The position numbers and the translations under genes are program-made. From IMG/VR virus record IMGVR_UViG_3300044904_000300, positions 62,001-126,000 of that record: a DNA stretch of 64,000 nt; one strand, given 5' to 3'. Numbering within the stretch: position 1 is the stretch's first letter; the number at the start of each line of letters is the position of its first letter. The notes beneath the pieces were generated by a model. The model saw only the letters and a program-made list of their open reading frames with translations, had not been told where the DNA came from and did no database searches. Positions 1-64,000 of the stretch are shown here, piece after piece. Source of the DNA: a virus.

Positions 1-1
1 T

Positions 2-64
2 GTTCCTGTGACCCGAACCGCGGACCAGACACAGGAATTTAAGATCGCATTACCTTTTGGGTGA
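2..64 (+). CDS. C-terminal end of an upstream gene (partial)
   Basis: An open frame enters from the left edge and stops at TGA 62-64. It gives about 20 residues ending in EFKIALPFG. The hydrophobic-polar pattern is plausible for the end of a virion protein, but nothing identifies the family. A late promoter and a homing endonuclease follow at once, so the endonuclease seems to have landed between this gene and the large tail gene at 713. The 26 bases after the stop hold only the late promoter. Confidence 0.45.
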   Translation, partial: VPVTRTADQTQEFKIALPFG

Positions 65-77
65 TGCACCCTGTTCT

Positions 78-85
78 TATAAATA
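78..85 (+). promoter_or_regulatory. T4-type late promoter (TATAAATA)
   Basis: Exact TATAAATA octamer. The last A is five bases before the ATG at 91. In T4 the octamer spans about -13 to -6, so the start codon would be +1 and the endonuclease mRNA leaderless. Confidence 0.75.
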
Positions 86-90
86 GAGTT

Positions 91-729
91 ATGCTCTATA
101 CTATCTACAAGACCACAAACTTGCTGTCGGGGAAAATATACATCGGCGCCCACAAAACAGAGAATATTGATGATGGGTACCTTGGTTCGGGTATTCACAT
201 CAAACGGGCTTTGAAAAAGTATGGAAGACGACATTTTGTAAAAGAGATACTCTTTGTTTTTGATACACCAGAGGAAATGTTTGCGAAAGAAAAAGCGTTA
301 GTTAATGAAGAGTTTGTTAGCAGGAGCGATACATACAATAAGATAGTTGGTGGAGAGGGCTCGACTGACCTTCGTAACTGGACAGAAGAACGACACCAAA
401 AGATATCTGCGGCGACTAAAAAGCAGTGGAAGAACCCGAAGTTCCGTGAAATGATGCTTCAAGTTCGTCATCGTTGTCGCCCGAGTATTGCTACAAAACA
501 AAAAATATCTATTACAAAACAGGGTCACTCGGCTACGGAAAAAACCAGAATAGCGTGGAAACAAATTAGCGCAAAAAATCGTGGAAGGATCTGGATTAAA
601 CACGATAAGTTACAGCAATGCTGTTATGTCCCTCTAACGGATTTTGCAAACTACGAACTTAGCGGGTGGGTTCGTGGTCGCATTTATCACCGGCGAGCAG
701 AAGAAAACAACTATGGCTCTATCAAATAG
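91..729 (+). CDS. GIY-YIG homing endonuclease (SegA-like, free-standing)
   Basis: 212 residues. The N-terminal GIY-YIG nuclease domain is clear: YTIYKTTN is the GIY strand, GKIYIGAHKT the YIG strand, followed by GYLGSG and an EKALV segment carrying the expected catalytic Glu. The C-terminal half has repeats of the NUMOD3 DNA-binding type (KISAATKKQWKNPKFREMM and KISITKQGHSATEKTRIAW). Free-standing T4 Seg proteins have this architecture. I chose ATG 91 over an upstream ATG at 61 because the nuclease domain begins there and a perfect late promoter sits five bases upstream. The 3' end overlaps the start of the giant tail gene by 17 bases. It has no virion role; it would cut intron- or gene-less alleles in mixed infection. 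Confidence 0.88.
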   Translation: MLYTIYKTTNLLSGKIYIGAHKTENIDDGYLGSGIHIKRALKKYGRRHFVKEILFVFDTPEEMFAKEKALVNEEFVSRSDTYNKIVGGEGSTDLRNWTEERHQKISAATKKQWKNPKFREMMLQVRHRCRPSIATKQKISITKQGHSATEKTRIAWKQISAKNRGRIWIKHDKLQQCCYVPLTDFANYELSGWVRGRIYHRRAEENNYGSIK

Positions 730-3700
730 CACCACTCGCATCTTTCGGACCACATATTTCGATGACTACTATGCCCAGTCAAACACGGACCCCAACCTCT
801 TTCGGGGCGAGGACTTTGATTTTAACCGCATTCTATTTCGTCCGCGATACGCGGTCCAGTCCCGCGAACTGACCCAGCTTCAGACCATTCTTCAAGCACA
901 GATTGAGCAGCTTGGTTCAGCAAACCTCAAGCATGGGCAGCCGGTCTATGGATGCGAAATGGCGATCAATAACGGTGTCCGCGCTGGTAAAGTGCAGACA
1001 ACCGATAACGTCGCAGCGTTCTTTAGCCGCACGCTAGATGCGGGCCAGAAGATCGAGTCCGTCGATGTGCCGACGACCACCGCGTCGGTCCGAGGCTATG
1101 TGGCGATTGATGAGGGCTATACAGACAACTACTTGGTCTTCACGTATGGAAGTGATGCGGCATTCAACCCGAACGATGTAGTCAGCATTATCGGGGGCAC
1201 GGAGAGTGCGACGTTCTCTAGCGATAGTGACGCTTTTAGCGATGCGTCGGTGTTTAGCGTAGCAGGTGGTGTGTTCTTTATCTCCGGGTTCCTCGTGCGG
1301 TTCAAACCCGCAACTATCGTGCTCGACCATCAGTCTAGCGCCCCGGATGCGGTCGTGGGGCTGCTCGTTAGTGAAGAGATCCTTGATGAACTGGACGATG
1401 TAGTTGGGGAAACGCTCCTCGACCCAGCGAACCAGAATGCTCCAGGTGCTCACCGGTTCCGCTTGAGCTTGGCGCTCGCAAGTTATGGGTTAACAGTAGA
1501 GGTTCCCACAAACTTCATCCAGTTGGCTAAAGTGGTCAAAGGCGTCATCCAGTATACACAGACGGTTTCGGAACGCTACGTCAAGTGGTCGGAACTGAAT
1601 GACTTGCTCGCTCGGCGCACGTATGACGAGGCCGGGAACTACATGATCAAGTCGTTCTCACCGGTTATTGGTGATGACCCAGACGCAGAAGATCACTTCC
1701 GTCTCGCAGTCGGCGCGGGAAAGGCTTATGTTCACGGGTGGGAAGTCAATAAGACGACCCCGACAAACTTGTCTATCCGCAAGGGACGGACAACGCAGAA
1801 CGTGGATAGTCAGAGTATTGCGCTCCAGGTCGGAAACTATGTGCGAGTGCGTTGGGTTGGTGCGGCCGTTCCCGGCACGTATTTCTGTAACACCATCGCA
1901 GTAGATTTGCACACAGTCCCGTCGCAACAGATTGCCGGCGCAAATGACGCGACGTATGGCCTGTCCAAGATCGGAACGGCCAAACTCCGAATGCTGGAAG
2001 CCGAAGACATCCCGGCTCTTGCGGACTATCAAGCTAACTCCATTTTCAAGCTCTTCTTCTTTGACGCGCAGTTTGATACGGTCACAGGAAACTGCACATC
2101 GGGATCGATGGACTCGAATGGTGCGGTGTATGCGGCTATCGCCTTTGCGAACGGCGTGGCGAATGTTGGTAACGCACTCCTCGGGGCCAGCATCGTCCTC
2201 GGGGGCGCAAGTTCTCCGGTGTCGGGAAGCTTCACGGTCAACTCGTATGCCCTCACCAACGCCACACACGCAAACGTGGGTCTTCTCGAACCACTTCCCG
2301 CTATTCCTAACGGAAACACCACGTATCGCGTTCTTTACCAGACCAAGGATATCGACGCATTCGCCGCGCACGACAACACCGCGACGATCAACGCCTCGTC
2401 CTACCTGGCAAACAACTTTGCGTTCCAGGCAGACATCGACTGGGTAACAGGAAAAGTCGGTGGGTCTCCCTACGGTGCGACTATCGTTGAAGGGATGAGC
2501 CAAAACTCACTTATCTACGAGTTGTCCAACCAGTTCGTTGTCGCCAACACGCTGACAACTGCGACCTCATCGTTCGATTCGTGGGTGCCGACTGACGAAA
2601 ATGCTACGATGGACCCCGCAAGCGGATCGCCAACAGCGAACATTACCCTCACCTTTACGCTTGGCGCACAGTATAAGCTCCCCACCAGCGCCGCGATGAC
2701 CGCAGAAGAAGCCCAGCGGTACTTTGTATTCTATGATGTTACTGACGACGTGGACGGCCAGGGACAAATTATTGAGGTGTCGGACACAAGTGGTGCGGTA
2801 ACTTCCCGCTGGATTTCTAACGTGGCCGTGGTTGCATCGGGGTCGGACTACAACATCAACTTCAAGTATCATCATTCTTCATCGATGGGTGGTGTGCGGA
2901 CATTCTTGGGGTTTGCTCGGGCAGCAGTCACTGGGCTCGCAATCCGCACCAAAACGCTGAATGCAGGAAACACGACCAGTCTGTTCTCGGACACCACAGG
3001 CGCTGCAGTCGCGGGACAGGTTGAGTATTACTCGCTCAACACCGCACCGGGGTTTGCGTATTCCCTCTTTGTGCCCGACGTTTACCAGCTTGTCAAGGTG
3101 CTCTATAAAGAGAGCAATACAGCCTTTGACACTTCAGACCTTACGACCGCAACAGATGTTACCGACCAGTTTACGCTCGACACGGGACAGCGGGATAACA
3201 GCTATGAATACGGCCGGGCCATCGTCAATAACGGTGCGAGCTACGTGATCCACCCAACGGGACGCTTGCTCTTCATCTTTGACTGGTTTGAACCCGCGGG
3301 ACGAGGATACGCGACTGTTGATAGCTATGGGGATATCCTCTATGACGGCATCCCTTCATATACCTCAACGGTTACTGGAACTACTGTATCTCTGCGGGAC
3401 GTGCTGGACTTCCGACCAGAACGGTCCTACCAGAACATCCTCGCAAAGGCCAATACAGTCTTTGCAGCGGGAGACGATTACGGAGACCCTGCATATCTCA
3501 CATCAACCAGCGTCCCGTATTTGATCCCGGCCTCTGACGGCGTATGGAACGGAAGCTATCAGTTCTATCTCGGGCGAATGGACACCGTGGCGCTGTGCTA
3601 TGACGGAACATTCACGATCAACGAAGGACAAGATGCGGTCCACCCAGTTGCTCCAAAGGATGATAGTGCGGACCTTCCGCTCTTTTTGTTGACGATTCCA

Positions 3701-6700
3701 CCATATACTTTGGTGGATGCGAATGGCAAGCCAACAGGAGTCGGGCTCACTGCATACGACTACAAGCGTTACACGATGAACGACGTAGGCAAGATCGAGG
3801 ACCGTGTCGCGCATCTCGAATACTACACGGCGCTCAACTCGCTTGAAACCATCACTACGAACCAGCCCGAAGAAGATGCGGCGGGAAATCCACGCTACAA
3901 GAATGGGATTCTCGTGGACAGTTTCCAGGGTGGTGATGTAGGAGATGTGGCTTCACCAAACTTCACCGCGTCGATTGATAGTGCGAACTGTGAACTTCGC
4001 ACGGGGTTCCGTTCGTTTGCGCTCTCATTCTCACCAGACTTCGCGCACAGCACGACCGCGAATATCGCAATCATCGGGGATATGGCGACCATCGCCTACA
4101 CTACTACACCATTCGTGGTGCAGAACTTGGCGACCACCGCAATCTCCGTGAACCCGTTCGACATCTCAACATTCTATGGGAGCATATCACTCTCACCCGC
4201 GGTGGATACGTGGAAGGATACAGAACAGCTACCCGCCCAGGTGATCGACGGTGGTGGACCGACGCAAGCCTGGATAGACGCAAATATGCCGTCCTACACC
4301 GTGTGGGGTGAATGGGATCAAACTTGGTCGGGAGTCAACGCATCGACTGCTCCACGCACGTTTAGTGGATTCGCTAACGTTGTAGCCACACTACTCAACA
4401 TCGGGGGAGCGACCACCACATTCCAAGACACACAAGTCGCCGCAAATTTTGCTCGTCAGGGCACGACGTTTGAATACACCGTGACGACACAGAACGAATC
4501 GCAGGGCAACAAGGTCGTAGGCACGTCGATTGTGCATAGCGTTCGGGCGCGGGATCTTGTGTTCTCTGGCAGCGGGCTCAAACCCGACACCAACCTCTAC
4601 CTGTTCTTTGCGGGAACGAACATCAGTAACTATGTCCAGCAGGCGACGGTTCTTCAGCTTGAATCGATTGTCGCACCAGGAGGCGCTGCCGTATCACTAA
4701 CTGGCGCGCCATTCATCGTAGGACAGACTGTGTATGTGCAGAAAGCCATTACGGGATTAACCGCAACGACCTCCGCACAAGCAAACGTCGCGGGAACGGG
4801 AACCTATTATCAGTATGAGCTTTCGCCCGGACAGTTGGTGCACGTTGTTCGTGTAAACGATTCGTTCGATGCGTTCGTCAACAGTATCACTTCCAACACC
4901 GCGATGTCGTTGGTGACTTCGGCAAATGCCAGCTTCGCAAATGCGTATATCTACACTCGCACTCCCGTAACTATCGCCGCGGTATCGCCGTGGTATGACG
5001 GAACGGGGAACGTGGTGTATAACATCTCGGTTGTGCGGGCCAAGCGCGATACAGCAGTTGACCAAGCAGTTCCGTATGTTCCGGTTCCTGGTTCGTTGAG
5101 TATCACCAAATTGGTAAACGACGGAGCAAACACGACCTCGGGCGCGGTGCTCCTCACTCTACCGAATGGTATTTTTGGAACAAATGCCCTTGCGGGGTGG
5201 ACGATCACAGGCTCGCGATGCCCGTCGGGTGTTGTGCGGGGCTGGAACCCATCTTCCGGTCAGATTCGTCTCGATAACGATGCGGGTGTTGTTCCGTTGG
5301 GTACCGCTATTCGTATCGTCGGAGGTCCTGGTGCAGGACAACTCACCTATGCAGTGGGAGACTCGTATAGCGCCAACCAGACAGTCAACGTGGGATCGCT
5401 CACGGGAGTTGTCGCGGGAGAGTCGATTTATAGTATCGGGCCGCTCGCATCGGCTGGGTTTGGCGAGATTACATCAACATCACCTCGCGCAGGAACGTGT
5501 GCGGGTGCTTTCCATATGCAAGAAGCGCAGTTCCCCACAGGAACCAGCCAGGTGCGTCTCACCGACAGCGCAACAAATGGTGTAGATGGCACAACGCTTG
5601 CAGACGCCCAGTATGAGGCGTCGGGGTTGACGACCATTCAACAGGAAACGATCATCTCGACTCGTGTGATTACGCAATCGGAAATCGGCGTAACCGATAC
5701 GGCGGGAACCATCGGGGGCGGCGGAGGTGGAGCTTCTGGTCCTGGCGAGCCGGGATGGGGCGGCCGCGCAGGGTTGATCTACTCGGACCCGCTCGCGGAA
5801 ACCTTCTTGGTAGACAAGACCATCTATCCGCAGGGACTATTCCTCGCGGACTTGGACCTCTGCTTCGCAACGGTGCCCGACCAGGACATCCCGGTGACTA
5901 TTGAGATTCGCACCACCGTGAACGGCTACCCGAACAACCAGGAAGTTGTGCCGTGCATCTCCGCATCGGGCCGCGCAAGCGTGACCCTTCGTCGGGATCA
6001 GGTGAATACCACACAGGCGCCGAACTTTGACGACCCAACAGCTTACACGAAGATCACGTTCCCGTCTCTCGTCTACTTGGCACCAGGATACGAGTATGCT
6101 ATCGTCATCCGGTCAGACAGCGACCATTACTATGTGTGGACCGCAGAGATCGGAGCACTCGTCGTCGGCAGCGAAGATCGGAAGGTCTCGAAACAGCCGT
6201 ATGCGGGAAGCTTCTTCAAGTCACAGAACGCAAGCACCTGGACGGAATCGCCGTTGCAGGACTTGATGTTCCGCCTGAACAAAGCAGTATGGTCGGGGAC
6301 CTCCGCGACACCGCAGCAAGGGAAACTGGTGATCCGTGGCGTGCCGCCAAGCACCAATACCTGGTTTGATAGCTTTGAGTTCTACCCACATGATGCAAAC
6401 TTTGCCGACGTGACCGCGTGCGCGTATCTGTTGGACATTCAAGTAATGGACTTGACGTCGAATACAAGCAACGGAACGACGCTTCGTTATAGTGGGTTCC
6501 CAAATAGCTGGCAGGAAACGGGCGCTCGGTCATTCTTGCAGGGCTACGGGCCCACGACCACACAGCAGATTCCAAGTTGGTCGAATAACGTGCTGGGCAC
6601 CGCGAACACCATCGACGGACAAGCATTTCTCAATACGTGGAGCGCGGATGTCGCACCATATCTCGACTTGCAGAAGATGGGCGTGGTCTGCATCCAGCAC

Positions 6701-7624
6701 CATATTGATGACCTCGGGATTGAGCAGGACAGCGTAAACCTCATCGCACCGGGTGCGGGGTATCTTGCTACGCTACAAACCGGAACCGTCAATACGGTTA
6801 CAGGGCTGGCCAACGTCTATGGAACGACTACGACGTTTGATACGAAACTCAACGTTGGGGATACGGTGATCGTCGGCGGCAACGTTGAGGTGATCGTCCA
6901 GTCTGTTGAAAACGCAGTCCACTTTACCGCGACGGTCGCGGTGGGCGCAACCAGGACAGCAAATGCGTGGTTCACCTATGGAACTGTCGACCTAGCGAAC
7001 AATACGCTCGCACTCACCATCGCGGGTGGAAACGGAACGGGAGCAGTCGCTCACGCGGTTGTTGGTCGGGATGGAGTGGTCAACACGGTTGTCGTGGACA
7101 CCGCAGGATATGGATACTCGGAAACACCAACATTCACTATCGCTGCGCCGACAACACCTGGTGGGTTTGATGGGTCGCTTCAGTTCTCTGCTGGCATTAC
7201 TTACAGCAGTGAGGTGGGGAACGACAACTCCGTAGAGACCACACGCTATATCACTCGTCCAGTCACGCTCGCGGACGGGTTTGAAGCACGGGATCTCAAA
7301 GTCTACTTCGATGCGTACCGACCGGACACCGCAGACTTCTACGTGTATTACAAAGTGCTTCCAGTCTCCGCGGCGGCTGATGCTCGCTTTGACGACCAGC
7401 CGTGGCGCTTGATGACGATGGTAACCGCGAATACCGTGGTCAGCGCAACATGGACCTCTTACCGGGAGTATGAGTTTGTGACGCCGACGGGGCAGGCACT
7501 CGCATCCAGCGATGATACGACTAACCAGTTCAAGGTGTTCGCGATCAAGGTAGTAATGGCGTCAAGCAATACCCCGGATGCTCCACGGGTCTCGAACTTC
7601 CGAGCAATAGCATTTGACGCATAA
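713..7624 (+). CDS. Giant tail/baseplate structural protein with DUF4815 N-terminus
   Basis: About 2303 residues. The N-terminus (residues about 10-60, with RPRYAVQSRELTQLQ) matches the DUF4815 family found in large tail proteins of T4-like marine phages. A glycine-rich linker near residue 1665 (GGGGGGASGPGEPGWGG) separates a long beta-rich N-terminal region from a C-terminal region that begins SDPLAETFLVD and continues with EIRTT...GYP, a pattern repeated in such phage tail proteins. The start is ATG 713, inside the 3' end of the endonuclease; the SD-like purine run AGCAGAAG lies upstream. Its place directly before fibre genes and the neck block suggests a baseplate or proximal fibre component. 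Function is inferred from family and context, not from a motif. Confidence 0.8.
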   Translation: MALSNSTTRIFRTTYFDDYYAQSNTDPNLFRGEDFDFNRILFRPRYAVQSRELTQLQTILQAQIEQLGSANLKHGQPVYGCEMAINNGVRAGKVQTTDNVAAFFSRTLDAGQKIESVDVPTTTASVRGYVAIDEGYTDNYLVFTYGSDAAFNPNDVVSIIGGTESATFSSDSDAFSDASVFSVAGGVFFISGFLVRFKPATIVLDHQSSAPDAVVGLLVSEEILDELDDVVGETLLDPANQNAPGAHRFRLSLALASYGLTVEVPTNFIQLAKVVKGVIQYTQTVSERYVKWSELNDLLARRTYDEAGNYMIKSFSPVIGDDPDAEDHFRLAVGAGKAYVHGWEVNKTTPTNLSIRKGRTTQNVDSQSIALQVGNYVRVRWVGAAVPGTYFCNTIAVDLHTVPSQQIAGANDATYGLSKIGTAKLRMLEAEDIPALADYQANSIFKLFFFDAQFDTVTGNCTSGSMDSNGAVYAAIAFANGVANVGNALLGASIVLGGASSPVSGSFTVNSYALTNATHANVGLLEPLPAIPNGNTTYRVLYQTKDIDAFAAHDNTATINASSYLANNFAFQADIDWVTGKVGGSPYGATIVEGMSQNSLIYELSNQFVVANTLTTATSSFDSWVPTDENATMDPASGSPTANITLTFTLGAQYKLPTSAAMTAEEAQRYFVFYDVTDDVDGQGQIIEVSDTSGAVTSRWISNVAVVASGSDYNINFKYHHSSSMGGVRTFLGFARAAVTGLAIRTKTLNAGNTTSLFSDTTGAAVAGQVEYYSLNTAPGFAYSLFVPDVYQLVKVLYKESNTAFDTSDLTTATDVTDQFTLDTGQRDNSYEYGRAIVNNGASYVIHPTGRLLFIFDWFEPAGRGYATVDSYGDILYDGIPSYTSTVTGTTVSLRDVLDFRPERSYQNILAKANTVFAAGDDYGDPAYLTSTSVPYLIPASDGVWNGSYQFYLGRMDTVALCYDGTFTINEGQDAVHPVAPKDDSADLPLFLLTIPPYTLVDANGKPTGVGLTAYDYKRYTMNDVGKIEDRVAHLEYYTALNSLETITTNQPEEDAAGNPRYKNGILVDSFQGGDVGDVASPNFTASIDSANCELRTGFRSFALSFSPDFAHSTTANIAIIGDMATIAYTTTPFVVQNLATTAISVNPFDISTFYGSISLSPAVDTWKDTEQLPAQVIDGGGPTQAWIDANMPSYTVWGEWDQTWSGVNASTAPRTFSGFANVVATLLNIGGATTTFQDTQVAANFARQGTTFEYTVTTQNESQGNKVVGTSIVHSVRARDLVFSGSGLKPDTNLYLFFAGTNISNYVQQATVLQLESIVAPGGAAVSLTGAPFIVGQTVYVQKAITGLTATTSAQANVAGTGTYYQYELSPGQLVHVVRVNDSFDAFVNSITSNTAMSLVTSANASFANAYIYTRTPVTIAAVSPWYDGTGNVVYNISVVRAKRDTAVDQAVPYVPVPGSLSITKLVNDGANTTSGAVLLTLPNGIFGTNALAGWTITGSRCPSGVVRGWNPSSGQIRLDNDAGVVPLGTAIRIVGGPGAGQLTYAVGDSYSANQTVNVGSLTGVVAGESIYSIGPLASAGFGEITSTSPRAGTCAGAFHMQEAQFPTGTSQVRLTDSATNGVDGTTLADAQYEASGLTTIQQETIISTRVITQSEIGVTDTAGTIGGGGGGASGPGEPGWGGRAGLIYSDPLAETFLVDKTIYPQGLFLADLDLCFATVPDQDIPVTIEIRTTVNGYPNNQEVVPCISASGRASVTLRRDQVNTTQAPNFDDPTAYTKITFPSLVYLAPGYEYAIVIRSDSDHYYVWTAEIGALVVGSEDRKVSKQPYAGSFFKSQNASTWTESPLQDLMFRLNKAVWSGTSATPQQGKLVIRGVPPSTNTWFDSFEFYPHDANFADVTACAYLLDIQVMDLTSNTSNGTTLRYSGFPNSWQETGARSFLQGYGPTTTQQIPSWSNNVLGTANTIDGQAFLNTWSADVAPYLDLQKMGVVCIQHHIDDLGIEQDSVNLIAPGAGYLATLQTGTVNTVTGLANVYGTTTTFDTKLNVGDTVIVGGNVEVIVQSVENAVHFTATVAVGATRTANAWFTYGTVDLANNTLALTIAGGNGTGAVAHAVVGRDGVVNTVVVDTAGYGYSETPTFTIAAPTTPGGFDGSLQFSAGITYSSEVGNDNSVETTRYITRPVTLADGFEARDLKVYFDAYRPDTADFYVYYKVLPVSAAADARFDDQPWRLMTMVTANTVVSATWTSYREYEFVTPTGQALASSDDTTNQFKVFAIKVVMASSNTPDAPRVSNFRAIAFDA

Positions 7625-7626
7625 CT

Positions 7627-7863
7627 ATGACACTTCCTCGTCGTATTCAAACGGATAACCCGTCTTTTGCGCGGGATACCTATTCCAGGGCGCTCCTCAA
7701 TACTGACACGAGCGCCTTGGAACGTCACCGTCGTAAGGTTACTAAAACCAGAACGACGACAGACGAACTGGTCACTCTTCGGGCCACGCAGCATCGACTT
7801 GAAGACCAAGTGCGCGAACTCACAGAGAAACTTGATCGTCTTTTGGACCTTGTGAAACGCTAA
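7627..7863 (+). CDS. Small protein with C-terminal coiled coil
   Basis: 78 residues, starting three bases after the DUF4815 gene and ending five bases before the fibre gene, so it is co-transcribed and probably translationally coupled. The last 30 residues (LRATQHRLEDQVRELTEKL and following) show a clear leucine heptad pattern predicting a coiled coil. The N-terminus is basic and polar. No family recognised. The position suggests a fibre-associated oligomeriser or chaperone, which is only inference. Confidence 0.6.
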   Translation: MTLPRRIQTDNPSFARDTYSRALLNTDTSALERHRRKVTKTRTTTDELVTLRATQHRLEDQVRELTEKLDRLLDLVKR

Positions 7864-7868
7864 ACTCC

Positions 7869-10844
7869 ATGCAGTATATTCCACCCACCCTTCCTATTGC
7901 GAACATCTCAGTCGCCAATACGACGCACGATCTTGTGGACCGGGTGCAAACGGTCGTGGACTACCTGAATGGGAACCCTATTGGGACGAGTGGAAATACT
8001 GAGACCTCAAACAACGCACTCCACCTGGGTGGCAAACTTGAAGGCGACCTTAACGTCAATAGCGCGATAACGGCCAACAGCGCCAATACTGCACTTACGG
8101 CCAACAACAGCACGTATGCGTTTGGGCTCTCACAGAACCAGTTGAACGTCAATAGCGCGAACACCGCGAACGATGCTGCATATCTCGGTGGCCACGCGGC
8201 CAACACCTATCTCTATCCCGTCTCAAATACTACTCCCGCAAATGGACAGACGCTCTATTGGAGTGCTGCGAATAGTAACTGGTACCCTGCGGACCCGTCC
8301 GGTAACGTAACTGCGCTTGACGCAAACAACGCGAACTACTTGAATACGCATTCCGAGGCGCAACTCAACGTCAACAGCGCGGTGACTGCGAACAGCGCGA
8401 ATACGGCCAACCTTGCAAACTACATTATTGCAAACACCGGGATTATCTCTAACGCTTATGGTGTGTTCGTCAACGCGGCTTACATCAATACCATCGCCGC
8501 CAATAGTGCTACAAATGCTCTGACTGCGAATAACAGCACCTATGCGTTCGGGTTGTCGCAAAACCAACTCAACGTCAATAGTGCTATCTCTGCGAACACC
8601 GCAAACAACAGCACCTATGCGTTTGGAAAGTCGGAAGCCGGGCTCAACGTCAATAGCGCAGTAACCGCCAACAGCGCCAATAGTGCGCTCACGGCTAATG
8701 ATAGCACCTATGCGTTTGGAAAGAGTGAGTCGGCCCTTAGCGTCAACGTAGCTCTCACCGCCAATAACAGCACCTATGCGTTTGGTAAGAGCGAAGCTGG
8801 GCTCAACGTCAATAGCGCATCGTCTGCTGTCACGGCCAACACCGCGAACAACAGCACCTATGCGTTCGGCAAAAGCGAAGCTGGGCTCAACGTCAATAGC
8901 GCAGTAACCGCCAACAGCGCCAACACCGCCAATAACAGCACCTATGCGTTCGGTAAGTCAGAGGGAGCACTTAACGTCAATAGTGCTGTGAGCGCCAACA
9001 CCTCAAATAACAGCAGTTACCTTGGAGGCTACGCCTCGTCTGCATTCGTGCGCCCCTTCACGGGGTCTCCGTCTGACGGGCAGGTTCTGACCTGGAACGG
9101 GTCGGGGAGCACATGGTTCCCGGGAGCCGGAGGTTCTGGCGCACCACATGCGATCCTCAGCAATACGCACACGGACGCAAACGTCGCAACGGCTCAAAAC
9201 GGCGACCTCATTATGGCCGAGGGAGGTTCAAGTAACCTCACGACGTATAGCACGACCTATACGTGGCTGTGGACATCTGGTGTGGAGAGTTGGACCGGAG
9301 TAACCGCAAATACGGGTGATGGGTGCGTGCAGATCGCGAATGCTGCGATTACAGGAGCAGGTACCGCACCAGCAAATGTCGCATATTCATGGACGTGGCC
9401 CGCAGGAACTGCAAATGGATGGGGTGGATGGGGAGCACTTTCGCTGGGTTTTGATGTTGGGTACCTGGACATCTCGGCGGGGCCCTTTGGTGTTCCCGAC
9501 GACACGGAGACTATTGATGGTGGCGCCTCTATTTCATTTGCGTGGACCGCGTTGGGTGTTCCCGGCGGTGCGAATGTTACGTCTGTTGCATTAGCGTTCA
9601 ACAGACAGCGTATTGCTTCACTACACCTTGATACACCGTCCTTTGGTTTCTATTTGGTGGACGGGTCAAACAATAACATTCTCACAAGTAATCTCGCACT
9701 TGGTGGATACTCCTGGGTTACCAACGCGACTGATGGTTCGCCTGTTCCTGTTGGTCCCTCAACAAACGCTGCTATTGGATCGTCGTATCAAGCCGCCGCT
9801 ACTACGGTCACGCTTCGTTTGGACGGAGAGGTAAGCAGTCACATAGCTAAAACAGACTGCATGTTGGACATTCAGTTCTCGAACGTCACGTTGATCGTGA
9901 ACTACACGACAAGTTCTGGCAACCTTTCCGGGAAGTATCTGGTCACTGCGGCCGGTCCGGTGATGGCGTGGACGGACTTGGGTGTGCCCGCAAACGCCTC
10001 TGTTACCGCGGTCAAACTCATAGGACTGGACCGTAAGGTCGGGTCCGCTAACGACATCGCCAATAACATCCTGACGCTTGGGATCTCTCCTGCGGGGAAC
10101 ACCACCGCAACAGTCCTAGCAGGCACGTCAAACCTAGCGAGCTATACGCTTCCCAACACCGCAGGGTCGTTCAGCACACTTTCGGCGGGAAGTAATACCG
10201 CGGTGTCGAGCCTCTATAGTAACTCCAGTTCATCGGTGCAGATGACTCTTGGACTGGATGTAATCTCCGGGTCCTCGGGTGGGGGCGTCATCATCGATGA
10301 GTTTAAGAACCTCGGACTGCTCATTTACTATGCACTTGGAACGACAGTCGGTGCGGTGTGGTCCCGTGTTCCTATCGGCACGAACGGACAGATCTTCACT
10401 AGCAACGGAACACTCGGTGGATGGACGACACTTTCCTATGTGGGCCCGTTCACAGGAACACCCGCAAACGCCCAAGTTCTGACCTGGAACGCAGCCGGAA
10501 GCACTTGGTATCCCGCAAACTCATCGGGGGGAACGACTACCCCGGTCGATGACGGGAACAGCGGAACCTCGATCACAATCAACTGGAGCACGGGGTCAAC
10601 GCACTACTTGAAGATGACCGGGAACTGCACCTTGGCGTTCTCAAATCCAACTGACGGGGGCCGCTATACGCTCCTCGCCAACTCGGGGGCGGGTGGTTTT
10701 GTGATGACGTGGCCGGCCAACGTGAAGTGGGGTCTTGGTGGACAGCCCCTCAACAGCCAGGTCACCAACGTCAACGACCTCTTTACGATGGTGTATCGCT
10801 CCAGCGCCAACGTCTACTTTATGAGCTACAACTTGGGGTATTAG
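7869..10844 (+). CDS. Tail fibre-like protein with STYAFG repeats
   Basis: 991 residues. Residues about 50-390 consist of some 11 short units of about 18-30 residues. Seven have the core NNSTYAFGKSEAGLNVNSA; others have YLGG variants, typical of fibrous phage tail proteins. Next come two copies of a beta-type module, each opening with AWT-LGVP--A-VT (about 9534-9910 and 9958-10340), and a C-terminal module (10543-10844) that is also the C-terminus of the protein at 15671. The signature PFTG-P--(G/N)A--LTWN occurs twice before module boundaries. Neighbours are the DUF4815 tail protein upstream and the adhesin-like array downstream. A fibre shaft with carbohydrate-binding heads is the most economical reading. 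Confidence 0.8.
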   Translation: MQYIPPTLPIANISVANTTHDLVDRVQTVVDYLNGNPIGTSGNTETSNNALHLGGKLEGDLNVNSAITANSANTALTANNSTYAFGLSQNQLNVNSANTANDAAYLGGHAANTYLYPVSNTTPANGQTLYWSAANSNWYPADPSGNVTALDANNANYLNTHSEAQLNVNSAVTANSANTANLANYIIANTGIISNAYGVFVNAAYINTIAANSATNALTANNSTYAFGLSQNQLNVNSAISANTANNSTYAFGKSEAGLNVNSAVTANSANSALTANDSTYAFGKSESALSVNVALTANNSTYAFGKSEAGLNVNSASSAVTANTANNSTYAFGKSEAGLNVNSAVTANSANTANNSTYAFGKSEGALNVNSAVSANTSNNSSYLGGYASSAFVRPFTGSPSDGQVLTWNGSGSTWFPGAGGSGAPHAILSNTHTDANVATAQNGDLIMAEGGSSNLTTYSTTYTWLWTSGVESWTGVTANTGDGCVQIANAAITGAGTAPANVAYSWTWPAGTANGWGGWGALSLGFDVGYLDISAGPFGVPDDTETIDGGASISFAWTALGVPGGANVTSVALAFNRQRIASLHLDTPSFGFYLVDGSNNNILTSNLALGGYSWVTNATDGSPVPVGPSTNAAIGSSYQAAATTVTLRLDGEVSSHIAKTDCMLDIQFSNVTLIVNYTTSSGNLSGKYLVTAAGPVMAWTDLGVPANASVTAVKLIGLDRKVGSANDIANNILTLGISPAGNTTATVLAGTSNLASYTLPNTAGSFSTLSAGSNTAVSSLYSNSSSSVQMTLGLDVISGSSGGGVIIDEFKNLGLLIYYALGTTVGAVWSRVPIGTNGQIFTSNGTLGGWTTLSYVGPFTGTPANAQVLTWNAAGSTWYPANSSGGTTTPVDDGNSGTSITINWSTGSTHYLKMTGNCTLAFSNPTDGGRYTLLANSGAGGFVMTWPANVKWGLGGQPLNSQVTNVNDLFTMVYRSSANVYFMSYNLGY
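8083..9016 (+). repeat. In-gene fibre repeats (STYAFG units)
   Basis: Seven near-identical copies of a DNA core reading AACAGCACCTATGCGTT(T/C)GG start near 8103, 8529, 8606, 8700, 8763, 8849 and 8933. A 41-base block is identical at 8640-8680 and 8883-8923. Such identity allows slippage or recombination that changes shaft length. Confidence 0.85.
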
Positions 10845-10845
10845 A

Positions 10846-11742
10846 ATGTCCTATACGATTAAAACAGCAGGGACATATCCCATCAATAATAACTCTACAA
10901 CATTTGCGGCCTGGGGGTCGCTCATTTCAAATGCGCTGGCTAACTGCGGATGGACGCAGGCCACCGGAGTCGGTACCCAGATTAATTGGAGCACCGTACC
11001 AGTTCCCAACACCGCAGTCCAGTTTCCTGGTTATGAGATTTGGCAAATGAATGATAGCTTGCAGAACACCGCACCCATCTATGTGAAGTTTGAATATGGG
11101 GGATACTCCGCGAACCCGACTATCCCTCGCATTCGTCTTACGCTTGGGGCTGGTGCAAACTCCTCGGGGAACATCACCGGGAACACCTCCTCTGCTTTGG
11201 ATATACAGGATTATACGTTTAGCACATCGTTGTGGCCGTCTTGGTTTTCCGGTGCAAACAACCGTTTTTGTGCTGCGATGTGGGCGGGAGGGGCGGCTGT
11301 TTCGTTGATGTTTACTATCGAACGCACCGTGGATGCCAACGGAACCCCAACAGGAACCGGAGCATTCGTCGCATCCTGGGTTTATAGCGCAGGAAATAAG
11401 CAAGTCGCCTGGACCCCCACAACAGGAAACACCACGGCCATCGAAACGTCATTTGGGTTGTTGATGCCCGATGTAAGTGGTGTCGTCTCGGGGTATACGC
11501 AGGGTGCTGGCCGAATAGGAACGCAACTTGCTTACTATCCGCTGTTTTTTTCCTATGGTCCGTTCTTCCCACCAGGAACGACACTCATGGGTTACTTCAG
11601 CGGAGAATTTACAACCGGAGTACCTTATACGCTTCCTGTTGGGAACACAACGATGACCTACATAGCACTAGGGAACTCATATTGCGCGAACGTCTCTATA
11701 CGGTCGGGTGGGAAATCCGCATTTTTGATGCGGTGGGAATAG
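10846..11742 (+). CDS. Adhesin-like paralogue 1 of 5
   Basis: 298 residues, first of five tandem paralogues. It shares with the others an N-terminal segment ANCGWTQATGVGTQINW, a core GYEIWQMNDSLQNTAPIY, a segment like IERTVDANGTPTGTG, and a C-terminus ending MRWE. There is no signal peptide or membrane segment; composition is Gly/Thr/Asn-rich, as in beta-structured receptor-binding proteins. It starts two bases after the fibre gene stop. The family is not recognised by name. Position after the fibre shaft and the variable middle and C-terminal regions suggest a tip adhesin, by inference. Confidence 0.7.
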   Translation: MSYTIKTAGTYPINNNSTTFAAWGSLISNALANCGWTQATGVGTQINWSTVPVPNTAVQFPGYEIWQMNDSLQNTAPIYVKFEYGGYSANPTIPRIRLTLGAGANSSGNITGNTSSALDIQDYTFSTSLWPSWFSGANNRFCAAMWAGGAAVSLMFTIERTVDANGTPTGTGAFVASWVYSAGNKQVAWTPTTGNTTAIETSFGLLMPDVSGVVSGYTQGAGRIGTQLAYYPLFFSYGPFFPPGTTLMGYFSGEFTTGVPYTLPVGNTTMTYIALGNSYCANVSIRSGGKSAFLMRWE

Positions 11743-11743
11743 T

Positions 11744-12622
11744 ATGAGCTATACTTTGTTAACAACCGCGGCGCCAAATAACAGCACGAATGCGCTATTT
11801 GAAGCATGGGGGCAGAGGATCTCGAACACTCTTGCTAACTGTGGATGGGTGCAGGCCACCGGAGTAGGCACGCAGATCAACTGGGCGACTGCTCCGACAC
11901 CGAATGCCACGAACCAGTCTATTGGCTATGAAATCTGGCAGATGAATGATAGCTTGCAGAACACCACACCTATCTACTTGAAGATCGAATACGGGTCTGG
12001 TGGTGGCGCAGCACAACCGGGGTTATGGGTGACGTTGGGCGCCGGCGCAAACTCCTCGGGGAACATTACAGGAAACACATCGACACGGGTTCAAGCGTCC
12101 CTCACGGGAAGTTCGGCAACGGTGTATAACTGCTACTTCTCTGGTGCGAATAACCGTTTTGCGATGGCGATGTATGGCAGCTCGTATGCTTTGATAGTCG
12201 GTGTAGAGCGCACCCTTGACGCAAATGGGACCCCAACATCAACGGGTGCGACTCTCATGTATGGGGACCAAACAACGATACACAACCAGGTGTCGTGGAC
12301 CCCCGCAGCGGGAAACACCACAGCATGGGAAACCTCATGGGGGTTCCTCACACCAGATTCCACGGTGAATAGCGGAGCACCTGGTGGTGAGCCAAGTGCT
12401 ACGCAGTTAGCGTATTATCCGTGCTTCTTCACCGTCGGAGGACCGATGGCCCAGGGTTCGCTATTCCCATGTTATTTCAACGGAGATACCGTCACGGGAA
12501 CCGCGGTTACTCTTCCATTTGGAAACACCACGATGACGTTTATGCCACTTGGAAACACGTTCTTCTATAGTGCATCCGTGCGGGGCACTTATAAAACGGC
12601 TCTCATGATGAGATGGGACTAG
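11744..12622 (+). CDS. Adhesin-like paralogue 2 of 5
   Basis: 292 residues, beginning two bases after paralogue 1. It keeps the shared blocks (ANCGWVQATGVGTQINW, GYEIWQMNDSLQNTTPIY, VERTLDANGTPTSTG, end MMRWD). Its DNA at 11922-11987 is identical over 66 bases to paralogue 4 (13720-13785), which is too conserved for simple divergence and suggests recent gene conversion. The GAGANSSGNITGNTS block is shared with paralogue 1. Function inferred as a variable receptor-binding component. Confidence 0.7.
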   Translation: MSYTLLTTAAPNNSTNALFEAWGQRISNTLANCGWVQATGVGTQINWATAPTPNATNQSIGYEIWQMNDSLQNTTPIYLKIEYGSGGGAAQPGLWVTLGAGANSSGNITGNTSTRVQASLTGSSATVYNCYFSGANNRFAMAMYGSSYALIVGVERTLDANGTPTSTGATLMYGDQTTIHNQVSWTPAAGNTTAWETSWGFLTPDSTVNSGAPGGEPSATQLAYYPCFFTVGGPMAQGSLFPCYFNGDTVTGTAVTLPFGNTTMTFMPLGNTFFYSASVRGTYKTALMMRWD

Positions 12623-12623
12623 T

Positions 12624-13535
12624 ATGAGCTACACACTTACTGCAAACATGTCGTGTAACGTGACGACGAATACCCAGTTTCGGGCTTGGGGCAGCATTAT
12701 CTCTTACGCGATGGCCAACTCGGGATGGGTGCTGACCGCAAACAGCCTCGATTGGTCATCTGCTCCGGCACCAAACGTGGTTTCGCAGACCGTCGGGTGG
12801 GAGGTCTGGCGCATGAATGACGCGATGCAGAACACCGTTCCTGTCTATCTCTACATCGGGTATGGGTCAACGGCGGCCGCTAACGTCCGTCCTGCGCTGT
12901 ATATGCGCGTTGGTTCGGGGGTCAATACTTCGTTCCTTACAGCGGGTGTCGGTCCTCTGACGGGATTTCTGGGCCCGCAGAGTGGAAACATGCAGTTGCA
13001 GCCCGGGGCAACCAGCACAAATACGACGATGCAGTCTCTGTTCTGCGGGGATACAGGGCGTATGGCGTTCGGGTTATGGTGTCGTGGATCATCCACAAGC
13101 ACCTATGTGTGTTTCTTCTCTATTGAACGCACATGCGATGCGAACGGGAACCCGACAAGCGATGGAGTGTTTGTTATCGACCGTTCGACGGTTTCCCCTT
13201 ACTATAACCAACTCATGTGGCATCCCACGATAGGGCAGATACTATGGGAACCCTCGACCACATCGTTGGCGATACTGAACCCTGCAGCCGGGGGAAGCAC
13301 GTTGGGGTCGAATACCTCGGTCTATCCCGTCTACTTCACGCGAGGTGGCGGTCCATTTCTTCAACCGGGGCTTGGTGTGTTTGCGTATTTTCACCCGGAG
13401 TTTTCAGCAGGGACCGCAAATACATTCTCGGTCTATGGGAGCAACCACACGTTTATGCCCTTGGGGAATACCGCGTGGTATGGTGGGACCGCGCGAAGTA
13501 ATAATAGCATCACTTATATGATGCGGTGGGAATAA
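12624..13535 (+). CDS. Adhesin-like paralogue 3 of 5
   Basis: 303 residues and the most divergent of the first three. The shared core is altered to GWEVWRMNDAMQNTVPVYLY, while IERTCDANGNPTSDG and the terminal MMRWE are retained. It contains an inserted stretch around residues 100-135 (GPLTGFLGPQSG and following). It starts two bases after paralogue 2. The ancestor was probably the same gene, with relaxed constraint or a different ligand here. Confidence 0.7.
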   Translation: MSYTLTANMSCNVTTNTQFRAWGSIISYAMANSGWVLTANSLDWSSAPAPNVVSQTVGWEVWRMNDAMQNTVPVYLYIGYGSTAAANVRPALYMRVGSGVNTSFLTAGVGPLTGFLGPQSGNMQLQPGATSTNTTMQSLFCGDTGRMAFGLWCRGSSTSTYVCFFSIERTCDANGNPTSDGVFVIDRSTVSPYYNQLMWHPTIGQILWEPSTTSLAILNPAAGGSTLGSNTSVYPVYFTRGGGPFLQPGLGVFAYFHPEFSAGTANTFSVYGSNHTFMPLGNTAWYGGTARSNNSITYMMRWE

Positions 13536-13538
13536 CAC

Positions 13539-14408
13539 ATGGCTTCAACTCTTCTTTTTGCAAACAGCTACCCCGAGAACACCGGGAATACGACGTTGCT
13601 TTGTCTGTATGGCGGCGCCATATCGAATGCGTTTGCGAACGCAGGATGGTTGCGGTCGGCCCAGGGCGGACAAATTGACTGGACCTCCGTAACGGGGAAC
13701 GCTTCTATGAGCGCGAACTTTGGCTATGAAATCTGGCAGATGAATGATAGCTTGCAGAACACCACACCTATCTACTTGAAGATCGCGTATCGTAGCGGCG
13801 CCGCCCAGGCCAATACTCCCGCATTTCAGTTCCAGATCGGGAGTGGAACGGATGGAGCAGGCAACCTTATTGGCGTGACGAGCGTGGTGGTCGTCGCGAA
13901 CACGCAGTTGGCAAACCCTACCGCGCAGCCGTGCTTCTTTGTGGGAACTTCTAGTCGTCTTGCGATGGCGTTATGGACGACAGCCACACCCGATACCGGA
14001 TGTATGTTCTTCTCCATCGAACGCACCCATGACGCCGGGGGAAACGATACTGTTGCGGGTGCGATGATGTCGTGTTATGCGTATAATAACAACAGTTTAG
14101 GCTCGCAAATATACTGGTCACCATTAGGAACTCCGGGTAACGCTACAGAGAACTATGGAGTCTTTGCGACGACACTCACATCGACAGGAAACGTCCTGCA
14201 AGTGTATCCGCAATACTATTGCGATGGGCTCTTTACGAACCCGTCGCTCAACATCATTTGGGCGGTAACAGGCACGGTTACACCCTATGCTCCGGTCTCT
14301 ATTCCATTCTATGGTGCGACCCGTCAGTATTTACCGACATTCATCATCAATTCGGCCTCCTACCGAACGGGTACCCTCAACCTGCAACCGATGATCCTTT
14401 GGGAGTAA
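13539..14408 (+). CDS. Adhesin-like paralogue 4 of 5
   Basis: 289 residues, starting with the MASTLLFANS type of N-terminus that is shared with paralogue 5 but not 1-3. The core GYEIWQMNDSLQNTTPIYLK is identical to that of paralogue 2 at DNA level over 66 bases. IERTHDAGGNDT groups it with paralogue 5 (IERTHDNYGNDT), and it ends MILWE. The mosaic of a paralogue-5-like frame with a paralogue-2-like core is direct evidence of recombination within the array. Confidence 0.7.
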   Translation: MASTLLFANSYPENTGNTTLLCLYGGAISNAFANAGWLRSAQGGQIDWTSVTGNASMSANFGYEIWQMNDSLQNTTPIYLKIAYRSGAAQANTPAFQFQIGSGTDGAGNLIGVTSVVVVANTQLANPTAQPCFFVGTSSRLAMALWTTATPDTGCMFFSIERTHDAGGNDTVAGAMMSCYAYNNNSLGSQIYWSPLGTPGNATENYGVFATTLTSTGNVLQVYPQYYCDGLFTNPSLNIIWAVTGTVTPYAPVSIPFYGATRQYLPTFIINSASYRTGTLNLQPMILWE

Positions 14409-14409
14409 C

Positions 14410-15297
14410 ATGGCTTCACTTCTTCTTTCCGGCGCAAGCCTCAGCCCTAACGCTACGGACAATACGACTTGTCGCGCCACCGGAACTGCATACTCAAATG
14501 CCTTCGCAAACGCAGGGTGGATACAAGCTACCGGTGTCGGCACGCAAATCAACTGGGGCACGGTGACGGCGAACGGAACAGCCGGGTCCAACCTGGGATA
14601 CGAAATCTGGCACATGAATGATACGCTGCAGAACACCGCGCCCATCTTTCTCAAGATCGAATATGGATGTCCCACTGGCGGCAGCTTCGGGGGATGGATC
14701 ACTATAGGACAGGGAGCAGATAGTGGGGGAAACATTACAGGATTTAGTTTGCCTCGGTACCCTTTCGGGGGTATGGGGTTCAGCCCGTGGGCGCCAACCC
14801 CTGTGTTCTTCAGCGGAAACTCCAATAGACTCGCTATTGGTTGGAGTTACCCGGGAGTGTCGTCAAATACTGGTTCATACGTGTGGAGTATCGAACGCAC
14901 GCACGATAACTATGGAAACGACACCGCAGATGGGTTTTACTTCCAGGAAATCGGTTCGTTTAACACCTCCTACTGCACACAACGCTATGTGAGCTTTAGT
15001 GCGGGCCCCGGGCCAGCGGAAGGAACCACCGGAGTGTTTATGCCCGCGGCGTCTCAGTCTGGGTTAGGTCCTAAGTTCCTCTGGTACCCTATCTGGTTTA
15101 ATAACGGGGGTATGTACCTTCCCGCGCCCTCACTTATGCTTACCTGCGGGTGGTCCGCGCAATTTGCCGTGCATGTGCCGGTTACGCTTACGCACTTTGG
15201 TCAACCACACACATATTTGCCTCTCTATTGCTATGGACAAACAAATCGTTCGGGGCAAACCGCAAGTGCAACTCGCGCCATGATGTTATGGGAGTAA
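14410..15297 (+). CDS. Adhesin-like paralogue 5 of 5
   Basis: 295 residues, last member of the array. It has a MASLLLSGAS start, IQATGVGTQINWGTV, GYEIWHMNDTLQNTAPIF, IERTHDNYGNDT and the terminal MMLWE. It begins one base after the previous stop. The central region (WSYPGVSSNTGSYVW and following) differs from all other copies. Same inferred role as the others: an alternative or additional receptor-binding subunit. Confidence 0.7.
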   Translation: MASLLLSGASLSPNATDNTTCRATGTAYSNAFANAGWIQATGVGTQINWGTVTANGTAGSNLGYEIWHMNDTLQNTAPIFLKIEYGCPTGGSFGGWITIGQGADSGGNITGFSLPRYPFGGMGFSPWAPTPVFFSGNSNRLAIGWSYPGVSSNTGSYVWSIERTHDNYGNDTADGFYFQEIGSFNTSYCTQRYVSFSAGPGPAEGTTGVFMPAASQSGLGPKFLWYPIWFNNGGMYLPAPSLMLTCGWSAQFAVHVPVTLTHFGQPHTYLPLYCYGQTNRSGQTASATRAMMLWE

Positions 15298-15301
15298 CGC
15301 T

Positions 15302-15616
15302 ATGGCGATCAACATCAACACCACACCGTCTCAGTTCTCAGGGATTACTTCATTCCCGGCGCCCTCGGTAGTTTCATTTCCGCCTGTAGGAAACGCTGCA
15401 CCCATTCAAATCGCAGGTATATGGAGCCCCGTAAATGCTCCGGTGGGCGACCAACAAATCTATGTCCCTGTCGCGAAGGACCGGATCACCAAGTTCGTTA
15501 TAGGCTTGGGATACGCAGTACCTGGAAGCAGCGGGGTGCAGGTCGCTGCGACGGTCCCAAACTCTAATGCTCTTGCGGAGCGGTACCCGATGATGCCTCC
15601 GTCACTCTTGCCCTAA
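15302..15616 (+). CDS. Small putative virion protein
   Basis: 104 residues, four bases after the adhesin array, rich in Pro, Val and Ala with beta-strand propensity (IQIAGIWSPVNAPVGDQQIYVPV). No recognised family. Its TAA stop at 15614-15616 is also the start of the TAAATA late promoter for the next gene. It may be a small fibre-attachment or tip component; this is a guess from position. Confidence 0.6.
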   Translation: MAININTTPSQFSGITSFPAPSVVSFPPVGNAAPIQIAGIWSPVNAPVGDQQIYVPVAKDRITKFVIGLGYAVPGSSGVQVAATVPNSNALAERYPMMPPSLLP

Positions 15617-15619
15617 ATA
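15613..15619 (+). promoter_or_regulatory. Late promoter (CTAAATA)
   Basis: CTAAATA overlapping the stop of the upstream gene. It would give an untranslated leader of about 46 bases before ATG 15671. Confidence 0.6.
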
Positions 15620-15670
15620 CTCATAGGTGTTTCCAACCGGCAAACCTAACAATACGCGAAAGTAGCTCTT

Positions 15671-17386
15671 ATGGCCTTTGTCAATCTCACGCCGACCTCG
15701 ACATTCACCCAGTGGTATACCTTCACGAACGACATTGGAACGCTCCTCAATGATCAGGTCCTTGCAAACGGTGTGGTGGCGTTCGGGTCCTTTACACTCG
15801 ACCCAACGGGAAACATCAACCTGTGCAATACGTTCTATGCGAATTCCGCGTCGGGTGTCGTCAATGGAAACTTTAGCGTTATCGGGGTTGGTAACACTGT
15901 TTTCTTTGGAAACAACTTCCTGGTTGTCGCTAACACCATCGTCCTCAACCCCGTCACCAGCATCCTCGTCAACACCGCACTCACCGTCAACGCTACCGCA
16001 GCGTTCCTGGCAAACATCACCGCGGTCAACATCGCTTCGTCGGGGACCATCTCTGCTGCAGCACTGCGAGCAGATGGAAACGTCACCGCCAATAACGGGA
16101 CGTTGGTGGCGCGGCAAGTCTCGTTCACCACAAACGGCGCGGTCGTCAATAGCACATTTTCGAGCAACCAGAACGACTACACGACAACGGGACTCGATGA
16201 CGCAGCCGTCTGGTACGCAAATCCCACAGCGGACGTGGTGCTCACGGGGCTACAAGGACATAGCGCAGTTAGCGCAGCAGCGGATGGCGCACGAATGCTC
16301 TTCCTGCAGAACGTCTCCAGCACCAAGAAGATCGTGCTCACACCCGCGAACGGGTCCTCATCCGCGGTCAATCAGTTTGTCGCCAGCGGAGACGTGACCG
16401 TTCTTCCTAATACGACGGTCCTGCTCATCTACACGAAGTCAACCTCGCGGTGGGAAGTCGTCGGGGGGAGTGCGGCGGGAACCTCGGGGTCCTTTACAGA
16501 CTTGACGATTACCGGTGCGTTGGGTGTTGGTGGAGTCGCGACGTTCTCCGCGAACCTTGTAGCGATCCCCCTGTATGTCAACCAGGCGACGGGCCGAGTG
16601 GGGATTGGGTCAGCTACGCCGGGGTATCCTCTTGACGTTGTAGGAAACGCAAACTTCCAAAGTGTCGTATTCGTGAGCGACCTCCGAGCAACGAAACTCT
16701 CCGTCACCAGCAACGTTGCGTTTGCGAACATCGCCTTTGCGGCCAACGGCGTCACGATCTTTTCAAACTACATCACCGTCAACGGGTCCGCGGTGTCTTT
16801 CATCCAGAACCTTGAAGCGGGAACGATACTCAGCGATGCGGGTATCACCGCAACGACCTCGGTGGCGGGTGCATCGGGAGCGTTCGCGGGAGCAGTCACC
16901 GCTAATAGTATGACTGCAAACACGCTCTATGCCAACCTGGTGAGCGCCAACACCGGGACCTTTGGGTCTTTGGGTGTGGTTTCCGCAAGCAACGCGGTCT
17001 TCTCGCGCATCGGTGTGGGTGGCGCGGTTGATGCGAACGCGATAGCCAAGTTTGTGGGTCAGTATTTCTCGCCCCTTGTCGCTGCGGGAAGCACCGGAAC
17101 GACGAAAACCCTGGACTGGAATAACGGAAACGAACAGTATGCGACGATGACGGGGTCCTGTACCTTTACATTCTCCAACCCTGTTCCTGGTGGCCGGTAT
17201 GTGGTTCTCCTCAATACGGGCGCGGGAAGTTTCACTGCGACATGGCCGAGCACCGTGCGGTGGCCTGGTGGAAGTGCACCAACGCTCACGACCGCATCGG
17301 GAAAACTTGATCTCTTTACATTTGTCTGGAACGATACACTCAGTCTCTACTTTGGCAATTATAGCCAGAACTACTCAGCGAGCTAA
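15671..17386 (+). CDS. Tail fibre-like protein sharing a C-terminal module
   Basis: 571 residues, rich in Asn, Val, Ala, Thr and Ser with repeating FANGV/ANTIV-type beta segments, as in phage fibre proteins. The central part (VGIGSATPGYPLDVVGNANF) resembles the repeats preceding fibre and endosialidase-type tails. The last about 108 residues (from 17062: TLDWNNGNEQYATMTGSCTF ... GGRYVVLL-TGAGSF) are homologous to the C-terminus of the 991-residue fibre at 7869. It has its own late promoter at 15613 and no close upstream SD; GCTCTT precedes the ATG. Confidence 0.75.
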   Translation: MAFVNLTPTSTFTQWYTFTNDIGTLLNDQVLANGVVAFGSFTLDPTGNINLCNTFYANSASGVVNGNFSVIGVGNTVFFGNNFLVVANTIVLNPVTSILVNTALTVNATAAFLANITAVNIASSGTISAAALRADGNVTANNGTLVARQVSFTTNGAVVNSTFSSNQNDYTTTGLDDAAVWYANPTADVVLTGLQGHSAVSAAADGARMLFLQNVSSTKKIVLTPANGSSSAVNQFVASGDVTVLPNTTVLLIYTKSTSRWEVVGGSAAGTSGSFTDLTITGALGVGGVATFSANLVAIPLYVNQATGRVGIGSATPGYPLDVVGNANFQSVVFVSDLRATKLSVTSNVAFANIAFAANGVTIFSNYITVNGSAVSFIQNLEAGTILSDAGITATTSVAGASGAFAGAVTANSMTANTLYANLVSANTGTFGSLGVVSASNAVFSRIGVGGAVDANAIAKFVGQYFSPLVAAGSTGTTKTLDWNNGNEQYATMTGSCTFTFSNPVPGGRYVVLLNTGAGSFTATWPSTVRWPGGSAPTLTTASGKLDLFTFVWNDTLSLYFGNYSQNYSAS

Positions 17387-17391
17387 ACACT

Positions 17392-17970
17392 ATGCCGACT
17401 GTAACGAAAACGTGGACGTTTGCCAGTAGCATCGAGGGATGGACGGGCAGCTCGTGGGGCTGGAATGTCGATGGAATTGAAAGTAACGATTCCTTCGGGT
17501 CCTATGATCAGATAACCAACGAGTATCCACTAATCAGCCCTGCTGCGACTTGGCGAGACTGGGGTGTGCCGACAAACGCCACCGCGGTCACAGGAATCGA
17601 TATCCTTCATGGAAGCCGCAAGCGGGTGTCGTATGGTAACCTACAGGAATGGGGCGCGGGATTCCAAATTTTTACTGCAGGGTCCTGGCCGACGAGTCCG
17701 GTTTCAGTAACGGGTTCTCCTTTCCAGTTCGGGGCTATTAGTTTGCCGCACATAGGCTACGATAGTGCGTATGTTGATGCCGGAGCCGGCGGACTACCGA
17801 TTGGCGCAGCGTATCAGTCGCCCACGACCTCTGTGCAGCTCTACTTCCAGCTTGAGGTGACGAACAAGGTTACAAAAACCGTCGCGTGGGATGTCTTCTT
17901 CAATAACTTTACGATAGAACTGACCTATACGATTCCTTACACGTTCCCGGCGCTCACGGTGGCTCCATAA
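17392..17970 (+). CDS. Free-standing beta-module protein (fibre accessory)
   Basis: 192 residues. It corresponds to a single copy of the module found twice inside the 991-residue fibre: the opening ATWRDWGVPTNATAVTGID aligns with AWT-LGVP--A-VT, and the closing AAYQSPTTSVQLYFQLEVTN aligns with SYQAAATTVTLRLDGEV. The N-terminus (TWTFASSIEGWTGSSWGW) is aromatic-rich, as in carbohydrate-binding domains. It lies between a fibre gene and gene 13. The role is probably glycan binding or virion decoration; not proven. Confidence 0.65.
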   Translation: MPTVTKTWTFASSIEGWTGSSWGWNVDGIESNDSFGSYDQITNEYPLISPAATWRDWGVPTNATAVTGIDILHGSRKRVSYGNLQEWGAGFQIFTAGSWPTSPVSVTGSPFQFGAISLPHIGYDSAYVDAGAGGLPIGAAYQSPTTSVQLYFQLEVTNKVTKTVAWDVFFNNFTIELTYTIPYTFPALTVAP

Positions 17971-17973
17971 ATA
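17966..17973 (+). promoter_or_regulatory. Late promoter (CATAAATA) for the neck/terminase block
   Basis: CATAAATA whose TAA is the stop codon of the preceding gene. It lies 14 bases before ATG 17988 of gene 13. Confidence 0.65.
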
Positions 17974-17987
17974 CGACGGATAACCCG

Positions 17988-18968
17988 ATGCCTATTCCTA
18001 CAACTCGCGACGAATTCAAAGCGTATTGCCTCCGGGCCTGTGGAGACGGAGTGCTTCAGATCAACGTCACCGACGACCAAGTCGAAGACCGAATGGCTGA
18101 AGCGCTATTCTTCTATCAGCAGTATCACATGGATGCTGTGGAGTCCGTCTACATTCAGCACATGATCACGCCCAGCACGCTTACCCTCACCGATGTGCAG
18201 GGATCGTTTGTGATGAACCAGCGCCTCATCGGGGCCAACTCGCAGTTCAACGCCTTTGTCTATCAGGTCGTCAATACCTCAACGATCACCTACGCAAGCC
18301 TCATTCCAAGCAACACCGCGAACTTCCTTGTCGGAGAGATGGTATTTGGAGCAACCGAGGGAAACGCGAATACCAACGCAAATGCGATCATTAGTAAGGT
18401 AACCCTGGGTGACTATGATAACAACTACATCATAGTAGACCCTTCAGTCATCGGTGTGAAACGCATTTTCGCGCCATTCGACTCCCGCATCTCCGCTGAT
18501 GTGCTGTTTGACCCGCAAAGCCAGTTCAATATGTCGCTCCTGGCGAACTTCACCAGTAGCTCCGTCATTCCGTATTACATCGGTCGAAGCTATCAGCAGC
18601 TCCTCAACGATATGTTCCGAGGACGCCCAGGTATCCGGTTCCAGCGTTTTACAAACAAGGTGTGCCTGGATATCAGCCTGCAAGCGAACCTCCCACCAGG
18701 ATACTTCGTGATCGTGGATGGTGTCGCAGTCTTGGACCCCGAGGAATACCCGCTTATCTGGTCGGACCGCTGGCTTCAACGCTATACTATCGCGTTGATC
18801 AAGCGTCAGTGGGGAACAAACCTCTCCAAGTATAATGGGATCGCGCTCCCCGGTGGTGTGACGCTAGATGGCGCAACGATGTATACCACCGCACAAGCAG
18901 AGTGCGACAAACTGGAAGACGAACTGCGGAATACTTACCAGGAACCACCTATGTTCATCGTAGGATAA
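17988..18968 (+). CDS. gp13: Neck protein gp13
   Basis: 326 residues (T4 gp13 is 309). It forms the head-tail neck, joining the portal vertex after packaging. Family hallmarks include an N-terminal helical segment (TRDEFKAYCLRACGDGVLQI), YYIGRSYQQLLNDMF, and the conserved C-terminal stretch DRWLQRYTIALIKRQWG followed by NLSKYNGIALPGGVTLDG. Genes 14, 15, 16 and 17 follow in T4 order at spacings of one base or small overlaps, so this is one late operon. Start ATG 17988 has a late promoter immediately upstream. Confidence 0.95.
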   Translation: MPIPTTRDEFKAYCLRACGDGVLQINVTDDQVEDRMAEALFFYQQYHMDAVESVYIQHMITPSTLTLTDVQGSFVMNQRLIGANSQFNAFVYQVVNTSTITYASLIPSNTANFLVGEMVFGATEGNANTNANAIISKVTLGDYDNNYIIVDPSVIGVKRIFAPFDSRISADVLFDPQSQFNMSLLANFTSSSVIPYYIGRSYQQLLNDMFRGRPGIRFQRFTNKVCLDISLQANLPPGYFVIVDGVAVLDPEEYPLIWSDRWLQRYTIALIKRQWGTNLSKYNGIALPGGVTLDGATMYTTAQAECDKLEDELRNTYQEPPMFIVG

Positions 18969-18969
18969 C

Positions 18970-19827
18970 ATGGCCCTCAACTCATACTTTAACCAAGTTT
19001 CGTTCGCACCAGAGCAAGCGTTGGTGCAGGACCTTATCGAAGAGGCCATCCAAATCTACGGACATGATGTGTATTACATCCGCAGAGATGTCGTCAATAT
19101 GGACACGCTCATCGGTGAGGACAACTTGCAGAGCTTCAGCGAAGCATGGCCCATCGAGATGTATATAAAGACCCACGATAGTTTCCAGGGCCAGTCGGAG
19201 TTTGTGAGCAAGTTCGGGCTGATCATCGAGGACCGCATCGACTTGTCTGTCTCCATTCGGCGCTTTCATCAGACGGTCCCCAATATGCTTCGCCCCCGCG
19301 AAGGCGACTTGATCTGGATACAGATGTCTCCCGTGTGCCGCTACATCTTCGACATCAGGTTCGTAGAAAACCAGGAACAGATGTATCAGTTAGGAAAACT
19401 CTACACCTACGAACTGCACTGCGAGCGTATGAACTTCTCGCACGAACGAGTGACGACGCCCGAGGTCATTATCAACCAGGGCCCGCAACGGGACGCTTAT
19501 ACTATCGATGTTCTGCTTGGTGCGGGCACGGGTGACTACAACAACGAGGAACAGGTTTATCAAGGTGATAACTACGCGGTGGCGACTGCAACGGGAATGG
19601 TGGTGTCGTGGGATAGCGAAGTGTCGGTGCTCTCGCTGCAGAATATCACCGGAACATTCAGTAATGCTTTGCCAGTTATTGGCGTGGATAGTGGTGCGTC
19701 CTACCTACCATTAGCAACTCCGCTGACGACGCCCATCGCGCACGATCCGATTTCCGACAACCAAGAGCTTCAAACTGATAGCCCCTCTGTGCTTGTGGAT
19801 AGAGGAAAGAACCCGAGATACTCATAA
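18970..19827 (+). CDS. gp14: Neck protein gp14
   Basis: 285 residues (T4 gp14 is 256). With gp13 it completes the neck that accepts the tail. Recognised by ALNSYFNQ at the N-terminus, GHDVYYIRRDVVNMD, the EMYIKTHDSFQGQSEFVSKF region and GDLIWIQMSP. It starts one base after gene 13 and shares TAAATG with gene 15, where its stop TAA is followed directly by the ATG. The extra C-terminal 30 residues beyond the T4 length (DPISDNQELQTDSP...) are family-variable. Confidence 0.95.
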   Translation: MALNSYFNQVSFAPEQALVQDLIEEAIQIYGHDVYYIRRDVVNMDTLIGEDNLQSFSEAWPIEMYIKTHDSFQGQSEFVSKFGLIIEDRIDLSVSIRRFHQTVPNMLRPREGDLIWIQMSPVCRYIFDIRFVENQEQMYQLGKLYTYELHCERMNFSHERVTTPEVIINQGPQRDAYTIDVLLGAGTGDYNNEEQVYQGDNYAVATATGMVVSWDSEVSVLSLQNITGTFSNALPVIGVDSGASYLPLATPLTTPIAHDPISDNQELQTDSPSVLVDRGKNPRYS

Positions 19828-20697
19828 ATGTTTGCGACCTTTGACCATCAACAGCTTCGGCGCTACCTTCTCGCCTTTGGGTCGTTCTTCGACAACATCT
19901 TCGTTGTCCGCTACGACATCACCGGGAAAGAGACGCAGCGCATCCAGGTCCCCATTCAATACGGGCCCAAAGAGAAGTGGTTGCTCCATATCATACAAGA
20001 CCCCGACTTCTTACAGAGTGTCGCGATCACGGTCCCTCGGTTGTCTTTTGAACTAACGAGTATTACCTATGACGGGAGCCGAAAGCTCAATAACCTCAAC
20101 CAGCTTCGCTTCCCCAACCAGAACGGGGAAGCTTCCAAACTCGCCCGCACCTACATCGGCGTCCCATACATCCTCAATTTCAACCTCTCCGCGCTCGTCA
20201 AGTTTCAGACCGATGGGTTCCAAATCGTTGAACAGATCCTCCCCTACTTCACGCCGGACTTGACCTTCGTGATCAATAATGTGCCAGAGCTAGGGATCTC
20301 GGACCAGATCCCGCTCACACTCACGGGAGTCTCCGAGAACGACAACTATGAGGGCGACTTTGAGAAACGACGCATCATCATTTGGTCGATGGACTATACG
20401 ATGAAGGTGTATTTCTACGGTCCCAACAAAGGCCAGGGCCGCATCGAAGAAGTCATCGTGGATGTGTATAATGCTCCATATGACTCACTCAACGAACCCC
20501 CGGAATACTTTGCGACCCAAGATGACGCTTCGACACTCATTACTAACGAACAAGGCGGTCACATCGTCACCGAGAACACCGAGGATGTATTCATTTCAAC
20601 AGACCCGGTTGTGCGAATCGATGTTGTCGCAGACCCGAAAGACCAACAAGCCCAGCCACCCGATGTGAAGGCGAACACCACGATAACTGAATTATGA
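19828..20697 (+). CDS. gp15: Tail terminator / sheath stabiliser gp15
   Basis: 289 residues (T4 gp15 is 272). Gp15 caps the finished tail tube and sheath and binds the neck. Matching features are the N-terminus with RRYLLAFGSFFDNI, the segment RIQVPIQYGPKEKW, and the signature FQIVEQILPYFTPD that is almost identical in the family. The C-terminal 60 residues after the core are acidic and Thr-rich and probably flexible. The stop overlaps the start of gene 16 by four bases. Confidence 0.95.
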   Translation: MFATFDHQQLRRYLLAFGSFFDNIFVVRYDITGKETQRIQVPIQYGPKEKWLLHIIQDPDFLQSVAITVPRLSFELTSITYDGSRKLNNLNQLRFPNQNGEASKLARTYIGVPYILNFNLSALVKFQTDGFQIVEQILPYFTPDLTFVINNVPELGISDQIPLTLTGVSENDNYEGDFEKRRIIIWSMDYTMKVYFYGPNKGQGRIEEVIVDVYNAPYDSLNEPPEYFATQDDASTLITNEQGGHIVTENTEDVFISTDPVVRIDVVADPKDQQAQPPDVKANTTITEL

Positions 20698-21218
20698 TAG
20701 ATGACACTTTGAATACTTTGTTGGGGATTGTTCCCGATGAAGCACTTTCCGACAATACGACACCCACAGACGACGCACTAGCGGTCGTTGATGCCCCCAG
20801 TTTGCCCAAAGTGCTCGAACGGGAACAAACGGCGATCACGGTCCAGTCGACCCCCGTGGACGAAAAACTCGATACGGACTTTGAGTTTGCCCGAGAGAAA
20901 ATGCGGGATCTCATCAAGAAGGGACAGGAAGCTGTCGATTCGGCTATTATGCTTGCGACAAGTGGCGATGCCCCCCGAGCCTATGAGGTGGTGGGGAACA
21001 TGATCGGCGTCATTATCGATGCGAACAAACAACTCATCGACATTCATAAAACGAAACGAGATACACAACAAGTTGGCGCCCCTACGGCCCGTGCAGACGG
21101 TTCTGGTGGCTCTGTGAATATAGACAAAGCAGTATTCGTCGGACGCGCATCTGACCTGCTTCGTGAAATCCGGGCGCTTGCCGCGTCCAAGGTAGATACT
21201 GATGCCGAGAAATCCTAA
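20694..21218 (+). CDS. gp16: Terminase small subunit gp16
   Basis: 174 residues (T4 gp16 is 164). It recognises DNA and regulates the large subunit during headful packaging. The central helical region with DFEFAREKMRDLIKKGQEAV and GDAPRAYEVVGNMIGVIID, followed by NKQLIDIHKTKRD, is the family's coiled-coil oligomerisation core. The N-terminus is acidic and unstructured. It overlaps gene 15 by four bases and gene 17 by 17 bases, the usual translational coupling. Confidence 0.93.
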   Translation: MIDDTLNTLLGIVPDEALSDNTTPTDDALAVVDAPSLPKVLEREQTAITVQSTPVDEKLDTDFEFAREKMRDLIKKGQEAVDSAIMLATSGDAPRAYEVVGNMIGVIIDANKQLIDIHKTKRDTQQVGAPTARADGSGGSVNIDKAVFVGRASDLLREIRALAASKVDTDAEKS

Positions 21219-22161
21219 CCCACAAGGATACAACGGGAACCCCCTACTCCCGCTGCCCAACGCACAGGTCGCCCTTTCCGCAGACGAACTCAAGGAATAC
21301 ATCGCCTGCTCTCAAGACCCTATTTACTTCATCGAACGCTATGTCAAGATCGTCCACGTAGACCGCGGAATCGTCAAGTTCGAATTGTATCCCTTCCAGC
21401 GGGAAATCGTTCAGGCCTTCGAGCACAACCGGTTCGTCATCTGTAAGCTCGCCCGGCAGTCGGGAAAGTCGACCGTCGTGGTCTGCGGATACTTCCTCTG
21501 GTACATCCTGTTTCATACAGATATCAGCGTCGGGTTACTCGCCAACAAAGAGGCGACCGCCATCGAACTGCTCCGTCGTTTGAAACAGAGTTTCGAACTG
21601 CTCCCCGATTTCTTGAAACAGGGCGTCGTCAAGTGGGACCAGAAGCTCATCATGCTCGCCAATAACTCTCGTGTGCGAGCGGAGAGCACCAGCGCGAGCG
21701 CGGTCCGAGGAGACACCTTCAACATTCTGTTCCTCGATGAATTTGCGTTCGTTCCCGAGAACATCGCTCTCGAATTCATGACCTCCGTGTATCCGACTAT
21801 CACATCAGGTAAGACGACGAAAATGTTCATCGTCTCAACCCCCGCGGGATACAACCTGTTCTATAAGATTTGGAATGATAGCGAAGAGGGACGGAACACC
21901 TATACGCGCATGGGCTTCACCTGGCGCGATGTCCCTGGCCGAACGGAAGTAGACGAAAACGGTGTCAACAAATGGGAGAAGGAAACTCGGCAGAATATCG
22001 GTGACATGCAGTTCGAACAAGAGTTTGAATCGGTTGTGGGGTCAACACTTGTCACCATTAGAGATAAGCAAAATGGAACCATTACCACACTACCAATAGT
22101 AAAACTTTATGCCACGTTGTATGATGAACAACTTGGAGACATTCAATTACCGGGTTACTAG
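21202..22161 (+). CDS. gp17: Terminase large subunit gp17, ATPase half fused to an IntN split-intein fragment
   Basis: 319 residues. Residues 1-276 are the packaging ATPase of gp17: Walker A ARQSGKST at 84-91, Walker B ILFLDE ending at D179-E180, and a coupling motif VSTPAG. At residue 277 (base 22030) homology to terminase stops and a 43-residue segment begins SVVGSTLVTIRDKQNGT, which has the block-A pattern of an intein N-terminus with Ser at position 1; it ends at a stop after QLPGY. The matching intein C-half is encoded at 22641, ending SHN before Cys. Joining at E276 and that Cys gives EFE-CSFMGS, the normal terminase sequence. Nuclease activity requires trans-splicing to the second protein. 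Confidence 0.93.
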   Translation: MPRNPNPQGYNGNPLLPLPNAQVALSADELKEYIACSQDPIYFIERYVKIVHVDRGIVKFELYPFQREIVQAFEHNRFVICKLARQSGKSTVVVCGYFLWYILFHTDISVGLLANKEATAIELLRRLKQSFELLPDFLKQGVVKWDQKLIMLANNSRVRAESTSASAVRGDTFNILFLDEFAFVPENIALEFMTSVYPTITSGKTTKMFIVSTPAGYNLFYKIWNDSEEGRNTYTRMGFTWRDVPGRTEVDENGVNKWEKETRQNIGDMQFEQEFESVVGSTLVTIRDKQNGTITTLPIVKLYATLYDEQLGDIQLPGY

Positions 22162-22171
22162 TCTTTGAATG

Positions 22172-22178
22172 CTAAATA
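22172..22178 (+). promoter_or_regulatory. Late promoter of the inserted endonuclease (CTAAATA)
   Basis: CTAAATA with five bases to ATG 22184, so the predicted +1 is the start codon. Confidence 0.7.
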
Positions 22179-22183
22179 GAGGT

Positions 22184-22669
22184 ATGGTAGAAAAAACTTA
22201 CCTCATTTACAAGTTAACTCGGGATGACGGAATGCTTTACATTGGCACAACGGATTCAACCCGATTTAAGAATCGAATGTGCCAACATCGAGGTACCTCC
22301 CGGTTTGTTGGTCATACATTTTCAACAGAGATACTTGCTGAAAATGCAGAAATTGCTATTCTATTACAAGAAGCAGACTTTATAACACAATACAACACAC
22401 TTTCTCCATTTGGGCTCAACCTCACAAAAAGTGGTAAAGGAAGCGGGCACGATTCTCTACATTTTACTACACGGGGATACAAGTTTAGTGAAGAAAGCCG
22501 AAAAAGGATGAGCGAATCTGCTAAACGCCGATGCAAGACCAATCCCCGTTTGGGTTGGTCGCACAGTGAAGAAACAAAAACTCACTGGAGCAAACGACGA
22601 AAGGGCATTCACGCTCGGGCACTTAAAGGAAAAACTATCGATGAGTTTTGTTCTCAATCGACATTATGA
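22184..22669 (+). CDS. GIY-YIG homing endonuclease inside terL
   Basis: 161 residues. The GIY-YIG domain is at the N-terminus: YLIYKLTRDDGMLYIGTTD, followed by FKNRMCQHRGTSRFVGHTF and the Glu-containing ILLQEADFITQYN. A short NUMOD3-like segment (KFSEESRKRMSESAKRR) follows, then a basic tail. ATG 22184 is preferred over 22169 because of the domain start and the late promoter spacing. Its last 29 bases overlap the IntC-terminase gene, which favours coupled expression of the downstream half. Its likely target is an intact terL allele. Confidence 0.88.
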   Translation: MVEKTYLIYKLTRDDGMLYIGTTDSTRFKNRMCQHRGTSRFVGHTFSTEILAENAEIAILLQEADFITQYNTLSPFGLNLTKSGKGSGHDSLHFTTRGYKFSEESRKRMSESAKRRCKTNPRLGWSHSEETKTHWSKRRKGIHARALKGKTIDEFCSQSTL

Positions 22670-23843
22670 AATTTTAACTCCGGATGGATTCCGGTCTTTT
22701 GTTGGATTACACTGTATTCAACAATCGACTATTAGTGTATTTACCCGAAGTGGTCGTATTCTTACTGGTAGTGCCAAGCATCGCATCTTAACTCCCAATG
22801 GATTCACAATTCTTGGTAACCTTATAGTTGGTGATTATGTTCAAACTCTGTTCGGCCTCGATTGTGTTGAGCGTCTTACATCTTATGAAGAAATAACAAA
22901 TCTATACGACCCCATTGATGTTGACCATCCAGAACAGGCGTTTTATACTGATGAAATTATTTCACACAATTGTTCATTCATGGGGTCTGCGAACACGCTG
23001 ATTCCCGCGCACAAGCTCGCGATGCTGGGCTACAAGGAACCTATTGAGACGAGGGGCGACCTCAAAATCTATACCCGTCCAGTCAAGGCGACAGACGAAG
23101 GGCCCTCGCACGTCTATCAGATCACCGTGGATATCGGAATGGGACAGGGCTTGGATTACTCGGTCATCAACGTCACAGACATTTCCGAGAACCCATTTCG
23201 GCAAGTGGCGATCTGGCGAAACAACTCGCTTTCCGCTACGATGCTCGCACCCATCATTCGGGACATCGGGCAGTATTACAATAATGCGTTTGTCATGATG
23301 GAAATTAACCTTGAGGGACATGCAGTTGCCGAAATGCTCCATAACGAGCTTGAGTATCCGGGGGTCATGACGGTAACTCCACACCCCAAGAAGGGACAGC
23401 ATCTCTCGGGGGGTTTTGGGCTGAAGTCCCGCTTTGGCTTGAAGATGTCGGAAGCCACCAAGCGCATCGGGTGTTCCGGGCTCAAGACACTTTTTGAGCA
23501 GGATAAGTATATCGTTAATGACTATCAGACGCTCCGCGAACTGACAACCTTTGTGGTCCATAACAAGACCTATCAGGCAGAAGTCGGAAACCACGATGAT
23601 ATTGTCATGACCTTGGTGCTCCTGGGTTGGCTCACGCTTCAGCTTCGTTACGAGGATTACGTGGGTCTCTCGATGCGAAAGCTGCTCATGGACCGAGGCG
23701 AAACGCTAACATTCGATACTCCCGCACTTGGACACATGGGCGACTTGGAGCAAACGCCTGTTGTCGGACTGACGCAAGGGGGAATTGAGATCATCGATGA
23801 CCCGGATTTCTGGAGAGAACAAGAGGACACTTCGTGGTTATAA
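22641..23843 (+). CDS. gp17: IntC split-intein fragment fused to gp17 nuclease half
   Basis: 400 residues from ATG 22641, chosen because it is preceded by AAAGGA at about ten bases and just precedes the intein fold. Residues 1-110 are IntC: HYEILTPDGFRSFVG, the TxxH-like block GSAKHRILT, GNLIVGDYV, and the C-terminal block YTDEIISHN. Residue 111 is Cys, starting CSFMGSANTLIPAHKL, the conserved terminase sequence after the splice point. The rest is the RNase-H-like packaging nuclease with acidic residues in VDIGMGQGLDYSV, MMEINLEGHAV and NHDDIVMT. A terminator follows directly at 23849. Confidence 0.92.
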   Translation: MSFVLNRHYEILTPDGFRSFVGLHCIQQSTISVFTRSGRILTGSAKHRILTPNGFTILGNLIVGDYVQTLFGLDCVERLTSYEEITNLYDPIDVDHPEQAFYTDEIISHNCSFMGSANTLIPAHKLAMLGYKEPIETRGDLKIYTRPVKATDEGPSHVYQITVDIGMGQGLDYSVINVTDISENPFRQVAIWRNNSLSATMLAPIIRDIGQYYNNAFVMMEINLEGHAVAEMLHNELEYPGVMTVTPHPKKGQHLSGGFGLKSRFGLKMSEATKRIGCSGLKTLFEQDKYIVNDYQTLRELTTFVVHNKTYQAEVGNHDDIVMTLVLLGWLTLQLRYEDYVGLSMRKLLMDRGETLTFDTPALGHMGDLEQTPVVGLTQGGIEIIDDPDFWREQEDTSWL

Positions 23844-23848
23844 TGGAG

Positions 23849-23870
23849 AAACCGGCGGCATCCGGTTTTT
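23849..23870 (+). terminator. Intrinsic terminator after terL
   Basis: Perfect 7-bp stem AAACCGG/CCGGTTT with a six-base loop, running into five T residues. The next base begins the CTAAATA late promoter for the sheath gene, so terminator and promoter are fused end to end. Confidence 0.8.
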
Positions 23871-23877
23871 CTAAATA
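23871..23877 (+). promoter_or_regulatory. Late promoter of the tail sheath gene (CTAAATA)
   Basis: CTAAATACAGG directly after the terminator T-run. The leader to ATG 23944 is about 60 bases. Confidence 0.7.
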
Positions 23878-23943
23878 CAGGAGTAACTACCGCAGCGTCG
23901 TGGTAGGCGAAATTTCCAAACCTCTATTGAAGGGGACTCACAC

Positions 23944-26289
23944 ATGGCATTCATGGTATCTCCCGGCGTTAATGTTTCTGAAGTAGACCTTACCGCAGGT
24001 GCACAGCAGATTTCAGTTTCCGATGCGGCGTTTGCCGGACCATTCAATTGGGGGCCCGCACTAGAAGTTTTTAACATCGGGTCGGAAGACGACTTGGTGA
24101 AATACTTCGGCAAACCAACAGACGATATTTACGAATACTGGTTTAGCGCGGCGGCATTCCTTGCGTATTCCAACCTTCTCCACTGCGTTCGGGCGGTGAG
24201 TGCTGGCGCGTTGAACGCCACAGCCGACGCCAAAGCGTTGACGGGTACCGTTACGGGCAACGTGGGAAACAACATCTGGAATTCTAGCGCAGGCGGCGGG
24301 TTGGATACCGGCTACGCTTCAACCCCTGTGCTCTTTGCAGGACAGAATATCACGCTCGATGGCGTCAACTACGTCGTATTGAGTGTAGACTCCGCAACCA
24401 AGTTCCACACCGTAGCAAACGCAGCAGTCGTTGCAAACCTCCCGGGAACCTGGGTGCTTCAGTCAGGTAACGTGACGATTGCAAACGCCTCGGCCAACGC
24501 GGTGACCACGGGGCTTGCAAACAGTATGCTCATCACGATTGGTGCAGCAACGTATACAGTCAACACCATCGCCGCCGGCGCCAATTCGTTTACTGTTGTT
24601 GAGACTCCGGCGGTCAGCAACGCAGCGTGCAGCATCAAGCCCATCAGCTATATTGGTGTGGATGTCGCAACCTACGGCGTCCAGCTACGGAACGACAGTC
24701 AATATGACAACGAATTTGCTAATGGTGGAATGTTCGCGTTCGGTGACTGGATTGCGAAGTATCCGGGTGAGCTAGGCAATAGCCTCAAGGTTAGCGTGTG
24801 CCCAAGCGCAAACGCTTATCAATCAACGCCATCGGGATCAATTGCGGTCACCGCTGGTTATACCGCACTTAATGGAACTAGTGGTTCCGCATTTCTTACG
24901 GAACTGGTTCCAGGTGACTGGATCACTTGGTCGGGCGGTGCCCGGTATCAGATCGCCTCAATCACGAGCGATAGCCTTGCAGTATTGACGACCGCAGCGG
25001 TGAAGACCACCTCTACCCCAATCACGAGCACGAATTGGACGCGCAGTTGGGAATGGTCACAGTTCTTCGACCTTGCGCCCGATACTAGTCAGTATGCAAC
25101 AGACCGAAACGGTCAGAACGACGAATTGCATATTGCCGTCATCGACGAAGATGGTAAGTTCACGGGCATTCCGGGTACCATCCTCGAAAAGTTCGCATTC
25201 GTGTCCAAGGCGATTGACGCTAAGACTCCGAATGGTGATGCCAACTACTACGTCACGCAGATCAATCGTCAGAGTGCTTACATCTGGTGGTTGAGTGCAC
25301 CAACGACCGATACGACAAATTGGGGCGAGGACGCAAGTTCTTCCTTTGGTGCGGATCTGCTCCCGACCTCAGAGAGCCTCGTCGGCGGACAAACAGACAA
25401 CGCCAACATCGGTGATGGCGACCTGGAAACCGCATACGACCTCTTCGCGGGAACCGACACGATTGATGTATCGCTCGTTATTTCGGGTCCAGCAGACGCC
25501 ACACTTGCAAGCTACCTCATTCAGGATCTTGCAGAAGTGCGGAAAGACTGTGTGGTCTTCGTTTCGCCAGAGAAGGCGGACGTGGTCAGCAACATCGGCA
25601 GCGAAGTCGCGGACATCATCGCGTTCCGCAACAGTCTGCCGTCAAGCAGCTACGGATTCTTGGACAGCGGGTGGAAATACACCTACGACAAGTATAACGA
25701 CAAATACCGGTGGGTGCCGCTCAACGGCGACATCGCAGGTATCGCTGCTCGCTCAGACACACAGACAGACCCATGGTGGTCGCCAGCAGGATTCAACCGC
25801 GGACAGGTAAAGAACGTGGTGAAACTCGCGTGGAATCCTCATCAGCTAGATCGGGACGACCTCTATAAGGTCGGCGTGAACCCCGTGGTCAGCTTCCCGT
25901 CGTCGGGCATCGTGCTCTATGGCGACAAGACGCTGCTCAGCCGGCCGAGTGCGTTTGATCGGATCAACGTGCGTCGGTTGTTCATCGTGCTTGAAAAGAC
26001 AATTTCGCAGATGGCACAAAGTCAGTTGTTCGAATTCAACGATGACTTTACACGGTCGCAGTTCCGCAACACCGTGAACCCATTCTTGCAGGATGTCAAG
26101 TCGCGTCGTGGTATCTACGACTTTGCCGTAATCTGCGACACGACCAACAATACCCCGGAGGTGATTGACCAGAACCAGTTCGTAGGCGACATCTACATCA
26201 AGCCGGCTCGTTCAATCAACTTTATCCAGTTGAACTTCGTGGCGGTGCGGAGCGGCGTCAGCTTCCAAGAAGTCACAGGGGCGCTGTAA
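23944..26289 (+). CDS. gp18: Contractile tail sheath protein gp18
   Basis: 781 residues (T4 gp18 is 659). It polymerises around the tube and contracts to drive injection. The N-terminus SPGVNVSEVDLT and the block FAGPFNWGPALEVF are typical. The conserved C-terminal domain is also clear: GYLDSGWKYTYDKYND equivalent, ALL-RPSAFDRINVRRLFIVLEKTI, FLQDVKSRRGIYDFAVICD, and the end FVAVRSGVSFQEV. The additional length lies in the middle (about residues 90-360), a Ser/Thr/Ala-rich beta region that probably forms surface domains on the sheath. It has its own late promoter and the SD-like GAAGGGG before the ATG. Confidence 0.96.
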   Translation: MAFMVSPGVNVSEVDLTAGAQQISVSDAAFAGPFNWGPALEVFNIGSEDDLVKYFGKPTDDIYEYWFSAAAFLAYSNLLHCVRAVSAGALNATADAKALTGTVTGNVGNNIWNSSAGGGLDTGYASTPVLFAGQNITLDGVNYVVLSVDSATKFHTVANAAVVANLPGTWVLQSGNVTIANASANAVTTGLANSMLITIGAATYTVNTIAAGANSFTVVETPAVSNAACSIKPISYIGVDVATYGVQLRNDSQYDNEFANGGMFAFGDWIAKYPGELGNSLKVSVCPSANAYQSTPSGSIAVTAGYTALNGTSGSAFLTELVPGDWITWSGGARYQIASITSDSLAVLTTAAVKTTSTPITSTNWTRSWEWSQFFDLAPDTSQYATDRNGQNDELHIAVIDEDGKFTGIPGTILEKFAFVSKAIDAKTPNGDANYYVTQINRQSAYIWWLSAPTTDTTNWGEDASSSFGADLLPTSESLVGGQTDNANIGDGDLETAYDLFAGTDTIDVSLVISGPADATLASYLIQDLAEVRKDCVVFVSPEKADVVSNIGSEVADIIAFRNSLPSSSYGFLDSGWKYTYDKYNDKYRWVPLNGDIAGIAARSDTQTDPWWSPAGFNRGQVKNVVKLAWNPHQLDRDDLYKVGVNPVVSFPSSGIVLYGDKTLLSRPSAFDRINVRRLFIVLEKTISQMAQSQLFEFNDDFTRSQFRNTVNPFLQDVKSRRGIYDFAVICDTTNNTPEVIDQNQFVGDIYIKPARSINFIQLNFVAVRSGVSFQEVTGAL

Positions 26290-26327
26290 AGATCGGGTTG
26301 AAGTAACGTCATCTTAGGAGTAGACAC

Positions 26328-26906
26328 ATGGCATTCGTATTAAACGACTTTCGCAACGCACTCCAATATGGAGGCGCACGGCCGTCGCAGTTTGATATGC
26401 AGATCGTCTGGCCGGCGACAGTAGATGCAGCTCAGGCCCGGGCCCAGCTTCCGTTTCTGTGTTCCATTTCACAGATCCCGGCCAGCACCGTTGGACAGAT
26501 CACGGTGCCCTATTTCGGACGGGAACTGTATTATGCTGGAGATCGGAAGTTCGAATCGCTCACCATCACCGTGCTTAACGATGAGGACTATGCGATCCGA
26601 CATTCACTCGAAGATTGGTTGAAGCAAATTCAGTCGCACTCAACGTCTGTTTCAGCGTTCCAGGGTGGAATTGCAACGTCAAGTGGTGCAGGCAGTTCCT
26701 ACGCGACTCGCGGAATTGTTCGCCAACTTTCGCGTAACGAAGAGGGCAGCGGACAGCAACAGCGTTACATCTTTGAGGGAATGTTCCCGATCAACCTTTC
26801 GGGAATTGAGTTGAACTGGGAAGCTTACGACCAGATTGAACGGTATACGTGCGAATTCCGCTATCAGTGGTGGACGTGCGAGACCTATCAGAACGGCACT
26901 TGGTAA
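26328..26906 (+). CDS. gp19: Tail tube protein gp19
   Basis: 192 residues (T4 gp19 is 163). It forms the inner tube through which DNA passes. Hallmarks: the N-terminal NDFRNALQYGGARPSQFDMQI, QIPASTVGQITVPYFGRELYYAGDRKF, and FPINLSGIELNWEAYDQIERY near the C-terminus. A strong SD (AGGAG) lies at the expected distance before ATG 26328. It follows the sheath gene by 38 bases, as in T4. Confidence 0.96.
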   Translation: MAFVLNDFRNALQYGGARPSQFDMQIVWPATVDAAQARAQLPFLCSISQIPASTVGQITVPYFGRELYYAGDRKFESLTITVLNDEDYAIRHSLEDWLKQIQSHSTSVSAFQGGIATSSGAGSSYATRGIVRQLSRNEEGSGQQQRYIFEGMFPINLSGIELNWEAYDQIERYTCEFRYQWWTCETYQNGTW

Positions 26907-26917
26907 GATTATTGTCC

Positions 26918-26958
26918 GAAGGGGCCAGCGGATCATCGTGAAGAAACTGGCCCCCTTC
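26918..26958 (+). terminator. Stem-loop between tube and portal genes
   Basis: GAAGGGGCCAG pairs with CTGGCCCCCTTC across an 18-base loop, with one bulged C. No T-run follows, so it may be a processing or attenuating hairpin, not a simple intrinsic terminator. No TAAATA promoter is visible before the portal gene. Confidence 0.55.
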
Positions 26959-26974
26959 ATAAAGGTGAACCTAC

Positions 26975-28933
26975 ATGCCACGAATTTTCGGGTTCGAGTT
27001 TACTTGGAATCGTAAATCATCCAAGCCTGGCTCGACTTCTCCCTATCCTACCGGCACGGTCCTTTCTCCTGTTCCCCCGCAGGACATGGACGGGGCTATC
27101 AACATCCAATACGGGTCTGGTGGCGGCTACTTCGGGTACTACCTGGACCTGGACGGGACGATTGTTGACGACTTCCAGCTTATCAACCGCTACCGCGAGA
27201 TGCAGATTATTGCGGAGGTGGACGAGGCGATTGACCAGATCATCAACGAAATCGTCATCCAAGATGCTGGAAGAATGCCGGTCACACTCAACTTGGATTA
27301 CGTGGATGAGACAGCACTAGACGAACAGAGCAAAATCCGGGTTCAGGCCGAATTCGACAACCTCCTGAAGATGATGAAATTCCACAAGAATGCCTACGCT
27401 GTGATGCGTCAGTGGTATATTGACGGACGACTCTATTACCACATGCTGGTAGACGAGACAAATCCACAGGAAGGCATCCAAGAGCTACGAGTCATCGATC
27501 CCCGCACCATCCGCAAGGTCCGTGAAGTAACGAGAAAGCGTCACATGGACACGCAGATGGACTTGGTGGAGGTCCAACGGGAATACTTCGTGTATAACCC
27601 GATGGGGTTTGTTGCGCCCTCTGGTGTGTCGGGTACGACGGGTAGCACAGCATCCATGCTTCAGTATAACGGCATCAAGATTACGATGGACGCCATCGCA
27701 TTCTGCCCGTCTGGGCTCTTTGATGCCAATAAGCGTACCGTCCTCTCTTGGCTCCATAAAGCGATCAAGCCCCTCAACCTACTCCGCATGATGGAAGACT
27801 CGTGCGTCATCTACCGCGTTGCGCGAGCACCAGAACGTCGAGTGTTCTACATCGACGTGGGAAACTTACCGAAACAGAAGGCCGAACAGTATCTCTACGA
27901 TATCATGCAAAAGTATCGTAACAAGCTGGTGTATGACGTGTCTACAGGTGAGATTCGGGACGACCGCAAGTTCATGAGTATCATGGAAGACTTCTGGCTC
28001 CCTCGGCGAGAAGGTGGGAAGGGCACGGAAATCAGCACACTTCCCGCAGGACAGAACCTCTCGGAGATGGAAGACGTCGATTACTTCCGTCGCAAACTCT
28101 ATCGTTCGCTTGGGTTGCCCCCGTCTCGTATCGATCAGGGTAGTGGATTCAATTTGGGCCGAGCGTCAGAAATCTCGCGGGACGAGTTGCGCTTTGGAAA
28201 GTTTATTCATCGTCTCCAGGTGCAGTTCAATACGATGTTTGACCAGCTACTTGAAGCGCAGCTGCGTCTCAAGGGAGTTATCACCGAACAAGAGTGGTAC
28301 AAGATCAAAGACAGCATCCGCTATGACTGGCAGCAGGATAGCTACTTTGAGGAACTGAAGGGCCAGGAAATGTGGACCTCCCGCCTCAATATGATCAACC
28401 AGCTTGACCCGTATGTGAACAAGTATTTCTCGACCAAATGGGTGGTCCGTAACATCCTCAAATTCAACGAAGAGGAATGGGCGTCCATTCGTGAAGAATT
28501 TGACGACGCAGCGGGGTTGGAGATGGGCGAGGACGATGAGAAGTCCAGCCCATTCCCCACCGACAAGTTCGGCAAGTCTGATGACGAGTCGAAACAGAAC
28601 CCGACATTTGCCAGCCCCGATGACGAAGCCGATGAGATCCTGAAGTCTACAAACGACGAAGAAGACGACACTGCGGTCAATCCAGAGTTTGGTGTTGAGC
28701 TTCCAAAAGACAAGGATACGGATGAGGATGAGGAAGATGAGCTAGATAAGAAGCTCCGCAAGCTCTCTCCCGATGAGGAAGAACACCCGGAACTAGACGA
28801 CCAAGGCTTCAAGAAAGTCAAGAAGCCCGAGGAACCCATCTTGGATGCAGATAAGAGCGAACCCAAGACGGAGTTTGACGACGAAAAGAAAGCTCCGCCC
28901 TTTGGCAAGAAGAAGTCGGGCTTCCCTAAATAA
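26975..28933 (+). CDS. gp20: Portal protein gp20
   Basis: 652 residues (T4 gp20 is 524). The dodecameric portal initiates head assembly and is the packaging channel. Typical segments are QIIAEVDEAIDQIINEIV, RQWYIDGRLYYHMLVDE, the conserved RVAKAPERRVFYIDVGNLP-type sequence (here RVARAPERRVFYIDVGNLP), and DFWLPRREGGKGTEI. The last about 130 residues are a Glu/Asp/Lys-rich low-complexity tail absent from T4. That tail would project from the portal and could contact core proteins. Start ATG 26975 follows AAAGGTGAAC. Confidence 0.96.
   Translation: MPRIFGFEFTWNRKSSKPGSTSPYPTGTVLSPVPPQDMDGAINIQYGSGGGYFGYYLDLDGTIVDDFQLINRYREMQIIAEVDEAIDQIINEIVIQDAGRMPVTLNLDYVDETALDEQSKIRVQAEFDNLLKMMKFHKNAYAVMRQWYIDGRLYYHMLVDETNPQEGIQELRVIDPRTIRKVREVTRKRHMDTQMDLVEVQREYFVYNPMGFVAPSGVSGTTGSTASMLQYNGIKITMDAIAFCPSGLFDANKRTVLSWLHKAIKPLNLLRMMEDSCVIYRVARAPERRVFYIDVGNLPKQKAEQYLYDIMQKYRNKLVYDVSTGEIRDDRKFMSIMEDFWLPRREGGKGTEISTLPAGQNLSEMEDVDYFRRKLYRSLGLPPSRIDQGSGFNLGRASEISRDELRFGKFIHRLQVQFNTMFDQLLEAQLRLKGVITEQEWYKIKDSIRYDWQQDSYFEELKGQEMWTSRLNMINQLDPYVNKYFSTKWVVRNILKFNEEEWASIREEFDDAAGLEMGEDDEKSSPFPTDKFGKSDDESKQNPTFASPDDEADEILKSTNDEEDDTAVNPEFGVELPKDKDTDEDEEDELDKKLRKLSPDEEEHPELDDQGFKKVKKPEEPILDADKSEPKTEFDDEKKAPPFGKKKSGFPK
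28926..28932 (+). promoter_or_regulatory. Late promoter (CTAAATA) at the portal stop
   Basis: CTAAATAA contains the portal stop codon and lies ten bases before ATG 28943. Confidence 0.6.
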
Positions 28934-28942
28934 GGTACAACT

Positions 28943-29611
28943 ATGGCAGCATTTAGCGCAAACACCAACACTACCGTCATCCTGATAGACACCGCTTCTC
29001 GTGCGGTCGTCAAGGATGTGCTTTATCTCGTCACTGCTGGCGACGTATCTGCTCGCCTCGTTGTGAACGCAGCTACCCTTGCGGGACGCACGATGACCCT
29101 GACGGGTGTGCCCACTTTCAACCCCGCGCCGGCGGCCGGCCCGATTCCTGGTGAGACCATCACATCAGCGGGTGGAACTAAAGGATACGTCGTGGGCACT
29201 CTCAACGCAGCTCACACGACATTTCAAGCTGTTCTCGCAAACAGTCAAGTAGCATTTGCGAATGGTGATGTGCTGACGACTGAGACCTCAAACGTCACCT
29301 TCACAGTAGGTGGCTCGGGCGCGGTACTCAACCCCGCAAAGGTCTCTATTGTGGGTGCCTGGTGGAGCATCAGCGGAAACTCAACAGGTAGCGTGATTAG
29401 CGTTGAGTTTGCTAACTCTGACTGTGCGTTTACTGCATCGGGAACGGGATGGTTTGGTAAGGGAAACATCCCCGAAGCGATTACGCCGGGTAATGCGTAT
29501 GCGACGGGCGACATCCTCGTTTCGACCTATGGATTGTCCGCAAAGAGTGGCTATACGCTTGTGCTGGATATCCGTAAGGAACTGGGCTTCGCGCAGCGGC
29601 CGATTTACTAA
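28943..29611 (+). CDS. Putative virion protein, beta-rich
   Basis: 222 residues, with Ala, Thr, Val and Gly dominant. It contains no membrane segment and no recognised motif. The end, LVLDIRKELGFAQRPIY, resembles short C-terminal tails of decoration or minor head proteins found between portal and core genes in marine T4-like phages, but no family can be named. Its late promoter overlaps the portal stop. The abundance of beta-prone repeats (VLANSQVAFANGDVLTT) suggests a structural role. Confidence 0.6.
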   Translation: MAAFSANTNTTVILIDTASRAVVKDVLYLVTAGDVSARLVVNAATLAGRTMTLTGVPTFNPAPAAGPIPGETITSAGGTKGYVVGTLNAAHTTFQAVLANSQVAFANGDVLTTETSNVTFTVGGSGAVLNPAKVSIVGAWWSISGNSTGSVISVEFANSDCAFTASGTGWFGKGNIPEAITPGNAYATGDILVSTYGLSAKSGYTLVLDIRKELGFAQRPIY

Positions 29612-29620
29612 AGGTGGAAC

Positions 29621-29986
29621 ATGAAACACAACATCTATCGCAAACTCATCGAGCACGTTTCACGAAATGAGTGGTCGGACGCCAAAGACATCTTTGACTC
29701 TGTGATCCACGAAAAGGTCGCACTTCGTCTTGAGGCTGAGAAGCGCGAACTGCAGGACGAAGAGGATGCTGTCTTTACACCTCCAAAGCCTGGTAAAGCC
29801 GAGAAGAAGCTTCTTGTCGAACCTGAAGAGGATGATGAGAAGGACGAAAAGGATGTTGAGGAATGCAGCGCTGCTCCCATGAAAATCAAAGAGGGACAGA
29901 AACCGGGTACAAAGACACCGGACTCAAAGAAACCTTGGAAGAAATACTCTCGTCCCGGTGGCTACCCAAATCTACACGGAAAATAA
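29621..29986 (+). CDS. Prohead core-type small protein A
   Basis: 121 residues. The N-terminal helix contains DIFDSVIHEKVALRLEAEKRE, the same F-L---KV--RL--E+ pattern as the next two genes and as core proteins of the T4 gp67/gp68 type. The C-terminal half is charged, with a Glu/Asp run (EPEEDDEKDEKDVEE) followed by a basic Pro-rich tail. Position between portal and protease supports a role as internal scaffold removed during head maturation. Confidence 0.6.
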   Translation: MKHNIYRKLIEHVSRNEWSDAKDIFDSVIHEKVALRLEAEKRELQDEEDAVFTPPKPGKAEKKLLVEPEEDDEKDEKDVEECSAAPMKIKEGQKPGTKTPDSKKPWKKYSRPGGYPNLHGK

Positions 29987-29988
29987 CT

Positions 29989-30921
29989 ATGCCGAACATC
30001 CCTTCCATCATTCTCAGCGCGATTCGCGCTGGTGACTATGCACAAGCGACCGAAAGTGTCGCTCAGGCGCTGCAGAGCAAGGTCGAAATTCGCCTGGCCC
30101 AGGAACGCCAGAACCTCGCACGGAACTTGGTGGGAGAAGCCAACGATGTTAAAGGCCCATTAGGCTGTGACGCAAAACATAAAGGTGGCGCAGTCTGTCG
30201 TCTCAAAGCTGGACATACGGGGAAACACCAAGCGACTGCGGGCGATGAGCATTACATATGGGAAGGTGATGTGCTTGATTTTCCGTGGCAGCGCACTTCA
30301 CATTGCACAGACTGCGGAAAGACTTGGAAAAGCCGCACAGACCCAGACAAGTGCCCCGATTGCAAGTCGCCCCAAATTCATACGGAGCCGCTGAAGGAAG
30401 CCAAAGATAATTCCTGGGCAACTTTTACAGTCAAGTGCCAGGAATGCGGGAAGGTCTTTAAGACGAAAGAACTAAGCCCAAAATGTCCTAAGTGCGGGGG
30501 ATATGACATCGACTTGTCGGAAGCCGTCGACCCCAAGTATGACCAGGCGAGAAAACTAAAAGAGGACAGTGAAGCGGACCAAGCATTCAAAACGACATAT
30601 GGGTTTAATAAGTCTGGAACTGTGATTTTTTCCGCGCCCGGAAAACTTGACTATGCCGAGGTCCACGAACTTAGCCCATCTGTGAAACGTGTTGAGGTGC
30701 ATGGGGTCAACTATGCTGGCCTAGACATTATTGAAGCGGGATACGTTTCATTCTCTATTGACACTTATGGAGACCGAGCAACTACGCAAAAGAGTCTCAT
30801 TTCAAGACTTGCCCGCGCTGGTATTCCAGCAAAACCGGGATATACTCCCTACCAAGACCACATCGGCGTGCAAGTTCCGTCCAAGTATTCAAAGAAGGCG
30901 GATAGAGAACTGTTTGGATAA
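29989..30921 (+). CDS. Core-type helix fused to two zinc ribbons (protein B)
   Basis: 310 residues from ATG 29989, chosen because the core helix begins there (ILSAIRAGDYAQATESVAQ, then ALQSKVEIRLAQERQNLARNL). This resembles the N-terminus of gp68-type prohead core proteins. It is followed by a CxxxxxGxxC-type segment and two clear zinc ribbons: CTDCGKTW...CPDC and CQECGKVF...CPKCGG. The C-terminal about 100 residues (KLDYAEVHELSPSVKRVEV) form a separate alpha/beta domain. Zinc ribbons on a core protein are not a feature of T4, so the function is unclear: DNA binding inside the head, or a non-structural role using the core promoter. Confidence 0.6.
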   Translation: MPNIPSIILSAIRAGDYAQATESVAQALQSKVEIRLAQERQNLARNLVGEANDVKGPLGCDAKHKGGAVCRLKAGHTGKHQATAGDEHYIWEGDVLDFPWQRTSHCTDCGKTWKSRTDPDKCPDCKSPQIHTEPLKEAKDNSWATFTVKCQECGKVFKTKELSPKCPKCGGYDIDLSEAVDPKYDQARKLKEDSEADQAFKTTYGFNKSGTVIFSAPGKLDYAEVHELSPSVKRVEVHGVNYAGLDIIEAGYVSFSIDTYGDRATTQKSLISRLARAGIPAKPGYTPYQDHIGVQVPSKYSKKADRELFG

Positions 30922-30935
30922 GTGGGAAAATAGCT

Positions 30936-32030
30936 ATGGCCAAGAAACTCAAAGAAGGCGCTGGGCAGGAACGCACCGTGCGCCACCAGTGTAAGAAGTG
31001 CGGCTATCCGTGGATGGGCCCGACCGATGAATGGGAATGTCCAAAGTGTCATGCTCGCGAGTTTAGCGAAGCGCTCAAAGCCGTCCATGATGACGACCAC
31101 CAGGGACTTGCGGAAGCTCTCGGGCGTCTCATGCGGTCCAAGGTGGCATCACGTATCGCTGAAGAGAAGCGGAATGTCGCTGCGGAACTTCTATATCCTC
31201 GCATCGCAGAGGGGCGAACCGGAAAGTGCGTTGGTTGCGGTGAGAAGAGCTTGACGCTGGACGACGATGGACTGTGCCACGAGTGCTGGCAAGCGAAGCG
31301 GGACCATGAAGAAGGCGTGAACGAGGGCTTCATCATCGTCAAGTCGACCAGAGATTCAGACAAGCCCTATGCGGGACCCGCGTGCCAAAAGGCTGGAGTC
31401 CCGAGCGGAAAGGTCTACGCATCAAAGGAAGCAGCAGAAGCGGATGCAGAAAAGATCATGGAAGTCAACCCCGTCTGGTTCGAGGTCATCAAAGAAAGCG
31501 CGGGATGGCGGGGCTCAACGCCTGCGGATCTTGGGAGCATGGCCGTGGCCGATGATGCTTATAACGAGCGCATCAAGCCTGGCGACCGTGTAAGAACGAA
31601 GCGGGGCGGACAAATCCCAGGAATCGTCACGAAAGTCTCGAACGGAAATGTTCATTTTGATGTGGATAATCCTGGTGGATGGACGAAAACTAAGCCTATG
31701 GTGGCTCCGCTGTCTAATGTTGTCAAAGAAGATAGGCCGCATTGGAATACTCCAGTCTGTAGCCACTGTGGAGCAGAGATAGATAAAGCCGGAAAGGCAA
31801 CTAGCGAGCCAGCGGACATCTATCGGCGCGCCAAATGTCCAAACTGCGGAGCGAAGCAGCGCGCCTCTCTTGTGAAAGAAGATACCGTTTCTCAGCACGA
31901 AGTCCAGCGCATCTATGACGAAATTGGCGACGTGGGAGAAACGGAACTTCTGTGCGGAATCTCAGGCCTTCGAGTCAATCCACAGGGACAGGTGATTTCG
32001 TATATCTGTGAGGCGAAGGAAACAGCCTAA
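30936..32030 (+). CDS. Zinc-ribbon protein with the same core-type helix (protein C)
   Basis: 364 residues. It starts with a zinc ribbon (CKKCGYPWMGPTDEWECPKC), then a helix ALGRLMRSKVASRIAEEKRNV that matches the helix in the two preceding genes. A second Cys cluster follows (CVGCGEKSLTLDDDGLCHEC), then an SH3-like segment (IKPGDRVRTKRGGQIPGIVT) and a third ribbon (CSHCGAEIDKAG...CPNCG). Its stop abuts the protease ATG. It is a composite of domains found separately in phage and host regulators; I cannot assign a reaction. Confidence 0.6.
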   Translation: MAKKLKEGAGQERTVRHQCKKCGYPWMGPTDEWECPKCHAREFSEALKAVHDDDHQGLAEALGRLMRSKVASRIAEEKRNVAAELLYPRIAEGRTGKCVGCGEKSLTLDDDGLCHECWQAKRDHEEGVNEGFIIVKSTRDSDKPYAGPACQKAGVPSGKVYASKEAAEADAEKIMEVNPVWFEVIKESAGWRGSTPADLGSMAVADDAYNERIKPGDRVRTKRGGQIPGIVTKVSNGNVHFDVDNPGGWTKTKPMVAPLSNVVKEDRPHWNTPVCSHCGAEIDKAGKATSEPADIYRRAKCPNCGAKQRASLVKEDTVSQHEVQRIYDEIGDVGETELLCGISGLRVNPQGQVISYICEAKETA

Positions 32031-32696
32031 ATGAAACTTATTACAGAAAATATCATAGCAGAAGCTCAAATTTTAGATGAATCTGCTGGAAAAAGTTACT
32101 ACATTACTGGCCCTTTCTTGCAAGCCGAACTCAAGAACAAGAACGGGCGCGTCTATCCGCTGGAACTTCTTGTGCGAGAAGTGAACCGCTACAAGAAAGA
32201 GTTTATCAGCGAAAAACGCGCCCTCGGCGAACTTGGGCATCCTGATAGCCCGACGATCAACTTGGACCGAGTTTCACATCTCATTACAGAGATCAACCAG
32301 TCTGGAAACGACTTTATGGGACGGGCCAAGATACTGGATACTCCAAACGGAAAGATCGTCAAGGCCCTCATAGACGATGGTGTGCAGCTCGGTGTTTCGA
32401 GTCGGGGTGTTGGCAGTCTAAATACAACGTCACAGGGTGATGTTGTCGGCGATGACTTTTATCTCTCCACCGCTGCGGATATCGTAGCAGACCCAAGCGC
32501 CCCGGAAGCCTTCGTGCGCGGGATCATGGAAGGTAAAGAGTGGGTTTGGCAGAATGGGAAGTTGACGGAAGAACAGATACAGCAGTATCGCAAGGAACTT
32601 CAGGCCGCACCCAAGAAGAAAGTCGCACAGCGGAAAGTGGATGAAGCTCGCGTTTTTGAACGGTTTATCCGTGATATCAAGGTGTCCGTCAAGTAA
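32031..32696 (+). CDS. gp21: Prohead core protease gp21
   Basis: 221 residues (T4 gp21 is 212). This serine protease of the herpesvirus-assemblin type cleaves scaffold, core proteins and capsid protein during maturation. The catalytic His lies in GELGHPDSP and the nucleophile Ser in LGVSSRGVGSL. PFLQAELKNKNGRVYP at the N-terminus is conserved. It starts directly at the stop of the upstream gene. It is followed by an 85-base gap holding the late promoter of gene 22. Confidence 0.95.
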   Translation: MKLITENIIAEAQILDESAGKSYYITGPFLQAELKNKNGRVYPLELLVREVNRYKKEFISEKRALGELGHPDSPTINLDRVSHLITEINQSGNDFMGRAKILDTPNGKIVKALIDDGVQLGVSSRGVGSLNTTSQGDVVGDDFYLSTAADIVADPSAPEAFVRGIMEGKEWVWQNGKLTEEQIQQYRKELQAAPKKKVAQRKVDEARVFERFIRDIKVSVK

Positions 32697-32731
32697 CGCG
32701 GATACAAACACCTGTAGAATGGTGCGGTTTC

Positions 32732-32739
32732 TATAAATA
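32732..32739 (+). promoter_or_regulatory. Late promoter of scaffold gene 22 (TATAAATA)
   Basis: Exact T4 consensus TATAAATA preceded by a T-rich run, with a leader of about 37 bases before ATG 32782. Confidence 0.85.
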
Positions 32740-32781
32740 GTGCCAGTCTAATGACTGCACTCTTTTCAACGAGGTTTTTAC

Positions 32782-34239
32782 ATGGCTGACCTGGTAAATG
32801 ACACGGCAAAACGGCAACTTTCCCCAAAGAATAGTGAGCCCTCACACCTCAAGGGTGGTGGCTACGATGTCCTAGGCGGCCCAACTTGGGACAACAAAGG
32901 TGGCGAGGAGCCATACAAGATCGATGCCTCACGCGGTGTGGGCACAGATACTTCTATCCCTCACGCAACTGGTCCCGAAGCAACGCATCTTCCTCCAAAG
33001 CAGGAAGAGAAGGACCTTGATGTTGAGTTCGACGGCGACGAGAAGAACGAGGAAGTCGATGACCTCGATAAGGAACTTGACAAGTTTGAAGACGTTGAGC
33101 CTATAGACGTTGACATCGAAGTTGACGACGAGGACGACGACGAGAAAGAAGTCAAGGAAGAAGTTGCCGGAAACGACGAGACCGACGAACACCCGTATCC
33201 TGGCCTCAAGAAATCCGACGGCGAAAAGCTCGCCGAAGAAGATGAGGAAGAGGATGAGAAGGGCAAGTTCCCCTTCAAGAAGGAAGTAGACGAGGAAGAC
33301 TCCCTTGGCGACCCTGCGTTGTCAAATTCTAAGATCAAGAGTGCAGCAACAGATGCCGGCATCCCGATCAAGGAAGAAGATGATGATGAGGATGAGAACC
33401 CCTTCGCGAAGAAGGACAAGGAAGTAGAGGAAGAGGATGAGAACCCCTTCGAAAAGAAGGACAAGAAGGACGACGAAAAGGTCGAAGAGACTGTCAAGGT
33501 TCGCATCAAGCTTCCAAGTGCGAAGCTGTTTGAATCTGTCAACATGAGCGCCAAAACCCAGAAGAAGGTCGGCGTTGTGTTTGAACAGGCGATCCGTGCG
33601 ACAACGAAGCAGGTCGCCTCACAGATTCACGCACACTATAAGAAACTCCACGAAGAGCGCCTCGCAAAGCGTGATGCAGCGATGGCGAAGAAGATGGACG
33701 ACTACTTGAGTTATGTGGTTGAGGAATGGATGAAGGCGAATCGCCCAGTCGTTCGTCAGTCACTACGCACTCAGCTAGCCGAGAACTTCCTCGACGGGCT
33801 CCAGAAGCTCTTCAAGGAACACTATATCGATGTACCCGCAAGTAAGGTGAATGTTGTCGAGCAGTTGACCCGTCAGAATGCGAAGTTGAAAGCATCGTTG
33901 AATGAACAGCACGCGCAGAAGCTCAAGCTACGCCGGCTCGCGGAGCAGGCAAACAAGGCGCGAATCGTGGCGGAGTTCGCACGAGGCATGAGCGAAGTAT
34001 CAGCCGTCAAGCTTCACAAGTTGGCCGAGGATACTCAGTATACCTCAGCCAAGGATTTCCGCGAGAAGCTAACCATGTTGAAGGAAAGCTACTTCCCAAA
34101 GCCAGCATCCAAAGCAAAGATGCTTCCCGAGGAAAACATTCAGGATGAGACACCGAAGTCAAAGTCGAAGGGAATTGATCCTGACGTGACTGCTATCGCA
34201 GAAGTGCTGAGCCGACAGTCGGCGCAAGCAAAATGGTAA
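32782..34239 (+). CDS. gp22: Prohead core scaffold gp22
   Basis: 485 residues (T4 gp22 is 269). It is the main assembly core around which gp23 polymerises; gp21 then degrades it. Residues about 65-240 are an extreme Glu/Asp/Lys region. The C-terminal half is helical and coiled-coil (FEQAIRATTKQVASQIHAHY, ENFLDGLQKLFKEHYIDVP, EQLTRQNAKLKASLNEQH), matching the family core. The added acidic domain explains the extra length. It stands between genes 21 and 23, as in T4, and has its own late promoter. Confidence 0.92.
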   Translation: MADLVNDTAKRQLSPKNSEPSHLKGGGYDVLGGPTWDNKGGEEPYKIDASRGVGTDTSIPHATGPEATHLPPKQEEKDLDVEFDGDEKNEEVDDLDKELDKFEDVEPIDVDIEVDDEDDDEKEVKEEVAGNDETDEHPYPGLKKSDGEKLAEEDEEEDEKGKFPFKKEVDEEDSLGDPALSNSKIKSAATDAGIPIKEEDDDEDENPFAKKDKEVEEEDENPFEKKDKKDDEKVEETVKVRIKLPSAKLFESVNMSAKTQKKVGVVFEQAIRATTKQVASQIHAHYKKLHEERLAKRDAAMAKKMDDYLSYVVEEWMKANRPVVRQSLRTQLAENFLDGLQKLFKEHYIDVPASKVNVVEQLTRQNAKLKASLNEQHAQKLKLRRLAEQANKARIVAEFARGMSEVSAVKLHKLAEDTQYTSAKDFREKLTMLKESYFPKPASKAKMLPEENIQDETPKSKSKGIDPDVTAIAEVLSRQSAQAKW

Positions 34240-34258
34240 CACGTAGGCAACCAATTTT

Positions 34259-34265
34259 CTAAATA
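34259..34265 (+). promoter_or_regulatory. Late promoter of major capsid gene 23 (CTAAATA)
   Basis: TTTTCTAAATACA in the gap between genes 22 and 23. The leader to ATG 34322 is about 50 bases and contains an AGGAG ribosome-binding site. Confidence 0.75.
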
Positions 34266-34321
34266 CACTTGAGCGCACGTCGGACAGACACGCGCACAGA
34301 TTTTGCAGGAGAATAACAACC

Positions 34322-35686
34322 ATGGCAGACCAGATGTTTCTGACCGAAGAAGTGAAGCAGAAGTGGGCACCGGTGATCGATCACCCTGACATCCCGGCGA
34401 TCAAAGAGAGCTGGAAGAAGAAAGTAACCACGATTCTGCTTGAGAATACCGCGCGTGAACTAAAAAATCAGCCGCGGGTCATCACAGAAGACGTGCCGGC
34501 AAACTACTCCGGTGCGTTCCCACGGGCGTCGGTCCTCACTGGGTTCGACCCCATCCTCATTTCGCTCATTCGTCGTTCTATGCCGAATCTGATTGCGTAT
34601 GACATCTGCGGCGTCCAGCCGATGACTGGTCCTACGGGTCTTATCTTCGCGTTGAAGTCGAACTACTCCACACAGGGTGGTAACGAAGCTCTCTACTACG
34701 AAGCCAACACAGACTTCTCAGCAGCGAACCTATCGGGAACCCAGGTGGGCGACAACCCGGCGGCAAACGCGGCGACCGGCGCTATCGCAGCCAATAGTGA
34801 TTACTACTACTCGACGGGTATGACCACGCTACAGGGCGAAGGCCTTGGGCCACGGTTGTCCCACGTCTACGCGAACGGCACGATCAACGCGAACGTAGCA
34901 AGTATTCCCGAAATGGCGTTCGAGATCGACAAGGTTACAGTCACAGCGGTGACTCGTAAGCTCAAGGCTGAATACACCATCGAGATCGCGCAGGACTTGA
35001 AGGCAATCCACGGACTCGACGCAGAGACCGAACTTGCTAACATCCTCTCGGCTGAAATCCTCGCGGAGATCAACCGTGAAATCGTGCGGACGGTGTATTG
35101 GAGTTCGGTCCCAGGTGCTCAGAACAACACCGGATCGGCCGGCATCTTCAACCTCGACACCGACAGCGATGGACGCTGGATGGTGGAGCGGTTCAAGGGT
35201 ATGTTCTTCCAGATTGAGCGTGAAGCCAACGCTATCGCAAAGAGAACCCGTCGGGGCAAGGGGAACATCATCCTCTGCTCGTCAGATACGGCAAGTGCTC
35301 TCGCGGCAGCAGACATCCTCCACTACCAGAGCGCGTATGACGCTAACCTGCAGGTGGACGACATGGGCAGCACGTTCGCTGGAACGCTACAGGGACGTTA
35401 CAAGGTCTACATCGACCCGTATGCTCCTGTCAGCGCGTATCAGTATTTCGTCGTTGGATTCCGTGGCGCATCGCCGTATGACGCAGGACTGTTCTACTGC
35501 CCATATGTTCCGCTCCAGATGCTTCGCGCACAGGACCCGAACAGCTTCCAGCCGAAGATCGGATTCCAGACTCGTTACGGAGTGGTCGCAAACCCATTCA
35601 GCAACTACGCTGGAACCAGCAACGGCGCGATTGTGTTCGCGGCAAACGAATACTACCGCAAGGTGCTCGTTACCAACTTGATGTAA
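34322..35686 (+). CDS. gp23: Major capsid protein gp23
   Basis: 454 residues (T4 gp23 is 521), the HK97-fold shell subunit. Conserved segments include the N-terminal helix WAPVIDHPDIPAIKESWKKK, GFDPILISLIRRSMPNLIAYDICGVQPM, the central EYTIEIAQDLKAIHGLDAE, and the C-terminal PKIGFQTRYGVVANPF. It is shorter than T4 mainly in the insertion domain. The family is cleaved by gp21 near residue 60-70, after an N-terminal delta domain. A strong SD and its own promoter precede it and a strong terminator follows, consistent with the most highly expressed gene. Confidence 0.97.
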   Translation: MADQMFLTEEVKQKWAPVIDHPDIPAIKESWKKKVTTILLENTARELKNQPRVITEDVPANYSGAFPRASVLTGFDPILISLIRRSMPNLIAYDICGVQPMTGPTGLIFALKSNYSTQGGNEALYYEANTDFSAANLSGTQVGDNPAANAATGAIAANSDYYYSTGMTTLQGEGLGPRLSHVYANGTINANVASIPEMAFEIDKVTVTAVTRKLKAEYTIEIAQDLKAIHGLDAETELANILSAEILAEINREIVRTVYWSSVPGAQNNTGSAGIFNLDTDSDGRWMVERFKGMFFQIEREANAIAKRTRRGKGNIILCSSDTASALAAADILHYQSAYDANLQVDDMGSTFAGTLQGRYKVYIDPYAPVSAYQYFVVGFRGASPYDAGLFYCPYVPLQMLRAQDPNSFQPKIGFQTRYGVVANPFSNYAGTSNGAIVFAANEYYRKVLVTNLM

Positions 35687-35722
35687 CCCACGCCCCAAAG
35701 GGGGATGCGTTGCAAACCTTAC

Positions 35723-35761
35723 AGCCCGCCATGCGCCAGTCGCCTGGCGGGCTTTCTTTTT
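35723..35761 (+). terminator. Strong intrinsic terminator after the capsid gene
   Basis: Stem AGCCCGCCA/TGGCGGGCT of nine base pairs, a 13-base loop, then TTCTTTTT. It closes the head operon. Confidence 0.93.
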
Positions 35762-35773
35762 ATTAGGAGCACC

Positions 35774-35986
35774 ATGAGCGAACACAAAGATTTCGCATCC
35801 ACCGTTCGTCAGATTCTTACAGAAGAAGCGAAAAGCAAAAACGACCTTAAGAAAATCGCGGCCGATATTGCCGATAACACTTGTCGGTCCATCAACAAAC
35901 TCACTCCGGCCGCCGTTGACGACATGCCGTATGCTCGCCAATACACTTTGGAACAAGTTATCCACATTCTGAAGGATCGAGTGTAG
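35774..35986 (+). CDS. Small helical protein
   Basis: 70 residues from ATG 35774, which has SD TTAGGAG at the right distance. Charged and helical (TVRQILTEEAKSKNDLKKI), with no membrane segment. It is the first of three short helical genes packed head to tail behind the capsid terminator; all share an amphipathic, Ala/Lys/Asp-rich style. No family recognised. Confidence 0.65.
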   Translation: MSEHKDFASTVRQILTEEAKSKNDLKKIAADIADNTCRSINKLTPAAVDDMPYARQYTLEQVIHILKDRV

Positions 35987-35987
35987 T

Positions 35988-36245
35988 ATGGACGACAAAA
36001 CACTCATCGAAGCTGCAGTCAAGCAAATCTCCGAGGATAGCAAACTTACCAATCAGTGGTTGGAGAGATTTGAACGAGACATCGGGAAACTAGACGCCCA
36101 CGACCTTATCGATGTTGTGGGAACAGCACTCTCATACCTTGAAACCACGCTCATGACGAGCAAGTTCCGTCAGGGTGCATCGATGGCTCGTCAGGCGGCC
36201 GTCATTACAAGCAAGATTGGCGACGAATTGATGGTAAGGAAATAG
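35988..36245 (+). CDS. Small helical protein
   Basis: 85 residues, starting one base after the previous gene. Predicted all-alpha (EAAVKQISEDSKLTNQWLE, LIDVVGTALSYLETTLMTSK). No cysteine cluster, signal or membrane segment. Its arrangement with the two neighbours suggests one functional unit, perhaps a head-associated or regulatory set. Unrecognised. Confidence 0.65.
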   Translation: MDDKTLIEAAVKQISEDSKLTNQWLERFERDIGKLDAHDLIDVVGTALSYLETTLMTSKFRQGASMARQAAVITSKIGDELMVRK

Positions 36246-36248
36246 CCC

Positions 36249-36518
36249 ATGGCTGATACTAAAGACCCTCTCGTTGAAGCCGCAGCACAGCAGCTCTCTG
36301 AAACTCTCCCGTGGGCGCAGTCAAAAGCGACCAACAACTTCTATCAGGACCTCAAAGATGCTGTCGATATCTCCAAGAAATGCCATCCCTCTGAGCAAGT
36401 GCAGATCGCTGCAGCTATCGTGAATAGTGCAGCGCGAAACGCGGATACTGACCCAGGGATTCGTGATCAATTGCTCAAACTCATGAAACGACTTGACGGA
36501 ATCGCGGACTCCTGGTAA
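36249..36518 (+). CDS. Small helical protein
   Basis: 89 residues, three bases after the previous stop. Opening VEAAAQQLSETLPWAQSK parallels the IEAAVKQISEDSKL opening of its neighbour, so the two may be distant duplicates. All-alpha by composition; no catalytic motif seen. Function unknown. Confidence 0.65.
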   Translation: MADTKDPLVEAAAQQLSETLPWAQSKATNNFYQDLKDAVDISKKCHPSEQVQIAAAIVNSAARNADTDPGIRDQLLKLMKRLDGIADSW

Positions 36519-36520
36519 CT

Positions 36521-36892
36521 ATGAAAAAGAAGAACCACATCCGCTGGCTCGATGAACCTGAGGACCACAACTATCCTGCGGCCCATGCGTATCTCAGTCT
36601 CATTTTTACAGATACGACCGCGGGTCTCTATGTGGGAAGGCTCAAAAAGGCCCCGGTTCTGCTCTTCAAGTCAAAAGACATTTTTCGAGCTTCGGGGCTT
36701 CCTGCGCTTCCTGTAACTAACTTGCACGTCAAGAAGAACCAAGAGAAAATCCAGAAGGGTGACGAACTTTCCCCTATTCTTCTGGTGCGAGACACCGATC
36801 ATGGGCGTGTCATTATCGCGGACGGGTATCATCGTCTCTGTGCGGTGTATGAGTTTGATGAAGACACGGAAATCCCTTGCAAAATCGTCTAA
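36521..36892 (+). CDS. ParB/sulfiredoxin-fold-like protein
   Basis: 123 residues. The C-terminal segment SPILLVRDTDHGRVIIADG followed by YHRLCAVYEFDEDTEIPCKIV has the ParB-like nuclease/sulfiredoxin signature, in which a DG-HR motif follows a buried strand. The N-terminus has a WLDEPEDHNYPAAHAYLSL segment common to phage and bacterial members of unknown function. The stop codon TAA is part of the late promoter for the next gene. The biochemical activity of such small ParB-like proteins is unclear, so only the fold is proposed. Confidence 0.6.
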   Translation: MKKKNHIRWLDEPEDHNYPAAHAYLSLIFTDTTAGLYVGRLKKAPVLLFKSKDIFRASGLPALPVTNLHVKKNQEKIQKGDELSPILLVRDTDHGRVIIADGYHRLCAVYEFDEDTEIPCKIV

Positions 36893-36895
36893 ATA
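36889..36895 (+). promoter_or_regulatory. Late promoter (CTAAATA), leaderless spacing
   Basis: CTAAATA with five bases to ATG 36901. Its TAA is the stop codon of the upstream gene. Confidence 0.7.
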
Positions 36896-36900
36896 CGAGT

Positions 36901-37464
36901 ATGGACCCTGAACTCACTTACGCCCCATCGACGCACTTTGAGCAACAGAACGGGCTCTATGGGAACCACTTCCGCTTTGTGCTGGATGCGCTCCCCGACC
37001 TGACGTTCTTCGCGCAGAGCATTACTTTACCAAGCGTGGGTGTCCCGTCTGTGCCCCGCGCCAACCCCTTCACCAAGATTCAAGAGGTCGGCGATCACTT
37101 GGACTACGCTTCGTTTACTGTAAATTACTTGGTGGACGGCGCGTTCAAGACCTATAGCAGTCTTTACTGGTGGATGAAGGGCTATGGATTCCCGCACTCT
37201 TATGAAGAGGTGCTCCAGTTCCGCGCTACTCGGGCCAAGCAAATCGGCAACATTCGTCCGCAAGTCAAGGATCTAGAGAAAACCCGTGCTACACTCTATG
37301 TGCTTCAGCCTGATACCGAACAGACGATTGCGGAGTTTCATTTCACAGATGTCTTCCCGACGATGCTTGGGGAGATGGAGTTTACGAGCGTGCAGAGTGA
37401 TGCGCCAATCCTCACAACTATCGCGACATTCACCTTTACAGACTTTGAACTTGTGTTAGCATAA
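36901..37464 (+). CDS. Tube-like baseplate/tail structural protein
   Basis: 187 residues from ATG 36901, chosen by promoter spacing over an ATG eight codons upstream. The sequence follows the tail-tube fold pattern seen in small T4-like tail proteins: an NHFRFVLDALPDLTFFAQSI strand pair, FTVNYLVDGAFKTYSSLYWWM, and near the C-terminus EFHFTDVFPTMLGEMEF then ATFTFTDFELVL. It may be a tube-initiator or baseplate-tube protein (gp48/gp54-like) or a paralogue of gp19; the assignment between these is open. Confidence 0.65.
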   Translation: MDPELTYAPSTHFEQQNGLYGNHFRFVLDALPDLTFFAQSITLPSVGVPSVPRANPFTKIQEVGDHLDYASFTVNYLVDGAFKTYSSLYWWMKGYGFPHSYEEVLQFRATRAKQIGNIRPQVKDLEKTRATLYVLQPDTEQTIAEFHFTDVFPTMLGEMEFTSVQSDAPILTTIATFTFTDFELVLA

Positions 37465-37467
37465 ATA
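37460..37467 (+). promoter_or_regulatory. Late promoter (CATAAATA)
   Basis: CATAAATA overlapping the TAA stop at 37462-37464, 13 bases before ATG 37481. Confidence 0.65.
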
Positions 37468-37480
37468 CCAAGAGGTTTGA

Positions 37481-37891
37481 ATGGCAGGATACTTGTTTAA
37501 CCACGGCGCGCTGCTTCTCCAGAACGGAACGATAAACTGGGAAACGGCAAGTATTCGGGCTCGGTTGTCGCAAACGACAGAGACCCCGGATCGCAACAGC
37601 ACCGTCATGACGGGTTTAGGATTAGCAGTGACAGATTTGGTGGTCACCAGTCGCGTCGGTCCCGTGGAGGACGACATCAACAACCGGATTGCTTACCAGT
37701 CCGATCCGTTGTCGTTTCCCGCTGTCGCAGAAGGCCCGCAAGTAGACAAAGCGGTTGTATTCGCATTCGGCACAAGTGACACAGACAGCATCCCTATTGC
37801 CGTCGTCACGATCACGAATCCTGTGATGCCCAATAGGGGCGGCATTTTGATAGACATCGATCCCGCAGGGATGTTCTACACTCAACAGTAA
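37481..37891 (+). CDS. Putative structural protein
   Basis: 136 residues, beta-rich, without cysteine motifs or membrane segments. It begins MAGYLFNHGALLLQNGTINW, a type of N-terminus seen in small phage structural proteins that precede decoration proteins, but no family can be named. It has its own late promoter and SD AAGAGG, so it is probably a virion component. Confidence 0.55.
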   Translation: MAGYLFNHGALLLQNGTINWETASIRARLSQTTETPDRNSTVMTGLGLAVTDLVVTSRVGPVEDDINNRIAYQSDPLSFPAVAEGPQVDKAVVFAFGTSDTDSIPIAVVTITNPVMPNRGGILIDIDPAGMFYTQQ

Positions 37892-37903
37892 CGGAGATTT
37901 CAC

Positions 37904-38323
37904 ATGGCACTGACAGTTCCCAACGAAGGCGAAGTAACGATCCTCAACCGTTTGGTCAACCTTGAGGCGGGCGCTTCCCTCATTCTCGACTTGTTTTCTA
38001 GCAACACCACACCGAATAACGCAAGCGTTCTAGGCGACTTTGTGCTTTGCACCGGTGGTGGGTATGCAGCTAAGACACTTGCAAACACCGCATGGGCCGC
38101 GACTGGTGGATCTCCGTCTGTGGCTAACACCGCAGCACAGCAGTTCACCTTTACGAGCGTTCCGGCTGTGACCAACGTGTTTGGCTACATCGTGCATACT
38201 GCAACTAAGATTATCGCAGTGGAACGACTACCTGTAGGTGTCGCACCGTTCGTGATTTCGGCTCCGGGCGAATCTGTCACGATCACACCACAGATTACGT
38301 GCGGCTCTGTCACAAACGACTAA
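37904..38323 (+). CDS. Putative structural protein
   Basis: 139 residues with SD GGAG upstream. Thr, Val and Ala-rich, beta-type, with segments LDLFSSNTTPNNASVLGDF and FGYIVHTATKIIAVERL. The style resembles phage head- or tail-surface proteins. It follows the previous structural gene by 12 bases on the same transcript. No function assigned. Confidence 0.55.
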   Translation: MALTVPNEGEVTILNRLVNLEAGASLILDLFSSNTTPNNASVLGDFVLCTGGGYAAKTLANTAWAATGGSPSVANTAAQQFTFTSVPAVTNVFGYIVHTATKIIAVERLPVGVAPFVISAPGESVTITPQITCGSVTND

Positions 38324-38341
38324 CCGCGTCTAGGAGTCAGC

Positions 38342-38434
38342 ATGTTTATCTCTACGCATAGCCAGCGGCTCGACCGTTGGCTTGGAGCCTCATCGTCGCG
38401 CACAAGGGAACTTCCCATTTCACTGGACTACTAA
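38342..38434 (+). CDS. 30-residue micro-ORF
   Basis: ATG 38342 follows a strong SD (TAGGAG, seven bases upstream). The frame runs 30 codons to TAA 38432-38434, with the next gene starting two bases later. Arg/Ser-rich (SQRLDRWLGASSSRTRE). A good SD plus tight coupling argues for translation, perhaps as a leader peptide for the next gene. Not supported by homology. Confidence 0.4.
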   Translation: MFISTHSQRLDRWLGASSSRTRELPISLDY

Positions 38435-38435
38435 G

Positions 38436-38777
38436 ATGGCAGAGAAAACGAACTTTGAACTATACCGCGGCACCTCGGTGATCCTCCGATTTCAGCTTAC
38501 AACGCCGGAATCCGCACCTGACTATGTAACAGGATGGACGACGGTATTTACCGTCAAGTCAGAAGAGAGCGATGCCAATAACATCCTAAGTGTCGCCGGG
38601 TCGCTTTCAACAGTCCAGAATGCTTTGAAATACGGCATTTTTGATGTGTTCCTCTCCGCGGCAAATACCGCTTTGCTTGCCGATAAGGCCATCTACGACT
38701 GGAGCCTTCGGCGAACAGACAGCGGGTTTGAGGATGTATTGGCGCTTGGTGAGGTTCGAGCCTTTACGACTGCTTAG
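38436..38777 (+). CDS. Small beta-sandwich-like structural protein
   Basis: 113 residues from ATG 38436. The sequence has alternating beta strands with FELYRGTSVILRFQLTT, WTTVFTVKSEES and AIYDWSLRRTDSG, a pattern seen in N-terminal domains of baseplate or fibre-attachment proteins (BppU-like). It lies directly before the sigma-70 promoter of uvsY and so marks the end of the late structural cluster. Fold assignment is tentative. Confidence 0.5.
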   Translation: MAEKTNFELYRGTSVILRFQLTTPESAPDYVTGWTTVFTVKSEESDANNILSVAGSLSTVQNALKYGIFDVFLSAANTALLADKAIYDWSLRRTDSGFEDVLALGEVRAFTTA

Positions 38778-38780
38778 GGC

Positions 38781-38809
38781 TTGACAAGTTGCGTCGGGTA
38801 TGAGATAAT
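38781..38809 (+). promoter_or_regulatory. Sigma-70 type promoter of uvsY
   Basis: TTGACA at 38781-38786, 17-base spacer, GATAAT at 38804-38809, then seven bases to ATG 38817. The predicted +1 is at or one base before the start codon, so the uvsY mRNA is likely leaderless. Confidence 0.75.
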
Positions 38810-38816
38810 GTCCTTA

Positions 38817-39251
38817 ATGACTTTTGATGAATACGCGGCAGAGTGGGAGAAAGATGCTCCGCTCGATGCCAGCGAACTTGACACGGCAGCTCGGGAAGTG
38901 CCTATCCTCCACGCAAAGTGGTGGAAGTTCTATGTCGCGGAGCGCCTCCGCTACAAAAAGCTCGATTACGAATACAAGTCACTCTACCATCTCCGCTACG
39001 AATACTGGAACGGACGCCTAGACGACGAGGTCCGCAAGGCCCAGAACTGGCCCGTGCAGCCCATCAAGGTGCTCTCTCCACAGCTTCCCATCTATCTTGA
39101 CGCGGACCCTGTCCTACAGGATTTGGCAAAACGCAAGACGGTGATCGAGGAAACGCTCCGGTTCATCGAAGATGTCATCAAGCAAATCAATCATCGGGGA
39201 TTCCACATCAAAAACGCGGTGGACTTCCTGAAATTCAAGATGGGTGTATAA
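38817..39251 (+). CDS. uvsY: Recombination mediator UvsY
   Basis: 144 residues (T4 UvsY is 137). It loads the UvsX recombinase onto gp32-coated single strands. Recognised by the overall pattern and by PILHAKWWKFYVAERLRYKKLD, YEYWNGRLDDE, and the C-terminal segment IEETLRFIEDVIKQINHRGF followed by HIKNAVDFLKFKMG, close to T4 RGFAIKHI. An in-frame TTG 12 codons upstream is the promoter -35 box, so ATG 38817 is the real start. The neighbour uvsW fits the T4 arrangement. Confidence 0.9.
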   Translation: MTFDEYAAEWEKDAPLDASELDTAAREVPILHAKWWKFYVAERLRYKKLDYEYKSLYHLRYEYWNGRLDDEVRKAQNWPVQPIKVLSPQLPIYLDADPVLQDLAKRKTVIEETLRFIEDVIKQINHRGFHIKNAVDFLKFKMGV

Positions 39252-39442
39252 TGAAGACTGTATCGTGGCATCTTCAAGCATTCGCATGGGGCTGTCTGAT
39301 TCTTGGGATACTGTTAGTCCCTATTGCATCCATTCTGGCGCTTATCCACTATGCTCCGGTATGGGGCACAGTTACGGTTCTTGGGTGCGGTCTCGCTCAC
39401 ATGTTCGGCGTAAGCTTCATGACGAACTACGGAAAAAAATAG
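39251..39442 (+). CDS. Small membrane protein, two TM segments
   Basis: 63 residues; the start codon overlaps the uvsY stop by one base. Two hydrophobic helices, about residues 10-32 and 37-55, with a short basic C-terminus. It is the first of three consecutive small membrane proteins. In T4-like genomes such genes often act on the host envelope or exclusion; no specific role can be assigned. Confidence 0.6.
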   Translation: MKTVSWHLQAFAWGCLILGILLVPIASILALIHYAPVWGTVTVLGCGLAHMFGVSFMTNYGKK

Positions 39443-39443
39443 T

Positions 39444-39599
39444 ATGAATAAACATGTGCGGCGGTTCGTTGTCGGAGGTGCCACTATGGGCTCGATAGCA
39501 GCGGTGATTGCGATCCTCCATTTTCTACCTCTCTGGCTGATCGTGGCGGTCCTGACCTTCCCTCTTATGTATTTCGTTGGGATGGTCTATACAGGATAG
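39444..39599 (+). CDS. Small membrane protein of 51 residues
   Basis: ATG 39444 follows the previous stop by one base and the frame ends at TAG 39597-39599. The basic start MNKHVRRF is followed by a long hydrophobic stretch (about residues 13-48) able to form one or two helices. It has start-stop coupling on both sides, which supports it as a real gene despite its length. Confidence 0.6.
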   Translation: MNKHVRRFVVGGATMGSIAAVIAILHFLPLWLIVAVLTFPLMYFVGMVYTG

Positions 39600-39600
39600 T

Positions 39601-39837
39601 ATGATTATCTGTAAGAAATGTGGGATGCCTTTGGCGCCCCTAGTCAGCACACAATACGAATACAAAGGACCGATTTGTGGGTGTGAATATCTCGTGACAC
39701 AGCCGCAGTTCCCCGAAAACCGCTTTGAAGAGCCCACGACCTTTCAGTATGTGGTCTTTGGGGCGCTAGTCGTCGTCGCGATCTTTACTGTTGTCGGCAT
39801 GATCGTGTTTGTTGCATTCGCTGCTGGCTTGTTATGA
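39601..39837 (+). CDS. Small zinc-ribbon membrane protein
   Basis: 78 residues from ATG 39601, one base after the previous stop. The N-terminal half has a CxxC (ICKKCGMPL) and a second Cys pair around GPICGCEY, enough for a zinc knuckle. The C-terminal half is one transmembrane helix (VVFGALVVVAIFTVVGMIVF). The stop overlaps the next start by four bases. Function unknown. Confidence 0.6.
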   Translation: MIICKKCGMPLAPLVSTQYEYKGPICGCEYLVTQPQFPENRFEEPTTFQYVVFGALVVVAIFTVVGMIVFVAFAAGLL

Positions 39838-40034
39838 AAACTCTGGTCTGTATTGAATGCGGACAATCGATGAAACGAGGAAGGGCGGGAATACTGTATG
39901 CGAACGGGACAATCGGTATCGTCTGCGTGGGATGCTGGCGTGACCTATGGGTCGACTTCATGCACCCCGATACCTGCGATTGTGAGCACTGCCAGCGGTG
40001 CCGGGATATACTACAACGGACAAACCGGGGGTGA
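39834..40034 (+). CDS. Small cysteine-rich protein
   Basis: 66 residues overlapping the previous gene by four bases (ATGA). Three Cys pairs (CIECGQSM, CVGCW, CDCEHCQRC) suggest a treble-clef or double zinc knuckle. Cytosolic, with no TM. Phage proteins of this size often modulate host polymerase or other enzymes, but nothing specific can be read here. Confidence 0.6.
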   Translation: MKTLVCIECGQSMKRGRAGILYANGTIGIVCVGCWRDLWVDFMHPDTCDCEHCQRCRDILQRTNRG

Positions 40035-40188
40035 TAGCTCTGCAGGTCCAGAATGGACCGCTATTAGCTGGACGCAAGTATATGATTGCGAGTGGATCGG
40101 ACAGGAGCGCCTTGCGCCCGCGGTACTCGAACAGCCCGCGCCCAAGCCCCCCGTCGATATGTTCCGAGGGTTCAAGCGAATCCACTAA
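39898..40188 (+). CDS. Possible overlapping small gene before uvsW
   Basis: 96 codons. The first half lies inside the cysteine-rich gene in another frame and looks like noise. The second half, after 40034, has protein-like composition (YDCEWIGQERLAP, PAPKPPVDMFRGF). There is no SD and no clear internal start in this frame. Without it, the 163 bases 40035-40197 would be noncoding. Kept as a weak candidate. Confidence 0.3.
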   Translation: MRTGQSVSSAWDAGVTYGSTSCTPIPAIVSTASGAGIYYNGQTGGDSSAGPEWTAISWTQVYDCEWIGQERLAPAVLEQPAPKPPVDMFRGFKRIH

Positions 40189-40197
40189 GTATTCTGT

Positions 40198-41523
40198 ATG
40201 AGTGATCTGACCATACAGCCTGTAGATGAAGTTTGGGTGACTGTTGCTTGTGACGATGCTATCGCGCACGAACTGTCCGACTACTTCACATTCAAGCCCG
40301 ACAACGTAGTTTTCATGAAACGCCAAGCCCGCTATCGGGGCTGGGACGGATCGGTGCGTCTGTTCAAACTCAAGGACCATCGCATCTATCGGGGTTTGGT
40401 TCCTCGTCTCATCGAGTTCACAGACCAGCATAGCTACTCTGTTGATGCACAACTCCCCGAAGTGTTCCCGTTCCTACCCGACGACGCGCTCGATGGCTGG
40501 CTGGACTGGATGACTGACCAAGGCTATGCTCCACATCCCATCAGGGACTATCAAAAAGCTGCACTTCGGTCTGCGCTCGACTCACAGCGAGGCATCATCG
40601 TGTCGCCTACAGGGTCGGGGAAGTCCTACATCATTTGGCTGCTCACGCAGGCTATCTCTGTCCCGCAGACCTTGATCATCGTCCCGACAACGGGGCTGGT
40701 CGCACAGATGCACACGGACTTCCAAAGCTACGGATGCGATCCAACTCAAATCCAAACTATCCAAAGTGGCATGTCTAAAAGTCCAAATGCCCCATTAGTG
40801 ATATCCACGTGGCAGAGCATTTATGACTTGCCCGCCAGTTATTTTCGCCAATTCGGGTGCGTCATCTGCGACGAAGTTCATCTTGCAAAAGCCAAGTCTC
40901 TTACCGGGCTCATGGAAAAGTGCGATCATGTCGGTTACCGATTTGGATTTACGGGAACACTTACAGACACACAAGTTCATCGCTTGATCCTCGAAGGGCT
41001 TTTCGGGAGTGTGACGCAGGTCACGACCACGAATGCGTTAGTCAGGGCCGAACAATTGGCTCCCATTCATGTAGACATGTGTGTTCTCAAGTATCCCGAA
41101 TCTGTCTGCAAACAAGTTCGGCATTTCACCTATCAGGAAGAGGTTGACTTCCTTGTGTCCTCACCCGCCAGGATGGCCTGTGTCGCACAACTTGTATCCA
41201 AGCTCAAGGGTAATACTCTTGTGCTGTTCAACCTTATCGATAAACATGGGAGACAGCTATATGAGCAAATTGAGAAACTTTGCCCGGAAAAACACGTCCA
41301 TTTCGTCGTCGGCTCGGTGGACTCCGTGGAGAGAGAAGAAGTTCGGCAGTCAGTGGAGGCAGACGACATCCAAACAACCATACATTTTGGCGACCGGTCT
41401 ACTACTCTTAGTGGGGATGGGTTTGTACGCTTATCAGACGGAACGCAGAAAACGGCAGATACGATAACTGAAAACGACGATGTTGATGACGCCTGGATAT
41501 CACTAAATACGAGTAATAAATAA
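40198..41523 (+). CDS. uvsW: UvsW helicase, N-terminal fragment with foreign extension
   Basis: 441 residues. Up to about residue 390 this is UvsW (T4: 503), an SF2 helicase that drives branch migration and fork regression. It has the N-terminal DNA-binding domain, Walker A SPTGSGKSY, VICDEVHLAKA (motif II), FGFTGTL (motif III) and, near the break, FVVGSVDSVEREEVRQSVE. After base 41368 similarity ends, and 52 residues follow (GDRSTTLSGDGFVRLSDG, QKTADTITENDDVDDAW) that are not UvsW. The pattern resembles the first block of Hint/intein domains, but no first-residue Cys is evident. Motifs V and VI are encoded separately at 42151, so this protein alone should not be an active helicase. Confidence 0.88.
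   Translation: MSDLTIQPVDEVWVTVACDDAIAHELSDYFTFKPDNVVFMKRQARYRGWDGSVRLFKLKDHRIYRGLVPRLIEFTDQHSYSVDAQLPEVFPFLPDDALDGWLDWMTDQGYAPHPIRDYQKAALRSALDSQRGIIVSPTGSGKSYIIWLLTQAISVPQTLIIVPTTGLVAQMHTDFQSYGCDPTQIQTIQSGMSKSPNAPLVISTWQSIYDLPASYFRQFGCVICDEVHLAKAKSLTGLMEKCDHVGYRFGFTGTLTDTQVHRLILEGLFGSVTQVTTTNALVRAEQLAPIHVDMCVLKYPESVCKQVRHFTYQEEVDFLVSSPARMACVAQLVSKLKGNTLVLFNLIDKHGRQLYEQIEKLCPEKHVHFVVGSVDSVEREEVRQSVEADDIQTTIHFGDRSTTLSGDGFVRLSDGTQKTADTITENDDVDDAWISLNTSNK
41503..41509 (+). promoter_or_regulatory. Late promoter near the HNH gene in uvsW (CTAAATA)
   Basis: CTAAATACGAGTA is identical over 13 bases to the functional-looking promoter at 36889. A second TAAATA lies at 41517-41522. The distance to ATG 41544 is 34 bases. 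Confidence 0.55.
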
Positions 41524-41543
41524 TACTCAGTATAGGCATCCAG

Positions 41544-42191
41544 ATGGATTATCAGAAACACTACCACACTCTCTGTAGTCGTGCTCCTAAAACTCGACCG
41601 GTAGCGGGATACTATGAACGACATCGTATTTTACCGGGGTGCTTGGGCGGGAAATATACGACAGAAAATGTTGCCTGGCTCACTCCAGAAGAACATTATG
41701 TCGCCCATCAAATCTTGGTAAAACTCCATCCAAGTGACAAAAAACTCATATATGCAGCATATCTCATGACGATTCATGACACTGATGCGCGTTCACCCAA
41801 CAAACTCTATGGATGGGTTCGTCGGTCAATGGCACAAATCACCAGTACCCGAATGCGAGGTGAGTGGAGCCTTAACCGGGATAAAATGCTGGCAGGAGTT
41901 CGTCGTAACCACATTTCAAAAGAAGACAGTGCCCAATATGCAAAAGAGTCGTGGACGAGAGATACCGGTCACCGGCGCGACCAGATACGAACGCTTCAAC
42001 GAGAAACCAATGCAACGACGGCTCAGAGGAACCGTGAACTCTGGCAAACCCCCGAATATCAAGAACGAATGACATGCCGGCGGCGTGGTTCCAATAGTCA
42101 ATCAATGAAGGCTCTCTGGGCGAATCCCATACGGAAACAACAAATGCTGGATGCACGAAATGAAACCATCAAAAATCGAACGCGCACATAA
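41544..42191 (+). CDS. HNH homing endonuclease inside uvsW
   Basis: 215 residues. The N-terminal HNH domain is YYERHRILPGCLGGKYTTEN followed by VAWLTPEEHYVAHQILVKL, the standard phage HNH arrangement with His-His, Asn and His. The C-terminal half carries repeated helix motifs (KESWTRDTGHRRDQI, RELWQTPEYQERM, KALWANPIRKQQM) of the DNA-binding type seen in Mob and Seg proteins. Its last 41 bases overlap the second uvsW fragment. Its presumed target is the intact uvsW gene. Confidence 0.87.
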   Translation: MDYQKHYHTLCSRAPKTRPVAGYYERHRILPGCLGGKYTTENVAWLTPEEHYVAHQILVKLHPSDKKLIYAAYLMTIHDTDARSPNKLYGWVRRSMAQITSTRMRGEWSLNRDKMLAGVRRNHISKEDSAQYAKESWTRDTGHRRDQIRTLQRETNATTAQRNRELWQTPEYQERMTCRRRGSNSQSMKALWANPIRKQQMLDARNETIKNRTRT

Positions 42192-42561
42192 AGACGCAAT
42201 AATCGTAGCTTCGTACGGCGTGTTCTCAACGGGGGTGAACATTCGTCGGCTTCACAATTTGGTCTTTGCGGCAGCGGGAAAATCGAAAATCCGCACACTT
42301 CAGAGCATAGGCCGGGGATTGCGGACTCATGCGTCGAAAAGCCATATCACCTTGTATGACGTAGTGGACGACCTTCGAGTCGGGGTGCGACGAAATTATG
42401 CTTGGAAACATGCCGAATTGCGGAGTGTCCTGTATGCGGAAGAAAAGTTCCCGGTGACGATACGCGCCATCGACTTGAGCAAGTTTGTTTTGAAGACGGC
42501 GCCAAGCGTCCTGGCTTCCCCTAGGCTTGACGATGATAGTGTGGGACAGGAAACTAACTAG
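42151..42561 (+). CDS. uvsW: UvsW helicase, C-terminal fragment
   Basis: 136 residues starting at ATG 42151 (ATG 42163 is an alternative). It contains helicase motif V (IIVASYGVFSTGVNI) and motif VI (IRTLQSIGRGLR), then the T4-like end with a V-DDLR segment, YAEEKFPV and a C-terminal tail. It starts within the HNH gene, so it probably depends on translation through that gene. Whether it pairs with the N-terminal fragment as a two-subunit helicase is unknown; nothing in it resembles an intein C-half. Confidence 0.85.
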   Translation: MHEMKPSKIERAHKDAIIVASYGVFSTGVNIRRLHNLVFAAAGKSKIRTLQSIGRGLRTHASKSHITLYDVVDDLRVGVRRNYAWKHAELRSVLYAEEKFPVTIRAIDLSKFVLKTAPSVLASPRLDDDSVGQETN

Positions 42562-42618
42562 TGCGGGAAACCGCGTCTCGTAAAACGACGCCTAAAGCGT
42601 TCTGCGGAGTGTGCGACT
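42562..42618 (+). promoter_or_regulatory. Structured leader before the membrane gene
   Basis: Two hairpins: GCGG-GAAA-CCGC (42563-42574, a GNRA tetraloop) and GCGTC...GACGC at about 42573-42591. They precede ATG 42619. The role is unknown. Confidence 0.4.
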
Positions 42619-42921
42619 ATGCTTATTGCTTACTATCTCCTGCTCATGTCTGCCGTTATTCTCTATAACGTGTTTGACTATCTTTCGTCTGTTAAAGCTC
42701 TTGCTTCTAATCCGAATGCCAAAGAACTCAACCCGATCTTACGTTGGACTGGATTGTTCAAAGGAAAGATTGTGATATTAGGGTTTCAGCTTTTTGCGTT
42801 TTCCTATTCGTTCTGGAAGGGACCATATCCTGCTGAAACAGGAATGACCGTCTTTGTAGTCACTCTAGCCTACATCGGGATCATCATACACAACTATCAC
42901 GTTGCATCGGGAACAGATTAG
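42619..42921 (+). CDS. Integral membrane protein (DUF5658-like)
   Basis: 100 residues with three hydrophobic helices (about 4-22, 50-66, 76-93). The N-terminal motif FDYLSSVKALASNPNAKELNP resembles DUF5658-type membrane proteins, where a D-S-----L-G-ELNP pattern is conserved. SD CGGAG is upstream. It sits between uvsW and a repeat-rich gap. Its function in phage is unknown; candidates include lysis timing or superinfection exclusion. Confidence 0.6.
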   Translation: MLIAYYLLLMSAVILYNVFDYLSSVKALASNPNAKELNPILRWTGLFKGKIVILGFQLFAFSYSFWKGPYPAETGMTVFVVTLAYIGIIIHNYHVASGTD

Positions 42922-43102
42922 TTTGCCGTTTTGTATTAACTACCTTAAGGTTTTAAAGGTCGAGACCTAAGACCTTAAAAGATTGGGGTTTTAAGATCTC
43001 GAAGACCTAAGACCTTATAGGACTTTAAGTTACTTAAAGCCGAAAACGCATCGGCAAACAAAAGTCAAATTTTTTGAAGTCTGGCGAAAACGGAGTCACC
43101 AA
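42922..43102. repeat. Dyad- and repeat-rich AT-rich gap
   Basis: Two copies of GACCTAAGACCTTA at 42964-42977 and 43004-43017, 40 bases apart. Dyads: ACCTTAAGGT (42942-42951), AGGTC-GA-GACCT (42957-42968), CTTAAAA/TTTTAAG (42974-42995) and CTTTAAG-TTA-CTTAAAG (43023-43039). No gene or standard promoter is seen here. Confidence 0.75.
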
Positions 43103-43285
43103 ATGGCCGACGGAACGCAACTCATTCAGCCCGGAGACAGGATCAAAATCTCCTCGGGGCAGTATCCAAATGCAGTCAAGTCCGGTCCCTTTAGCACAGG
43201 TTCGATGATCGTGGAGTGGGTAGAAATCAAAGATGGAATCAAGGAAATCTGGGTGCACCGAGATGACACACCTACATCAACCTAA
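43103..43285 (+). CDS. Small SH3-like protein
   Basis: 60 residues, beta-rich, beginning MADGTQLIQPGDRIKISSGQ. The pattern of a conserved PGDRI turn and alternating strands suggests a small SH3-like barrel. It overlaps the start of the next gene by 23 bases. A GGAG lies ten bases upstream of the ATG. Unrecognised. Confidence 0.5.
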   Translation: MADGTQLIQPGDRIKISSGQYPNAVKSGPFSTGSMIVEWVEIKDGIKEIWVHRDDTPTST

Positions 43286-43688
43286 GGGGTCATCTTGTTG
43301 TGGACAAACGTGTGTAGCGATGGTGACAGAAACGACGCTTGATGAAGTGGTGGACGTGATCGGACGCGCCGGAACACACTATACGACGCTCCGAAAAGCG
43401 GCACAAGTGCTCACCGGTGAAGAACTGCCGTTCGGGCCGATCACACAGAGCCGAGGACGATGTATCCCTATCAGGGGGACATACATCGCTCGCGTCATTT
43501 GGTCGAGAAAGCCGCACGCTTCACATTTCATAGTCGTGCATAACGAATTTGTCTATGACCCCGACGGGTGGGAGTATCTGATGCTTCTCACCGACTGGCT
43601 CACCGAAGAACGAAAACGTCGTTGTTCACCGGACTTGAATATCACTTCCTGGGTGGAGGTGTTTCGTAAGAAAGACCTTGACAAGTAA
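43263..43688 (+). CDS. C39-like cysteine peptidase-fold protein
   Basis: 141 residues from ATG 43263. The order of motifs fits C39/papain-like folds: QPKGSSCCGQTCVAMV supplies the oxyanion Gln and nucleophile Cys, HASHFIVVHNEFVYDPDG supplies the catalytic His and an Asp. Between them lies a helical region with TTLRKAAQVLTGEE. Some phages and bacteria use such proteins without peptidase activity. It has no signal peptide, so it would act in the cytoplasm. The stop region overlaps the -35 box of the gene 55 promoter. Confidence 0.6.
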   Translation: MTHLHQPKGSSCCGQTCVAMVTETTLDEVVDVIGRAGTHYTTLRKAAQVLTGEELPFGPITQSRGRCIPIRGTYIARVIWSRKPHASHFIVVHNEFVYDPDGWEYLMLLTDWLTEERKRRCSPDLNITSWVEVFRKKDLDK

Positions 43689-43706
43689 GCACATTCGTCG
43701 TATACT
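43678..43706 (+). promoter_or_regulatory. Sigma-70 type promoter of gene 55
   Basis: TTGACA at 43678-43683, 17-base spacer, TATACT at 43701-43706. The predicted start near 43713 gives a leader of about 46 bases that includes a perfect hairpin. Confidence 0.8.
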
Positions 43707-43728
43707 ACCTATAGTATTCCGCTGAATA

Positions 43729-43745
43729 GTTCGCAGGCTGCGAAC
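43729..43745 (+). promoter_or_regulatory. Hairpin abutting the gene 55 SD
   Basis: GTTCGCA-GGC-TGCGAAC, a perfect 7-bp stem with a three-base loop. The next six bases are the SD AAAGGA (43746-43751). A protein or RNA binding this stem would hide the ribosome-binding site, so it is a candidate translational operator. Confidence 0.6.
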
Positions 43746-43758
43746 AAAGGAACATGAA

Positions 43759-44295
43759 TTGGCAAAGACTCCTACCCATTACGTTGATAACGCTCGCTTC
43801 TTGGCTGAGATCAAAGCCTATCGAGCTGCGTGCATAAAGGCGAAACGCACCAAAACTCCCTCACCACAGATACCGGAATACATCGGTAAGTGCTTTCTGG
43901 ATATTGCGACTCACCTCAGTTACAAGCCGAACTTCGTGGCCTACACCTACCGAGAGGACATGATTTCGGATGGGATCGAGAACTGCCTGGTCTACTTCCA
44001 CAACTTTGATCCCGACAAGTCGAGCAATCCCTTTGGATACTTTACCCAAATCATTTACTATGCGTTCATTCGCCGGATTCAAAAGGAACGCAAGCACACC
44101 TATATCAAGTATAAGTGCTTGGAGCAGTCGGTGATTGATGGTGGAGCGCATACAGATTCGCCAAATGGCGCACATATCCCCGCTGACACGACGATGTTGG
44201 AGTTTGATAATGTGAAAGACTTCATCCGCCGGTTTGATGATTACACCGCTGGACGAAAAGAGCGCAGGAAACAGGCGAAAGTCGAAAAAGCATGA
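43759..44295 (+). CDS. gp55: Late-transcription sigma factor gp55
   Basis: 178 residues (T4 gp55 is 185). It replaces the host sigma in RNA polymerase and reads TATAAATA promoters. The diagnostic region is DMISDGIENCLVYFHNFDPD, followed by SSNPFGYFTQIIYYAFIRRI then QKERKH, the sigma region 2-like core. It starts at TTG 43759, seven bases after AAAGGA; an ATG at 43754 is out of frame. Transcription from a host-type promoter allows expression before late genes. The 3' end overlaps the methyltransferase start by four bases. Confidence 0.93.
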   Translation: MAKTPTHYVDNARFLAEIKAYRAACIKAKRTKTPSPQIPEYIGKCFLDIATHLSYKPNFVAYTYREDMISDGIENCLVYFHNFDPDKSSNPFGYFTQIIYYAFIRRIQKERKHTYIKYKCLEQSVIDGGAHTDSPNGAHIPADTTMLEFDNVKDFIRRFDDYTAGRKERRKQAKVEKA

Positions 44296-46478
44296 ATGTA
44301 ATGTTGAAACAAGGTGATTGCCGCACCCTCTTGAAAGAACTTCCGGAGAACAGCGTTGATAGCGTGGTGACAGACCCACCGTATGAACTATCGAATGACG
44401 GAAAGGCAAGCGCCAGTCGGGTCTTCCTTGAAATGATGTTCCCACAAAATGCGAATATCAAAACCGAGTTGTCTGGCGAGGACTATCTTTCGTTCCTCGT
44501 ACAGAAGGTTCTTTGTTTGAGTGGTATCACTGGGTTCCCAACTCCAGCGACCACCGTGCCAATAAGTTCCATGACATTCAATGGCAAGTCGCCGTTGGGG
44601 AATAAGGATGTCGAACACGCAAGCATAAGTGCCGTCGGTGTTTCGGATGGGGAAACTAGTGTTGATATCGGCCCCGAGGGAACGGAATACCTCGGCTGCT
44701 TTATGTTCAAACTTGCTAACACGACTGCCGCACTCCAAGCGTTGAATAGCATTGGCACGGGCTTTGATGCGGGCGGCATCGGGGTAGGGTTTGGTATTAC
44801 GACGACGAGTTACCCAGGCTTTCTTCATAGCCTCACTTCGGTTGATATCGGAGACCATAACATAGGGTCGTTCAACAATGCGTTTTCTCAACTGATAAGC
44901 ACATTTGGCCGAGCAGAATATTTGTCCGTGCCGCGCTTTAGTGCCGGCGGGGGAACGGTAGAACATTTCTCCACATACGGGGCATTGGTATTGCTTGCCC
45001 TTCTCAAGCAAACCGGCTCGCAAGTGGTAAGAACATTGGCGGGAACACGTCGTTTGCCGGCCATGTTTGAGCCTCGTCATATTTGCGTAGTAGATGATAT
45101 CACAAACAGGGCAGTGTCGTTCGACATCATTGTTCATAACCAGTATTTAGCATCCACTGGGTTTATGTCTAAAGGCTGGGACGGCTCCAAAATCGCCTAT
45201 GATGTCTTGATGTGGGCAGAGGTGCTCCGAGTGCTCAAACCGGGCGGACACATGCTCGCTTTTGGGGGCACTCGCACACATCATCGGATGACCTGTGCGA
45301 TAGAAGATGCGGGGTTTGAAATACGAGATGAACTGGACTGGATCTATGCGTCCGGGTTCCCCAAGTCTCTGAATGTCTCAAAGGTCATCGATAAGCAAGC
45401 GGGACATACCCGCGCATCATCCTCTGTGCCGAACATGAAGAACAAGGTGTATGGCAAAGGTATGGGCGGGGGTGAATGGAATGCGCCGAGCGAACCTGCT
45501 GTGACTGACGCAGCCAAGCAGTGGGAGGGGTGGGGCACAGCACTCAAACCAGCACGAGAGCCCATCGTCCTCGCACGAAAGCCTATGAGTGTTTCTATTG
45601 CGAAGAACATACAGGAACATGGGACGGGTGCGATCAACATCGATGCGACTCGTATTGGTGGGAACCCGGGATACAAATATGCTGCGGACCGCAACGGGAC
45701 GACCTTTCATGGAGAACAGGGCGAACGAATCAAGCAGACAGCGGAGAAAAAGGGCTCGGAGTTTATTGAATCCTCAAAGGGACGCTGGCCCGCAAATGTG
45801 CTGCTCTCACATTCACCTGATTGTGTGTGCGTTGGATCGCATGTTGAACCTGGCTATGTCATCAATCGGTGGGACGATGGCTCGAAACCCTTTGGAGACG
45901 GCGCGGGGCATCCATTTACATCGGAGCAACAGCCTGATGAGGTCATCGAAGAATGGCGTTGCACACCAGACTGCCCGGTGCGTCAGTTGAACGAACAGAG
46001 CGGTGACCGGCCAGGTTTTGTATCTAATGGAAACGCTACAGTTGGTGAAACGTCTGATGGTGTCACTCCGTTTCGCCGCGGAACGGGTGGTATATGGCAT
46101 GAAGGAAATGGTATCCCTTGTGGGCCGCAATATAGTGATAACGGCGGAGCAGCGCGGTTCTTCTACGTCGCTAAGCCCTCTAGAGCAGAGCGAGAGGCCG
46201 GATGCGAACACTTGCCGGTCAAGACCACACCAGAGACCGTGGGACGGGACCCCAATAGTGCTGGAGTACGCAGCCCCCGTGCAGGTGCTGGGCGCGGAGC
46301 CGGCACACCACTCTTGCGTTGTACCGTGTGTGGATGCGACGGAGGCGGAGGACGTTATGTGTCGCAGTGTGTGGACGGGGGTTCGCATCGTTTTGAAGCG
46401 GCAACTTATGTGATGAAACCAGATACACCACCAGAAATAGTGGCACAAATACAAGCACTATTAGGGCAAACTCTCTAA
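44292..46478 (+). CDS. Beta-class DNA methyltransferase, disrupted N-terminal portion
   Basis: 728 codons. It opens with motif IV (SVVTDPPYEL, residues 24-33) and after an insertion of 256 codons continues GFMSKGWDG and VLRVLKPGGHMLAFGGTRTH, the standard sequence of beta-class N4/N6 methyltransferases in phages. The target-recognition region follows (RFFYVAKPSRAEREAGCEHL, CTVCGCDG). The enzyme's motif I (DPFMGSGTT) is not in this frame but at 47320 beyond a second insertion. The frame remains open through the antisense endonuclease at 44388-45137, so the product would carry a 256-residue insert inside motif IV and lack the SAM site. Activity is unlikely unless some splicing occurs. Confidence 0.8.
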   Translation: MNVMLKQGDCRTLLKELPENSVDSVVTDPPYELSNDGKASASRVFLEMMFPQNANIKTELSGEDYLSFLVQKVLCLSGITGFPTPATTVPISSMTFNGKSPLGNKDVEHASISAVGVSDGETSVDIGPEGTEYLGCFMFKLANTTAALQALNSIGTGFDAGGIGVGFGITTTSYPGFLHSLTSVDIGDHNIGSFNNAFSQLISTFGRAEYLSVPRFSAGGGTVEHFSTYGALVLLALLKQTGSQVVRTLAGTRRLPAMFEPRHICVVDDITNRAVSFDIIVHNQYLASTGFMSKGWDGSKIAYDVLMWAEVLRVLKPGGHMLAFGGTRTHHRMTCAIEDAGFEIRDELDWIYASGFPKSLNVSKVIDKQAGHTRASSSVPNMKNKVYGKGMGGGEWNAPSEPAVTDAAKQWEGWGTALKPAREPIVLARKPMSVSIAKNIQEHGTGAINIDATRIGGNPGYKYAADRNGTTFHGEQGERIKQTAEKKGSEFIESSKGRWPANVLLSHSPDCVCVGSHVEPGYVINRWDDGSKPFGDGAGHPFTSEQQPDEVIEEWRCTPDCPVRQLNEQSGDRPGFVSNGNATVGETSDGVTPFRRGTGGIWHEGNGIPCGPQYSDNGGAARFFYVAKPSRAEREAGCEHLPVKTTPETVGRDPNSAGVRSPRAGAGRGAGTPLLRCTVCGCDGGGGRYVSQCVDGGSHRFEAATYVMKPDTPPEIVAQIQALLGQTL
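44388..45137 (-). CDS. Antisense Vsr-like homing endonuclease inside the methyltransferase
   Basis: 249 residues on the minus strand. The N-terminal part has two Cys clusters (CPVCDIIYYANMTR...C-R-C and CPVCGEMFYRSPAG...C-AKC). The C-terminal part is a Vsr/EDxHD-type nuclease: SKFEHKAAEVFRSLG, FDILIPQRRLAIECHG, TYWHGGRW and LGFDIRILWEHH. Its stop TAG is the complement of the Leu codon in YEL of the methyltransferase, and its late promoter (minus TAAATA at 45149-45144) is six bases upstream of the ATG, also inside the insertion. The insertion is therefore little more than promoter plus gene. The same endonuclease family occurs at 46495. Confidence 0.85.
   Translation of the reverse strand: MNNDVERHCPVCDIIYYANMTRLKHGRQTTCSRQCSYHLRAGLLEKGKQYQCPVCGEMFYRSPAGTKARHGQIFCSAKCAYQLRKRIVERPYVMVSDINRSEAMKKAWVTRRRNTKPYPDAARIKARANAIQRLECGSRVSKFEHKAAEVFRSLGADINTSFPIRNTDGTYACVFDILIPQRRLAIECHGTYWHGGRWSWEPSDTTQTKNLLYEERKIVLARQLGFDIRILWEHHFKEDPTGACLSVIR
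44391..45158 (-). mobile_element. 768-bp antisense endonuclease insertion in motif IV
   Basis: The insertion separates YEL from GFM of the DPPY motif. It is exactly 256 codons long and contains no stop in the host frame. There is no space for an intron core, and no Cys/Ser-initiated intein segment is seen on the host strand. Confidence 0.75.
45144..45150 (-). promoter_or_regulatory. Antisense late promoter (CTAAATA)
   Basis: Minus-strand CTAAATA, six bases before the endonuclease ATG at 45137. Confidence 0.7.
46391..46401 (+). repeat. 11-bp direct repeat, left copy
   Basis: TTTTGAAGCGG. The right copy is at 47209-47219. Together they bracket the second endonuclease insertion in the methyltransferase; both copies encode Phe-Glu-Ala in the ancestral frame. 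Confidence 0.8.
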
Positions 46479-46482
46479 TACC

Positions 46483-46489
46483 CTAAATA
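46483..46489 (+). promoter_or_regulatory. Late promoter (CTAAATA), leaderless spacing
   Basis: CTAAATA with five bases to ATG 46495. Confidence 0.7.
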
Positions 46490-46494
46490 GATGT

Positions 46495-47196
46495 ATGCAC
46501 ACACAAACTTGTCTTGCTTGTGGAACGACCTTTACTCGGGCCTATCGCCGAAAATACTGTTCACACCGGTGTTATGCGACAAGTCCTAAACCACTGCGAA
46601 GAACGGCGCAAAGTGTGGTATGTGCTCAATGTGGGAATAAACTAACTCGGGTTCCGTCACGCATCCAAAAAACTGCGAACCAGTTTTGTGATAAGACCTG
46701 CTATGATACTTACCAAAGCCGGTATAAGGACACCTTTACTTGTAAGACCTGTGGGGATGTGTTCGAGCGGAGCCCATCACGCAAAAAGACCAATAGCGTA
46801 AAATATTGTTCGATTGCGTGCCGCACTGCGGACCCCGAATGGGTGTTGAGTGCGTGTATTCGTGGCAACGAAGTGCAGCAGCATAAAGTGGGGCCAAACA
46901 AGTTAGAACTGGCCGGGCGGAGTATTCTTACAGAGTTGGGCTGTGAGTTTAGAGAACAGGTGCTCCTATGTGAGAAGTTTTTGGTTGATGTGCTACTTCC
47001 TACAAACATCATTGTGCAGTGGGATGGAATATACTGGCACACAGAACCGAGGCGGGCTGCGTTAGACCGCTCACAAGATGCCTACCTGAAGAAATGTGGA
47101 TATCAGGTGTTGCGTTTTACTGACGACCAAGTGTATAATGAAAGAGAGTTTGTCCGTGATACTATCGCAGGAACAATACAACAAACTGCCAAGTGA
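46495..47196 (+). CDS. Vsr-like homing endonuclease with three Cys clusters
   Basis: 233 residues. Three tandem zinc-binding clusters at the N-terminus (CLACGTTF...C-HRC; CAQCGNKL...C-KTC; CKTCGDVF...C-IAC) are followed by a Vsr/DUF559-like nuclease: GPNKLELAGRSILTELGCEF, FLVDVLLPTNIIVQWDG, IYWHTEPRR and CGYQVLRFTDDQV. This is the EDxHD-type fold used by homing endonucleases in fractured phage genes. It is related to the antisense gene at 44388. ATG 46495 is chosen over 46491 for frame and promoter spacing. Confidence 0.85.
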   Translation: MHTQTCLACGTTFTRAYRRKYCSHRCYATSPKPLRRTAQSVVCAQCGNKLTRVPSRIQKTANQFCDKTCYDTYQSRYKDTFTCKTCGDVFERSPSRKKTNSVKYCSIACRTADPEWVLSACIRGNEVQQHKVGPNKLELAGRSILTELGCEFREQVLLCEKFLVDVLLPTNIIVQWDGIYWHTEPRRAALDRSQDAYLKKCGYQVLRFTDDQVYNEREFVRDTIAGTIQQTAK

Positions 47197-47208
47197 GTTG
47201 CAGTCCTA

Positions 47209-47219
47209 TTTTGAAGCGG
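47209..47219 (+). repeat. 11-bp direct repeat, right copy
   Basis: TTTTGAAGCGG, identical to 46391-46401. Confidence 0.8.
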
Positions 47220-47522
47220 AGGTTGGGGTGGGAGTGCATAACTTCCACCCCACTTGAAGCCGTAAAACCCATTTTATTGATGCGCTATCTCTGCCTACTC
47301 GTGACACCTCCAGGCGGCATCGTGCTCGATCCCTTTATGGGTTCCGGCACAACGGGGTGTGGAGCGGTGCAAGAGGGGTTCAGGTTCATCGGGTTTGACT
47401 TGGAAGCGGAGCATGTCGAGATTGCTAAGGCGCGTATCGCCTATTGGACGACGCACAAGCATAAGATCGACACGCCTCTTGCGAAAGCCCTTGACACGCG
47501 CAAAGACGCCGTGTTATTCTAA
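47209..47522 (+). pseudogene. Methyltransferase C-terminal remnant with frame breaks
   Basis: After the right repeat, one frame reads FEAEVGVGVHNFHPT then TGA. A second frame covers only the few bases of LKP, and a third reads VKPILLMRYLCLLVTPPGG, DPFMGSGTTGCGAV and the end of the enzyme. The expected sequence HNFHPTLKPVKPILLMRYL needs all three frames; two single-base losses (TTT to TT, GG to G) near 47253-47265 would explain this. Translation from ATG 47193 gives the third frame with a spurious start. Motif I (DPFMGSG) binds S-adenosylmethionine in intact relatives. Either a real pseudogene or two homopolymer errors. Confidence 0.7.
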
Positions 47523-47557
47523 TAGGCGCACAATATGATGTGTGGTGTTGATGTATA

Positions 47558-47564
47558 CTAAATA
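47558..47564 (+). promoter_or_regulatory. Late promoter (CTAAATA), leaderless spacing
   Basis: CTAAATA with five bases to ATG 47570. A weak sigma-70-like pair (TTGACA 47491, TATTCT 47515, spacer 18) lies upstream. Confidence 0.65.
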
Positions 47565-47569
47565 CTCGT

Positions 47570-48100
47570 ATGGGACATTTTATAGACCTGACAGGACAGA
47601 TATTTGGTCGTTTGATAGTAATTCGTAGAACGCCCAATAAGAAAACCACTACTATGTGGGAATGCTTATGTGAATGCGGCAATACTACGGTTGTTGATGC
47701 CTCGGCGCTTCGGAGTGGCAATACTCGTAGTTGCGGGTGTCTTCATAACGAACAGGCTGCAAAAAACATCGCTCGTGCGGACCTTGTTCGTAAACCAGCC
47801 GCATATTACCGGTATGTTGAACCGAAAAGCGGATATGTAAGAGTTGGTAATGTTGAATATCCGGGCTCGAAGCCCTTTCCTAATTCCGCATACGAGCATA
47901 GAGTTATAATGGCACGTCATTTAGGACGACCATTGCGGAAAGGTGAAACGGTGCATCATTTGAATGGGAATAGACAAGACAACCGCAATGAAAATCTTGA
48001 GCTTTGGTTGAAAACACAGCCCTCTGGGCAGCGTCTTCAAGACGTGCTATCTCATGCGGAACATCTATTACGAGCATATAGACCGGAGTTGTTTAAGTGA
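47570..48100 (+). CDS. HNH homing endonuclease upstream of gene 47
   Basis: 176 residues. The N-terminal zinc-finger-like module [15 protein letters not shown]...[13 protein letters not shown]...SCGCLHNE is the usual partner of HNH endonucleases of phages and plants. The C-terminal HNH_3 domain is [37 protein letters not shown]. It lies directly upstream of gene 47; its stop TGA overlaps the gene 47 GTG start, so the host gene is not broken but its translation start is now coupled to the endonuclease. Confidence 0.88.
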
Positions 48101-49194
48101 AGGTAGGCATTTTTTCTGATACTCACCATGGAGCCCGTAACGATTCTGGCGTCATGCAATTGTCAATGCGAAAGTTCTATGAGCATATTGTTTTTCCAAC
48201 ACTCAAAGAACAAGGCATTACTCGTGTTATTCACGCCGGAGATTTTTGTGATAGACGAAAATACATCAACGGAAACACCGCAAGGTTTATAAACGATGTA
48301 TACGATGCCCCTATGCAAGAATTGGGAATATCTCAAGATATCTTATTGGGCAACCACGATATTTACTATCGTTCTTCAACAGAAGTGAGTTTGGTGGAAG
48401 ACCTCTACCGGCATGTGACGGACCGAGTGCATGTGCATTCGCAACCCACGGAAATTAATATCGCCGGGTGCGACATTCTTCTGCTGCCGTGGATAACAGA
48501 TAACAATAGGGTAGCATCGATGCGGCACATCGAAGATAGTAAATGCTCTATTGTTATCGGACACTTAGAAATTGCTGGCTTTCAGATGTATCGTGGGCTT
48601 TCAACAAATGAAGGAATGCCCGCATCATTATTTGATAGATTTGAATTGGTGATGTCAGGTCATTATCATCATAAATCACAGCAAGGCCCCATTTTCTACC
48701 TTGGTTCGATGTTTCCGATGATTTGGAGTGACTATCAGGACCCCCGAGGGTTCCATTTGTTTGATACCGAGACACACGAACTGACCTATATCGAAAATCC
48801 GTATTCACTCTTCGTCAAGATTCTCTATGATGACGCGGGACAGAAGCACGACTACATCAAGAAGCTCGCGCAGGCCATTCTCGCGCCGGACTCACCCTAC
48901 CACGATGCGTATATCAAGGTGATTGTGAAAAGCCGCGAACAACCGTATTGGTTTGATGTGCTTCTCGATTGCCTTTATAAAGTGAATGTGCAGGATGTGC
49001 TGGTAATAGACGACATCATCGTGGATGATGCGGACGAAACGGATAGCACCAACATTCCCGACTTGGATACGCTGACGCTCATGAAGGACTATATCGACAC
49101 GCTTTCGATTTCGTGCGATAAGGATGCGTTGTTTGCGTATCTGCGTGAGAAATACCAGGATGCAGTAGCGGCAACCCAAGATGGACGCCTGTAA
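48097..49194 (+). CDS. gp47: Recombination nuclease subunit gp47 (Mre11/SbcD-like)
   Basis: 365 residues (T4 gp47 is 339). Metallophosphoesterase motifs: [27 protein letters not shown] and [10 protein letters not shown], in that order. With gp46 it resects ends and feeds the recombination-dependent replication pathway. It starts at GTG 48097 overlapping the endonuclease stop. Its own stop TAA (49192-49194) is part of a TAAATA. A second endonuclease separates it from gene 46, an unusual split of an otherwise adjacent pair. Confidence 0.93.
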
Positions 49195-49197
49195 ATA
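49191..49197 (+). promoter_or_regulatory. Possible late promoter (GTAAATA)
   Basis: TAAATA formed by the gene 47 stop codon. First base G instead of C/T; it may be only a stop-codon coincidence. Confidence 0.4.
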
Positions 49198-49222
49198 CTC
49201 TAATGTAGAACCATAGATGTAT

Positions 49223-49230
49223 TATAAATA
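49223..49230 (+). promoter_or_regulatory. Late promoter (TATAAATA) of the HNH gene
   Basis: Exact TATAAATA followed by a 21-base gap containing AGGAGG before ATG 49252. Confidence 0.8.
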
Positions 49231-49251
49231 CAGGTGTTCATAGGAGGTGTT

Positions 49252-49779
49252 ATGCCGTTCAAAGTGGCTATTGACTTGACCGGTCGTAAGGTTGGAAAGC
49301 TCGTCGTTCTTGCCCGAGCCGGAAAGAATAAATGGGGGCATCAGTTATGGGAGTGTGAATGCGAATGTGGTGCGCGATATGTTACTTCCGCAACACATTT
49401 GGCAACAGAAAAAGTAAAAAGTTGTGGATGCCAGTTACGAGCATCAGCGCGGGCCCGCCGGGGCGAAAAACACCCCCGATGGAAAGGCGGCCGCCGCGAA
49501 GATAAGAATGGGTACATCACTATTCGTTGTTATGATTATCCGGGCGCAACAGGTTCGGTTTCGGTTTATGAGCATCAAGCAGTTATGGCGAAACATTTGG
49601 GCCGGCCTATTATGATAGACGAATCAATACATCACCGAAATGGAATCCGTAACGATAATAGGCTCGAAAATTTGGAGCTTCGTGTTTCGTATCACGGGCA
49701 GGGACAAACAATCGATGACGCCATCGCTTTAGCCCAGAGTATCCTGCGCCGTTATGCTCCGCACACATTAGTATGCTAA
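49252..49779 (+). CDS. HNH homing endonuclease between genes 47 and 46
   Basis: 175 residues from ATG 49252 (AGGAGG SD at six bases). It has the same architecture as the gene at 47570: LTGRKVGKLVVLARA...WECECECGARYV...SCGCQLRA, then a GEKHPRWKGG motif, and HNH_3 YEHQAVMAKHLGRPI, ESIHHRNGIRNDNRLENLEL. The two are homologous but divergent. The final seven bases overlap the start of gene 46. It lies in the intergenic region of the 47-46 pair. Confidence 0.88.
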   Translation: MPFKVAIDLTGRKVGKLVVLARAGKNKWGHQLWECECECGARYVTSATHLATEKVKSCGCQLRASARARRGEKHPRWKGGRREDKNGYITIRCYDYPGATGSVSVYEHQAVMAKHLGRPIMIDESIHHRNGIRNDNRLENLELRVSYHGQGQTIDDAIALAQSILRRYAPHTLVC

Positions 49780-51485
49780 CCTTTACCCGCATTTCATACA
49801 AAAATTTCCTAGCAGCAGGAAACTCACCCATCGTAGTTGACCTCAATACTCATCAATCGACCCTTATTGTCGGGCATAATGGAGCGGGGAAATCGACTTT
49901 GAGTGAGGCCATCTGTTTCGCTTTATATGGAAGACCTCTCCGAAATGTGAACAAGCCAAAACTTGTCAATTCGATTAACGGACGAGATTGCTTAGTCGAA
50001 TTGGATTTCAAGACCAATAGCGGGGTGTATCGTATCAAGCGCGGTATCAAACCGAACATTTTTGAAATCTACGAGAACGGAACGCTTATACCCTCACCGG
50101 CTTCCGCTTTGGACTACCAAACATTACTTGAAACTAATATTTTGAACTTGTCATTTCGGGCGTTTCAACAGGTGGTCATTCTTGGGAATACATCATATAC
50201 TCCATTTATGCGGTTAGCCGCCGGCGCTCGCCGTGAACTTGTCGAGTCGCTTTTAGATATCGGGATTTTCTCGGCGATGAATGCGTTGACGAAGGACGAA
50301 CTGACCACGCTGAAGAATGAGCTTGACAAGTGCATTCAGGCAAAGGGGCTTGTCGGTGAACAGGTCAAGATGGCGCAGAACTTCACGGAGCATCTGGAAG
50401 AACAGCGTCAGCAGCAATTGGCGGTGATTGACACCAACATCGAGCAAGTTAGCAACACCATACTGGAAACGCAATCAGCGATTACAAATCTGGAATCGGA
50501 CTTACTGGAGTATGATACCGATCACAAGGCGTTCACTGGGGCGTTTGAGAAGAAGTCGGACTACGAGCGCAACAGGTTTGCCATACAAGCCAAGCTAAAA
50601 GAGTTAGCCAAAGAGCGAGCGTTCTATGCAACGAATGATATTTGCCCAAAGTGTGAGCAATCTCTGACCGATGACCTGAAACAGGGACGCTATAATACGC
50701 TAGACAGTAAAGAAGATGGGGCGAACAAAGCTCTGGCGCAGTGTGATACGTTGATTGCCAAGTATGGTGGGATCGTCGCAACAGCGAACGCCGAACTTGC
50801 AAATGCCAAGACGCTAGAGAACCAAATCGCCGCACAGCAGTCTTCGCTTCGCGTGTATGAAACACGGCGAGCAGAGCTTCGCAAAGAACGAGACAAGCTC
50901 GAATCGGCGACCGTGAGTACCCCGCAGGCAGTCGATGCCGAGGATCTCCAACGGCAACTTGGTGAGCTTGTAAAAAAACATGATGACTTGTCGCAAAAGC
51001 GTGTTATAATAGATGCTGCTGGAATGCTCTTGCGGGATAGTGGCATCAAGTCCAAAGTAATACGGCATTACATTCCGATCATCAATCGGACAATCAACGC
51101 CTATTTGACTGCGATGGATTTCCCGATTGCGTTCACGCTGGATGATGAGTTCCAAGAGAAAATCAAGAGCCGTTATCGTGACGACTTTGCGTATGATAGT
51201 TTTAGCGAGGGTGAGAAGAAGCGTATTGACTTGGCGCTCCTCTTGACCTGGCGAGCCGTAGCGCGGTTGAAGAACAGCGCAGCCAGCAACCTCCTGATAC
51301 TGGATGAAGTGTTTGATGGGTCGCTAGACGCCAACGGGACAGAAGAGTTCCTGAAGATCATCGCGGGGCTGGAGAAGGATACGCGGGTTTTTGTCATCTC
51401 GCATAAAACGGATGTCCTCGTAGACAAATTTGCTCATACCATTACGTTCCAAAAGAACAGAGGGTTTTCGGAGATCAAAATCTAA
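49773..51485 (+). CDS. gp46: Recombination ATPase subunit gp46 (Rad50/SbcC-like)
   Basis: 570 residues (T4 gp46 is 560). Walker [15 protein letters not shown] near residues 32-45, a long coiled coil interrupted by a zinc hook CPKC near residue 292, ABC signature [15 protein letters not shown] and Walker [14 protein letters not shown]. With gp47 it forms the end-resection complex. It overlaps the upstream endonuclease by seven bases and the downstream endonuclease VII by one base. Intact, with no inserted sequence. Confidence 0.95.
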
Positions 51486-51844
51486 TGGGTGGTAAGCATT
51501 CGCAGGAGTGGTCGCGGGCATACTGGGTGAAGAACAAAGAGCGCATTAAGGGAGTCCGCCAAGCACGTAAATTGGCGGACTATGACGCGCATTGTGAACG
51601 AGTGCGGAACGTCAATCTCCAAAAGCGGTACGGGCTCACCCCCGATGAACTCGCGGATATGACGCAAGCACAAGATGGCGTCTGTAAGATATGTGGCACT
51701 GTCGGACCCCGTGGACTGATGGTAGACCATGACCATACAACAGGTAAAGTGCGCGGACTTCTATGTGAACATTGCAATAGAGGCCTCGGCGGTTTCAAAG
51801 ACGACGTAAAATTGTTGCGTAAAGCAAGTGAGTATCTGATATGA
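51485..51844 (+). CDS. gp49: Endonuclease VII-like junction resolvase (gp49 type)
   Basis: 119 residues (T4 endonuclease VII is 157). The His-Me finger core is plain: [24 protein letters not shown], then [18 protein letters not shown] and [13 protein letters not shown]. Two CxxC pairs (CKIC, CEHC) bind zinc. In T4 it resolves branched DNA before packaging. It starts one base into the end of gene 46. A homing endonuclease of this type is an alternative, but it lies in an ordinary operon position and does not interrupt a gene. Confidence 0.8.
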
Positions 51845-53433
51845 GCATCTGTGGAATCAACCCCATCCTAGACGACCCCGAGATCAACGTCACCTATGAC
51901 GCGATCCTCGGCATGACTGACGCGGAGTTTTTGGACTACGTGCAGCGAATGCGTTCGGCCCTCCGTTCCATATGGGACATACAGGACATCGCACCGGTGC
52001 GCGGGTGGAGTGAGGATGAGGTGCGTGAGGACTTCAACGCGATGTCCTCATTCAACGCGAATAAGTTCTGGCATAAGGACGAACTAACAGGACGTCGAGT
52101 GATCTTGAATACGCATAACGTGGGCAATAGCGTGAACGCTTGGAACATGTCGCGTATGCTCAAGGTGCGTTTCAACTATACAGAGGATGATAACGGACGT
52201 AGCATCTACCAGTTCTTCGCGGACGATAAGCTCTTCAAGCGTTATCTACCATATGCCCGTCGCCATTTCCTACGGGATTCGTTTTACTTCTTTGCCCAAA
52301 CGGTCAAGAAGGGTGACGGGCTCCCGCACTTTCCTGAAGTCAAAGCTGCCGATGCGTCCGAATTTTGTAGAGACTTTGGGACAAAAGAGCGCACCTATGG
52401 CACCCACGAATTGCTCATCGAAGCCAAGAAGCTCGACAAGAGTTATACCGGATACGCGGAGCACCTGAAGGACGCCGAGTTCCTCGTGCTGAATTACGAC
52501 GAGCTAATCGAATTGGTGAAGTCTGGTGTGCTACCAAAGATCACATGCAGAGTTATTCGAGCGAACAAAGAACTAGACCGAGATCATGCGTTTCATGTTC
52601 GCCTCTATGAGAAAGGGCAAAAGCTCTTTCCGGCGATGTTCAAGTCATTCCGCATTAGCATGTGTTCGTATGCCGTGAACTTCCCGCCCCTGACCGCGAA
52701 GCTACTCTACGAGACCTTCCTTAAGGGTCTGGAGCGCGATGGTGGGGTGATGATATGGGACCCGAGTGCTGGATGGGCCGGGCGCCTGCTTGCGGCGCTA
52801 TCCCTAGACCTCCGCACGACGACGAATGAGTTCCAGCCGGTTCGGTATATCGGCACAGACCCGAATCCCGATTTTTATGCCGATGGGAACATCTATCATG
52901 ACATCGGTAAGTTCTATAACGAGGTACGCGGCGGGGCAAGTTTGTATGACGAGACCAATCGCTATCTGGTGATGCCTTATGGCTCGGAAGTGGTACAGCG
53001 TGATGCGGGATTCCAGCAGCTCAAAGGCAAACTGGACATCGTATTCACAAGTCCGCCATATTTTAACAGGGAAGCCTACAGCGAGGACGAAAATCAGTCC
53101 TATAAGAAATTCTCTAGCTACGATAGCTGGCGCGAGGGGTTCCTACGGCCGACACTTCAAACGGCATACGACTGGCTCGCACCGGAACGCTATTTGCTTT
53201 GGAATATCGCGGACCTCAAGGTTGGGAGTAAATATCTGCCGCTCGAACAGGACAGCATCGCGATTGCCAAGCAGCTCGGCTTTAAGTTCAAGGAAACAAT
53301 CCTCATGGCGCTCAAATCTATGCCGGGTGCGAACAGGACGACCGAGGACGGGACGCTGACCGCGAAGAACTTCTGTAAGGTGGATGGCAGACTACTCAAG
53401 TTTGAGCCGGTCCATGTGTTCTACAAGCCCTAA
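51841..53433 (+). CDS. DNA methyltransferase (SPPY type)
   Basis: 530 residues. SAM-binding motif I is [13 protein letters not shown] near residue 306 and the catalytic motif IV is TSPPYFN near residue 402; this I-then-IV order and SPPY suggest an N4-cytosine or N6-adenine enzyme of the alpha or gamma type. GTDPNPDFY is the acidic loop after motif I. The large N-terminal region (about 280 residues) is unassigned and may recognise DNA. It overlaps the endonuclease VII gene by four bases. It may protect DNA from host restriction, especially if the beta-class enzyme upstream is inactive. Confidence 0.8.
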
Positions 53434-53436
53434 ATA
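53430..53436 (+). promoter_or_regulatory. Late promoter (CTAAATA) of the Dps-like gene
   Basis: CTAAATA overlapping the methyltransferase stop TAA, 15 bases before ATG 53452, which has a GGGAGG SD. Confidence 0.65.
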
Positions 53437-53451
53437 AGCGGGAGGCAGAGT

Positions 53452-53934
53452 ATGCGAAACTCCCGTATTCAGTTAGAATTTGTTGAAACCGAGAACGATA
53501 GTGACCTGGTGGAGGCGATGCGAAGCCTCTTTGCGGATACGGTCATCTTTTATCTCAAGGCGCATGGATACCACTGGAATGTGGAAGGCCCAGACTTTGG
53601 TCCCTTCCATAAGCTCTTCGAGGGCATCTATGAAGAGGTCTACGGCACCGTCGACGACATGGCCGAACATGTTCGTAAGCTCGATGCGTTCGCGATCTAC
53701 ACGATAGCGATGATTGAAAAGTATCGCACGCTGTCCGATACACCTCTCACAGGTCCTCAGCCTCTCCCGATGGTGCAGGACCTTCTGTTAGCCAACGAAA
53801 TGCTCTTGTCCCGCATCGCGGTGTGCTTCAAACTCGCTGAAGCTAAGGGGGAGCAGGGGCTCATGAACTACTTGGCGGACCGAACAGACGCGCATAGGAA
53901 ACATGGATGGTTCTTGCGTGCGACTGTGAAGTAA
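53452..53934 (+). CDS. Dps-like ferritin-fold protein
   Basis: 160 residues. Four-helix bundle of the Dps family: FYLKAHGYHWNVEGPDFGPF, then HKLFEGIYEEVYGTVDDMAE and HVRKLD. The His of the HGYHWNVEG helix and the D/E of the next helix are the ferroxidase ligands at the two-fold interface. Dps proteins oxidise Fe(II) with peroxide and may coat DNA. It has its own late promoter, implying expression late in infection. Phage versions are known in marine myoviruses; the benefit is not established. Confidence 0.8.
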   Translation: MRNSRIQLEFVETENDSDLVEAMRSLFADTVIFYLKAHGYHWNVEGPDFGPFHKLFEGIYEEVYGTVDDMAEHVRKLDAFAIYTIAMIEKYRTLSDTPLTGPQPLPMVQDLLLANEMLLSRIAVCFKLAEAKGEQGLMNYLADRTDAHRKHGWFLRATVK

Positions 53935-53938
53935 GACT

Positions 53939-54229
53939 ATGCCGGAGAACCCTAACCCTCTCGACTTCACAAATGTCCATGTGACATTCAGTTTGAAGAT
54001 GTTTTTGGTGATCATTACCACGCTGATTACGCTCATCGGGGGCGGCTATGGCGCGTATTATGGGATCACTAGTCGCATTAGCTCTGTGGATACCGCGGTG
54101 AAGGCCCAGACTCAATCGACAGACGAACTACGCGCAGAAATCAAAACACTTACGGAGCGAAATGACGCCTTGAAGCAGCAAATGCTCGAATTGACGATCA
54201 CACTCCGCACGAAGGGAGTTATCAAATGA
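53939..54229 (+). CDS. Membrane-anchored coiled-coil protein
   Basis: 96 residues: short polar N-terminus, one transmembrane helix (FLVIITTLITLIGGGYGAYY), then a long heptad coiled coil (STDELRAEIKTLTERNDAL). This N-in topology with an extended periplasmic helix resembles i-spanins or accessory lysis proteins. The next gene overlaps by four bases and also has an N-terminal TM helix. Whether they are a lysis pair is inference. Confidence 0.55.
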   Translation: MPENPNPLDFTNVHVTFSLKMFLVIITTLITLIGGGYGAYYGITSRISSVDTAVKAQTQSTDELRAEIKTLTERNDALKQQMLELTITLRTKGVIK

Positions 54230-54585
54230 GAACTTTTCATGAATGGTTTCTAACGGATAGCTGGATGTATGTGCTTGCATTTATGGTTGTGGTTGGCTGG
54301 CTCGCGATGAGTGGATTGATGCTCCACGCTCGGGAGTTGGGGCGCCAGGACTACTATACAGAACAGCAATCGCAGGTACCTGCCTGGGCTAACATGACCA
54401 AGTCGTATGATGCGACACGCACCGAACCTCCGGTCATGCTCATTCAACGCATCACCCCCGACTACGCACAGGTCTGCGTAGAACCCGCAAAGGATGGCGT
54501 TGTCGCATGTCGTCCTATTGGCGATCTTCGCAAGTGGATTGTTTCACCTGCACCGCCCCCGTGTCCACCGGTTGTCAAGAAATAG
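54226..54585 (+). CDS. Small membrane protein with Pro-rich C-terminus
   Basis: 119 residues with one N-terminal TM helix (MYVLAFMVVVGWLAMSGLML), a periplasmic region with two Cys (QVCVEPAK, VACRPIGDL), and a Pro-rich end (SPAPPPCPPVVKK). It overlaps its neighbour by ATGA. It could be the outer part of a spanin-like or secreted complex, but no lipobox is present. Confidence 0.55.
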   Translation: MRTFHEWFLTDSWMYVLAFMVVVGWLAMSGLMLHARELGRQDYYTEQQSQVPAWANMTKSYDATRTEPPVMLIQRITPDYAQVCVEPAKDGVVACRPIGDLRKWIVSPAPPPCPPVVKK

Positions 54586-54605
54586 TTATAGTCAGAGGAG
54601 AACGC

Positions 54606-55364
54606 ATGTCACATATTTTGAAACATCGCTTTGGATGGGTTCCCGATTTGCCCGATCAACGGGACTTCCTCGTAAAGAAAACCGTCGTCAAGCTACCAGC
54701 AAGTGTCGATCTTCGTGCGACTTGCGCTCCGATTGAGGACCAGGGCCAGTTGGGAAGCTGTACCGCACATGCTCTAACTGGTGCGTTAGAGTTCTTAGAA
54801 AAGAAGGATGGCGTGACGCTTGCTCAGTTGAGCCGGCTATTCGTGTATTATAACGAGCGAGCCTTAGAGGGCACTATTGCTTCCGACGCGGGAGCATCGT
54901 TGCGTGATGGAATCAAAACGCTCATCACCCAGGGAGTCTGCCCCGAGACCGAGTGGCCGTATACGATTTCGCAGTTCGCTGTAAAACCCACAGACGCTTG
55001 CTATACGGATGCGCGAAAGGACCTCGTGACGCTGTATCAGTCGCTCACGTCACTAACTGACATGAAGACCTGTTTGGCGGACGGGTATCCGTTTGTATTT
55101 GGGTTCACCGTCTATGAGTCGTTCGAATCTAACACGGTGGCGGTGACGGGTATTGTACCGATGCCGGGGAGTGGTGAATCTGTCTTGGGAGGTCATGCTG
55201 TTCTCGCGGTTGGCTACAACGATTCCACATCGCGATTTCTTGTTCGCAACTCGTGGGGCACATCATGGGGCATGAGTGGATATTTCACGATCCCCTATGC
55301 GTACCTGACGAACACTCGTCTCGCAAACAACTTTTGGAAGATTAGTAAAGACGCTGGGTTCTAA
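54606..55364 (+). CDS. Papain-like (C1A) cysteine peptidase
   Basis: 252 residues from ATG 54606 (SD GAGGAG). Catalytic residues are in order: Gln and Cys in EDQGQLGSCTAHA, His in GGHAVLAVGYND, Asn in VRNSWGTSWG. N-terminal SVDLRATCAPIEDQ is the mature-enzyme start of this family. No signal peptide, so the enzyme acts in the cytosol or in the virion. C1A peptidases occur sporadically in large myoviruses; the substrate is unknown. Its stop overlaps the stop of the convergent HNH gene within CTAA. Confidence 0.85.
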   Translation: MSHILKHRFGWVPDLPDQRDFLVKKTVVKLPASVDLRATCAPIEDQGQLGSCTAHALTGALEFLEKKDGVTLAQLSRLFVYYNERALEGTIASDAGASLRDGIKTLITQGVCPETEWPYTISQFAVKPTDACYTDARKDLVTLYQSLTSLTDMKTCLADGYPFVFGFTVYESFESNTVAVTGIVPMPGSGESVLGGHAVLAVGYNDSTSRFLVRNSWGTSWGMSGYFTIPYAYLTNTRLANNFWKISKDAGF

Positions 55365-55870
55365 GTTGGACGACGAGCAGTTAACATCTTAGCTCTATAG
55401 ACGGGGTCTCTCCATAACGCACGCATAGTCTGACCGATTGTGGAGTGCGCGAGTTTTTCTCGATAAGCGGGATCGCTTGAACGCCGAGCGCATCCCGCTT
55501 TTTGTTTAACACGATACGCAGGGTTTGCATTACGTTTTATTGCGTCTTCAGTAGAATTGCAGAGGTTCTTACGCACTTCTGGGTGTAGTGCTTGCGTTTT
55601 ATGTCCGTTCTCTTTTGAGAGCGTGGGGTAAAGTTCTCGCATTCGCCGGTTGCCCAGTTTTGTTAACTCTCGCACGGTTTCGTCGTCATTCATCCATCCT
55701 GATAGAATACGCACAGCTAACGCATCTTCTATTTTGCCATATTGCTCATAGAGTAGTTGGTGGGCAGCGATGTGTTCGGGCACGGTAAGATAAACGATAT
55801 TGGCGGAATCGTCTGTGCCGCCCATGTGCTTGGGGATGATATGATGTTTGTGATAAGTAATACTAGACAT
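55361..55870 (-). CDS. HNH homing endonuclease, minus strand
   Basis: 169 residues. The N-terminal HNH motif YHKHHIIPKHMGGTDDSANI and VYLTVPEHIAAHQLLYEQY is the same type as the HNH inside uvsW. The C-terminal half has repeats (NANPAYRVKQKAG, SSDPAYREKLAHS, WRDPVYRAKMLTA) of the DNA-binding motif. An AAGGAG SD precedes ATG 55870. It is convergent with the C1A peptidase; the stop codons share a base. It does not split a recognisable gene and probably arose by insertion between two genes. Confidence 0.85.
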   Translation of the reverse strand: MSSITYHKHHIIPKHMGGTDDSANIVYLTVPEHIAAHQLLYEQYGKIEDALAVRILSGWMNDDETVRELTKLGNRRMRELYPTLSKENGHKTQALHPEVRKNLCNSTEDAIKRNANPAYRVKQKAGCARRSSDPAYREKLAHSTIGQTMRALWRDPVYRAKMLTARRPT

Positions 55871-55936
55871 ATCGAACTCCTTCTAGTTCGGTAGCGTTGA
55901 GGATGGGTGCGGGACGCAACTCTCGCGCTCATCCGT

Positions 55937-55944
55937 TATTTATG
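55937..55944 (-). promoter_or_regulatory. Late promoter (CATAAATA), minus strand
   Basis: CATAAATA whose TAA is the stop of the ParB-like gene. It serves the HNH gene about 67 bases downstream. Confidence 0.6.
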
Positions 55945-56380
55945 CTTCACGGACTTCAGCTTCAATCGTAGGGTAGCCCATCAAAATGGCAGCCGCGCAA
56001 CGATGAGTGCCATCCATGACATAGTAACGCTCACCTTGCTTCACGACACTCACCACTTCCTCTTTATTCTCATTCCATCGTGCAGGGTTCGCCTTGATAA
56101 GGCGTTTGAGCAAGGTGATAGTTACCCCATCTTGTGTCGGGATGAGCTTATTCACAGGAACATGCTGTAGTTTCAATCCACCGACCCGTTCCCGATGTGA
56201 AACCACATCATTCCAGCGGGACATCGGTGGATTGTCAGGTTCGTGCGCGAAGATGTATTCGTTGTTCAGCGTTCCACCCCGAAAGAACGGGTCGTGCGGA
56301 AGCTTGGCAATCTGGTCGATTCGCGCAAACGCAGTCTTTTGGTCGACTGCTTCGGTGAAGAACTGAGCATAGCGGAGCAT
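55940..56380 (-). CDS. ParB-like fold protein
   Basis: 146 residues from ATG 56380. The C-terminal VKQGERYYVMDGTHRCAAAILMG segment has the ParB/Srx DG-HR motif; VPVNKLIPTQDGVTITLLKRL is the usual preceding strand-helix. The same fold is seen in the protein at 36521, but the sequences are not close. Its N-terminal half is unassigned. The start is two bases before the stop of the upstream gene, consistent with coupling. Biochemical role unknown (nuclease-like or DNA-binding). Confidence 0.6.
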   Translation of the reverse strand: MLRYAQFFTEAVDQKTAFARIDQIAKLPHDPFFRGGTLNNEYIFAHEPDNPPMSRWNDVVSHRERVGGLKLQHVPVNKLIPTQDGVTITLLKRLIKANPARWNENKEEVVSVVKQGERYYVMDGTHRCAAAILMGYPTIEAEVREA

Positions 56381-56381
56381 A

Positions 56382-56591
56382 TTAGACCCCGCATTTATTG
56401 AGGAAGAACCCTTTGTCGAAGCGAGAATTGTCATCTCTGAATACATCTGCTAGGTCGTTCGCAATTGTATTGAGCACAATTAGTGTTTGCCCGTCCGCAC
56501 GTTTTACGTGGGTCGCAATAATCTTTGCTATTGCCTCATAATGCTGTCGTGTGAATGCCTCGCGAAGACAGTCCTGTTTGAATGTTCTCAT
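56382..56591 (-). CDS. Small helical protein
   Basis: 69 residues, helical and charged (REAFTRQHYEAIAKIIATHV). Coupled by overlap to the downstream ParB-like gene and five bases after the zinc-finger gene. No motif. Its stop region holds an AATAAATG sequence resembling a weak late promoter for the ParB-like gene. Confidence 0.6.
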   Translation of the reverse strand: MRTFKQDCLREAFTRQHYEAIAKIIATHVKRADGQTLIVLNTIANDLADVFRDDNSRFDKGFFLNKCGV

Positions 56592-56596
56592 GACGC

Positions 56597-57532
56597 TTAT
56601 CCTTTATGCTTTTTGAACCACTCGACTTCGCCTTCATGTTTACCTGCAGCGGCCTTACTTGAAAAGTCACCAAGGTTCTTGCCCTTGTGCGACACCAAAC
56701 GATAGCCAGAGCCGTGCTTGACGATGTGCTCATCGACTTCATCTTCCTCACGGGGAGGCACCGTCACATAAATGGTTTTGCCATTCATCGTGACGGGATA
56801 CTTCTTGATCTTACTCTTCGGGGGCGCATCCTCGCCGAGCATGTCGAGCACAACAGTTCCGAATCTCTTACGCATAACACTCTCGTTCTTTGAAATGGCG
56901 ACTGCTGCATCGGCGGTCTCTTTGACAGGGTTCAATTCACCTGGTTCGGGGAGCATTTCATTCACCGGAGGCATCGTAGAGAGCTGTTGTGACTCGTCCA
57001 TTTCTTCGTTGAAACGCACCTTCATGTCTTTGAAGTTGCGCTTGGCGTTGGTCAGGTCTGGAGTTTGCCAGGTTTCACGAACAGAAGGTGTGAGACGATT
57101 TCCCTTTACATCGTGCGTCCACCAGACCTGTATCGTTGTGCCCTTACGATACAGCGTGCCATCTAGCACCTCGGCCTTCTCATCGTAGTCCTGGCGAAGG
57201 TCGGGAATACGGGGTTCGTTTGCTTCATCAATCGCTGTGCGTGTGACGAACTTGGCGCATGTGCAGTTTGGATGCAAGCACGCCTCGGGATCATGCTCCT
57301 CGCCAGGATGTCCACATGCAGCACAGACCTCACCACCCGCTACATCTTCCTCGGAGACGACCGTATCATCTTTGATTCGTAGGCCCTTGTCTTTGGCGCA
57401 CTTGCGGTGCATCAGGGAGATGTAGTCCAGGTCCCCGGCAAAGTCGTAGACAAACTGGTCCACGATATCACCGATAGGCTTGTTGTCCTTCATGACAGGT
57501 TTGCGACAGATTGAGCAGTAGGTAAGGGACAT
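56597..57532 (-). CDS. Zinc-binding protein of unknown function
   Basis: 311 residues. The N-terminus has a CxxC (YCSICRKPVM) and later C-H clusters (CAACGHPGEEHDPEACLHPN), so two zinc sites are likely. The middle is acidic and Pro-rich. The C-terminus (KKYPVTMNGKTIYVTVPP, HGSGYRLVSHKGKNLGDF, then a KKHKG end) is a small alpha/beta domain with a lysine-rich tail. A late promoter on the minus strand and an AGGAG SD precede it. No family recognised. Confidence 0.65.
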   Translation of the reverse strand: MSLTYCSICRKPVMKDNKPIGDIVDQFVYDFAGDLDYISLMHRKCAKDKGLRIKDDTVVSEEDVAGGEVCAACGHPGEEHDPEACLHPNCTCAKFVTRTAIDEANEPRIPDLRQDYDEKAEVLDGTLYRKGTTIQVWWTHDVKGNRLTPSVRETWQTPDLTNAKRNFKDMKVRFNEEMDESQQLSTMPPVNEMLPEPGELNPVKETADAAVAISKNESVMRKRFGTVVLDMLGEDAPPKSKIKKYPVTMNGKTIYVTVPPREEDEVDEHIVKHGSGYRLVSHKGKNLGDFSSKAAAGKHEGEVEWFKKHKG

Positions 57533-57549
57533 GCAGCACTCCTAAACAT

Positions 57550-57556
57550 TATTTAG
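57550..57556 (-). promoter_or_regulatory. Late promoter (CTAAATA), minus strand
   Basis: CTAAATAA upstream of the zinc-binding gene, leader about 12 bases with AGGAG. Confidence 0.65.
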
Positions 57557-57570
57557 GGTGCTCTGTGTGC

Positions 57571-57729
57571 CTAATACTTACGCTGCCAGATGGGGAGATT
57601 GTCTTGCGGAGTGCGGGGAGGTGGGAGAGAACGCGGGGCCGTCGAGTCGGGTGACGGCCCCGTGAAAGCGTCTCGGATCATCGACACCCATGCTATTGTC
57701 ATAATGGCATAGTAGAGGATGATCCACAT
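57571..57729 (-). CDS. Small membrane protein of 52 residues
   Basis: The frame from ATG 57729 to TAG 57571 encodes an N-terminal hydrophobic helix (MWIILYYAIMTIAWVSMIRD) and a Pro-rich tail (APRSLPPPRTPQDNLPIW). It starts four bases after the stop of the secreted protein gene, so it is an operon member. Without it the gap would be about 200 bases of apparent noncoding DNA. A strong 10-bp hairpin (57634-57662) lies within its coding sequence. Confidence 0.5.
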   Translation of the reverse strand: MWIILYYAIMTIAWVSMIRDAFTGPSPDSTAPRSLPPPRTPQDNLPIWQRKY

Positions 57730-57733
57730 CGTT

Positions 57734-58399
57734 CTAGTCCTGATGACGAATCGTGATCGTTTCGCCTGCGTTCAAGTTGATTGTATACTGCCATTCTTGA
57801 TCGCTTGCATGAATCGTGATCGTGTGCTGTCCAGGTGTAAGACCGAGTGTATTGATTTGTGTGAGAAGTCCATGCGTCTTTCCGTCCACGAAGACTTCGG
57901 CGTCAAGCGGGAACGGTCCAAAGGCGACATGTGCGTAGGTGTCGTTCTGTTGAACGCTCACAACGATATCAGGATAGGGGTACCAGAATCCGTCATCAAA
58001 GAACCAGATGCGAGGGCCGAATTCATAGAACCACGGTGTATAGTAGCCCATCCAATAGCGGCCGCCATAGAACCAATTGCGTCCATGCGGTCCGTGCCCA
58101 TAGGGACGATAGCCGTAGCCTTCCTGACGACCGCCACGCATTCCCTGACCTCCTCGCTGATAACCTTGCCGATCACCCTGAGGCGGCCGAGGAACTGCAT
58201 GTCCCTGACTGCCAGGGGGACGCGACGGAGGCGCAGCGTGCTGCTGTGCTGGAGGTGCGGGACGCTGTGCGGGCGCCGCATGAGAGACTGGTGCGCTTGC
58301 GTGACCGCCACCTCCATGTGTCGCCGGACGCTGGGCGAGTGCGGGACTTGCCACTAATGCCATCGCGAGAACGATGCCGAGAATGTTGAACCTTGCCAT
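57734..58399 (-). CDS. Secreted His/Gly/Pro-rich protein with PEGA-like domain
   Basis: 221 residues from ATG 58399 (SD AAAGGAG upstream). A clear signal peptide (ARFNILGIVLAMALVASPALA) with cleavage at ALA-Q. Residues about 25-120 are low-complexity His, Pro and Gly (PAQRPAPPAQQHAAPPSRPP). An aromatic region follows (GGRYWMGYYTPWFYEFGP). The C-terminal 60 residues match the PEGA-type beta domain (AEVFVDGKTHG, LTPGQHTITIHASDQEW). Sec-exported proteins of bacterial style are unusual in a T4-like phage. It has a sigma-70-type promoter and may be acquired host DNA that modifies the envelope. Confidence 0.75.
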   Translation of the reverse strand: MARFNILGIVLAMALVASPALAQRPATHGGGGHASAPVSHAAPAQRPAPPAQQHAAPPSRPPGSQGHAVPRPPQGDRQGYQRGGQGMRGGRQEGYGYRPYGHGPHGRNWFYGGRYWMGYYTPWFYEFGPRIWFFDDGFWYPYPDIVVSVQQNDTYAHVAFGPFPLDAEVFVDGKTHGLLTQINTLGLTPGQHTITIHASDQEWQYTINLNAGETITIRHQD

Positions 58400-58447
58400 G
58401 ATGTGTAACTGTCTCCTTTGAGTAACAATCGCGCTACTCTTCTCTAT

Positions 58448-58476
58448 ACTATAGCACAAACCATTCCGCCTGTCTA
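58448..58476 (-). promoter_or_regulatory. Sigma-70 type promoter, minus strand
   Basis: TAGACA, 17-base spacer, TATAGT on the minus strand, driving the secreted protein gene. The same variant -35 (TAGACA) occurs in the CobT-like gene promoter. It lies just at the end of the next upstream gene. Confidence 0.7.
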
Positions 58477-59811
58477 TGCAAATAGTTCGTAGTTGACCCA
58501 GCCCTGTTTTGCCGCAGGATCGGTAATCGGTGCCTTGCTTCCGATGATGCGAACCTTGGCCGACTTGGTCGAAAGGAATGAAAACCCGAGTTGTCCCTGG
58601 TCCTTTTCCCACAGCGCATTCTTTAGATTCGCCTGCCAATAGTCTTTTCCTACAAGAATCGTATGAAGCGCGGCCAGGTCCGCCTTGCTCTGATTGATCT
58701 GTGCCGCGATCACCTGATTGAAAAATGCGGTAATACTCAAGGGAAGCGCGTCTTTGATCTGAGGATTGATATTTTGAGCCAGACCGGTATTCTTACTGTT
58801 CGCATACCACGACTGTATCGCAGCCTGAATCGTTGCGACCTCTGGTGACTTCTTGCCCGCGATAATCTGAAGCGCGGCCGCCTCTATGCCCGCATCACTT
58901 AACTGTGAAGCCGGGATCTTCAGGATGTACCGCACCCCATATGCGTAAACAATCGTGCGAGAGTCTTTCTCCGTGTGTCCCGCCGCCGCAGCGACGATGT
59001 TCTTCAGGACCCCCGGCTGGAGCTTATGTTGAGCATCCAGTTCCCGAGCAGGCACTAATAGATTGCCAAAGAAGCTCGCCTTGGCGCCGACTCCATACTT
59101 GGAGGAAATGCCATAGAAGCTCTTGTCCTGCATTTCCAAGAAGCTGTCCACACCACGAAAGGCGGGGTCTGTGGGCACATGAAATGCAGTGGGCCGGCCC
59201 TTGAGTGGTGACTGAATACTCAGGACCCCGGCCTTGTTTCCAAGTAGGACCCAGCCGACGAGGAGTTCTCCAACATAGACGCCGAGTTTCTTCCGCACCG
59301 CCATATCAATTCCGCGCCAATCTAATCCCGACCGAGGTGCGGCAAAGAAATCTTCAAAGACCGAGGCGACACCTTTACCAAGTTGTGAAGCTGACGCGCA
59401 TCCCTCGATGATGCTCTTCTTAATCATGGCCGCCGATGTGAACGTAGCAACGGGAATCGGATGACCATGATACTTGAACCGACCTTGCCGAGCCCGACCC
59501 GCAAACTTCCGAGCATCCAACGCGGAAAGTGACCCCACCCCGCTGGCGCCTGCTCCAGAGGAAGGCTTATGCGTGATGGACCAGGTATTATCAACGAGCA
59601 CATGCCCGTAGACCGAGTGATCGGAGACCCAGCGTCCAGAAGCTCCAAAGACTTTGGCGAGTGCCTGGAGGAGTTTCTTTCGGGCCTGACGGTCCTTTTC
59701 GGGAGTCCGGATAATGAGTTTCTTCGAGGAAGCCGACGGCGACAGCACCTGGGAATAGCCCGCAGACTTGAGGACGGAGAGGAGTTGTGCTTGGGTGCGT
59801 GGTGTCGGCAT
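58474..59811 (-). CDS. Unrecognised 445-residue protein
   Basis: 445 residues from ATG 59811. The start was chosen because the minus-strand late promoter CTAAATA is five bases upstream, whereas the 99 in-frame codons further upstream are Pro/Ser/Leu-rich and look noncoding. The N-terminus (TQAQLLSVLKSAGYSQVLSP, KKLIIRTPEKDRQARKKLLQ) is helical and basic. The middle has SKYGVGAKASFFGNLLVPAR; the C-terminus ends VNYELFA. No catalytic motif or cysteine cluster found. The late promoter suggests a virion or assembly role, or an injected protein. Confidence 0.65.
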   Translation of the reverse strand: MPTPRTQAQLLSVLKSAGYSQVLSPSASSKKLIIRTPEKDRQARKKLLQALAKVFGASGRWVSDHSVYGHVLVDNTWSITHKPSSGAGASGVGSLSALDARKFAGRARQGRFKYHGHPIPVATFTSAAMIKKSIIEGCASASQLGKGVASVFEDFFAAPRSGLDWRGIDMAVRKKLGVYVGELLVGWVLLGNKAGVLSIQSPLKGRPTAFHVPTDPAFRGVDSFLEMQDKSFYGISSKYGVGAKASFFGNLLVPARELDAQHKLQPGVLKNIVAAAAGHTEKDSRTIVYAYGVRYILKIPASQLSDAGIEAAALQIIAGKKSPEVATIQAAIQSWYANSKNTGLAQNINPQIKDALPLSITAFFNQVIAAQINQSKADLAALHTILVGKDYWQANLKNALWEKDQGQLGFSFLSTKSAKVRIIGSKAPITDPAAKQGWVNYELFA

Positions 59812-59816
59812 GTTGG

Positions 59817-59823
59817 TATTTAG
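59817..59823 (-). promoter_or_regulatory. Late promoter (CTAAATA), leaderless spacing, minus strand
   Basis: CTAAATA with five bases to the ATG at 59811. Confidence 0.7.
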
Positions 59824-60790
59824 AGCGCGCCCGGGACAGAGGCTAAGACTGGACTCTGGCAATAAGTTAGAGGGATTCAGATGGGCAGAGAGTGTGCCGA
59901 GGACTGGCAAGGTCCCCGGTGGGGACCTGACTATAGTGGAGGGAAGTGGAGAGGGGTGGGGAGCGAGAGCGGGCAGCGCGGCCCTAGGCGCAAGAATGCC
60001 TTGCGGGCAAACGAATAGGCGCAAGAAGGGATATGAGAGGAATGGGTAAGGAAGGCTGGAGTTTTGGGGCCTGGGCCAAAGATGATGAGAAGGGACATGA
60101 AGGGACATGGGGTTTTTGGATTCGGCTAAGCGCCCCGACGAAGGCGAAACCTCATGGCACCTTAAGGTATAACAGGTATAAGCTATGGCCTAGGCCTCCT
60201 CGCGCGCCCCGAAACTTTGGCGTTCGGCAAGTGGCGATTTCGTGGTGTGTGTTTAAGAGTATTAATATAACTCGATATAACTTCCATAACACTTCATAAC
60301 ACTTCGCAGCACTTCGAAAAACTTCGTCGTTCGCAAGGCCGCACAGAGCACGGGCTAACACTTACCGAAATTGAAACTCGCACAACGTTTGAAGTATTCT
60401 GTGTGTAGTCTCGTTCAGGTGTTAATATAAGTTCTATAAAATTTCGACATGTGCATTCCACCAGTTGTGCGACCGCCAAAGTCTGGTAGAGTTTATGGCC
60501 TTCATGGCCCGGGGCCCCGGGGCGGGGGGCTGCAGCCCGGAGCCTAGGCCCTGTGCGGCATTTTCTTGTGTCAAGTTTTGAGGGTGTGCATTAATAATGA
60601 ACGCCTCACGCCTTCAGAGACCTAATGAAAACTCTAATGTTTTTACATGGTGCGGAAACTTGCCGAGCATACCAAAAATCAGGCAAAATGCTAATGTTTT
60701 CGGCAGCGTAAGAAAAGCGAAAGTCGATCCCTGTAACCTGTTGCGTTTATTGGTGTGCTAAAATAGGACACTTTAAGGGGCAGAATTCAG
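59824..60790. repeat. Repeat-rich noncoding region between divergent genes
   Basis: About 1 kb without a credible gene. It contains an 8-bp hairpin AGGTCCCC-GGT-GGGGACCT (59910-59928), TAGGCGCAAGAA twice (59985, 60016), tandem AGGGACATG (60091-60110), phased ATAACACTTC-type units every ten bases (about 60267-60325), and a GC-rich stretch full of palindromes (60497-60560). Candidate origin or control region. Confidence 0.6.
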
Positions 60791-60819
60791 TAGACAAGCG
60801 GGGGCCATGAGCGTATAAT
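60791..60819 (+). promoter_or_regulatory. Sigma-70 type promoter of the CobT-like gene
   Basis: TAGACA at 60791, 17-base spacer, TATAAT at 60814-60819, six bases to ATG 60826: the +1 is the start codon. The 13 bases ATGAGCGTATAAT recur at 63792. Confidence 0.8.
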
Positions 60820-60825
60820 AGAATC

Positions 60826-63327
60826 ATGAAGTCGAGCACTGCTCAAGTCACTAGTATGTTGGATCTGTTCAACGATTCGAAGCGTGCGGTGGCGAACCTG
60901 ATGGCGCGTGAAAACATCACCGTCCAGGTGATTGACGGGCTCGACACCGCGAAGTTCTCGCCGGAACTTCGAATCCTTCAAGTGCCGAATTGGACCGGTC
61001 TGACCGTGGAGCAGTGCGACCTTCTGATGTCGCATGAAATCGGTCACGGGCTCTTTACTTCGCGTACCGCCGGCAAGGGTCTGAAGCCTGGACTGTTCTC
61101 GTACCTGAACATCATCGAAGATGCTCGCATCGAGCGCCGCATGAAGGGCGCGTTCCCTGGTCTCGCCCCGACGTTCTTCAAGGGCTATCGCGAATTTCAC
61201 ACCAACGGCCCGATCCTGAAGGGGACCAACACTGCGTTGATCAACCCCAAGACCGGTGAACAGGTCGCGATTGCTTCCATGAAGCTCATCGACCGTATCA
61301 ACCTCCACTATAAGATCGGCGCGTTCGCGACGGTCCCGTTTACCGCCGAAGAGCGTGTGTGGCTGTCGCGCATCGATAAGGCGACCTCGACTGAGGATTG
61401 CCTGACTATCGCCCGCGAGCTGCACAAACTCGCGAAGGAACGGGACACGAAGGAACAACAGCAGAACCCCTCGAACCAGCCGAACCCCTCGAAGGGGCCC
61501 AAGCAGGAAGAGACCGAAGAGTCGGATTCGGATAACTCGCAGGACCAGGACGCCAGCGATGGTGAGAGCCAGGACGGCGACGAAGACGAATCGGACGACC
61601 AGAACGGTGCGGGCGACACGTCGGACGAAGAAGACGAAGACGAAAAAGACGGCGAAGGCGCTGGCGACGAGGACGAAGACGAAAAAGACGCCGATGGTGG
61701 AAACTCTGCCGACGGCGAATCTGACGAAAACGACGAAGACGAATCGGACGAAGCCAAGAGCAAGAGCGATGGCGACAACCCGCATGGTCAGGACCAGCAG
61801 AAGGACGCGTCGAACGCGGCCGGTGCTAACGATGACCCGAGTGCGGATACTGACGACCAGACGCAGGAAGGGCTGAAGAACATCGCCGCGAAAGCGGGTA
61901 CGAGTGTTGTGCAACATCTTCTCTATCCGGTGCTCAACGATGAGGTCATGAAGGATCGAATCGTTATGGCGCGCGATTTCGCTGAAAAAGCGCACAAAAC
62001 CCTCGCCGCGAATGGCGTAGCCGCGTCGGAACTTGAGGCGCTCGAAGGCATTTGGAATGATCAGTTTCTTATGACCGCGAAGCATATGGCGCTGGAGTTC
62101 GAACGCCGTAAGAATGCCAAGTGCCTCGCGAACGTCAAGACCGCGAAGTCGGGGAAGCTCGACCTGACGAAGCTCTCGCAGTATCGCTGGACCGAGGACC
62201 TCTTCAAGCGTTCCATGACCGTGCCGAACGGCAAGTCGCATGGCATCGTCATGATGATCGACGGTTCGGGCAGTATGTCGTCGCAGTTCGCTGCCGTCAT
62301 CGACCAGACGCTGCTCTTCGCGGTGTTCGCCTTCCAGGTGAATATCCCGTTTGAAGCTTACATGTTCTCGGACGCTGCTGCGCAGGATGCGAATGGTAAC
62401 CCCATCCGCTTCTCGTTTGTGTCGCAGGGGCTGAATACGTTCACACTCGGCGAGTCGGGCCGCCTGATTGGCCTCGTGAATACGACCACGGACCGTGCGG
62501 GTTTCAAGCGCCAGATTCGTGCGCTGCTTGCTGTGAAGACCGCGTATGACCGCAAAGCTAACGTGTCGCAGGAACTGTCGGGCGCTGTCCATCAGATTCC
62601 CGATGCGGCGCTGTGCGGCACGCCGTTGTTTACGGGCATGATGATTGCCGAGCGTATTGTCGCCCGCATGAAAAATCAGCAGAAGCTCGATAAGACGACC
62701 TTCATCGTCATCACCGATGGCGAGGACACGAACCGCCTGTGGTTCAAGACGAACACGCCTGACCCGTATGCGTATGCACGCCGCGCTGGTTACACCAGCC
62801 TCGACAGCCCGTTCGTCGTGCGCGATGCAGTCACGAAGAAGAATCTCTCGTTCGTGCAGACCGACACGTATTATGGTGCGACCATGCCGCAGAACGGGGT
62901 GCTGACTATGCTCCTCGACGTCATGAAGCTTCGCCATGATACGCGCACCGTGTATATCTACATGCAGGAAGATCGCAGCCAGTATTACTACTCGTGGCAG
63001 AAGCCCAAGCGCGTGACGTATCGGACCGATGGGTTCGACTATCTCATCCGTGCGGGGAAGCAGGAAGCTGCGAAGAGGATCGAGCCGACGACGATCACCG
63101 AGGCGCTCCGCGCTGATGGTCAGTATGTGCTGCCGTCGGACATCGCTGTGGCGGACCTCGCGATCATCCTGCCTGTGGGTAGCGTGACGCTGACGGAAGA
63201 CGAATTCAAGAAGCTCGATACTGCCGACCTCACGCAGAAGAAGATCGCTGCGGAGTTCACCAAGAGCATGGTGAAGGCACAAGCGAATCGCAAGTTCGTC
63301 AACAGCGTGGTGCCTCACCTCGCGTAA
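60826..63327 (+). CDS. CobT-like protein: HExxH peptidase-like domain plus VWA domain
   Basis: 833 residues. The N-terminal domain has a gluzincin-type motif LLMSHEIGHGLFTS (H70, E71, H74) and a downstream NIIEDARIERRMKG with the expected third ligand. Residues about 215-345 are an extreme Asp/Glu/Ser linker. The C-terminal half is a von Willebrand A domain with MIDAS DGSGSMSS near residue 477 and ITDGEDTNR further on. This architecture matches CobT-like cobaltochelatase subunits and related VWA proteins that pair with AAA+ (CobS/MoxR) ATPases; CobS is common in cyanomyoviruses. Predicted role: metal-dependent or chaperone-like remodelling, with an ATPase partner outside the window. The transcript is leaderless by prediction. 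Confidence 0.85.
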   Translation: MKSSTAQVTSMLDLFNDSKRAVANLMARENITVQVIDGLDTAKFSPELRILQVPNWTGLTVEQCDLLMSHEIGHGLFTSRTAGKGLKPGLFSYLNIIEDARIERRMKGAFPGLAPTFFKGYREFHTNGPILKGTNTALINPKTGEQVAIASMKLIDRINLHYKIGAFATVPFTAEERVWLSRIDKATSTEDCLTIARELHKLAKERDTKEQQQNPSNQPNPSKGPKQEETEESDSDNSQDQDASDGESQDGDEDESDDQNGAGDTSDEEDEDEKDGEGAGDEDEDEKDADGGNSADGESDENDEDESDEAKSKSDGDNPHGQDQQKDASNAAGANDDPSADTDDQTQEGLKNIAAKAGTSVVQHLLYPVLNDEVMKDRIVMARDFAEKAHKTLAANGVAASELEALEGIWNDQFLMTAKHMALEFERRKNAKCLANVKTAKSGKLDLTKLSQYRWTEDLFKRSMTVPNGKSHGIVMMIDGSGSMSSQFAAVIDQTLLFAVFAFQVNIPFEAYMFSDAAAQDANGNPIRFSFVSQGLNTFTLGESGRLIGLVNTTTDRAGFKRQIRALLAVKTAYDRKANVSQELSGAVHQIPDAALCGTPLFTGMMIAERIVARMKNQQKLDKTTFIVITDGEDTNRLWFKTNTPDPYAYARRAGYTSLDSPFVVRDAVTKKNLSFVQTDTYYGATMPQNGVLTMLLDVMKLRHDTRTVYIYMQEDRSQYYYSWQKPKRVTYRTDGFDYLIRAGKQEAAKRIEPTTITEALRADGQYVLPSDIAVADLAIILPVGSVTLTEDEFKKLDTADLTQKKIAAEFTKSMVKAQANRKFVNSVVPHLA

Positions 63328-63349
63328 TTTGGAAGGACTGAGAGAGAAC

Positions 63350-63514
63350 ATGGGAAACCCTGCTAGTGAAACGCTTCGAATGCTGCCGAGTGCCCCCACG
63401 GGTAACACCGCGCATATCGGACGCATCGAGTCCATTATCACCTCGTTGGTGATGCGAATTGCGGACCTTGAAGGTCGCCTTTCGAAGCTAGAACAGAAGG
63501 TGGAGAAGATATAG
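63350..63514 (+). CDS. Small coiled-coil protein
   Basis: 54 residues from ATG 63350 (a TTG seven codons upstream is possible). The C-terminal half MRIADLEGRLSKLEQKVEKI is a strong heptad coiled coil. The stop is followed by a 297-base regulatory region. It lies 22 bases after the CobT-like gene, so it is probably co-transcribed. Function unknown. Confidence 0.55.
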   Translation: MGNPASETLRMLPSAPTGNTAHIGRIESIITSLVMRIADLEGRLSKLEQKVEKI

Positions 63515-63565
63515 CGAAACCCAAAAGGGGAGGCAACCCCAATAAACTGCCGACTTTCATATACG

Positions 63566-63610
63566 AAGGGGTCAGGACTGGGTAGGAACGACAAACCCGA
63601 CTGACCCCTT
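63566..63610 (+). terminator. Large stem-loop (terminator-like)
   Basis: AAGGGGTCAG (63566-63575) pairs with CTGACCCCTT (63601-63610), extended by GGGT/ACCC inside. Followed by AGTGTTTATC, not a clean T-run. It closes the CobT-like operon or acts as an attenuator for the next gene. Confidence 0.6.
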
Positions 63611-63685
63611 AGTGTTTATCCTGCCCGATAGCACACGCTGCCAAGCGCATCCTGGCGAGACCTTCGCTTTTGTTATGCTTTCTGA

Positions 63686-63699
63686 TTACAATTTTGTAA
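63686..63699 (+). promoter_or_regulatory. Operator-like dyad, site 1
   Basis: TTACA-ATTT-TGTAA inverted repeat. An identical core occurs at 63751-63764, 65 bases away centre to centre, both upstream of a consensus promoter. Confidence 0.6.
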
Positions 63700-63748
63700 G
63701 TGCAACCTGACTTGCGTGACTTTCGCTTTCTCTTCAAAAATCTGCTTT

Positions 63749-63766
63749 GGTTACAATTTTGTAACC
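63749..63766 (+). promoter_or_regulatory. Operator-like dyad, site 2
   Basis: GGTTACA-ATTT-TGTAACC, a 7-bp inverted repeat, ending nine bases before the -35 box of the last gene. A binding protein here could activate or repress that promoter. Confidence 0.65.
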
Positions 63767-63775
63767 ACTATTCGA

Positions 63776-63804
63776 TTGACATCGGCAGGATATGAGCGTA
63801 TAAT
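63776..63804 (+). promoter_or_regulatory. Consensus sigma-70 promoter
   Basis: TTGACA at 63776-63781, exactly 17 bases, TATAAT at 63799-63804, seven bases to ATG 63812. All twelve consensus bases match; predicted transcript leaderless or nearly so. Confidence 0.9.
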
Positions 63805-63811
63805 GGTATTC

Positions 63812-63958
63812 ATGATCAAGTCAGTTAGCACACTCTACAGCCGATGCCTCGCGATCACTCTCGCGGACGGTTCCACAGTCAACGTCAAGGTGATGGGCGA
63901 CAAGGTCGCCGCGAAGGCGGACGCTGCCAAGCTTCTCGCCGCGCTGTCCACCAAGTAA
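63812..63958 (+). CDS. 48-residue protein behind a consensus promoter
   Basis: 48 residues from ATG 63812, with beta-strand-helix composition (LYSRCLAITLADGSTVNVKV, then an Ala/Lys-rich helix). The start 32 codons upstream is rejected because it lies before the promoter. The consensus promoter and two operator-like dyads imply strong regulated early expression, as for small host-takeover proteins. The function is not readable from the sequence. Confidence 0.65.
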   Translation: MIKSVSTLYSRCLAITLADGSTVNVKVMGDKVAAKADAAKLLAALSTK

Positions 63959-64000
63959 CCCTTCAGCTAGGGCTCTGCCCTTGCGGGAGGCAATAAACCC

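Follow-up and report, generated by a model that had tools for sequence, protein, structure and literature searches.

The array and its surroundings

The window analysed here, a stretch of 64,000 nucleotides from the IMG/VR virus record IMGVR_UViG_3300044904_000300, carries five intact genes arranged head to tail on the + strand at positions 10846–15297, which encode proteins of 289–303 aa according to its list of open reading frames (Table 1). The intergenic gaps within the array measure 1, 1, 3 and 1 nt, and the next gene begins 4 nt past copy 5. TGGGA precedes copies 2–5, and the array genes have plausible ribosome-binding sites. All five proteins align end to end, with identities to copy 1 of 53, 37, 32 and 37%; 39 columns of this alignment are invariant, the strongest block lying at about residues 60–85. 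The tandem paralogues described in the initial annotation are therefore real. The common MRWE/MLWE ending given there holds as a similarity, but the endings are slightly more varied, reading MRWE, MRWD, MRWE, MILWE and MMLWE from copy 1 to copy 5. A search of the whole 135,821-base record with copy 2 returned all five copies and no others (E 3e-197 to 1e-32), and internal stops were absent from all of them.

Table 1. Features of the array and its flanks (positions in the window).
Feature	Position	Strand	Product	Remarks
Tail-fibre gene	7869..10844	+	991 aa	Directly upstream of the array; phrog_7760 and phrog_9017 tail fiber
Array copy 1	10846..11742	+	298 aa	Nearest to copy 2 (53%); tree pair with copy 2 (100/94)
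Array copy 2	11744..12622	+	292 aa	Predicted JBD30 gp47-like fold (AlphaFold2 model)
66-nt tract, copy 2	11922..11987	+		Recombination tract; identical to 13720–13785 in copy 4
Array copy 3	12624..13535	+	303 aa	Partner of L007 copy 2 (tree 92/87; 85/84 in 20-row tree)
Array copy 4	13539..14408	+	289 aa	Predicted JBD30 gp47-like fold; partner of L007 copy 3 (tree 96/82; 89/81 in 20-row tree)
66-nt tract, copy 4	13720..13785	+		Identical to 11922–11987 in copy 2
Array copy 5	14410..15297	+	295 aa	Partner of L007 copy 4 (tree 94/77)
Small gene	15302..15616	+	104 aa	Directly downstream of the array; probable companion
Second tail-fibre gene	15671..17386	+	571 aa	Closes the cassette; phrog_9017 tail fiber (E 5e-10)

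In this T4-like myovirus the array is flanked by two fibre genes, the N-termini of which were compared with those of relatives. The upstream fibre gene contains 99-nt repeats and has a tail-fibre-like C-terminus. The small downstream gene shows 39% identity to a 127-aa gene in the matching place in L007, a diverged relative with an array of its own; Tunturiibacter phage Tunturi_5 carries a 105-aa gene in the matching place, which is only 21% identical. At most of the relatives' loci examined, window-type genes lie behind tail-fibre genes. Related major capsid proteins occur at 36 loci; the contigs of 19 of these, most of them fragments, were searched and contained no family member. In three of these contigs, other genes occupy the stretch before the neck gene; the reading covered all of the slot that follows the wedge-like gene in G018 and about 13.7 kb each in G007 and G015.

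Predicted fold of the array proteins

Scans of the five copies against Pfam and PHROGs (E ≤ 1) yielded no usable hit, tailspike and fibre-tip families included, an NCBIfam scan of 43 family members gave none either, and a PHROG scan of relatives produced a weak match for 1 of 43, to an unannotated PHROG. A PDB search by sequence returned nothing for the array proteins. Copies 2 and 4 were modelled with AlphaFold2 (pLDDT 84.5 and 89.2, pTM 0.86 and 0.90, respectively), locus L006, which came from the phages collection, being excluded from the input alignments. The model of copy 2 matched PDB chain 8rk3_K, identified by its length and residue range as gp47 of phage JBD30, with a Foldseek E of 5.8e-5 and a Z of 15.7 (rmsd 4.3, 251 residues aligned). 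For copy 4, VIA-align gave a Z of 16.7 against the same chain (rmsd 3.7, 250 aligned), despite which Foldseek reported no PDB match for this model at E ≤ 0.001. The next-best PDB rows reached a Z of 3.8 for copy 2 and 4.1 for copy 4. As modelled, copies 2 and 4 thus have a JBD30 gp47-like fold; copies 1, 3 and 5 are linked to it by their sequence homology to copy 2. Profile comparison of the window family with gp47 and gp48 found no link (hhalign probabilities 0.1, 0.5 and 0.3%), whereas the positive controls scored 97.5% (gp47–gp48) and 95.2% (gp47–phage G); no profile link to gp371–gp373 of phage G was found. The connection with JBD30 rests on the predicted models, because sequence profiles show no similarity and Foldseek alone has no PDB match for copy 4.

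The JBD30 study describes lateral tail arms composed of three gp47–gp48 heterodimers, which bind the type IV pilus (PMC11445458). The two proteins are encoded by adjacent genes and, as the control shows, are homologues. The adhesin-like character proposed in the initial annotation gains from these models, which point to the fold of a pilus-contacting arm protein rather than to one unrelated to fibre or receptor-binding proteins, and from the position of most relatives behind tail-fibre genes. In the JBD30 study, gp47 is classed in the nitrilase superfamily (PMC11445458), a classification that favours tail structural or enzymatic proteins with no part in receptor recognition, such as a decoration protein or a surface hydrolase. 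However, no enzyme family emerged from scanning the five copies against Pfam or 43 members against NCBIfam, and hypervariability of the C-terminal part fits recognition better than catalysis. Such a function is quite improbable.

Copy number and variability in the family

Members of the window family come from viral contigs, from three contigs of bacterial genomes and from one isolated acidobacterial soil phage. Among 42 distinct family loci, 32 have one copy, six have two, one has three and two have four; five copies occur in the window alone. Seventeen loci were dropped when the family rows were compiled, namely L001–L005 from the window's own genome, eleven repeats of contigs already included, and L011, in which the family ORF agrees with that of L010 in place, length and score. 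The main tree further omitted L022, L027, L051 and L052, which are identical or nearly identical to rows that were kept. A search with the window profile gave four matches in Tunturi_5 and none in the records of Mendera, Atu_ph07, G and FoX6. A link to the flagellum was considered for the related Vibrio phage SSP002, and no claim is drawn from it.

Since 32 of the 42 loci are single-copy, a paralogue is not required for a member to function, which weighs against a structure made of several copies. The divergence towards the C-terminus noted at the outset extends to the family: mean pairwise identity among 59 members is 0.57 at residues 59–85 and 0.18 at residues 171–260. A serious rival to a joint structure builds on such observations. 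Each copy may sit alone on a fibre tip as an independent adhesin and recognise a different receptor, yielding a multi-specific virion. The single copy of most relatives, usually behind a fibre or collagen-like gene, and the concentration of variability in the C-terminal half agree with this possibility. Phage CBA120 is reported to have four tailspikes (PMC7506556, PMC8825819) of different specificities, joined in a branched complex (PMC8825819), so the range of one to three receptor-binding genes taken as normal in the initial annotation was too strict. Set against independent adhesins are the positional identity kept with L007, which interchangeable adhesins would not need, and the fact that the sole solved protein of the gp47 fold acts as part of a chain built from two paralogues. 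Independent tip adhesins are considered possible but doubtful.

History of the copies and exchange between them

In the tree, the four copies of L007 have as their partners, in gene order, window copies (1+2), 3, 4 and 5. The 20-row tree did not resolve the pairing of window copy 5 with L007 copy 4, and the evidence that L007 copies 3 and 4 are the partners of window copies 4 and 5 comes chiefly from the N-terminal parts. Trees in which either array, that of the window or that of L007, forms one clade were rejected (p-AU 1.6e-6 and 2.5e-5), and the copies therefore predate the split between the two. Synonymous codons look saturated, as expected of lineages long apart. The copies of Tunturi_5 constitute their own clade (100/100), which implies that this array arose separately.

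Copies 2 and 4 share an exact tract of 66 nt, as against 31% overall protein identity; simulations that redrew the codons reached this length in 0 of 1000 runs, with a maximum of 39. L007 copies 3 and 4 share a near-identical tract of about 120 nt with an exact run of 56 nt (0 of 1000, maximum 32). These near-identical tracts result from later exchange between copies. They could be cited in favour of the reservoir for switching host range suggested in the initial annotation, in which mainly one copy is used while the others donate sequence by recombination. However, they fall within the conserved N-terminal half and spare the variable C-terminal part. Every copy is intact, lies close to its neighbours and has a plausible ribosome-binding site, and the order of the copies is conserved with L007 despite the long separation of the lineages. 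No inverted repeat pair of at least 20 nt (seed 12), the mark of an invertible fibre or adhesin switch, was found in positions 7600–17500, and reverse transcriptase PF00078, sought as a sign of a diversity-generating retroelement, had no match in the 135.8-kb, possibly incomplete record, while the control matched in 4 of 14 genomes. Exchange between copies does occur, yet a reservoir is poorly supported and unlikely.

A putative multi-subunit attachment arm

In the favoured reading, for which the chances seem about even, the array encodes structural adhesion proteins of the virion tail that are built on the JBD30 gp47 fold and serve as distinct subunits of a single attachment arm; this reading draws on the models, the analogy with JBD30, the fibre-gene neighbourhood, the tight gene spacing, the copy order kept with L007 and the tandem gp47-type genes of phage G. 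Presence in the virion, co-expression, co-assembly and receptor contact of the array proteins are inferred. The copies would be made together and assembled side by side, like gp47 and gp48, into an arm carried by, or standing beside, the tail fibre whose gene immediately precedes the array. A shared assembly interface may be formed by the conserved N-terminal half, chiefly residues 59–85, and the variable C-terminal half may supply the host-touching surfaces, the target being plausibly a pilus-like surface filament or another receptor. Tandem duplication would have enlarged the set, which ranges from one to five copies across phages, and the copies would then have specialised by position, local DNA exchange occasionally homogenising the shared N-terminal part.

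A more specific proposal is offered tentatively, as rather unlikely in its entirety: a contractile T4-like phage would possess an ordered five-part version of the two-part pilus-gripping arm of JBD30, in which the number of tandem genes sets the count of different subunits, positions are conserved over long periods, and gene conversion preserves the fit of the shared joint even as the outer halves drift apart. The family, unnamed in the libraries searched, gains a predicted fold and a role that is open to testing. Should the copies co-assemble, several specialised paralogues can make up a phage arm, with a bearing on how phages grip surface filaments and why such gene arrays persist.

Comparison with known systems

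In the literature on Tunturi_5, on relatives of JBD30 gp47/gp48 and on tandem paralogous receptor-binding genes, the accessible texts contained no description of these arrays. The models would take the JBD30 arm fold outside its own sequence family and into arrays of several copies, with three copies in phage G, four in Tunturi_5 and five in the window. JBD30, a Casadabanvirus, resembles the window in the predicted fold, matched over about 250 residues, and in its adjacent paralogous genes for proteins of about 300 aa. It differs in having two such genes instead of five, in lacking detectable sequence similarity, and in location: in this siphophage gp47/gp48 are flanked by the tape measure gene on one side and distal tail genes on the other, whereas the window array belongs to a T4-like fibre cassette. 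The layout tape measure–gp47–next gene recurs at nine of ten gp47-type loci, the tenth (L063) being unannotated. Because the JBD30 arms join distal tail and upper baseplate proteins and the window phage is a T4-like myovirus, the mode of attachment must differ. Genes of the gp47 type are also present in DLP1 and DLP2, which have been shown to use type IV pili (PMC6024842), and in the genus of the pilus phage AXL1, in whose virions the products of the two genes that follow the tape measure gene were detected with 39 and 43 PSMs (PMC9206674).

Bacillus phage G has three tandem paralogues of 280–290 aa, gp371–gp373, followed by a 96-aa gene, and gp371 matches window copy 2 in fold (BFVD, E 1.1e-4); these proteins, however, belong to the gp47 sequence family and not to that of the window. 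In Tunturi_5, whose published host is Tunturiibacter psychrotolerans X4BP1, gp30–gp33 belong to the same sequence family as the window copies and form a tandem of four, placed behind two annotated tail-fibre genes and ahead of the 105-aa gene, although the best copy is only 27% identical to window copy 2. The branched tailspikes of the Ackermannviridae, exemplified by CBA120, show the same principle of side-by-side adhesin genes with shared N-terminal assembly parts and divergent receptor-binding parts, but these tailspikes are enzymes that carry assembly and anchor domains at the N-terminus, whereas the window proteins are small and are predicted to adopt another fold.

Structure and spread of the adhesin-like family

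As the initial annotation had described, five related genes stand in tandem in the window: the open reading frames (ORFs) can be read, their products align end to end with 39 invariant columns in the full-length alignment, and copy 2, used as a query against the whole 135,821-base virus record, matches exactly copies 1–5. Successive ORFs are separated by 1, 1, 3 and 1 nt. A TGGGA motif lies a few nucleotides 5' of copies 2–5 and of the 104-aa gene, and the full GGTGGGA occurs 5' of copies 2 and 4. The tight spacing and this motif suggest that the array genes may be co-expressed. The motif overlaps the codons by which the preceding gene specifies its conserved W-E/W-D ending. As these codons (window 11730–15301) double as an SD-like TGGGA shortly before the next start, the ending may be constrained twice.

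Features of the window around and beyond the array
Feature	Position	Strand	Length	Remark
Homing-endonuclease-like gene (phrog_314)	61–729			Adjoins start of 2326-aa baseplate-wedge-like gene
Tail-fibre gene	7869–10844		991 aa	Flanks array upstream; PHROG tail-fibre match in C-terminal part
99-nt repeat of 991-aa gene	7988–9007			Nine overlapping copies
Array copy 1	within 10846–15297	+	298 aa	First of five ORFs
Array copy 2	within 10846–15297	+	292 aa	Second of five ORFs
Array copy 3	within 10846–15297	+	303 aa	Third of five ORFs
Array copy 4	within 10846–15297	+	289 aa	Fourth of five ORFs
Array copy 5	within 10846–15297	+	295 aa	Fifth of five ORFs
Small gene			104 aa	Between array and 571-aa fibre gene
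Tail-fibre gene	15671–17386		571 aa	After 104-aa gene; PHROG tail-fibre match in C-terminal part
Two long ORFs	60787–63594	−; +	935 aa; 833 aa	Overlap almost fully; either could be coding

Copies 1–5 have no usable match in Pfam or PHROG; NCBIfam matches none of 43 family members, and just one of them has a weak match to an unannotated PHROG. Copy 2 finds a single record among 50,697 phage records, that of Tunturiibacter phage Tunturi_5, in four places. These are gp30–gp33, tandem genes annotated as hypothetical behind two genes annotated as tail fiber. The species-genome scan yields three loci (Sanguibacter, Demequina and an acidobacterial MAG), and with the viral-contig scan included the family comprises 65 ORFs at 45 loci, duplicates set aside. 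One copy is present in 32 of the 42 distinct loci, two in six, three in one, four in two and five in the window alone; these counts are lower bounds, since each locus extends no further than 10 kb from its match and the contig in some cases stops close by. The many single-copy relatives would suit separate tip adhesins, a serious rival to the heteromeric arm favoured here, and are the strongest point against generalising such an arm.

Upstream genes were scanned in nine loci (ten proteins). The directly adjoining gene has a tail-fibre match in six (L007, L021, L028, L037, L059 and L061), with Pfam collagen repeats in four of them (L021, L028, L059 and L061). The upstream gene of L010 has no such match, that of L031 matches unnamed PHROGs only, and at L043 the gene scanned was the second one upstream, which matches an internal virion protein.

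Predicted fold

AlphaFold2 models were obtained for copy 2 (pLDDT 84.5, pTM 0.86; 25 sequences) and for copy 4, the most divergent of the five in its C-terminal part (pLDDT 89.2, pTM 0.90; 43 sequences). In Foldseek, only one PDB chain matches copy 2 at E ≤ 0.001, namely chain K of the phage JBD30 baseplate (8rk3; E 5.8e-5); copy 4 has no PDB match at this threshold. In VIA-align, both match chain K: copy 2 with Z 15.7 (251 residues, rmsd 4.3; next entry 3.8) and copy 4 with Z 16.7 (250 residues, rmsd 3.7; next entry 4.1). Chain K covers residues 2–318 and is therefore gp47 (318 aa), not its neighbouring paralogue gp48 (307 aa). Predicted viral proteins matching the fold include those of KL1, AH2 and MAR10, whose records also match gp47 by sequence, and gp371 of phage G, a phage that matches the gp47 profile. 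Sequence profiles give no link between the window family and gp47 or gp48, whereas this method does connect gp47 with both gp48 and phage G. Because the structure match thus comes without a profile link, a predicted gp47 fold is claimed for the window family, but not membership of the gp47 family.

Duplication and exchange

A tree of 59 rows places the genes of Tunturi_5 (100/100), L016 (100/97), L019 (100/100) and L050 (100/99) in clades of their own and those of L008 and L033 in a joint clade (100/100); it does not resolve the L013 and L028 pairs. As several multi-copy phages thus have their own clades, tandem duplication happened repeatedly. Unlike these arrays, the window and L007, a related contig with four family copies, show no own-array clades: window copies (1+2), 3, 4 and 5 pair in order with L007 copies 1, 2, 3 and 4. 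Trees holding either array as one clade are rejected (p-AU 1.6e-6 and 2.5e-5); the groups are the natural ones, but the test followed sight of the first tree. The smaller tree used in this test does not resolve whether copy 5 pairs with L007 copy 4. When the regions are taken separately, support from the C-terminal parts is clear at positions 1–3, modest at position 5 and absent at position 4. The neck gene of L007 is 76% identical to that of the window, and the partner adhesins only 36–47%.

Recombination between copies is real, since two exact runs exceed all 1000 codon redraws. Copies 2 and 4, whose proteins are 31% identical over the whole alignment and 40% in pairwise alignment, have an exact, sharp-edged stretch of 66 nt in common; they use the same codon at 44 of 102 shared residues, and 0 of 1000 random redraws reach 66 nt (mean 19.4, maximum 39). 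In L007, copies 3 and 4 differ at 5 of 120 nt over a longer N-terminal stretch, which includes an exact run of 56 nt that 0 of 1000 redraws reach (maximum 32). Both tracts lie within the conserved N-terminal half, so exchange in these two cases made the conserved part more uniform without reshuffling the variable one. The initial annotation had also suggested a reservoir of copies for switching host range. This finds little support: searches of the record and the array region reveal no visible machinery, and a reservoir would not require the fixed copy order.

A variable cassette

Downstream of the array and its flanking fibre genes lie genes for neck, sheath stabiliser, terminase, sheath, portal, scaffold and major head protein, the last being 55–57% identical to those of T4-like phages (among the matches listed, 10 of 2494 records, grouped as T4-like by our own reading). 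This gene set and head-protein identity place the window in the genome of a T4-like myovirus. In three contigs with related major capsid proteins (G018 and the near-duplicates G007 and G015), the slot before the neck genes likewise has a fibre gene on either side. At their N-termini, four of these fibre genes follow a common overall pattern with the window's two (23–45% identity to the first in the alignment). The genes filling the slot in these contigs include methyltransferase-domain proteins and, in G018, a radical-SAM enzyme. Because other genes occupy the same fibre-flanked slot, the array is one filling of a variable cassette.

In relatives, the same fibre cassette is seen at L130:2371–6313, L131:6332–10357 and L132:6392–10417. 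The radical-SAM enzyme is encoded at L130:3700–4983 (PF04055, E 4e-16), and methyltransferase-domain proteins occur near small proteins with His-Asp-rich repeats at the end. Both enzyme types possibly modify tail proteins. L130 also has a 181-aa ORF (272–814) behind its wedge-like gene. The 99-nt repeats of the 991-aa gene could form a length-variable fibre shaft.

Comparison with known tail arms

A heteromeric arm is favoured because the specialised copies keep their order, a two-paralogue arm of the same fold is known, and a fibre gene adjoins the array. In JBD30, gp47 and gp48 fold alike, each of the three lateral tail fibres consists of three gp47–gp48 heterodimers, and the arm binds the type IV pilus, according to a 26 Å reconstruction and predicted contacts (PMC11445458). 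DLP1 and DLP2 carry gp47-type genes, and their receptor is the type IV pilus (PMC6024842). Virions of AXL1, a pilus-dependent Pamexvirus, contain gp37 (39 PSMs) and gp38 (43 PSMs), encoded after the tape measure gp36 (PMC9206674); their position and AAT-1 of the same genus point to gp47/gp48 equivalents. Bacillus phage G encodes three tandem gp47-type arm proteins, gp371–gp373 (L085:9965–12568), annotated without function. For phage Lydia, a gp47/gp48-like arm has already been proposed (PMC11946847).

What the first reader, a model, noticed from the sequence alone, without database searches (positions are those of the whole stretch)
22030..22970. Terminase large subunit made from two genes by an atypically split intein, with a GIY-YIG endonuclease between the halves
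The ATPase half ends in a 43-residue IntN with Ser-1; the nuclease half begins with a 110-residue IntC ending His-Asn before Cys+1. Removal gives EFE-CSFMGS, the uninterrupted terminase sequence. Split inteins with a very short N-part (AceL-TerL type) are rare and mainly known from metagenomes. Here the break also houses a leaderless, late-promoted homing endonuclease, so the evolutionary step from intein plus endonuclease to a fractured gene is visible. It also means head filling depends on trans-splicing. The Ser-1/Cys+1 combination may be unusual for this group.
Basis: partly seen in the sequence, partly recalled or inferred. Interest (0 to 1): 0.85.

Follow-up and report, generated by a model that had tools for sequence, protein, structure and literature searches.

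The report
Split-intein phage terminase with homing gene
The DNA-packaging motor protein of this uncultivated T4-like phage is encoded by two genes whose products carry the two halves of a self-splicing intein, with a parasitic DNA-cutting gene lodged between them; this is real and elegant, but belongs to a known kind that is already present in cultured phages.

Summary
TerL is split: 21202-22161 (ATPase half + 43-residue IntN, Ser1) and 22641-23843 (110-residue IntC ending His-Asn, then Cys+1 and the nuclease half), in different frames, with a GIY-YIG homing-endonuclease gene (22184-22669) in the third frame. Three close relatives (84-90% identical) have intact TerL reading FEQEFECSFMGS, so removing the insert restores the sequence exactly. 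A profile built from 17 other phage inteins, without the window, finds IntC at E=1.9e-21. IntN is supported by position and a shuffle test, not by database significance. Both TerL halves are under strong purifying selection.

The kind is known. Aeromonas phage PX29 (GU396103) is annotated with a split gp17, N-intein, GIY-YIG and C-intein; Providencia phage PSTRCR_127, coliphage HY03 and Yersinia phage phiR1-RT have the same three-gene layout. Ser1/Cys+1 was characterised in GOS-TerL. What is added: probably a second natural Ser1/Cys+1 intein, and a lineage of one GIY-YIG gene at one TerL site, free-standing in some phages and fused to IntN in others. This copy lacks the C-terminal region of its relatives, so active homing is uncertain. 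Trans-splicing is inferred, not shown.

The parts
21202..22029 (+). TerL N-extein: ATPase domain (276 aa)
   Evidence: Pfam Terminase_6N E=1.7e-18; Walker A ARQSGKS, LDEF and STPAG present; 90% identical to intact L002
22030..22158 (+). IntN, 43 aa, Ser1, block-A-like SVVGSTLVTIRD; stop codon 22159-22161
   Evidence: Absent from intact relatives; profile score 12.1 beats all 20,000 shuffles; GC 0.40 against 0.53 in the exteins
22172..22178 (+). Late-promoter-like CTAAATA placed so that the transcript would begin at the HEG ATG (leaderless)
   Evidence: 14 CTAAATA against 3.3 expected; ATG exactly 11 nt after the start of TAAATA at 7 of 29 sites, corrected P about 1.5e-5; 12 against 0 for the reversed control in the whole record
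22184..22669 (+). GIY-YIG homing endonuclease, 161 aa (alternative start 22169), two NUMOD3-like motifs, lacking the C-terminal region of its relatives
   Evidence: TIGR01453 1e-9, NUMOD3 5.5e-5, phrog_314 homing endonuclease 3.1e-18; relatives L033 and L034 at the same TerL site; no C-terminal remnant found
22641..22970 (+). IntC, 110 aa, with SAKH (block-B-like), YD and HN motifs
   Evidence: Profile without the window E=1.9e-21; CatC 6dsl_B E=0.0015; RtcB_rel_intein match 5e-5; alignment A2
22971..23843 (+). TerL C-extein: RNase H-like nuclease domain, Cys+1
   Evidence: Pfam Terminase_6C 6.4e-13; conserved acidic residues kept; 84-90% identical to intact relatives

Best explanation
terL of this T4-like phage was invaded between codons 276 and 277 by an atypically split class 1 intein of the GOS-TerL/AceL-TerL type, carried with a GIY-YIG homing endonuclease. 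Two precursors are made: ATPase-IntN (43 aa) and IntC-nuclease (110 aa). IntN and IntC associate into a Hint fold. Ser1 attacks the upstream peptide bond (N-O acyl shift), Cys+1 takes over the ester, and Asn110 cyclises with help from His109, ligating FEQEFE to CSFMGS to give full-length TerL. The endonuclease gene has its own late, leaderless promoter. It would cleave intein-less terL near the insertion point in co-infecting relatives so that repair copies in the whole cassette; the intein hides the damage to an essential gene. The internal late promoter should also give extra transcript of the IntC-nuclease half. Shown by sequence: gene order, exact empty site, intein homology, HEG family and its association with this site in other phages, purifying selection on the exteins. 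Inferred: splicing, homing activity, promoter use.
For: Exact empty site in three relatives. IntC profile E=1.9e-21; IntN shuffle test 0 of 20,000. Catalytic Ser1, SAKH, HN and Cys+1 present. HEG relatives L033-L036 sit between IntN and IntC of split TerL, and in 50,697 phage records all 10 Vibrio hits to the HEG lie in terminase genes, fused to IntN in the three examined. The L034 HEG finds the same Vibrio loci first. Both TerL halves have dN about 0.07 and dS above 1 against L002, no faster than pairs of intact genes. Cassette GC is 0.38-0.42 against 0.53 in the exteins. Late-promoter evidence.
Against: IntN has no significant database match on its own. The AlphaFold model of IntC alone is low confidence (pLDDT 45), so the fold is not confirmed structurally. 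The HEG lacks the roughly 50-residue C-terminal region of its relatives, so homing may be dead. Foldseek of the HEG model finds GIY-YIG proteins (1ywl, Slx1) only at non-significant E values. Splicing is not shown.
Confidence: 0.88

Rival explanations
1. Genes in pieces: the two TerL halves assemble non-covalently, as in mobE-split NrdA, and the intein fragments are inactive relics that merely help association.
For: [quoted passage not shown] cited in PMC3322345). Some catalytic details, such as Ser1 with Cys+1, are chemically demanding.
Against: All expected splicing residues are kept and removal is exact to the residue. GOS-TerL, with the same Ser1/Cys+1 pair, splices.
Confidence: 0.07
2. 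A broken gene: the insertion disrupted terL, so the record is a defective phage or an assembly artefact.
For: Single metagenomic record; the HEG is shorter than its relatives.
Against: Both halves show strong purifying selection. The same layout recurs in other contigs L033-L036 and in cultured phages. Intein motifs are intact.
Confidence: 0.03
3. An RNA-level solution: a group I or II intron, or frameshifting, joins the halves.
For: Introns in phage terL are known (ICP1, PMC10448857), and the HEG matches the group I intron endonuclease model TIGR01453.
Against: No Rfam match in the window. The extra residues on both sides form a Hint-like protein rather than non-coding sequence.
Confidence: 0.01
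4. The endonuclease is an independent later insertion into a pre-existing split intein, targets another site, and has nothing to do with the intein's mobility. (Compatible with splicing; a rival only to the homing part of the best explanation.)
For: Different, unrelated nucleases occupy this kind of gap in other phages (HY03, Va1, PX29). It lacks the C-terminal region of its relatives.
Against: The same HEG lineage sits at the same TerL site in divergent phages, free or fused to IntN.
Confidence: 0.2

Closest known systems
GOS-TerL split intein (Bachmann and Mootz, described in PMC11766414 and PMC10189870)
   Same: Intein in phage TerL, short IntN and long IntC (37/115 there, 43/110 here), Ser1 and Cys+1
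   Different: Sequence not available for direct comparison here; this one has a known genome context with a GIY-YIG gene between the halves
AceL-TerL and the consensus Cat-TerL intein (PDB 6dsl)
   Same: Atypical split near the N terminus; IntC 30% identical to CatC over about 100 aa, E=0.0015
   Different: Cys1 instead of Ser1; IntN 25-30 aa
Aeromonas phage PX29 gp17A/gp17B (GU396103)
   Same: gp17 split with N-intein, GIY-YIG endonuclease and C-intein at nearly the same TerL position
   Different: Endonuclease fused to IntC, from a different GIY-YIG lineage; Cys1
Providencia phage PSTRCR_127, Escherichia phage HY03, Yersinia phage phiR1-RT, Pseudomonas phage PspYZU05
   Same: Three-gene layout TerL-N/IntN, endonuclease, IntC/TerL-C
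   Different: PSTRCR_127 has another GIY-YIG lineage; the others are inserted about 95 residues earlier in TerL and carry an unrelated nuclease; Cys1
Vibrio phages VP-1, 1.244.A and K469 TerL split inteins
   Same: Same TerL site and same HEG lineage (28-38% identical)
   Different: Endonuclease fused in frame to IntN; Cys1
Fractured genes of Dassa et al. 2009 (NAR 37:2560; known through citation, paper not held)
   Same: Split intein halves with a free homing endonuclease gene between gene halves
   Different: Details of their cases were not read here

Membership tests
Atypically split TerL intein (AceL/GOS-TerL type) | Insertion within phage TerL with exact restoration of the extein on removal | tested here: met
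   Intact relatives L002-L004 read FEQEFECSFMGS
Atypically split TerL intein (AceL/GOS-TerL type) | Short IntN (25-45 aa) and long IntC (100-115 aa) | tested here: met
   43 and 110 aa
Atypically split TerL intein (AceL/GOS-TerL type) | IntC homologous to TerL IntCs with block B His, penultimate His and terminal Asn | tested here: met
   E=1.9e-21 with a profile lacking the window; T13, G16, H47, H109 and N110 invariant
Atypically split TerL intein (AceL/GOS-TerL type) | IntN block A with nucleophile at position 1 | tested here: inconclusive
   Ser1 and VGSTLVTI present, 0 of 20,000 shuffles score as high, but E=0.28 in a window-wide search
Atypically split TerL intein (AceL/GOS-TerL type) | Trans-splicing activity | not testable with these tools
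   Needs protein expression
Fractured gene (Dassa type) | Gene halves separated by a free-standing HEG and joined by split intein parts | tested here: met
   Three ORFs in three frames; HEG family matches; definition taken from citing papers
GIY-YIG homing endonuclease | GIY-YIG catalytic motif with conserved Tyr, Tyr-x-Gly, Arg and Glu | tested here: met
   Y9, Y19-I-G21 and R27 invariant among close relatives; a Glu (in QEADFITQ) lies at the expected place; TIGR01453 1e-9
GIY-YIG homing endonuclease | Complete C-terminal region as in its closest relatives | tested here: not met
   Ends about 50 residues before L033, L034 and VP-1; no remnant nearby. A feature of its nearest kin, not of the whole family
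GIY-YIG homing endonuclease | Cleavage of the intein-less allele | not testable with these tools
   Needs an in vitro cleavage assay
T4-type TerL (gp17) | ATPase and RNase H-like nuclease domains with catalytic motifs | tested here: met
   Terminase_6N and Terminase_6C; Walker A/B and acidic residues present

The most novel reading that the evidence does not exclude
This is the second natural Ser1/Cys+1 intein after GOS-TerL, and part of a long-lived mobile cassette (IntN, late promoter, GIY-YIG endonuclease, IntC) that occupies one TerL site in divergent phages while its endonuclease switches between being fused to an intein half and free-standing, so that the order of events in gene fracturing could be reconstructed. 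The internal late promoter would also uncouple expression of the two terminase halves.
Probability: 0.45. Interest if true: 0.55.

Novelty: new member of a known kind. Interest (0 to 1): 0.4.

Why it matters
It gives a genome context and an exact empty site for the rare Ser1/Cys+1 splicing chemistry, and adds a candidate split intein with a 43-residue N part. Together with the loci collected here it shows one endonuclease lineage at one TerL site in both fused and free states. That makes the question of how an intein with an internal endonuclease becomes a split intein with a free-standing one open to phylogenetic testing.

Tried and rejected
AlphaFold of IntC alone gave a useless model (pLDDT 45), so no fold search was made with it. 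The HEG fold search gave GIY-YIG proteins only at non-significant E. The HEG tree does not resolve the window's place among the TerL-site HEGs; only the split from the PX29/PSTRCR lineage is firm. Introns: no Rfam match. Dassa et al. 2009 is not held, so their cases could not be compared. A histidine at IntC position 24 might correspond to the NX motif described for Ser1 inteins, but it lacks the preceding Arg/Lys and could not be aligned with confidence, so no claim is made. The first IntN profile (8 sequences) was not significant (E=9).

Full report
What is in the sequence. The window is bases 62001-126000 of a 135,821-base virus record. terL is in two parts. The N part, 21202-22161, carries the ATPase domain (Terminase_6N, E=1.7e-18) and then 43 residues, SVVGSTLVTIRDKQNGTITTLPIVKLYATLYDEQLGDIQLPGY. 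The C part begins at ATG 22641 with 110 residues ending ISHN, followed by CSFMGS and the nuclease domain (Terminase_6C, 6.4e-13). Between them, in the third frame, is a homing-endonuclease ORF that matches group I intron endonucleases (TIGR01453, 1e-9), NUMOD3 and phrog_314 homing endonuclease (3.1e-18). Its GIY-YIG residues are kept.

The empty site. Three viral contigs with TerL 84-90% identical to the window (L002-L004) encode one uninterrupted TerL reading FEQEFECSFMGS across the junction. Removing the 43 and 110 residues therefore restores the protein exactly, with Ser1 at the start of the insert and Cys+1 after it. Both TerL halves have dN about 0.07 and dS above 1 against L002, no faster than pairs of intact genes, and keep their catalytic motifs. 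That argues against a dead gene.

The insert is an intein. A profile made from 17 IntC regions of other phages, without the window, finds the window's C part at E=1.9e-21 as the only six-frame hit. The consensus TerL intein CatC matches at E=0.0015. Block-B-like SAKH, the YD pair and the terminal HN are conserved. The IntN part is short and diverged. A profile from 17 other IntNs ranks it first in the window but only at E=0.28, while none of 20,000 shuffles of the same 43 residues scores as high. The rival of an intron has no support in Rfam. The AlphaFold model of IntC alone is too poor to use.

Base composition and promoter. The cassette has GC 0.38-0.42 against 0.53 in the flanking TerL, as expected for an imported element. 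CTAAATA occurs 14 times in the window against 3.3 expected and resembles the T4 late promoter (recalled, not tested). One copy at 22172-22178 lies so that a transcript would begin at the HEG's ATG 22184. At 7 of 29 TAAATA sites an ATG follows at exactly this distance (corrected P about 1.5e-5), and TAAATA-N5-ATG occurs 12 times in the record against 0 for the reversed pattern. The genes behind it include five homing endonucleases and also structural genes. Leaderless late promoters are thus probably a general device of this phage, not special to this HEG. One consequence, inferred: the IntC-TerL half can be transcribed from the HEG's promoter as well as from the operon promoter.

Relatives of the cassette. 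The HEG's closest relatives in IMG/VR (L033, and the contigs L034-L036, which share one arrangement; about 44% identical) all lie upstream of IntC of a split TerL, and where the upstream half is on the contig, behind IntN at the same site. In both types a TAAATA late-promoter-like motif precedes the free HEG (L033 TATAAATA, L034 AATAAATA). In the phage collection, the 10 Vibrio records that match the HEG all have it in a terminase gene, and in the three examined (VP-1, 1.244.A, K469) it is fused in frame to IntN. The L034 HEG finds the same Vibrio TerL loci first. PX29 has a different GIY-YIG lineage fused to IntC, and PSTRCR_127 has a free copy of that second lineage. At an earlier TerL site HY03, phiR1-RT and PspYZU05 have three genes with an unrelated nuclease. 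So HEGs of different families repeatedly occupy such gaps, fused to either half or free, and one lineage has stayed with this site long enough to diverge to about 30-45% identity.

Is the HEG active? Compared with L033, L034 and VP-1 it ends about 50 residues early, and no remnant of the missing region is found downstream. The missing part may bind DNA, so homing could be lost. This is not decided.

Novelty. Split TerL inteins with a short IntN are established (AceL-TerL, GOS-TerL; PMC11766414). The Ser1/Cys+1 pair is known from GOS-TerL and was called the only such case in 2023 (PMC10189870); this window probably holds a second, and all 17 other IntNs examined here begin with Cys. Fractured genes with a free HEG were named by Dassa et al. 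2009, cited in several papers but not held here. PX29's record is annotated as split gp17 with N-intein, GIY-YIG and C-intein. A tblastn with IntC matches 96 of 50,697 phage records, so these inteins are not confined to metagenomes.

Verdict. Splicing, homing and promoter use remain to be shown at the bench.

Noticed in passing
window 40198-41523, 41544-42191, 42151-42561: UvsW-like helicase is also in two pieces with an HNH-like HEG (MDYQKHYHTL...) between them and a CTAAATA at 41503; the N half has an unexplained 35-45 residue tail and no IntC is visible, so it may be a gene in pieces without an intein.
   Followed up: partly
window 44292-46478 (+) and 44388-45137 (-): A DNA methylase ORF contains a roughly 250-residue insert whose antisense strand encodes a Vsr-like homing endonuclease with its own CTAAATA; the sense frame stays open through the whole insert.
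   Followed up: partly
L034 801-2960 and 1195-1992: A second intein at the Walker A site of TerL contains an HNH/NUMOD3 HEG in another reading frame while the intein frame stays open through it.
   Followed up: partly
L002 3569-4183, L003 3455-4180: The two intein-less sister phages carry an HNH/NUMOD3 HEG directly upstream of terL, where the window phage has none; terL looks like a hot spot for competing HEGs.
   Followed up: no
window and whole record (TAAATA-N5-ATG sites): 12 sites against 0 in the reversed control; genes behind them include five HEGs and structural genes, suggesting leaderless late mRNAs.
   Followed up: yes
L009 (Vibrio phage VP-1): TerL holds two inteins: one uninterrupted near Walker A and one split with the HEG fused to IntN.
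   Followed up: partly
L015 (Campylobacter phage CP81): The annotated terL1 begins directly with IntC and the ATPase half is not adjacent, so the two TerL halves may lie far apart in the genome.
   Followed up: no
L018 2686-4656 (Salicola phage SCTP-2): A protein that looks like a RecA/UvsX recombinase carries two inteins, the first matching the TerL IntC query.
   Followed up: no
window 22641-22970, IntC residue His24: Possible counterpart of the NX-motif histidine of Ser1 inteins, but without the preceding Arg/Lys; not established.
   Followed up: partly
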